This document shows positions 1 through 22,775 of a stretch of 22,775 nt of DNA, one piece after another. Numbering within the stretch: position 1 is the stretch's first letter; each line of letters starts with the position of its first letter. The notes beneath the pieces were generated by a model, which saw nothing but the letters and a program-made list of their open reading frames with translations, ran no database searches and was not told the DNA's origin. The stretch is from IMG/VR virus record IMGVR_UViG_3300013101_000107, positions 1 to 22,775 of that record; one strand, written 5' to 3'. Made by a program: the position numbers and the translations under genes. Source of the DNA: a virus.

Positions 1-433
1 AGCCGGTTTCTATGCGTCCACCTATTACGGGAGCCCGTAGAGGGACGGCGGGCTTTGGGTCTGTGCAACCCTCGACCACGTTTGACGGCTGCGACTCCAG
101 CATAGTGCTGGTCTGGAGTGCGGTAGCGTATACTGACATGCACTGTGAGTAACCCATGGCCACTTCACATTCCGTGCTTCCCGTGGAGCATAATATAACT
201 CCCTCGGTTGAGTATACCCGGTACCCGATGTCAGAGGACGGGATTATTGTTCCGTCTTCCTGCTCGGTTACCGGCGACCAGTTTATAATCATGCGGGGCT
301 CTAGGCCATCCGCGGTTGCGGCTGATGCTTCGCTTGATGCTACGATGCCCAGCACGATTAAAGAAAAAAGGAAGAACAGAACCGTCAGGAGTCCCCCCAC
401 CACAAACCGCGTGTTCTTGTCGTAGTTGCTCAT
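1..433 (-). CDS. Membrane-anchored fibronectin-III-like phage protein (partial, runs off left edge)
   Basis: Reading leftward from ATG at 433 the frame stays open for 144 codons to the window edge, so the C-terminus is missing. Residues about 9-33 (FVVGGLLTVLFFLSLIVLGI and following) form one strong hydrophobic segment, followed by an ASSEASAA stretch that could be a signal-peptidase site; the protein is either exported or anchored with the rest outside the cytoplasm. Residues about 48-120 read like one fibronectin type III domain: NWSPVTEQEDGT, then IGYRVYSTEG, a Cys pair (LCSTGSTEC), and SVYATALQTSTMLESQPSN. A proline-rich linker (DPKPAVPLRAPV) leads to the edge. The start has AGAGGG about 8 bases upstream and lies 15 bp after a copy of the palindrome family. 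The role is unknown; a cell-surface binding or envelope function is inference. Confidence 0.75.
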   Translation of the reverse strand, partial: MSNYDKNTRFVVGGLLTVLFFLFSLIVLGIVASSEASAATADGLEPRMIINWSPVTEQEDGTIIPSSDIGYRVYSTEGVILCSTGSTECEVAMGYSQCMSVYATALQTSTMLESQPSNVVEGCTDPKPAVPLRAPVIGGRIETG

Positions 434-448
434 TGCTAAACCCTCTTG

Positions 449-464
449 TTACAACTGGTTGTAA
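449..464 (-). promoter_or_regulatory. Palindrome family copy 1, TTACAACCAGTTGTAA on the minus strand
   Basis: Perfect inverted repeat with 7-bp arms (TTACAAC/GTTGTAA) around a central CA when read on the minus strand. It lies between the stop codon of the 54-residue leftward gene (471-473) and the ribosome site of the leftward membrane-protein gene, whose ATG is 15 bp further on. Its CA-centre orientation matches its downstream gene, as in the three plus-strand copies. Function is not known from sequence: operator, promoter element or RNA hairpin are all possible. Confidence 0.7.
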
Positions 465-477
465 GTCGCCTTACAAC
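458..477 (-). repeat. Second inverted repeat overlapping palindrome copy 1
   Basis: On the minus strand GTTGTAAG and CTTACAAC form 8-bp perfect arms around GCGA, a GNRA-type tetraloop if transcribed. The downstream arm is shared with palindrome copy 1, so the region holds three half-sites and two mutually exclusive hairpins. The stop codon of the 54-residue gene (TAA, 471-473) lies inside the upstream arm. Confidence 0.55.
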
Positions 478-635
478 TTATGCTTCCGTCTCCCAGAATC
501 GCCTTGTGCGACACGAGCCGCCGCGGCTTGTGTTCCCTTAACTCCGCGCCCGACACGGGATCGCAAGAACGGCTTGGTCGCCGTCTTAAACGTGGGCGTC
601 GGCGGTAAGTCCTCTTTCTTCACTGGCTTGGCCAT
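471..635 (-). CDS. Small basic protein, 54 residues, unknown function
   Basis: Short leftward frame starting ATG GCC AAG at 635 and ending TAA at 471. It begins MAKPVKKEDLPPTPTF and ends GDSGRRKHKL; the whole is rich in Lys and Arg with an Ala run in the middle, so it could bind nucleic acid, though no family is recognised. Support for coding is a GGAGG 9 bases before the ATG and its place in a leftward operon: its first 50 bp overlap the 3' end of the putative small terminase gene in another frame, and the membrane-protein gene follows. The overlapping half has no independent codon evidence, so confidence is moderate. Confidence 0.55.
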   Translation of the reverse strand: MAKPVKKEDLPPTPTFKTATKPFLRSRVGRGVKGTQAAAARVAQGDSGRRKHKL

Positions 636-1125
636 GGGTGGTGCCTCCATCGATTACGATTGTCTCGGGAGTCGAAGTTGGATTCCCGAGGGTTATGTTG
701 ACGACGAAACGCTCGCCGCCATCACCAGCCAGTTCGGTTTTGTCCATACCGGCCAAGGATTTGAATAATTTTACAGCATCATTACGGGCAGCGGCCGGTA
801 TGCACTTGTCTTGGGCCATAGCGAACTGCGGGATAAGGAGTTCCTCAAGCGCGATGCGCGCCTTTGCTCGGATCCGAGTGTCGGCGTTGTGGTCGCCAGA
901 CCATTCAGCCTTGGCTTCCCGGAGCATTGACTTGAAGATGTCTGACCGTAGAAGGCCGGGGATTTGTTCTGGGGGGATGCTGTGCCGGGCAAATATTTCA
1001 CTGGGCGTGGCCAGCCCAGCCACCAACTCTATGACTAAAGTCGGGGGTATGTTCATGCTTGTGAGCACGCAATTAGGCCCTGCGTCCCCCAAAATTTCCG
1101 ACGGGAATGACGTTGCCGCGCTCAT
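586..1125 (-). CDS. Putative terminase small subunit / DNA-binding protein
   Basis: A 179-residue leftward protein. The frame is open further upstream into the portal gene, but the ATG at 1125 is chosen because AGGTGGAG lies 7 bases before it and upstream residues are nonsense hydrophobic sequence antisense to portal. After a leader (MSAATSFPSEILGDAGPNCV), residues about 27-60 (IPPTLVIELVAGLATPSEIF...LLRSDIFKSML) look like a helix-turn-helix that picks DNA sites. Residues 65-120 are a helical region (IRAKARIALEELLIPQF, RNDAVKLFKSLAGM), and a beta-like tail follows (GERFVVNITLGNPT). This layout resembles small terminase subunits of podoviruses, which recognise packaging sites and recruit the large subunit. 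The assignment rests on remembered family pattern only. It is divergent from portal, with an 81-bp gap. Confidence 0.5.
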   Translation of the reverse strand: MSAATSFPSEILGDAGPNCVLTSMNIPPTLVIELVAGLATPSEIFARHSIPPEQIPGLLRSDIFKSMLREAKAEWSGDHNADTRIRAKARIALEELLIPQFAMAQDKCIPAAARNDAVKLFKSLAGMDKTELAGDGGERFVVNITLGNPTSTPETIVIDGGTTHGQASEERGLTADAHV

Positions 1126-1141
1126 AATTTTACTCCACCTG

Positions 1142-1170
1142 TTGACGTTGACATTAAAATAAACTATTTT
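1142..1170 (+). promoter_or_regulatory. Possible host-type promoter for the portal block
   Basis: In the 81-bp gap between the divergent putative terminase and portal genes, TTGACG (1142-1147) is followed after 17 bp by TATTTT (1165-1170), a fair match to a sigma-70 promoter. GTTGAC is repeated in tandem (1141-1152), and GGGATAA occurs at 1173-1179 and again at 1194-1200, 21 bp apart, about two helical turns. No comparably good promoter is seen on the minus strand. This is pattern matching only. Confidence 0.3.
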
Positions 1171-1206
1171 CGGGGATAAATCCACGCCACCCCGGGATAA
1201 TTTATT

Positions 1207-3294
1207 GTGGGAATACTTCAGGTAGTAGGCCAAGAAGAAACGGCAGCCATCGAAGCCGAGGAAGAATATGCCCTCGATGCGGAAGCCGAAATACAGAACG
1301 GCAACGAACAACTTGCCGTGGATAACCTCGCCGCCTATATAAAGCAACAGTATTACGACTTCCGCTGGCACCGCACCAAAGAACAACTCTACACCCGGTA
1401 TCTCGATAATCTCCGCCAGTACAACGGCCACTACTCCGCCAATGCCCTTGCCGACATTGGCCGGTTCGGTGGCAGCGACATCTACGCCCGGCTGACCGCG
1501 GTCAAGTGCCGGGGTGCTACCGCCCTGCTACGGGACGTTTACCTGTCCGGTGATCGTCCTTGGGAGCTTGACCCCACGCCGGTGCCCACAATCCCTGACT
1601 CCGGTATGCAGGACATCGAGCAGCTTATCCAGATCGAGATCCAGTCCATGCAGCAGATGGGCCAGCCCATCGACGAAGCGGTAGTCCAAGATCGATACAA
1701 ACAACTTCAGGCCTCGATGTATGACGCCATGCGTAAGGAGGCCAAGGTTGCCGCCGGCTACGCCGAGGATAAAGTGGACGATGTTTTGGTGGAGGGTGGG
1801 TTCTATGATGCCTTTTCAGATTTTCTGACTGACATTGCCATCTTCCCGTTTGCCTGCATGAAGGGCCCTGTCGTCCAGAACTCCGTGGAAATGACGTGGA
1901 ACGATACGGGGGAAATGGAAACAACCGTCAAGCCCCGCATGACATGGCGGCGGGTCAGCCCATTTGATGTGTTCTTCTCCCCCGGGGCATCCACCATCGC
2001 TGAGTCCGATGTCATCGAGAGAATCCGACTGCGCCGTGCCGACCTGAACGCATTACTGGGCCTGCCGGGATACAACGACGAGAATATTCGCGCCGCCCTT
2101 AACGACTATGAGCATGGCCTGCACGACTGGCTCGACGATGAAGAGTCCGAGCGAGCCACCGAGGAAGTCAAGGAAGACCCGTACCTTAACCGCTCCGACA
2201 TGATCGATACGCTTGAGTATAACGGTGCAATCAAGGGTAGCTGGCTCCTCGAGTATGGATTTACCGAAGAACAGGTGGACGACCCAGACCGCGATTACTT
2301 CGTAACTGCGTGGATCGTCGGCCAGCACACGATAAAAGTGCAGATCAACCCCAATCCCCTGAAGCGCCACAGCTACTACCTGACCAGCTTCGAGAAGGTG
2401 CCGGGCTCCATTTATGGCAACGCCCTGCCCGAAACCATCCGCGACATCCAAGCCGTGTGCAACGCCTCCCTCCGCTCGCTGGTCAATAATATGTCCATTG
2501 CCAGTGGCCCACAGGTGGTGGTAAACGAGGAGCGACTATCTCCCACAGTAAACGCGGATACGTTGTATCCATGGAAGCGGTGGCGTGTAATCAGTGATCC
2601 GATGGGCGACAACTCCAAGCCCGTTGAGTTCTTCCAGCCACAATCTAATTCGGCTGAGCTGCTGAGCGTGTACAAAGAAATGTCGATAATCGCCGACGAA
2701 GTTTCGGCCATCCCACGGTACATTACTGGCTCTGGTAACGCCTCCGGTGGTGCCGCGTCTACGGCGTCCGGGCTGTCCATGCTGATGAATAACGCCAGCA
2801 AGGTGTTGCAGAACGTGGCGGCCTCGGTCGATAACGACGTGCTGAAGCCGGTGCTGCAAGACCTTTACACCATGGTGATGCTCACCGACGAAACCGGGAT
2901 GCTGCGCGGCGACGAGAAGATAAACGTCCGGGGCGTTACCGTGGCCATGCAACGTGAGACTGACCGCATGCGTAAACTGGAGTTCATGCAGTTGACCATG
3001 AACCCCATCGACCAACAGATTGTGGGCATAAAGGGCCGGGCCTCGATACTCCGGTCACTGGCCAAAGACTTGGGCCTGCCATCCGAAACCATAGTACCAA
3101 GTGAAGCGGACATCCAAGCGCGCATGGATTCCCAAGCGCAAGTCCAACAGGAGGGCGGACTACCCGGCGAGTCGAGCATGGCGGCACAGGGCCAAGGTGC
3201 CCAGCCGCCAGCGCCGGGTAGTACGGGGAAGGGACGGGCCGGAGAAGAGACAGACAATATGATGCGGACGAACCCCGCCGGCTTCAATCCGTAG
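1207..3294 (+). CDS. Portal (head-tail connector) protein
   Basis: 695-residue protein with the look of podovirus portal proteins, which form a dodecameric ring at one capsid vertex through which DNA is packaged and ejected. Key stretches: KCRGATALLRDVYLSGDRPW near residue 100, the WRRVSPFDVFFSPGAS segment near 250, ASLRSLVNNMSIASGPQVVV near 425, IPRYITGSGNASGG then ASTASGLSMLMNNASKVLQN near 500-530, and NPIDQQIVGIKGRASILRSL near 600. The C-terminus is Gln/Gly/Pro rich. The frame has no ATG near its beginning: it starts with GTG at 1207 just downstream of an in-frame TAA (1198), with only GGGA about 10 bases before it as ribosome site. It heads the rightward block and is divergent from the putative small terminase gene. 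Confidence 0.85.
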   Translation: MGILQVVGQEETAAIEAEEEYALDAEAEIQNGNEQLAVDNLAAYIKQQYYDFRWHRTKEQLYTRYLDNLRQYNGHYSANALADIGRFGGSDIYARLTAVKCRGATALLRDVYLSGDRPWELDPTPVPTIPDSGMQDIEQLIQIEIQSMQQMGQPIDEAVVQDRYKQLQASMYDAMRKEAKVAAGYAEDKVDDVLVEGGFYDAFSDFLTDIAIFPFACMKGPVVQNSVEMTWNDTGEMETTVKPRMTWRRVSPFDVFFSPGASTIAESDVIERIRLRRADLNALLGLPGYNDENIRAALNDYEHGLHDWLDDEESERATEEVKEDPYLNRSDMIDTLEYNGAIKGSWLLEYGFTEEQVDDPDRDYFVTAWIVGQHTIKVQINPNPLKRHSYYLTSFEKVPGSIYGNALPETIRDIQAVCNASLRSLVNNMSIASGPQVVVNEERLSPTVNADTLYPWKRWRVISDPMGDNSKPVEFFQPQSNSAELLSVYKEMSIIADEVSAIPRYITGSGNASGGAASTASGLSMLMNNASKVLQNVAASVDNDVLKPVLQDLYTMVMLTDETGMLRGDEKINVRGVTVAMQRETDRMRKLEFMQLTMNPIDQQIVGIKGRASILRSLAKDLGLPSETIVPSEADIQARMDSQAQVQQEGGLPGESSMAAQGQGAQPPAPGSTGKGRAGEETDNMMRTNPAGFNP

Positions 3295-3326
3295 CTTGCA
3301 TAAATGCGGCTGCGGGTGTATATATT

Positions 3327-3348
3327 GGTTTACAACCAGTTGTAAACC
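3327..3348 (+). promoter_or_regulatory. Palindrome family copy 2 (10-bp arms, CA centre)
   Basis: Perfect 22-bp inverted repeat: arm GGTTTACAAC, centre CA, arm GTTGTAAACC. It contains the same 16-bp core as the other three copies (core at 3330-3345). It lies between the portal stop and the small gene at 3367, 18 bp before its ATG, with a TATATT hexamer (3321-3326) immediately upstream that could be a -10 box. The flanking GGT/ACC bases differ from other copies yet still pair. Confidence 0.75.
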
Positions 3349-3366
3349 TTTGCAAAGGAAACTGAA

Positions 3367-3606
3367 ATGATTAACCAATCCATTAAGAAATTAGTCGGCA
3401 CTCCGCACAACTTGAGTGACGGCTCGGGCCAGCGAAAGACGCAGGCTGCCTCGCTCCCGAAGATCGACAGCTCTATTGCGGGCGGTAAATTTACCAGCCA
3501 CCCCAACGCCACGGAGTATGGTGTTGCAGGTATTGGTAAAGATTCTCACAACGCGGGTGGCGGTAGCGGCGGTAGCCGAAGCCAGAACCACGTAGCCAAC
3601 CGATAA
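3367..3606 (+). CDS. Small glycine-rich phage protein, unknown function
   Basis: 79 residues, ATG with AAAGGAA a few bases upstream. The sequence begins MINQSIKKLVGTPHNLSDGS and carries a Gly/Ser tract (NAGGGSGGSRSQN) near the C-terminus; it is basic, hydrophilic and probably largely disordered. It is the first gene after palindrome copy 2 and the first of four small genes between portal and scaffold. No family recognised. Position suggests a minor virion or assembly factor, which is inference. Confidence 0.7.
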   Translation: MINQSIKKLVGTPHNLSDGSGQRKTQAASLPKIDSSIAGGKFTSHPNATEYGVAGIGKDSHNAGGGSGGSRSQNHVANR

Positions 3607-3617
3607 CTGGAGGCCCC

Positions 3618-3881
3618 ATGGAAAACTCTACTGGTTCCAGCCGCGTTTATCCCAAGAAGTCAGTCCACCCAAGCTGCTCCGTAGGCAACTGCGAGCAGAA
3701 ATCCGGATGGCCGTCTGGCGACAAGGTGAACTATCCCGGAGGCGGCCCCTCCGCTACCATCGAAGAAACGGAACGTGCCAAGACGCTGCATTGCGGCGGT
3801 GGCAGCGGTAGCCCGAGTGCGAACTCGTACCCGCCCAAGCGCACCAGCTTCGACACTGAAAAGCATGTGGGAGTAACATAA
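3618..3881 (+). CDS. Small glycine/cysteine-containing phage protein, unknown function
   Basis: 87 residues, ATG preceded by TGGAGG with 4 bases between. Cysteines sit in HPSCSVGNCEQKSGW and in LHCGGGSGSPSANS; the latter Gly/Ser tract resembles the tract in the preceding gene, hinting at a distant relationship or shared linker composition. No transmembrane segment. The stop codon overlaps the next start (TAATG). Function unknown; likely co-expressed with the capsid genes. Confidence 0.7.
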   Translation: MENSTGSSRVYPKKSVHPSCSVGNCEQKSGWPSGDKVNYPGGGPSATIEETERAKTLHCGGGSGSPSANSYPPKRTSFDTEKHVGVT

Positions 3882-4120
3882 TGTCTAAAACCACGTACCC
3901 CAAGCGCGGCAAAAAGCAGTCTCCCGGGGTTCGTACCGTGGCGTCCACCAATCATAGTGAGCGTAATGGGTCGCCGTATTACTTCCGGCCCGAGCTCGGG
4001 GATACTGACGAGGAGCAAATGCTTCGTCGGATGTCCTTCTACGGTAAAGAGTCGCCCGTGGAGGCACCAGATCATCAGGGCGCGTTTGTGAATCCCGCCC
4101 GAACGATGATCCGCGGATGA
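3881..4120 (+). CDS. Small phage protein, unknown function
   Basis: 79 residues beginning MSKTTYPKRGKKQSPGV, a very basic N-terminus, followed by a more acidic centre (ELGDTDEEQMLRRMSFYGK) and ending ARTMIRG. Translationally coupled at both ends: TAATG with the upstream gene and ATGA with the downstream gene. No recognised domain. Context between portal and scaffold suggests a head-assembly or minor virion role, by inference only. Confidence 0.7.
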   Translation: MSKTTYPKRGKKQSPGVRTVASTNHSERNGSPYYFRPELGDTDEEQMLRRMSFYGKESPVEAPDHQGAFVNPARTMIRG

Positions 4121-4350
4121 AGCTGTCTCAGGAGCAGGCTGAGACTTTTAGCACGTTCACCAGCACCCACGCCGGGCAAACATTGCTCAATTACTTGGGG
4201 CAGGTGGCCGAGCAAGAGAACCGGGCGTTAATCGGGGCTAGGGATAATATCCTTCGGCACCAAGGGCGAGTCCAGATGGTGACCCACTTACTGGAAATCA
4301 TACTGGATTCTACAGTCGCTGCGAAGCAATACGAGCAGCCCAAAACTTAG
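4117..4350 (+). CDS. Small helical phage protein, unknown function
   Basis: 77 residues, start overlapping the preceding stop by ATGA. The sequence (MKLSQEQAETFSTFTSTHAG, then LLNYLGQVAEQENRALIG and VQMVTHLLEIILDSTVAAKQ) is predicted by eye to be nearly all alpha-helical. Small helical proteins next to scaffold genes are common in phages, but I cannot name a family. It ends 9 bp before the scaffold start. Confidence 0.75.
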   Translation: MKLSQEQAETFSTFTSTHAGQTLLNYLGQVAEQENRALIGARDNILRHQGRVQMVTHLLEIILDSTVAAKQYEQPKT

Positions 4351-4359
4351 GAGTTGTTG

Positions 4360-5427
4360 ATGGCACTACCAACAGCAGTACAAAAGCAGGTGGACGAGGC
4401 CAACGCCCTCCACGAAAAAATTTATGACGCCGAGGGTAAAGCGGTAGTTCCCGGAACGGAACCTCCCGCAGATCCCCCGACTGATCCGCTCGAGGGTGCG
4501 GCACCGGCAGAGCCGGCAGCCCCAGCAGAGCCGGGGAACGAGGGGGCCAAACTTGAGCTTGCGGCCGCCCCGCAGGTTGAGCCACAAGCCCCTTCCTCGC
4601 CGGAGCCAAAAGCCGAGCCGTGGGAGCAGCGCTACAGCTCCCTCAAGGGCCGCTTTGATGCAGACACCCGCACTATGCGGTCGCAGATTGAAGGGCTTAC
4701 GGAGCAGATACGGTCGCTGAACGCCGCACTGGCCACCAAGCAGGAACCGGAAGCCCCTGCACAGGAAGCCGCCACAGCAGCCGCGACTGCGCGACTACTC
4801 AGCAATGAGGAAGTCGAAGAATACGGCGAGGAGCTTATCGATGTTGTCCAACGGGCAGCCAAGGAAGTTCTTCAGCCAACGATTGATAAACTGACGGAGG
4901 AGAATACGCAGCTCAAAGCCCAGATGGGCCATGTGTCTTCCTCAGTAGTCCAGTCCGAGCGCCAGCAGTTGCTGGACGGAATGGATGGCCAAGTTAAAGG
5001 CTGGCGAGAAGTTAATACCAGCCCGGAGTACCTGCAATGGTTGCAGGCACCCGACCCCTATTCTGGAGAGCAGCGACACGCGCTCCTGAAACGAGCCTTT
5101 GAAAGCAACAGCCTTGCCCGTGTTGCGGCTTTTTTCAAAGGATACCTATCTGAATCAGCCGTATTATCAACCGCTGGACAACAACAAGCCCAACCGCCCC
5201 GGACACCTCCGGTAAGGATGGATACTTTGGTTGCCCCCGGAGCCCCACGAGGGGGCAGTACACCTACTCAGGAAGGCCAAAAGCGTCAATGGACGCAGCC
5301 GCAAATTGCGGAATTTTACCGCAATAAAGCGACCGGCAAATACCGTGGAGAAGCAGGGGCCAAGAAGGCTGCTGCACTGGAAGCGGATATTTTCTCGGCG
5401 CAACGCGAGGGCAGGATAACCCCGTAG
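4360..5427 (+). CDS. Capsid scaffolding protein
   Basis: 355 residues; ATG at 4360 chosen over the in-frame TTG at 4354 because TAGGAG (4348-4353) then sits 6 bases upstream. Scaffold proteins line the inside of the procapsid and leave on maturation. Support: position directly before the major capsid gene, no recognisable enzyme motif, an acidic Pro/Ala/Glu-rich N-terminal half (residues about 25-90, PEPKAEPWEQRYSSLKGRFD at its end), long coiled-coil-like helices (residues about 90-210, e.g. IEGLTEQIRSLNAALATKQE and TEENTQLKAQ), and a basic C-terminal region with RNKATGKYRGEAGAKKAAAL, as expected for a coat-binding tail. Sequence identity to known scaffolds was not tested. Confidence 0.8.
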   Translation: MALPTAVQKQVDEANALHEKIYDAEGKAVVPGTEPPADPPTDPLEGAAPAEPAAPAEPGNEGAKLELAAAPQVEPQAPSSPEPKAEPWEQRYSSLKGRFDADTRTMRSQIEGLTEQIRSLNAALATKQEPEAPAQEAATAAATARLLSNEEVEEYGEELIDVVQRAAKEVLQPTIDKLTEENTQLKAQMGHVSSSVVQSERQQLLDGMDGQVKGWREVNTSPEYLQWLQAPDPYSGEQRHALLKRAFESNSLARVAAFFKGYLSESAVLSTAGQQQAQPPRTPPVRMDTLVAPGAPRGGSTPTQEGQKRQWTQPQIAEFYRNKATGKYRGEAGAKKAAALEADIFSAQREGRITP

Positions 5428-5447
5428 CCTACTAGGAGTACTATCGC

Positions 5448-6401
5448 ATGTCATATCCTACAACTGCCACAGTCAGCCCCGGTAACGGCGTTGGCGCGGT
5501 GGCACCCAACACCGCCTACTCCGGCGTCTTCATCCCAGAAATTTGGGCCGGCAAAATCGTAGAGAAATTCTACGACGCCACTGTATTGGCGGCTATTTCC
5601 AATACTGACTACGAAGGCGAGATCAAGAACAAAGGCGACAAGGTAAACATCCGCACCAAGCCGACCATCACAATCTCTGATTATGTGGCCGACCAAACGC
5701 TGGACGTTGAACGCCCCAGTTCCGACCTCGAAACTCTGTTGATCGACAAGGGTAAGTATTTCAATACCATCCTTGATGACGTCATGGAAGTTCAGTCGGA
5801 TTTGAATCAGCTCAGCATGTGGGCGGACGATGCCTCCGAGCAGATGAAGATCGTGATCGACACCGACGTGCTGGCTTATATCCCCGGCCAGATCCCCATC
5901 GCTGCCAACGGAAACCAAGGCGATAGCTGTGGCCGTATCTCCGGCAACATCGACCTCGGTATCACCGCGACCCCGCGTGCGGTTCTCCCGGCTGACGTTA
6001 TTGACCTCGTGGTTGATATGGGTCAGGTGCTGGACGAGCAGAACATCCCGGAATCCGGCCGCTGGCTGGTTATCCCTGCGTGGATGGCGGCAATGATTAA
6101 GAAATCAGAGCTGCGGGACGCCTCACTGGTTGGTGACGGCACTTCCATGCTGCGTAACGGCCGCTTGGGTATGATCGATCGATTTACGGTCTATCTGTCC
6201 AACCTGCTTCCGCTGTCTGGCGTTGAAACCAGCGTTATGGCTGGCCACAGTGTAGGCCTTACCTTCGCATCCCAGCTTACCAAAGTTGAGACGTTGCGAG
6301 GCGAGTCCTACTTCGGCACCTACCTGCGAGGCTTGCAGGTTTATGGCCGAAGCGTAATCGATCCCACGGCTATCACCGTAGCGATTGCAACTAAAGGCTA
6401 A
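5448..6401 (+). CDS. Major capsid protein
   Basis: 317 residues with AGGAG 9 bases before the ATG. It follows scaffold, as is usual for the major coat protein of tailed phages (HK97 fold). Recognisable features are an N-terminal region with FIPEIWAGKIVEKFYDATVL, DYEGEIKNKGDKVNIRTKPT (E-loop-like strand region), a spine-helix-like acidic stretch around residues 110-140 (DDVMEVQSDLNQLSMWADDA), RWLVIPAWMAAMIKKSELRD in the A-domain, and a C-terminal beta region (SQLTKVETLRGESYFGTYLR). Codon use is strongly biased, as expected for a highly expressed gene. Palindrome copy 3, the largest of the family, follows 11 bp after the stop. Confidence 0.9.
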   Translation: MSYPTTATVSPGNGVGAVAPNTAYSGVFIPEIWAGKIVEKFYDATVLAAISNTDYEGEIKNKGDKVNIRTKPTITISDYVADQTLDVERPSSDLETLLIDKGKYFNTILDDVMEVQSDLNQLSMWADDASEQMKIVIDTDVLAYIPGQIPIAANGNQGDSCGRISGNIDLGITATPRAVLPADVIDLVVDMGQVLDEQNIPESGRWLVIPAWMAAMIKKSELRDASLVGDGTSMLRNGRLGMIDRFTVYLSNLLPLSGVETSVMAGHSVGLTFASQLTKVETLRGESYFGTYLRGLQVYGRSVIDPTAITVAIATKG

Positions 6402-6412
6402 GCAGTAGTACC

Positions 6413-6446
6413 CGAGGGGAGTTACAACCAGTTGTAACTCCCCTCG
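6413..6446 (+). promoter_or_regulatory. Palindrome family copy 3: 34-bp perfect inverted repeat after the capsid gene
   Basis: Arms of 16 bp (CGAGGGGAGTTACAAC and its exact complement) around the central CA. It contains the family core at 6422-6437 with 9 more pairing bases per arm. As RNA this would be a very stable hairpin at the end of the capsid message, a site where T7-like phages carry their late terminator, but the bases after it (ATTCATCC) are not a U-tract, so it is not a textbook rho-independent terminator. The right arm (CTCCCCTC) is also partly complementary to the ribosome site at 6463-6470. Confidence 0.75.
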
Positions 6447-6471
6447 ATTCATCCAAATCCCCGGAGGGAGC

Positions 6472-6795
6472 ATGCTAAAATTACGTAGTCGCAAGACCCA
6501 AGGAATTCACGGCTGGTGCCAAGCAATGGCAGCACAGCCCGAAGTGTACGACCAAGTGAAAGTGAACAAGGATTTAGTTGTGACGCACGTACTGTACGAT
6601 GACGTGTGGCATCCATCTGCTGGTGCGATTCCTGCGGATATAAGTACCGACGTCGAGCAGCCCATGATGAAATCTGCCATGGGCAAGCGGAAGGCAAAGA
6701 AAGCCCGGCCCCCAAAAACAGTAGTTACTTCGGATGCAGCTCCCGTAGACTCGCTGTTTGACGATTTAGGAAGCAATGATGGTAACGATAGCTGA
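6472..6795 (+). CDS. Phage protein, 107 residues, unknown function
   Basis: ATG with a strong GGAGGGAG just upstream, the first gene after palindrome copy 3. The N-terminal part (MLKLRSRKTQGIHGWCQAMA, then VTHVLYDDVWHPSAGAIP) appears folded; the C-terminal third is a Lys/Arg-rich segment (MGKRKAKKARPPKTVV) followed by an acidic tail (DSLFDDLGSNDGNDS). Its end overlaps the next gene by 20 bp in another frame. No family recognised; position between capsid and head-tail connector suggests a minor virion protein, by inference. Confidence 0.75.
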   Translation: MLKLRSRKTQGIHGWCQAMAAQPEVYDQVKVNKDLVVTHVLYDDVWHPSAGAIPADISTDVEQPMMKSAMGKRKAKKARPPKTVVTSDAAPVDSLFDDLGSNDGNDS

Positions 6796-7147
6796 TGCTA
6801 TTACCCAATCACGGCAAATAATTCAGGATACCCGCGAACCTTACCGGAATTCTGATTCTAAGCTGGTAGGGTATTTCAACAACGCGATTCTGGACGCATT
6901 CAACCTGCGTCCCGATTTGTTCCTCGTCCCCGGTGAAGTCGGGGCCACTTGGAACGACCCCACCACCTACACCGAAACTGACATAACTGGTGGCACAGAG
7001 TTTCCCGTGCCTGCCCAGTATTTCGCTGCGTTTGTGGAATACGTGGCCGGATACGTTGGCACAGGGGACGATGAATTTGTGTTGGATCAACGTGCCGGCA
7101 TACTGCTTACCCGGTTTATCCAGAAACTTAAAATGGGGCAAGCGTAA
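6776..7147 (+). CDS. Head-tail adaptor protein (phage adaptor, DUF6682-like)
   Basis: 123 residues. The N-terminal pattern (MMVTIADAITQSRQIIQDTR, then EPYRNSDSKLVGYFNNAILD and FNLRPDLF) matches my memory of a conserved phage adaptor family near portal and capsid genes, whose all-helical proteins join the portal ring to the tail. The C-terminal helix RAGILLTRFIQKLKMGQA fits. Two adjacent ATGs (6776, 6779) follow TTTAGGA; either could serve. The stop overlaps the next start as TAATG, so it is coupled to the connector gene. Family name is from memory, not search. Confidence 0.6.
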   Translation: MMVTIADAITQSRQIIQDTREPYRNSDSKLVGYFNNAILDAFNLRPDLFLVPGEVGATWNDPTTYTETDITGGTEFPVPAQYFAAFVEYVAGYVGTGDDEFVLDQRAGILLTRFIQKLKMGQA

Positions 7148-7845
7148 TGGGTGCCACCACGGTAGACATCAACATCTGGGCGGACGAGCTTATGACCTCC
7201 GTCTCAGGCTGTACCTCCGCCGGGGCCAAGCAGGCGCTTAAAGCCACGCTTCGGGAGTTCAACGTACAGTCCGCGGCGTGGGTGCGGGAGCTGCGACCGA
7301 TAAGCATCAAGGCCAACAAGGCGGATTACTTTCTTGACCCGCAACCGGATTCCGCCATCCTCTATATTCTGGCCATCGATTACCTACAGCCTAATCCGAA
7401 TGACTCATCCGATGCCAACCAGAACGGACGCTTTACACGCCGGCTGGTGCCCATGCAAGTCCCTACCATACGCAATCGCCAACGGACACCGGCAGCCGAG
7501 CCTGCGTGGTACGCCGGCGATGCTGAGGTACCGGGGAAGTTCACGTTGCTGCCCACGGTCGACCGGGATATTGACGACTGCATGTATTGCTACGTGGCCC
7601 TGACAATGAAGGAACCATGGGATGGGCGAGTTCCCTACACCTACGAGCGGTATCACTTCGACAAGATCCTCGACGGGGCCACAGGTCGCCTGTTCAGCCA
7701 GCCCGGCAAGCCCTATACCAACCCCAAGATGGCACAATATCACCTGCGGCGGTTCCGCAACGGTATGGCTCAAGCGCGGGATATGGCCCAAAGGCAATTC
7801 AATAAGTCCGGCAACGATTTCATCTACCCCCGGTGGGCCGTATGA
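7147..7845 (+). CDS. Head-tail connector / tail tubular A-like protein
   Basis: 232 residues, start overlapping the upstream stop (TAATG). The arrangement is that of connector proteins placed after the adaptor: an N-terminal helix pair (GAKQALKATLREFNVQSAAW), a beta region (KANKADYFLDPQPDSAILYI), LPTVDRDIDDCMYCYVALTM, and the conserved-looking stretch FDKILDGATGRLFSQPGKPY followed by RRFRNGMAQARDMAQRQFNK. In podoviruses such proteins form the ring below the portal where tail hub and fibres attach. It ends in an ATGA overlap with the next gene. Functional call is by family pattern and position. Confidence 0.65.
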   Translation: MGATTVDINIWADELMTSVSGCTSAGAKQALKATLREFNVQSAAWVRELRPISIKANKADYFLDPQPDSAILYILAIDYLQPNPNDSSDANQNGRFTRRLVPMQVPTIRNRQRTPAAEPAWYAGDAEVPGKFTLLPTVDRDIDDCMYCYVALTMKEPWDGRVPYTYERYHFDKILDGATGRLFSQPGKPYTNPKMAQYHLRRFRNGMAQARDMAQRQFNKSGNDFIYPRWAV

Positions 7846-8240
7846 ACCAGCTTTACAACAAAGCGCGGGAGCGGTACCTAGGGGGCGTCTCTGACTGGAA
7901 AGTGGGGGCCATGGGTATCGCGTTGGTCGATGCAAATTATACGTTCGATCCCACGCATGAATTCCTCGTCCAAGTGGCCTCCAGTTCCCGGGCAGCCGAG
8001 AAGGATTTCACTGGACGAACCGACGCAGATGGATATGCGAACGGCCTAGGGGTGAGCTTCACAGCCCTCACATGGCCGCTGCCAATTACGCAGGTCGTAA
8101 TTTTTGAGAACACTGGAGACGAGGCCACGGATTTACTCGTGGCGTATTACGACGAGGTTACAGGGTTCCCGGTGGATCTTACCGGGGGTGATTATTCAGT
8201 GCTGCCCGATGCACTGTTCGGCGGGTACTTCCGGCTGTGA
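7842..8240 (+). CDS. Conserved phage structural protein, unknown function
   Basis: 132 residues; ATG at 7842 overlaps the preceding stop (ATGA) and is preferred to an in-frame GTG at 7833. It starts MNQLYNKARERYLGG and ends with AYYDEVTGFPVDLTGGDYSV and GGYFRL, a pattern I associate with small proteins found between connector and fibre genes in many podoviruses. The fold is probably beta-rich. It is likely a virion component near the tail, but a specific role cannot be read from sequence. Confidence 0.65.
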   Translation: MNQLYNKARERYLGGVSDWKVGAMGIALVDANYTFDPTHEFLVQVASSSRAAEKDFTGRTDADGYANGLGVSFTALTWPLPITQVVIFENTGDEATDLLVAYYDEVTGFPVDLTGGDYSVLPDALFGGYFRL

Positions 8241-8701
8241 TAGGTGAGATCAATGGTCAGGCGATCAATACTGAACTACCTCTTAACGGGTTGTCGCCTC
8301 GTGTTAAGCTTATTGTTGTTGGCTTTACTGACAGCGCTTTTTCCGCTCGTGGCGTTGAGTTTTTGTCTGGTTTTCCTGTTGTCGGTTTTACCTCCTCCAC
8401 CTTCTCGCCCCCGTACCTCTGGGACGAAAGGCGTAATAGCCAAGTATCGGAGTTTTGTTCACCGGTTTTTCAGGCGGTTTTCCCTAGCAGCGAGTGTAAA
8501 ACCGAGTTCCTTAGCGCCCCGGTTTCCGAAATTGAAACCTTCAACAGCCAAGATATATTTATGGACTTCACGAGCGAACCGACCCAAAAACTTTGGGAGT
8601 TCTCCAGCGTCCCACGCCAAGAGATCATTGATGGATACCTTGAAGAAGACATCGTCGAATTTGACAGCATACCCAACGTCAACACAAGGGGAGAGTGCTG
8701 A
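8237..8701 (+). CDS. Beta-rich phage structural protein, GTG start
   Basis: 154 residues starting GTG at 8237 in a GTGA overlap with the upstream stop. The N-terminus MIGEINGQAINTELPLNG resembles a conserved INGxxINxxPLNG-type opening of small phage virion proteins. The rest is an irregular array of short hydrophobic/acidic strands (VVGFTDSAFSARGVEFLSGF, VSEFCSPVFQ, LWEFSSVPRQEIIDGY). Between 8279 and 8389 the codons end in T in 24 of 37 cases, very unlike neighbouring genes; a second frame with an encoded hydrophobic segment overlaps here. Its stop overlaps the next start as TGATG. Function unknown. Confidence 0.65.
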   Translation: MIGEINGQAINTELPLNGLSPRVKLIVVGFTDSAFSARGVEFLSGFPVVGFTSSTFSPPYLWDERRNSQVSEFCSPVFQAVFPSSECKTEFLSAPVSEIETFNSQDIFMDFTSEPTQKLWEFSSVPRQEIIDGYLEEDIVEFDSIPNVNTRGEC

Positions 8702-8726
8702 TGCTAATCGGCCGAGTAAACCTTAG
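8253..8726 (+). CDS. Possible overprinted membrane protein (alternative frame)
   Basis: A 157-codon frame nested in the preceding gene and running 25 bp into the next. ATG at 8253 has AGGTGA (8242-8247) 5 bases upstream, a better ribosome site than that of the main frame. Residues about 6-50 are very hydrophobic (LLTGCRLVLSLLLLALLTAL, then FPLVALSFCLVFLLSVL), enough for one long or two short membrane segments, followed by PPPP and a strongly basic tail (IAKYRSFVHRFFRRF). This could be a small membrane protein such as a holin, but the T-ending codons of the main frame would by themselves create Leu/Val-rich sequence in this frame. Treat as a candidate only. Confidence 0.2.
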   Translation: MVRRSILNYLLTGCRLVLSLLLLALLTALFPLVALSFCLVFLLSVLPPPPSRPRTSGTKGVIAKYRSFVHRFFRRFSLAASVKPSSLAPRFPKLKPSTAKIYLWTSRANRPKNFGSSPASHAKRSLMDTLKKTSSNLTAYPTSTQGESADANRPSKP

Positions 8727-9003
8727 CACTGTCCAGAAGCGGATATTCCGCATAAACTATCCATGGCTCCGGGACGGAGAAACGGTTGTTTCAGCGGTGC
8801 CCACTGTGGAGCCCAACGATGGCCTGTTCACCGTATCCGACCTGATTATCGGGGTCGATGGGGATTACGTGCAGTTCAAGGCGTCTGGAAACGGGGTAGT
8901 CGAGGGTGGATCAGAATACACTGTGTCCGTCGTCGTCGATACCTCAGACGGACAGACCAATGATGACTGCCTTGAGTACCAGATTGAGGATTGCTGCCCA
9001 TGA
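8701..9003 (+). CDS. Fibre-tail adaptor protein (Ig-like)
   Basis: 100 residues, ATG at 8701 with AGGGGAG 7 bases upstream, overlapping the previous stop (TGATG); an in-frame GTG at 8695 is less likely. The pattern INYPWLRDGETVVSAVPTVE, GLFTVSDLIIGVDGDYVQFK, GGSEYTVSVVVDTSDGQTND fits one Ig-like beta-sandwich, as in small adaptor proteins that join phage fibres to the tail. It precedes the fibre genes directly and ends in an ATGA overlap with the next gene. The call is from remembered pattern and position. Confidence 0.65.
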   Translation: MLIGRVNLSTVQKRIFRINYPWLRDGETVVSAVPTVEPNDGLFTVSDLIIGVDGDYVQFKASGNGVVEGGSEYTVSVVVDTSDGQTNDDCLEYQIEDCCP

Positions 9004-9365
9004 CACAGAAATTTACGAACAACGCGAGCACCACGCTGGCTAATTCCATATCTGCGATCACCACGTCGATACTGGTTACGGATGGCTCCGGCTTTCCTAC
9101 CGTCAATGGCGCTGATCCTGATGATTTCTCCATGTGTACACTGGAGAACTCTTCAGGGTTATTCGAGATAGTTAAAGTAACGGAGCACACTAGCGGTTCT
9201 GCCGTGTTCGTTGTTGTCCGTGCCCAAGAAGGTACGGGGGTTGACCCTGACGTAGAGGGCTATGCCTACGCCACCAGCGATCGGTACGAGCTACGCCTCA
9301 CTGCCGGAGCCATGAACGAATTTCTGCAACGTAGCGGCGACACCGTAGACGGTGGGGTGTACTGA
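9000..9365 (+). CDS. Fibre-attachment domain protein, stand-alone
   Basis: 121 residues; ATG at 9000 overlaps the previous stop (ATGA), with GAGGA 9 bases upstream. It consists of essentially one domain: FTNNASTTLANSISAITTSI, FSMCTLENSSGLFEIVKVTE, VVVRAQEGTGVDP, YELRLTAGAMNEFLQRSGDT. The same order of motifs (EIVKVT, then VRGQE/VRAQE, then a MTAGT/LTAGA helix) opens the long fibre protein encoded next, so the two are paralogues. This domain probably docks fibres to the tail. The stop overlaps the fibre start (TGATG). Whether it caps the fibre, competes with it or forms a second attachment ring cannot be told. Confidence 0.7.
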   Translation: MTQKFTNNASTTLANSISAITTSILVTDGSGFPTVNGADPDDFSMCTLENSSGLFEIVKVTEHTSGSAVFVVVRAQEGTGVDPDVEGYAYATSDRYELRLTAGAMNEFLQRSGDTVDGGVY

Positions 9366-12259
9366 TGACTCAGGTATGGGTCAACAATTACACCGCCTTG
9401 CTTACCGCCGCCTTAGCTGCGGTGGACACAGTAATGGAGGTAACCTCTGCCCCGACTATTACCCTCGGGGTGGATGAATACCTGTTGATGACGCTGGAAG
9501 ATGCCAATAATCCAGCAAGGGTAGAGATCGTAAAGGTAACGGCCATAGCCGGGGATGTGTTGACCATAGTCCGTGGCCAAGAGAACACGCTGGCGCAGGC
9601 TTACCTCCTAGACGACATCGTTCAGGGCCGCATGACTGCCGGGACGTTGGATGGCATGCTACAGAAGGTCGGTGGCGATATGTCGGGCGTCATCGACATG
9701 GGAGGTAACTGGATAACAGGCCTGCCAACCGGCGACCCCCCAGCCGGGGATCACGCCGTGTCGTCCAACTATGCCAACAAGAAAGAGCCGGTAATAACCG
9801 GACTGCTCAACGGTGGGGAAATTTCCCTGTCCAGTTCCACCGAGATACTAGTGGCCGAGGGTTTCGGTGACATAATCGACCCCTACACGGATCAGGACAA
9901 CCCAGCTACTACGCAGGTAGGGTGGGCCACCCAAGTCATTACTGTACCCGGCCTTACTACAGATGGCAGCACCCACGTATTTATAAACGAGCTTGGGGAT
10001 GTGGAGTTCCGCACCGGCCGGCTTACGCCCACGGAAACCCGCACGCTTATCCGCCTAGGGTTGGCCTACCACTCCACTGGTCAACTGGTTTCGGTCTACG
10101 CCGAGCCAAATGTGACCTCGCAGAACGGGCCCCTGTTATACGACTTCATAAATTTCGTATCCAATACTGCCCGGATTAACGGCGGGTTTGTTAAGCCCCA
10201 GCCGGCGGGCAACTTGAAGTTGGTCCGCGATCTGGTCAGTTCGTTCGTACCCGGGGGGTCGTGGTTTGTAAATCGCGAGGATCCGAATACTCGAGAATAC
10301 CCGATTGCCGACCCGGCCTTGATGCGGTACGTAGACCGGGACGGGGTACTGACCGATGGCCTTGGCGGCCAAACCGATCTGGTTGACCCCACCCGCTGGG
10401 ATAACAACGGCGTAGTTGAGACTGTGCCCAACCCCGGCAGCCGTACCACCATCCAATACTTGTTTATGATGCCGTCCGGCAACCACTTGATTCAGTGGGG
10501 GCAGGAGGTGTACAGCAATCTAGCGGCGGCCGTGGACGCTTCTGGCCAAGACTTGGCCGAGTTCGTGCCAGCCCTCGGGTCGGATGACGGGTTCCTGCTC
10601 GCACAGATACTCGTGGAGAAAGGAGCGTCGGATCTCACGAATGCTGGGCAGGCGCAGATATTTAACACCCGGGTCGGCTATTCCGGTGGCTCCTCCTCTG
10701 GCCTGTACGTGCTACGGTCAGGCGATGCTATGACCGGGGAGCTGATGCTACCGGGGGTTCCAGTCGACCCTCTAGCGGCCACAGACAAGACTTACGTGGA
10801 CGATGCTGACGGTATATTGGCCGGCGACATAAGCACCAACGCCGGGAACATCAGCACCAACGCCGGGAACATCAGCACCAATACGGGTGACATAAGTACC
10901 AACGCCGGGAACATAAGCACCAATACCGGGAACATCGGCATAAACGCCGGGAACATAAGCACCAACGCCGGCAACATATCGGACAACGCTTCCGACATAG
11001 TTACCAATGCCTCGGCCATAACGAATCTGGGTAATACCAAGCTCAATCTGACCGGCGGAACCCTAACGGGCCCACTGGGTACTACGTCCACCATAAACGC
11101 GACCAACGGCGGCATTACTTCCGGTAGTACCCCGCTTGCCGCAGATGCCGGGATTGCCGTCTTAAACCAACACGGCGGCTTCCAGCTTAACGTGTCTGAG
11201 GGGTTCCTCGGCCTTGGGGCTATATTCCAGCTAAACAACCTAGGCGGCTTTGACGCCTATGCCATGCAGTTCGAGCGTAATGGGCCTACCCATTTTTTCC
11301 ATGCGGGTACACACATTGGCGGTACCAGTGCTGAAGGGCTGGTGGGGGGCGCCATTGGCCTGACGGCTGGCGGTTTGCGGTGCCTGTCTTCGGGCGGAAG
11401 TATGCGCCAAGCCGTGGATTCCACCGGCACTACTTGGTTCCAACAGCAGACGACTGCTGGCGTCCACGAAGCCCACATCATGCGGTTCATTAAAGACGCA
11501 TACATCGAATTTTATGACGCTGGCCGCATAGAACTGCGAACCGATCAAGAAGGCATTCTCGTTGGCCACCACACGTACAACTTGGATCAGGGCGTCAAGG
11601 TACTGAACGCCTTGGGTGGCGTTGAGCTCTATAACAACGGCCCCACGGGTAACGGCGGAATACTGCAAACGTCTGCTACTGGCGTCTACGAAAAAACGTG
11701 GATGGACTTCACCCGCGACGGCCAGTGTCAGATGTTTAACGACAACCTGCACGTGGCGAGCACTACATCATCGGGCTTCGAGGTACACGGCAAACTTGTA
11801 GCTACAGCTCCCACGGCGGAGAACTACGCGGCGCAATTTGTCCAGCCCGACGGTGCCCCTATCTACAATATAGTGGATGTAGTATTGGGCACTACGGTTG
11901 TTGGTGGCTGGAGTACAGTTGGTAGGGTCATGAGCTGGGGGCCACTGGAAGACCTGTCGGCATCCGATGAACGTACTAAGACCGATATGGTAGACATACC
12001 CTATGGACTTGATACTATCTTGGCGCTCAAGCCCATCCGGTTTAAATACAAAGACGAGTTTGCACTGGGGCCAAACCACCACCGGCTTGGATTCGGAGCC
12101 AACCATTCCCGGCTGGTATGCGACGACCTGCATTACGAATTGAAAGATGACCGCATGCCTGATGGTGTGCGACACGGGGTTCAAGAGTCCAGTGTCGTAC
12201 CGATACTGGTTAGAGCCGTTCAGGAGTTGACTGCGCGAGTGGAAGCCCTTGGCGGATAA
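9365..12259 (+). CDS. Tail fibre with C-terminal S74 self-cleaving chaperone
   Basis: 964 residues. Order: attachment domain (about 1-100, with EIVKVTAIAGDVLTIVRGQE and RMTAGTLDGML); a GGDMSGVIDMGGNWITGLPT linker with SSNYANKK; a beta-rich section to about 455; a second linker (SGDAMTGELMLPGVPVDPLA, KTYVDDADG); nine to ten heptads near 487-556 forming a trimeric coiled coil; a long beta section with repeated FNDNLHV- and YNNGPTG-like elements; and an S74-type intramolecular chaperone from Ser867 (SDERTKTD) to the end, including LALKPIRFKYK, RLGFGANHSRLV and VQELTARVEALGG. In such proteins the chaperone helps trimerise the fibre then cuts itself off before the Ser; Ser867 and Lys872 match the catalytic dyad. 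Binds the host surface. Confidence 0.9.
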   Translation: MTQVWVNNYTALLTAALAAVDTVMEVTSAPTITLGVDEYLLMTLEDANNPARVEIVKVTAIAGDVLTIVRGQENTLAQAYLLDDIVQGRMTAGTLDGMLQKVGGDMSGVIDMGGNWITGLPTGDPPAGDHAVSSNYANKKEPVITGLLNGGEISLSSSTEILVAEGFGDIIDPYTDQDNPATTQVGWATQVITVPGLTTDGSTHVFINELGDVEFRTGRLTPTETRTLIRLGLAYHSTGQLVSVYAEPNVTSQNGPLLYDFINFVSNTARINGGFVKPQPAGNLKLVRDLVSSFVPGGSWFVNREDPNTREYPIADPALMRYVDRDGVLTDGLGGQTDLVDPTRWDNNGVVETVPNPGSRTTIQYLFMMPSGNHLIQWGQEVYSNLAAAVDASGQDLAEFVPALGSDDGFLLAQILVEKGASDLTNAGQAQIFNTRVGYSGGSSSGLYVLRSGDAMTGELMLPGVPVDPLAATDKTYVDDADGILAGDISTNAGNISTNAGNISTNTGDISTNAGNISTNTGNIGINAGNISTNAGNISDNASDIVTNASAITNLGNTKLNLTGGTLTGPLGTTSTINATNGGITSGSTPLAADAGIAVLNQHGGFQLNVSEGFLGLGAIFQLNNLGGFDAYAMQFERNGPTHFFHAGTHIGGTSAEGLVGGAIGLTAGGLRCLSSGGSMRQAVDSTGTTWFQQQTTAGVHEAHIMRFIKDAYIEFYDAGRIELRTDQEGILVGHHTYNLDQGVKVLNALGGVELYNNGPTGNGGILQTSATGVYEKTWMDFTRDGQCQMFNDNLHVASTTSSGFEVHGKLVATAPTAENYAAQFVQPDGAPIYNIVDVVLGTTVVGGWSTVGRVMSWGPLEDLSASDERTKTDMVDIPYGLDTILALKPIRFKYKDEFALGPNHHRLGFGANHSRLVCDDLHYELKDDRMPDGVRHGVQESSVVPILVRAVQELTARVEALGG
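10823..11032 (+). repeat. 21-bp coding repeat, heptad array in the tail fibre
   Basis: About ten tandem 21-bp units encoding G-(N/D)-I-S-T-N-(A/T), degenerating at the right end (SDNASDI, VTNASAI). An Ile and an Asn recur at coiled-coil core positions, as in trimeric phage fibre stalks. Early units are nearly identical at the DNA level (AACATCAGCACCAACGCCGG), so unit number could change by slippage and alter stalk length. Confidence 0.85.
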
Positions 12260-12277
12260 CTAAAGTGGAGCACACTT

Positions 12278-12688
12278 ATGAAAGTACGTCCTTTAGGCCT
12301 TACAGATTTTATGAGCAATGGTACGCAAATAGGGGAGTGGATGGATGGCATCGTCAAACATTCCCATGGAGAATTTACCACCGACGAATTGAAGCAGGTG
12401 ATCGAGCGAGGTAGCCACCACGCATGGGCATGGTGTGAAGACGGGGGCGCGGTAGTAGGCATGTTTGTCACTACTGTGGTTTCCTATTCAGGCGATAAAT
12501 GCCTATCGATAATTGGTGCAGCGGGAAGCGTTCAGGATGCTTGGGACGAGGCTTCGGATATTTTGATGGGCATGGCCAAGCACATGGAATGCGTAACCGC
12601 AGAGATACGGGGCCGGGAGGGATTCGCTAAACGATTTAAGAATTCGGGCTGGGAGCTAAAATACGTTACACTCAGCAAAGCAGTATAG
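12278..12688 (+). CDS. GNAT-like acetyltransferase-fold protein
   Basis: 136 residues, ATG with GTGGAG upstream, 18 bp after the fibre stop. It begins MKVRPLGLTDFMSNGTQIGE and has WAWCEDGGAVVGMFVTTVVS (central strands) and a C-terminal KHMECVTAEIRGREGFAKRF then GWELKYVTLSKAV, a layout typical of the small GNAT-like proteins phages carry within virion-gene blocks. A clear acetyl-CoA-binding R/QxxGxG/A loop is not visible, so it may not be catalytic. Palindrome copy 4 starts 2 bp after its stop. Substrate unknown; a link to the adjacent fibre is suggested only by position. Confidence 0.55.
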   Translation: MKVRPLGLTDFMSNGTQIGEWMDGIVKHSHGEFTTDELKQVIERGSHHAWAWCEDGGAVVGMFVTTVVSYSGDKCLSIIGAAGSVQDAWDEASDILMGMAKHMECVTAEIRGREGFAKRFKNSGWELKYVTLSKAV

Positions 12689-12690
12689 GG

Positions 12691-12706
12691 TTACAACCAG
12701 TTGTAA
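12691..12706 (+). promoter_or_regulatory. Palindrome family copy 4, TTACAACCAGTTGTAA
   Basis: Exact 16-bp core with 7-bp arms and CA centre. It starts 2 bp after the stop of the GNAT-like gene and ends 12 bp before the ATG of the next gene, immediately 5' of its GCGGAG ribosome site. TATAGG (12684-12689) overlaps the stop codon just upstream and could serve as a weak -10 box. Orientation agrees with the downstream gene. Confidence 0.75.
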
Positions 12707-12718
12707 GCGGAGTAAAGC

Positions 12719-13384
12719 ATGTCGGTAACCATCACCACAAGGTACTCGGAAATCCCCGGCGCCCAGCCGTCCTCACTTGTAGAGGGCGAACTGGCCATAG
12801 ACATTACCCCCGGCCGGGGCAAAGTATACTACGGCAATAATGTCGCCGGCGTAGATGTTATCGCCCAGCAGCCGTACGTCTCTAACTCCGTCGTGCCCCC
12901 TGTGGCGGGAGAGCCAAAGCCCGGGGCCCTCTGGTGGCAGCCGGATAAGAAAGCGCTCATGTTCACCGCGGACGGGGTTACATTTGAATCCGGAGCGGTG
13001 CCGCCGACTGGCGGAACCTTTGAAGGGCACGTTGCCGTGGAATTCGGAGCGTTCACTTATGTTGAAACCGCGGATGATGTGGATGGCCAAGGTGGCCCGG
13101 GAGTGTATTCCGAAGGCTGGTTTGTATCAGAACTGGGACTGGTCACCAACGGTGATCTCCTTGTCGGAGGTGCGGCTAATGTCACCGGGCAATTGCAATC
13201 TGATGGCCAGTTCGTGGCTGTCGGTGCCGCCATATTCTTCGGGGACGTTGTGAAGTATGCTGGGGGATCATTTACACACTATGAGGACGCTGGCTTTTCT
13301 AGTGGTACGATCACAGTTAGTACCGGCGGCCCCCCGAGTTCCGGCATGGTAGCCGGCGATGTTCACTACACCATAGAGCCCTGA
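12719..13384 (+). CDS. Putative tail fibre / fibre-associated protein
   Basis: 221 residues; ATG with GCGGAG 6 bases upstream, directly behind palindrome copy 4. The N-terminal stretch QPSSLVEGELAIDITPGRGK and VYYGNN is the kind of GELAxNxxxGxxYxG opening seen in many phage fibre or fibre-like proteins. A Pro/Gly-rich linker follows, and residues about 100-200 are beta-rich repeats (VAVEFGAFTYVETADD, LVTNGDLLVGGAANVTGQLQ, AIFFGDVVKYAGGSF). No catalytic motif. Probably a second, short fibre or fibre tip; this is inferred from composition and its place next to the long fibre gene. Confidence 0.55.
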   Translation: MSVTITTRYSEIPGAQPSSLVEGELAIDITPGRGKVYYGNNVAGVDVIAQQPYVSNSVVPPVAGEPKPGALWWQPDKKALMFTADGVTFESGAVPPTGGTFEGHVAVEFGAFTYVETADDVDGQGGPGVYSEGWFVSELGLVTNGDLLVGGAANVTGQLQSDGQFVAVGAAIFFGDVVKYAGGSFTHYEDAGFSSGTITVSTGGPPSSGMVAGDVHYTIEP

Positions 13385-13385
13385 T

Positions 13386-13934
13386 ATGAGTATCCACTTT
13401 TATACTGGAGCGGCGTGGAAGGCGGTACAGAGTTTTAATCTACGCAATAAAGGTTCTGTCCCCGCCACCAAACGGGTCAACATGGCCCAGATAACAGACG
13501 GTACTTATTGGTACATCTTCTACCAAGCCGGCGGCAATATTACCTCGGAGTATGTTGGGGAACCCCAATCGAGCAACCCGGCCAACATCGACAAATACAA
13601 CGGATACCGCAAGGGCGTCCAAGGGGTTATTAACCGGGGCCAGTTTATAAGCGGCGTCGAAGTCCTACGGTTGTTCCAGTACGAGAACGGCGCGGGTATA
13701 GGGTTCGCAGACGGGTTCCATCTGTCGTTGGGAGCCGACTTACAGATAGGGGACATAGCCGGGCTAGAAGTAGAAATGGCCAATGGCCCAACCGTGTTTA
13801 TACCAGCCCCCACGGATCAGGCGTGGTTCGCGCCGTGGGATGGTACGCAAACCTCGTGGGTGTTCTTTTACGATTTGCGAAACAACTACTGGGTTCCCGG
13901 ACAGAATTATAACTTCGAGATAATCTTGCCATAG
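13386..13934 (+). CDS. Putative virion/receptor-binding protein, unknown family
   Basis: 182 residues, ATG one base after the previous stop, with only a weak ribosome site, suggesting translational coupling. It opens MSIHFYTGAAWKAVQSFNLR; a GAW(K)-type opening is common in phage fibre and tip proteins. It is rich in aromatic residues and strands (TYWYIFYQAGGNITSEYVGE, GIGFADGFHLSLGADLQIGD, TDQAWFAPWDGTQTSWVFFY). No known domain recognised. Position between the fibre-like gene and the tail hub supports a tail-tip or adhesion role. Confidence 0.6.
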   Translation: MSIHFYTGAAWKAVQSFNLRNKGSVPATKRVNMAQITDGTYWYIFYQAGGNITSEYVGEPQSSNPANIDKYNGYRKGVQGVINRGQFISGVEVLRLFQYENGAGIGFADGFHLSLGADLQIGDIAGLEVEMANGPTVFIPAPTDQAWFAPWDGTQTSWVFFYDLRNNYWVPGQNYNFEIILP

Positions 13935-13945
13935 GAGGTGAAGGT

Positions 13946-15883
13946 ATGACCTTCATAAAACTTCAGTCATTTGGCGGTATGATCCCCCGCCGGGGGGAGC
14001 AAGTAATTCCGGATGTGTCGGCCACCAAAGCCACCAATACCCTACTCCTGTCCGGGGAGCTGCGAGCACTCAACGGTAACCAGATCGTCCAAGATCTCCG
14101 GGAGGTGGCCGGTGATATAGAGCGGGTATTCCGGGTAGTTAGCGATGCCGGTATATTTGACTGGGTTACGTTTGACGACAAGTCGGTGGACTTCCTCAAG
14201 GGCCCCTTGGTCAATGACGCCTTTGATCGGTATTACTGGACTTCCGAGATAGACAGCCCGCGCATGAACACCCGCCAGAACATCCTCAATGGCGATCCGG
14301 GGTGGCTACTCGGAGTGCCCCAGCCGGCTAACCCGGCCCCTCCAGCGGATCAATTTACTGTAACCCCGGACGGCTCGGGCTCTGCGGATCTACAGGTTAC
14401 CCGAGCCTACACCTATACCTATGTGACGGCCTACGGCGAAGAGGGTATGCCGATTGATGCCGTGGTGGCCACAGGCGATCAAGACGATGTATGGGAACTC
14501 GCAGGCATGGTTGATCCGGCTACATTGCCCGATGCCGCCGAGCGAAACATCACCAGTATTCATATCTATAGAACCATCACGAGCGTTACGGGGAGCGTCG
14601 ACTACCACTTCGTAGACGAGATTCCGTCGTCACAGACCACATATAGCGATACGGCGGCCACAAACGACGTGTCGGGGAACCATTTGATCGAGTCCGAGAC
14701 GTGGGCAGAACCGCCTCCCGGCTTGATTGGTATCGCGGCCCACCCCAACGGATTCCTGATCGGCTTCGACGGAAGGGACTTATATTTCTCCGAGCCATAT
14801 CGACCCCACGCATGGCCAGCAGGGTATGTCCTGTCCACCCAAGATTACATCAAGGGGCTGGGCATTTACGGCACCAGCGTGGCGGTGTGCACAGCGGGCT
14901 TCCCCTATATCGCCTCGGGCATCCGCCCTGATGGCATCACGCTGATTAAAGCCCAGACGCCTGACCCATGCCTGTCCACCCGGCGCGGCGTGGTGTCCAT
15001 GCCATTCGGGGTTTACTATCCCTCCGACAACGGCCTGATGCTGATTTCTCAGGGCGGGTTCATAAACGCCACCAAAAAATTGATTACCAAGATCGAGTGG
15101 CAGCGGGATTATTCCCCATCCCAGATTCGGGCGGTACGGTGGCAGTCCCAGTATGTGGGGTTCTACGAGTTCAATGCGGGGTTCATGTTTGCACCCGACG
15201 AGCCAGTAGCTGCGTTCGTTGAGTTAGATTCGGTGTGGGAGCACCAAGCTATCCAGACCGACAACTTTACCGGGGCGGTGATACTGCTAAAGGATAAAGT
15301 AGTTTATGAGTGGAACCCGGCGTTTGGATTCCCGGTGCAGTATGAGTGGAAGTCCAAGGAGTTCATCACCCCCAAGCCGGTTAACTTCAGTGCCTGTAAG
15401 TTTGAGTTAGATGGGGCGGTAATCGTAACCGAGGAAGAAATAGCCGACTTCACTACCTTCAACCTTCAGAGGTTCGGGGTTATCGTCAACGACCCGCCCC
15501 CGGATGATCCGCCCACAGATGCCCGGTACCCGCTTAACCCTATGAATTTCGGGCCACTGGTTGGGGTGCGAAAAATTGAAACGCTGCCGGCGTTTATTCC
15601 ACTCCCACCGATACTTCCGGAGAACCGTAATCCGTTCCACCGCAGCCCGCTGTATGCCACATGGATTTATGGGACAGATGGTGGCGGGACCGTTATAGAT
15701 AACCTCACCTTCAATATGTATGCGGACAATGAGCTGGTGCATTCGGTGGTTATAACCGACGAGGATATGTACCGCCTACCGGACGGCTACAAGTCAAAAA
15801 TGTGGCACTTCGAGTTCCTTGGCAACGTCAACCTCAAGTCGTTTAAAGTAGCCGAGACAGGTAAGGAGCTGGGCAAACTATGA
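13946..15883 (+). CDS. Tail hub / nozzle (tail stabilisation) protein
   Basis: 645 residues behind a very strong AGGAGGTGA. The opening SFGGMIPRRGEQVIPDVSAT with KATNTLLLSGELRALNG resembles podovirus tail-hub proteins of the P22 gp10 or T7 gp12 kind, which close the channel below the connector. Further support: YYWTSEIDSPRMNT, the FN3-like strand AYTYTYVTAYGEEGMPID, a propeller-like middle (AHPNGFLIGFDGRDLYFSEP, ASGIRPDGITLIKAQTPDPC, SMPFGVYYPSDNGLMLISQG) and a C-terminal beta domain containing PPPDDPP. The start of the next gene overlaps its stop (ATGA). The general class seems secure; the exact family is not proven. Confidence 0.7.
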   Translation: MTFIKLQSFGGMIPRRGEQVIPDVSATKATNTLLLSGELRALNGNQIVQDLREVAGDIERVFRVVSDAGIFDWVTFDDKSVDFLKGPLVNDAFDRYYWTSEIDSPRMNTRQNILNGDPGWLLGVPQPANPAPPADQFTVTPDGSGSADLQVTRAYTYTYVTAYGEEGMPIDAVVATGDQDDVWELAGMVDPATLPDAAERNITSIHIYRTITSVTGSVDYHFVDEIPSSQTTYSDTAATNDVSGNHLIESETWAEPPPGLIGIAAHPNGFLIGFDGRDLYFSEPYRPHAWPAGYVLSTQDYIKGLGIYGTSVAVCTAGFPYIASGIRPDGITLIKAQTPDPCLSTRRGVVSMPFGVYYPSDNGLMLISQGGFINATKKLITKIEWQRDYSPSQIRAVRWQSQYVGFYEFNAGFMFAPDEPVAAFVELDSVWEHQAIQTDNFTGAVILLKDKVVYEWNPAFGFPVQYEWKSKEFITPKPVNFSACKFELDGAVIVTEEEIADFTTFNLQRFGVIVNDPPPDDPPTDARYPLNPMNFGPLVGVRKIETLPAFIPLPPILPENRNPFHRSPLYATWIYGTDGGGTVIDNLTFNMYADNELVHSVVITDEDMYRLPDGYKSKMWHFEFLGNVNLKSFKVAETGKELGKL

Positions 15884-16728
15884 CGCTCCTGCGTAATTTT
15901 GGCATACCCCAACGGCTTGCTGGCCGTAACGCCGCGCTAAAGGCCAGTTCGGATAAGCCGACACGTCGCCCGGATATTTATAAGTTCCGCGCCATACCAG
16001 TACCACTGGACGAGGATATGGCGTCTATTGTGGCGTCCGTTTCCGCCCTGAAGGAAGTAGTCGAAACCCTCGTCGGCCAGCGGCATGACCAGACGGCTGC
16101 GGAGTCATTGGGCAAGGCAGTGCTCCACAATGACATTTATAAAGACGGGGCACGGAAGGACGATGCGGGCATTGATAACTACGTGCGGAAGGTGCCCCAC
16201 GTAGTGCCAAGTATACAACCCGACCCGCACCCGCAGTATGCACGGGAAGAAGCGGTGCTGAAGTTCATGGCTTTCTCCAGTTACGCCGGCATGATTGGGC
16301 AAGCCACTTTAGCCGACATAGACTCCGGGTGGACTCCGATACTAAACTACCCTTCGGAGTCAGTTCCGCCCCGGTTTGCGGCGACGGATATAGCAGCCGG
16401 CACAATACGCGTGGACAACCCCGGCGTATTCGTTTTAATAGTTGCTCTGTCCGTCGAGTTTGCAGACAGTAACAGCGGCCGCATAACCACTATCCGGCTG
16501 TTTAATACTACAAGCGGAACCGCTGTTGGCGCGGGGGTTCCGGTATATGTGGGCCGGAACCAAGACGGATTAACCACGGCTGTATCCCTACTTTTCACTG
16601 TGGATAGCGCGGGCGCGGGCGATTCGTTGCGGATAGAGATAGGCGACGGCGATTCGTTTTCGGGTGTAGTATTGGACTCGGCTGCGTATTCCATATTCAG
16701 CGTCGGGCCGTATCAGGGGGAGTTATGA
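15880..16728 (+). CDS. Putative receptor-binding/tail tip protein with C1q/TNF-like C-terminus
   Basis: 282 residues, translationally coupled to the tail-hub gene by ATGA. Residues 1-45 are basic; 47-68 (MASIVASVSALKEVVETLVG) form a likely coiled coil for trimerisation; 70-135 include HNDIYKDGARKDDAGIDNYV and VVPSIQPDPHPQYA, a His/Pro linker typical before phage receptor-binding heads. Residues about 140-282 read as one beta-sandwich (TIRVDNPGVFVLIVALSVEF, RITTIRLFNTTSGTAVGAGV, TTAVSLLFTVDSAGAGDSLR), resembling C1q/TNF-like jelly-roll tips. Role in host binding is inference from this architecture. Confidence 0.55.
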   Translation: MTLLRNFGIPQRLAGRNAALKASSDKPTRRPDIYKFRAIPVPLDEDMASIVASVSALKEVVETLVGQRHDQTAAESLGKAVLHNDIYKDGARKDDAGIDNYVRKVPHVVPSIQPDPHPQYAREEAVLKFMAFSSYAGMIGQATLADIDSGWTPILNYPSESVPPRFAATDIAAGTIRVDNPGVFVLIVALSVEFADSNSGRITTIRLFNTTSGTAVGAGVPVYVGRNQDGLTTAVSLLFTVDSAGAGDSLRIEIGDGDSFSGVVLDSAAYSIFSVGPYQGEL

Positions 16729-17285
16729 GCAAGAGCAAAGGCACGTATTACGGCTTGGAGCCAAAGGCGCATTTTAACTATATTATCGGCATGGAACGCA
16801 TGTCCGAAATGCTGCCGGAGATCAGAAAATTACATGGGGAGCATTGGGATGAAACTGAGGTGCTATACCTCGATGACCCGATGAACCCAGACTACGAAAT
16901 GATGGAGTACCTTGAGCAGAACGCTCGGATGTTGTGCTTTACGGTGCGGGATGGGAGGGGAAACATGGTAGGGAATTCCATGTTCTTTCTGGCCCACTCC
17001 ACGCACATCAAAAACGTGTTGCAGGCCACAGAGGATACGTTCTTCTTATCCAAGAACCACCGGGGAGGGGGCCTTGCTGGAGCTTTCATAGTTTACATCG
17101 AGGCGTACCTCAAGAACCTCGGGGTCGTCTATATGGGCATGAGCGACAAGTCACCCTGCGGGGGCAAGTCTTTGCAGCGCCTGATGGAAGCTAACGGATT
17201 TAAGCAAATAGCTGTACACTACACCAAGAAGATAGGCGAGATACCCCCGGAGGTTAGTCCCGATGAAACTCCCCCAACAGCTTAG
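16725..17285 (+). CDS. GNAT-family acetyltransferase-like protein
   Basis: 186 residues, ATG in an ATGA overlap and preceded by GGGGGAG. The layout fits GNAT folds: an N-terminal helix (MSEMLPEIRKLHGEHWDE), the strand pair MLCFTVRDGRGNMVGNSMFF, then FFLSKNHRGGGLAGAFIVYI, in which HRGGGLAG resembles the acetyl-CoA pyrophosphate loop (R/QxxGxG/A), followed by VVYMGMSDKSPCGGKSL and a C-terminal FKQIAVHYTKKI. A disordered Pro/Glu tail (EIPPEVSPDETPPTA) ends the protein. Its last 32 bp overlap, antisense, the 3' end of the HNH endonuclease gene. Substrate unknown; possibly a virion or host component. Confidence 0.65.
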   Translation: MSKSKGTYYGLEPKAHFNYIIGMERMSEMLPEIRKLHGEHWDETEVLYLDDPMNPDYEMMEYLEQNARMLCFTVRDGRGNMVGNSMFFLAHSTHIKNVLQATEDTFFLSKNHRGGGLAGAFIVYIEAYLKNLGVVYMGMSDKSPCGGKSLQRLMEANGFKQIAVHYTKKIGEIPPEVSPDETPPTA

Positions 17286-17781
17286 GAATTACCTTGTCCC
17301 TGTGGGCAATTGCTTCGGTGGCGTCGCCGAACGTGCCAAAAGAGTAATTCTTGCCTCCGATTTGAATTCGTACTCGATAGAATATGCGACCCGTTTTGCT
17401 ACAGGTTTCCTTATAAACATTACGCGGGAGGGTCTTTGTACCCAGCCCTTCACGACTACGATTGAGTCCATTGAGGGTAGCATCGGCCTCGCGGAGATTT
17501 ATCCACCGGTTATCCAGTTTGTCCCCGTTGATATGGTCGACATGCCGCCCCATGAGGTCTTCCCCGGCCATGAATATAAACGCTGCGCGATGCACAGCTA
17601 TCTCTATCCCGGGCCCCAGTCGAAATTTGCGATACCCAGTAGACCCTACCCACCCGGCCTCTTCTCCGGCTTTATACATTTTGCGGGGATGGTGGGGAGA
17701 AAAAGTAAGTTTGCCGGTATCAGGGTTATACCGGTACCATTTAAGAAGTTTAATATAGTTAATTTCTTGGGCCTTAGCCAT
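17254..17781 (-). CDS. HNH homing-type endonuclease with AP2-like C-terminal domain
   Basis: 175 residues, the only leftward gene inside the rightward virion block. Start ATG at 17781 has TAGGA about 9 bases upstream. The N-terminal domain has LLKWYRYNPDTGKLTF and a VHR at 63-65; the HNH core is H80-V-D-H-I-N with DNR at 90-92, N95 and N104, matching the usual metal-binding and catalytic His/Asn positions. Residues 120-172 (NVYKETC, FYRVRIQIGGKNYSFGTFGD, IAHRDKVIPKLLGEF) resemble an AP2 DNA-binding domain, as in many free-standing phage HNH enzymes. Such genes spread by nicking alleles lacking them. It ends antisense inside the GNAT gene (32 bp overlap). Confidence 0.9.
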   Translation of the reverse strand: MAKAQEINYIKLLKWYRYNPDTGKLTFSPHHPRKMYKAGEEAGWVGSTGYRKFRLGPGIEIAVHRAAFIFMAGEDLMGRHVDHINGDKLDNRWINLREADATLNGLNRSREGLGTKTLPRNVYKETCSKTGRIFYRVRIQIGGKNYSFGTFGDATEAIAHRDKVIPKLLGEFHRD

Positions 17782-17841
17782 TTGTCGTGTTCCTATGTTG
17801 TGAGAGATATAAGGATACCGCAGATGGCGTGGGTTTCATAG

Positions 17842-17859
17842 AAGGAGGATACCCCAATT
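17842..17859 (+). promoter_or_regulatory. Strong ribosome site that fixes an ATT start codon
   Basis: AAGGAGG (17842-17848) is followed after 8 bases by ATT at 17857, in frame with the long downstream gene. An in-frame TAG at 17839-17841 excludes any upstream start. The TTG at 17859 is in another frame, and the first in-frame ATG (17956) has no ribosome site. Confidence 0.7.
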
Positions 17860-18852
17860 TGCTGTTCGGACCCCCCCAAGGCCCCAGACTTATCTTCCAG
17901 TGCTGCGGCCACAGAGAAACAAGCGGAGCTGGCCTACCAAGCCAGCCAAGACCAGATGGCATGGGCCAAGGAACAGTGGGCCGACCAGAAGAATGTGCTC
18001 GAGGAAACTCTCGGCGTCCAGACCGGCATCATGCAGGAGCAGTGGCAGAACGCACAGGCCGACCGCGCCCGCTATGAAGAAGTCTACCAAGGCCTCGAAG
18101 ATGATCTCGTCGGCGAGTTCATGGAGTACGGCTCCGACGAACGCATCAAGCAGGAAATGGGCCGGGCCGAAGCAGCCGTCCAGCAACAGTTCGACGCCCA
18201 GCGCGAGAACGCACAGAAGCGGCTTGAGTCCTACGGCATCGATCCCAGCCAGACACGCTCCCAAGCTATCGACAGCCAAGCCCGAACTCAGATGGCCGCA
18301 CAGCAGGCCGCCGCGGGCAACCAAGCCCGGTATCGCACCGAAGACCTTGGCCGGGCATTACGCTCGGAAGCGCTCAACATCGGTAAAGGTTATCCCGGGC
18401 AAGTGGCCCAAGCTTACGGCCAATCACTTCAGGCTGGTAACTCCGCAGTGGGCAACATGAACTCCACGGTGGGTGCCGGCGTTGGCAGCATGGGTTCCGG
18501 CCAGAGCTGGGGTGCCCAAGGTATGCAGGGTTCCTCAATGGGCGCGAACATCCGCTCACAGGACTTCGGCAATCAGCTCCAAGCGTATGACTCCGCAGGC
18601 GGGGCCATGGGCGGTATGGGCGAATTGCTCGGCACCGGGCTTGGTGCGGCGGCAGCCTTTGGTATGTCAGAGGGCGGCGTAGTACCAGATGACCGGGGCA
18701 TCCCGGCACCGGACGACGTCTACCCGACCATGCTTAAGAAAGACGAATACGTGGTACCCGCAGAGGTGGTGCGGGCTAAGGGCACGGACTTCTTCGATAA
18801 GATGAAGGAGAAATATCAACCGGAGCAGGGTGCAATTCCCGTAGGAGTATAG
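17857..18852 (+). CDS. Putative internal virion / ejected protein (ATT start)
   Basis: 331 residues if started at ATT 17857, 298 from ATG 17956. The ATT start is chosen because a perfect AGGAGG lies 8 bases before it and the extra residues (CCSDPPKAPDLSSSAAATEK) resemble the Cys- and Pro-rich openings of phage internal proteins and join smoothly to the long helical region (about 25-150, MQEQWQNAQADRARYEEVYQ, MGRAEAAVQQQFDAQRENAQ). A Gly/Ser/Met-rich section follows (NMNSTVGAGVGSMGSG, GGAMGGMGELLGTGLGAAAA). The C-terminal motif DDVYPTMLKKDEYVVPAEVV with RAKGTDFFDKMKEKY is a recurring phage pattern. Such proteins may be ejected with DNA during infection; this is inferred from composition and from the large proteins encoded downstream. 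Confidence 0.65.
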   Translation: MCCSDPPKAPDLSSSAAATEKQAELAYQASQDQMAWAKEQWADQKNVLEETLGVQTGIMQEQWQNAQADRARYEEVYQGLEDDLVGEFMEYGSDERIKQEMGRAEAAVQQQFDAQRENAQKRLESYGIDPSQTRSQAIDSQARTQMAAQQAAAGNQARYRTEDLGRALRSEALNIGKGYPGQVAQAYGQSLQAGNSAVGNMNSTVGAGVGSMGSGQSWGAQGMQGSSMGANIRSQDFGNQLQAYDSAGGAMGGMGELLGTGLGAAAAFGMSEGGVVPDDRGIPAPDDVYPTMLKKDEYVVPAEVVRAKGTDFFDKMKEKYQPEQGAIPVGV

Positions 18853-18854
18853 TC

Positions 18855-20435
18855 ATGGCTCAATGGGATAAATTCGCCTCTGGGCTTTCCAAGGGTTTGG
18901 GTACCGGGTACCAGTTCGGTGGCCAAATGCAGGAAGGCAGTAAGAAACGCAAGCTCCGCAAAACCGGCAAAGCTCTCGCGGATGCCAAGAGTACGGCATC
19001 CGGCGACGTAGAATTTTTACCAGCAGAACAAGAGGCGGTTCCTTCGGCCTTACCAGTTGCTGTCGGGAACGAAGGCGGGGTCGCTGCCCCTCCTGTTGCG
19101 CCGGGGAGTGCTCCCCCTGCGTCAACGGCCCCGTCTCCCGCAGCATTACCTATGGGTGGGCCAGGTGGAGCGCCCCCGGCTTCCGGCATACCAGCCGGCG
19201 GCGCTCCACCCCCCGGCGGCGCTCCACCCCCCGGCGGCGCTCCACCCCCCGGCGGCGCTCCACCTTCGACACCCGGGCCCATGCAAGGGATACAACCGGG
19301 ACCTGCCGGTGCAAGCGGTTCCTTCAAGCTACCCACCACCAAGGACATCTATGCCTTGCGTGAGGAAATGGCCGATGTGTATTTACAGGCCGGCGACATT
19401 GAGGGATTCACCAAAGCACAGGACAGCATCGACAAGTACCTGCACCAGCAGTTCATGACCAATGCTCAGCAAGCCCAGACCCTGCTACAGAGCGGGGATA
19501 CACAAGGCGCTGGTAAGGCGCTCAAGCGGGCGTATTCGTTCTTCCCCAATGGATCCGAGATTGATCTACAGATGAAGGATGGCAAGCTTATTGGCGTGGG
19601 CTATCAGGATGGGGAAGGCGGCGCACCGGGCCAGTTCAAAGGAGCCATGGTGGTAACGCCGGATGCGATCGATCGCATGACTCGTAACTTCAACGACCCC
19701 GAGGCCTATGCTCGGTGGGACGTTACCAGCCGCGACTTGATGAACAAGATTGCCCAGCAGGATCGTACCCAAACCCACCGCGAGGAAACCACGGACTGGG
19801 AGCAGACGTTCCGCGAGGACTCACGAGGGTTCAACCAGAAGATCAAGGGTATCGAAACTGACCTGCGTAACAACGATGATGTTCGCAGAAGTCAGGATTC
19901 CAGCGCACGCCGGGAGTACATGGAGCAGCAAACTGAGTACATGAAGGAGCTCCGCACCAAGGCCTTGGCAGAAGCTTCGGCAGAGGCCGGTGGCAGCGGT
20001 GGCAGCGGCATGACCAATGCTGAGATACGCCAACGCTCCGGAGCGGTAGAGAGCTATGTCACGAATAACAGGACGAAGTACATTGTCAGCTCTGACCCTG
20101 AGTACCAAATATCAGACGAGGAAGCCAAGAAGGTTATGGGTGCGGACGTGTGGGAAATGTACCAGAACGACCCAACCCAGTTAGCCAAAAATAATGCCAT
20201 GTCCATAAAGCTGTCGGCCGGCGTGCGGGGCGGCTTCAATCCCCCAGAGGTATTGAACGCTGTAGAGAACGCCCAGCTACAAGCTAACTCCAGTGGCCAA
20301 GATATGCAGCTCACCTACACCCCAGAGGGCTACCAGTTTGCCTTCCGCCCGGCGGGTGGTGGCGAGCCGCAGCTTGTCCCATGGAAAGAGTTTGCCTACG
20401 GCCAGCCCGCCCAACAAGAGGCTATTCCTACCTAG
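18855..20435 (+). CDS. Putative internal virion protein with Gly/Ala/Pro-rich segment
   Basis: 526 residues, ATG with AGGAG 8 bases upstream, 2 bp after the previous stop. The N-terminal 40 residues are basic with Gly (FASGLSKGLGTGYQFGGQMQ). Residues about 60-155 are low-complexity Pro/Ala/Gly including a GGAPPP tandem repeat, probably an unstructured linker. The rest is largely helical and charged (MADVYLQAGDIEGFTKAQDS, QQAQTLLQSGDTQGAGKALK, QDRTQTHREETTDWEQTF) with a Gly/Ser break (EAGGSGGSG). No enzyme motif seen. Such helical proteins next to large internal proteins are typical of the podovirus ejection set, but no family was recognised. Confidence 0.6.
   Translation: MAQWDKFASGLSKGLGTGYQFGGQMQEGSKKRKLRKTGKALADAKSTASGDVEFLPAEQEAVPSALPVAVGNEGGVAAPPVAPGSAPPASTAPSPAALPMGGPGGAPPASGIPAGGAPPPGGAPPPGGAPPPGGAPPSTPGPMQGIQPGPAGASGSFKLPTTKDIYALREEMADVYLQAGDIEGFTKAQDSIDKYLHQQFMTNAQQAQTLLQSGDTQGAGKALKRAYSFFPNGSEIDLQMKDGKLIGVGYQDGEGGAPGQFKGAMVVTPDAIDRMTRNFNDPEAYARWDVTSRDLMNKIAQQDRTQTHREETTDWEQTFREDSRGFNQKIKGIETDLRNNDDVRRSQDSSARREYMEQQTEYMKELRTKALAEASAEAGGSGGSGMTNAEIRQRSGAVESYVTNNRTKYIVSSDPEYQISDEEAKKVMGADVWEMYQNDPTQLAKNNAMSIKLSAGVRGGFNPPEVLNAVENAQLQANSSGQDMQLTYTPEGYQFAFRPAGGGEPQLVPWKEFAYGQPAQQEAIPT
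19197..19264 (+). repeat. 18-bp tandem repeat, about 3.8 copies
   Basis: Units of GGCGGCGCTCCACCCCCC, three complete and identical plus a partial fourth, encoding GGAPPP in frame. The perfect identity suggests recent expansion or active homogenisation. Because the unit is a multiple of three, copy-number change would keep the frame. Confidence 0.95.
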
Positions 20436-20450
20436 TAGCCGGAGAAATTT

Positions 20451-22775
20451 ATGGCGCTTAACGAAGACGATTGGATCTCCCCCACACCACCAGCCGGGCG
20501 AGCAGCGGCCATAGCTGTGCCTTCTGGCAACCTAGATCTATCCCCAGACGAGCTTGAGGAGCGCGAGCGCTTACGTGCTTGGTACCCCGAGCGCGCGGAA
20601 CCCGCAACCCCAGCACCCGCCCCGACTGCGCTTGGTGGCGGCGATGGCGCGGCACTTGACCCCGGTGGCCATGGCAGCACCGGCTGGATGTCCCAGCCCG
20701 CTCAACCAGAGCCCGAGCCAGAAGATGAATCCAACTGGTGGGGGAATTTAAAAGAAGTAATTTCTGGTACAGCCAAAACCACTGTGGACTTGGGCGCGGG
20801 TGCTATACGTGCAGGCGGCGCGGCGACTGGTGGTGCTATTGACGTAGCCTCCAGTATGTACGACGTGTTCACCGATGGCCAAGGTGACACCGGCGCCCGT
20901 GGACAGGCCCAAGCGGAACGAATTCGATCCGGGAAACCCCAAGAGGACATCCCTAGTACCTCGGTAGGTAGTTTCATACGAGATACAACGGAGGCTGGCG
21001 CTTCAGATTTAGAGGACTGGTCTGCGGGAACCTTCGACTACACCCCGGTAACAAGCTGGGAAGAAGTAAAGGCGGACTGGGATAACCCAGAAACCTCTAC
21101 GCGTAGTAGCCTGATGACCGCTGTGCAGTTCGGCCTAGAAACCGGCGTTGTATCCGGCCCCCACATGGCGGCCATGATGGCCAGTATGCCAGTGTACCTT
21201 ACTGCCCGGGTAGGCCAGTTGGCCAAGTCCCGCGCTGAAGCTGATGGCCGGGATGCCCCCTCCGGTGAAGATTATGCGGTGTCCACGGCTTTCGCTGGAC
21301 TGGTTGTAGCCGCTGATAAGGTCGGCCTTAATAAGATTGGCCAAAGCCTAGGGAAGATGGGCCAAGGCACCCTCAGTAAAGTGGCGGCTAAAATTCCGGG
21401 CACAAAGGCCACAGGTGCGGCTGTCGGAGAATCGGTTACTGAATTTGTCCAAGAAGGACTGGAGTACGCCAACGATGTTGTTGGTACCCAGAAAGAAGCT
21501 GACATCGGCGAAGCGTTTGACCAGATGCTGGCCGGGGCTGTTGGCGGTGGTGTGGCTGGCGGAGGCATTAGTGTTGGTGGCAGGGTAGCCCAATATGCCC
21601 GGAAGGTTTACAAGTCGGATAAGACCGACGTCGATACCGCTGGGAACATGGACTCAGCACAAGAGGCAGCGCTCAACGCGGGTAAGCAGGGCGAGCGTGG
21701 TGAGGGCCAACTGCCGGAGCTGTACGAGTGGACTAAAGATTCCGTAGGGCCAAACCTTGTAGCGTTCGAGGCGGAGCGGGATGCGATCTTAGCAGAAATG
21801 GATGCGATTTCCCCCGAGCTTAAGTACATGCTAAACACGGAAATCGATGAAGTATCCACGGCCATGCACGAGTTCCGCACTCGCCCGACCGGAGACAGCC
21901 AAGCAGAGATCAGTGAAATGCTCGCGGCCCTCCGTGAGGCAGTTACTAGCCGCCAAGAGTCCAACGTCGCTAACGAGCAGGCTATTGATGTAGAGGGCAA
22001 GCTGGGCAAGTGGACTTCGTCCGGGGATTTCGAGTCGGCCCTCCAAGCGAATTATGCGGCGGAACAAAACCCGCCACTCCCGCTGGTGGAAACCCCGTCT
22101 CGCCCAACTTGGTCATCTTCCGCCGAATACGAACAGGCTTTGGGCGGCGATGCCCCGGCACCACAGGAAGACTGGCAAGCCGGTATACGCGAGCAGTTAA
22201 CGGCCCAACAGGCCTTGCCGAATGTGGGGGAACAGTTCGATACTACTCCCGAGCCCATAGAGGACTTGCGGGCTCAAGTTGACCATCTGTTCCTGAACGA
22301 CAAGAAACAAGCGGTGTTCTTGGCCGAATCCAACGCAGCCGATGTGGAGGAGATTTCCGCCTACGCCGACGAAGTTGCCAGTAAGTCGGGCACCTCGGAG
22401 AAGCTGCTCGCGGTCACAAGCCCGGACTTCCCCGGCGTCCTGATGACCACCAACAAGTCCTTGGCCGATGACTGGGTGGCCAATCCGTCTGAAGAAGCAC
22501 TGGCCAAAATACTCGGCTACGCCCAGAGCAAAAACGAACTCGAGAACCCGGATACCGCAGTTGCCGTACAAAAGCTCGATGGTGATGGTCGTGTGGTATG
22601 GGAACAGGTGGTAGACGAAGGCCGCGAACAAGACGCCATGGAAGCCATGGGCGGCAAAGGGCAATTGATTCGAGACAGGGCTACTGCGGCCACCCCATGG
22701 GAGAAGAAATATACCTCCATAGATGACTACGAGTTCAGAGTAGTCCCCCCGCAAGAGGCCCAAGCTCGCCGGGCA
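20451..22775 (+). CDS. Large internal virion protein (partial, runs off right edge)
   Basis: Open from ATG at 20451 (GGAG 7 bases upstream) for 775 codons to the window edge with no stop. The N-terminus is Pro/Glu-rich (MALNEDDWISPTPPAGRAAA, PEPEPEDESNWWG). Residues about 110-400 alternate Gly/Ala-rich weakly hydrophobic helices (KTTVDLGAGAIRAGGAATGG, FGLETGVVSGPHMAAMMASM, DQMLAGAVGGGVAGGGISVG) with ESVTEFVQEGLEYANDVVG; such stretches suit a protein that inserts into the host envelope during DNA ejection. The later part is acidic and helical (VAFEAERDAILAEMDAISPE). No transglycosylase or polymerase motif is visible in the part seen; an enzymatic domain may lie beyond the edge. Confidence 0.7.
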   Translation, partial: MALNEDDWISPTPPAGRAAAIAVPSGNLDLSPDELEERERLRAWYPERAEPATPAPAPTALGGGDGAALDPGGHGSTGWMSQPAQPEPEPEDESNWWGNLKEVISGTAKTTVDLGAGAIRAGGAATGGAIDVASSMYDVFTDGQGDTGARGQAQAERIRSGKPQEDIPSTSVGSFIRDTTEAGASDLEDWSAGTFDYTPVTSWEEVKADWDNPETSTRSSLMTAVQFGLETGVVSGPHMAAMMASMPVYLTARVGQLAKSRAEADGRDAPSGEDYAVSTAFAGLVVAADKVGLNKIGQSLGKMGQGTLSKVAAKIPGTKATGAAVGESVTEFVQEGLEYANDVVGTQKEADIGEAFDQMLAGAVGGGVAGGGISVGGRVAQYARKVYKSDKTDVDTAGNMDSAQEAALNAGKQGERGEGQLPELYEWTKDSVGPNLVAFEAERDAILAEMDAISPELKYMLNTEIDEVSTAMHEFRTRPTGDSQAEISEMLAALREAVTSRQESNVANEQAIDVEGKLGKWTSSGDFESALQANYAAEQNPPLPLVETPSRPTWSSSAEYEQALGGDAPAPQEDWQAGIREQLTAQQALPNVGEQFDTTPEPIEDLRAQVDHLFLNDKKQAVFLAESNAADVEEISAYADEVASKSGTSEKLLAVTSPDFPGVLMTTNKSLADDWVANPSEEALAKILGYAQSKNELENPDTAVAVQKLDGDGRVVWEQVVDEGREQDAMEAMGGKGQLIRDRATAATPWEKKYTSIDDYEFRVVPPQEAQARRA

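Follow-up and report, generated by a model that had tools for sequence, protein, structure and literature searches.

Repeated palindromes in a phage late-gene fragment as candidate dispersed operators of a phage-encoded regulator

Four identical palindromes lie in short gaps along a phage late-gene fragment, and we consider it somewhat probable that they are dispersed, stoperator-like operators, that is, double-stranded DNA sites of a regulator encoded by the phage itself. The fragment, which we call the window (the whole stretch of 22,775 nt that was analyzed), is a 22.8-kb late-gene piece without the early region. The 16-mer TTACAACCAGTTGTAA occurs exactly four times in it, at 449-464 on the minus strand and at 3330-3345, 6422-6437 and 12691-12706 on the plus strand, as a preliminary description had reported, and no further place in the window matches it with three or fewer mismatches. 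Shuffled sequence gave a mean of 0.06 matches, and no 16-mer exceeded two occurrences in Markov-1 simulations.

Copy 1 (449-464) is an exact match in a gap between leftward ORFs, 15 nt before the ATG of the leftward gene 2-433. Copy 2 (3330-3345) follows the portal gene and lies 21 nt before the ATG of 3367-3606. Copy 3 (6422-6437) lies 20 nt past the major capsid stop codon and 34 nt before the next start, and copy 4 (12691-12706) lies 2 nt past the stop of 12278-12688 and 12 nt before the ATG of 12719-13384. The earlier observations on placement were reproduced: all four copies lie in short gaps, 12-34 nt before a start codon, and the central CA points along the downstream gene in each of them, the leftward one included, although this orientation is weak evidence by itself (P=0.125). 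The arms are palindromic in every copy, the asymmetry is confined to the center, and perfect extension of the arms, also part of the original account, was found to 10 bp around copy 2 (3327-3348) and to 16 bp around copy 3 (6413-6446). An extra half-site, GTTGTAA (TTACAAC on the plus strand), which the original account did not mention, occurs at 471-477 on the minus strand and overlaps the stop codon of the ORF 471-650 (minus strand). It competes with copy 1 in the predicted RNA fold and may be a coincidence.

The portal and capsid proteins of the window match those of Rhizobium phage RHph_TM3_14A (RHph below) at 50% and 62%, respectively, and those of HMO-2011-type phages remotely. The genes diverge: leftward runs an apparent terminase small-subunit gene (TerS), and the rightward genes follow the order portal, scaffold-like, capsid, head-tail, tail-fiber and internal virion proteins, with a giant virion protein at 20451. 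The divergent TerS/portal gap, where this layout predicts late promoters, has no copy of the palindrome, which places the four copies in the interior of operons. Because promoter matches in the window were at chance level, the placement of the late promoters rests on the layout. The earlier notion that the palindromes mark block boundaries therefore stands in the sense of interior operon gaps and fails in the sense of promoters. Three other features of the window were recorded. An HNH homing-endonuclease-like gene at 17254-17781 on the minus strand (Pfam HNH_3, E 3e-8, plus a weak Arm-DNA-binding match) runs against the surrounding late genes and is probably a selfish insertion. The tail-fiber gene holds about ten 21-bp tandem units at 10799-11029, with the protein repeat NAGNISTN, and this array is likely length-variable. 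Lastly, 18-bp tandem repeats at 19190-19279 give a proline/glycine-rich stretch in the virion protein 18855-20435.

We examined 80 related loci fetched by capsid protein. Many carry repeated palindromes of their own (GTTACC-N5/6-GGTAAC, TTACCC, TTACCT), and the part that these share is TTAC-N8-GTAA or TTAC-N7-GTAA. When all 256 four-base inverted repeats were ranked at spacings 6 to 9 in 67 relatives (809 kb, with the obvious GTTACC-type records left out), TTAC/GTAA came top, with 46 copies at N8 and 34 at N7 versus 5.4 expected and without excess at N6 or N9. Contigs in which the framework occurs hold 5 to 64 copies of TTAC-N7/8-GTAA. Exact copies number 46 in RHph, 64 in G035, 49 in G043 and 39 in G042, against approximately 1-2 expected per genome, and with up to one mismatch tolerated among the 12 arm bases G035 reaches 78 sites; the other relatives and the window have fewer copies than these four. 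A permissive palindrome count was dropped, as GC-rich words dominated it.

The word in the window reads TTAC-AACCAGTT-GTAA. Its framework and length are those of the relatives and its inner bases differ: the inner base pairs are AA in the window and mostly CC, CT, TC or TT in the relatives. The framework was recognized with the window's word in view, so that the 1/256 chance of an outer match is a guide and not a test. Copies in the window number only four and do not differ even at the center, whereas those of the relatives vary. There are five TTAC-N8-GTAA matches in the window versus a background of 0.42; one of them, a weak match at 2723-2738 on the plus strand inside the portal gene, lacks inner pairing and is probably due to chance (background about 0.4 per spacing). 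Taken as sequences, these words suggest that the 16-mer of the window belongs to a lineage-wide array. Among other viral contigs the exact 16-mer was found only in L086, a second contig of the window's phage (99.9% identical), and as scattered single matches, and the TTACAAC palindrome is absent from the closest capsid relatives (L005, L006, L008 and L009). L364, in which the arms occur twice but which shows no protein similarity, was set aside. HMO-2011 shows no TTAC-N7/8-GTAA excess and no array, and several capsid relatives have no repeated palindrome or have other words. G003 (L249/L250) carries four copies of GTGACG-N5-CGTCAC and G025 (L251/L252) five copies of CCACCT-N4-AGGTGG, which are perhaps arrays with different arms.

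A candidate binder emerged from gene distribution. The uncharacterized protein f1 (approximately 220-274 aa; EVB41_028 in RHph, early in the rightward early operon) was found in 8 array genomes and in 0/10 array-free contigs. With the same threshold for both groups, f1 was the sole family to score 10/10 in array genomes and 0/10 in array-free contigs. Six of those ten array genomes came through f1 or share its contig, and most of the array-free contigs are incomplete. A more independent test of the link used ten additional contigs that f1 alone had fetched: all ten have TTAC-N7/8-GTAA above background (4 to 18 per fetched stretch), and in eight of them a site precedes the f1 match by no more than about 150 nt. 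In the reverse search, contigs fetched by the palindrome pattern alone included two further array fragments with f1 (L170 and L230). A site is found 6 to 45 nt upstream of f1 in RHph, G035, G005, G010, G013 and G029, and divergent f1 homologues occur in G027 and G028, contigs without the TTAC array. We infer that a protein binds the 16-mer, with f1 as the candidate. No larger contig was found for the early region of the window's phage, so f1, like any other regulator, is unproven in this phage. In Pfam, PHROGs and solved structures f1 has no informative match, and it has no recognizable DNA-binding domain. Its structure model is all helical (pLDDT 85.6), and a fold search with this model returned no solved structure above the noise for helical proteins; rows that likened residues 115-177 to sigma/TFIIB were weak (Z 4 or less) and were set aside.

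Other proteins considered as binders were rejected. Tandem-HTH proteins of RHph, G035 and G005 are absent from the other array genomes, and the distribution of an AlpA-like HTH protein (G015, G020, G029) is too patchy. By eye, the protein at RHph 34654-34968 looks like a winged-helix protein; 8/10 array genomes encode it, but it has no Pfam match. A scan of the small proteins of two relatives found no XRE-type repressor. The tandem-HTH proteins are of resolvase type with two or three units (L119 24216-24767, plus strand; L241 8490-9578, plus strand; L243 698-1387, minus strand) and are confined to three GTTACC-type records. We also noted many small paralogous early proteins with 'AMLLG...DADTMEP' motifs in RHph and G035 (L119 21650-25026 and L241 9565-13200). 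The RHph gene 42239-45322 (L120 11840-14923), annotated as 'putative integrase', matches DUF927 (E 1e-20); it seems to encode a primase/helicase-type protein, which would make the annotation wrong.

The array and f1 also occur in a bacterial genome. In contig C166 of Bradyrhizobium sp. 139, the first 24 kb contain 16 sites and a phage early region that includes f1. A large serine recombinase lies at 23486-25165 (Pfam Recombinase and Resolvase), and after it come chromosomal genes, with 0 sites in the next 35 kb. The remaining half of the phage is found close to the end of contig C111 of the same strain, and the two contigs (L306-L310) look like an integrated prophage cut by contig ends. Sites are not enriched in the host chromosome and are concentrated on these two prophage-bearing contigs. 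CtrA, a host regulator, has sites with the motif TTAA-N7-TTAA. Such sites occur in alphaproteobacterial phages (PMC9437464). The sites described here do not fit this motif: their arms are TTAC/GTAA, and they are concentrated on the two prophage-bearing contigs.

The gap enrichment proposed as a check in the preliminary description was borne out: in a set of 13 records to which the window belongs, gaps hold the centers of 95 of 233 sites, versus 28.7 expected. The gene calls behind this count were home-made; in RHph they agree with GenBank at 83 of 89 stop codons. Approximately 60% of the relatives' array sites are inside genes, many of them deep inside and on both strands. With the window counted, 24 of 83 loci have a TTAC-N7/8-GTAA site in the 90 nt that follow the capsid gene, versus 1.4 expected; no such excess was seen among the loci after the portal gene, where the window alone has a site. 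Tests of spacing in three GTTACC-type records showed sites more evenly placed than expected by chance (RHph, P 0.0055; G035, P below 0.0005; G005, P 0.01), and in the same records the right arm often doubles as a ribosome site. The spacers of the relatives are biased in orientation (22:8 in gaps and 25:4 in genes), for which constraints from ribosome sites and codons could account.

One could read the palindromes as operators or activator sites at internal late promoters, which would control initiation without any block to elongation. The location of the window's copies shortly before start codons and at the starts of gene blocks would fit, as would the site before f1 in the relatives' early operon. 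We regard this reading as unlikely, because none of the four 16-mers is among the sigma-70-like promoter matches of the window scan, the TerS/portal gap where a late promoter is expected is empty, and many of the relatives' sites are deep within genes. Nor is any of the four among the intrinsic-terminator matches (GC-rich stem plus T run) of the window scan; the original judgment that the element is neither a standard sigma-70 promoter nor a U-tract terminator was thus upheld.

We hold it quite unlikely that the palindromes are RNA hairpins acting in mRNA as processing, stability or attenuation structures. All four copies of the window lie in transcribed gaps in identical orientation, and copy 3 sits at the tip of a strong post-capsid RNA hairpin of 15-16 bp (6413-6446, plus strand; -26.9 kcal/mol, z -8.3). 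The other three copies, however, are not significantly stable (z -1.0 to -1.8), and for two of them the predicted fold lacks the palindrome hairpin (that of copy 2 is absent from the minimum-energy fold). Selection for pairing, as suggested earlier, is accordingly supported at the post-capsid site and not at the other three. An RNA stem would favor G-U mismatches and longer stems. Among 190 sites in four array genomes, the bases just outside the core pair in 24% versus 25% for shuffled flanks, and sense-strand arm mismatches comprise 35 G-U and 41 A-C. Unpaired flanks and A-C mismatches as frequent as G-U, together with the share of array sites that lie within genes, argue for double-stranded protein-binding sites and against RNA hairpins. 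Directly after the capsid gene, a strong GC-rich hairpin that lacks a T run is present in most relatives, and the sequences of these hairpins are unrelated (post-capsid gap, L011-L084). The post-capsid hairpin is a conserved RNA feature in its own right, and the extension at 6413-6446 therefore reflects a second, RNA-level feature that encloses the site.

A role in DNA organization (partition, condensation, packaging or self-recognition) with no direct part in transcription would suit the even spacing of the relatives' sites and their presence within genes, and the repeats of Cluster O mycobacteriophages were likewise judged unrelated to initiation (PMC4351075). We consider this highly unlikely, given the enrichment of sites in gaps, after the capsid gene and upstream of f1, and the location of all four window copies in gaps. 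We give very little credence to promoters of a phage RNA polymerase, such as the hairpin promoters of an N4-type virion polymerase, an earlier suggestion in keeping with identical gene-oriented elements before genes and with the giant virion protein at 20451 but not supported here: PF00940 (single-subunit, T7-type RNA polymerase) matched none of nine related long genomes while the T7 positive control matched, for the related virion protein of 2307 aa the matches were to pyrophosphatase and polyvalent-protein models, with no polymerase domain reported (the models run were not N4-specific), and the relatives' sites lie within genes on both strands.

Of the three hypotheses in the preliminary description, the operator of a phage regulator fits best, as the relatives' sites behave as double-stranded DNA sites. 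In the dispersed-operator reading that we prefer, the regulator would act as a dimer or via paired DNA-binding domains, and the four palindromes would be the window phage's version of the lineage's dispersed TTAC-N7/8-GTAA array, with specificity set by the inner base pairs. For a regulator on palindromes scattered over interior gaps, silencing of transcription is the best explanation, and such silencing has been proposed for Cluster A stoperators. Most likely, protein bound in the interior gaps of the late operons would block elongating host RNA polymerase, and the same regulator would repress early genes in the part of the genome outside the window. By this analogy, we infer that binding silences transcription.

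CI-type phage operators (lambda, 434) are palindromes of about 14-18 bp with a variable center, bound by dimers, and they are few and clustered at promoters. The sites described here resemble them in palindromic form, length and variable center, but dozens are spread over the genome. The nearest match in form is found in Cluster O mycobacteriophages (Corndog and relatives), which carry over 30 copies per genome of the 17-bp repeat TGTTCGG-NNN-CCGAACA, located in gaps and partly in genes, with little link to promoters and a predicted dimeric binder (PMC4351075). Both are short exact palindromic repeats that lie partly in genes, with more than 30 copies in the richest relatives here. The Cluster O repeats differ in their arms (TGTTCGG) and shorter 3-bp spacer, and they belong to unrelated phages with no known lysogens, whereas here a candidate protein and an integrated prophage go with the array, whose inner bases vary between phages. 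The stoperators of Cluster A (L5, TipsytheTRex) are 13-bp asymmetric sites that are bound by a two-domain monomer and must face transcription (PMC9283540). Likenesses to them are the many sites in short gaps along the relatives' genomes, the location of the window's four copies in gaps alone, the temperate lineage and a specificity that varies among relatives. In contrast to stoperators, the sites here are palindromic, and no homologue of the Cluster A repressor was recognized; because the asymmetry is missing, we offer 'works like' stoperators and not membership in that class. The start-associated sequences of Cluster K, as outlined in PMC4351075, are repeats near translation starts, which recalls the frequent overlap of the right arm with the ribosome site, but most copies here are not closely tied to starts, and they are palindromic.

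We found no report of TTAC-N7/8-GTAA arrays in open-access full text. Most known genome-wide repressor arrays come from actinobacterial phages, and their layout has been described mainly in mycobacteriophages. We tentatively propose, as a possibility that we do not favor strongly, a stoperator-like immunity system outside that group: in temperate rhizobial podophages, the prophage would be silenced by f1, an all-helical protein of no recognized family, on dozens of palindromes, and diverging specificity would define immunity groups. The lineage offers arrays of many specificities together with a co-occurring candidate binder, and the isolated phage RHph_TM3_14A and prophage-bearing Bradyrhizobium strains make the role of the array directly testable. 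What palindromic arrays of the Cluster O type do is thus a question that this rhizobial lineage could address.
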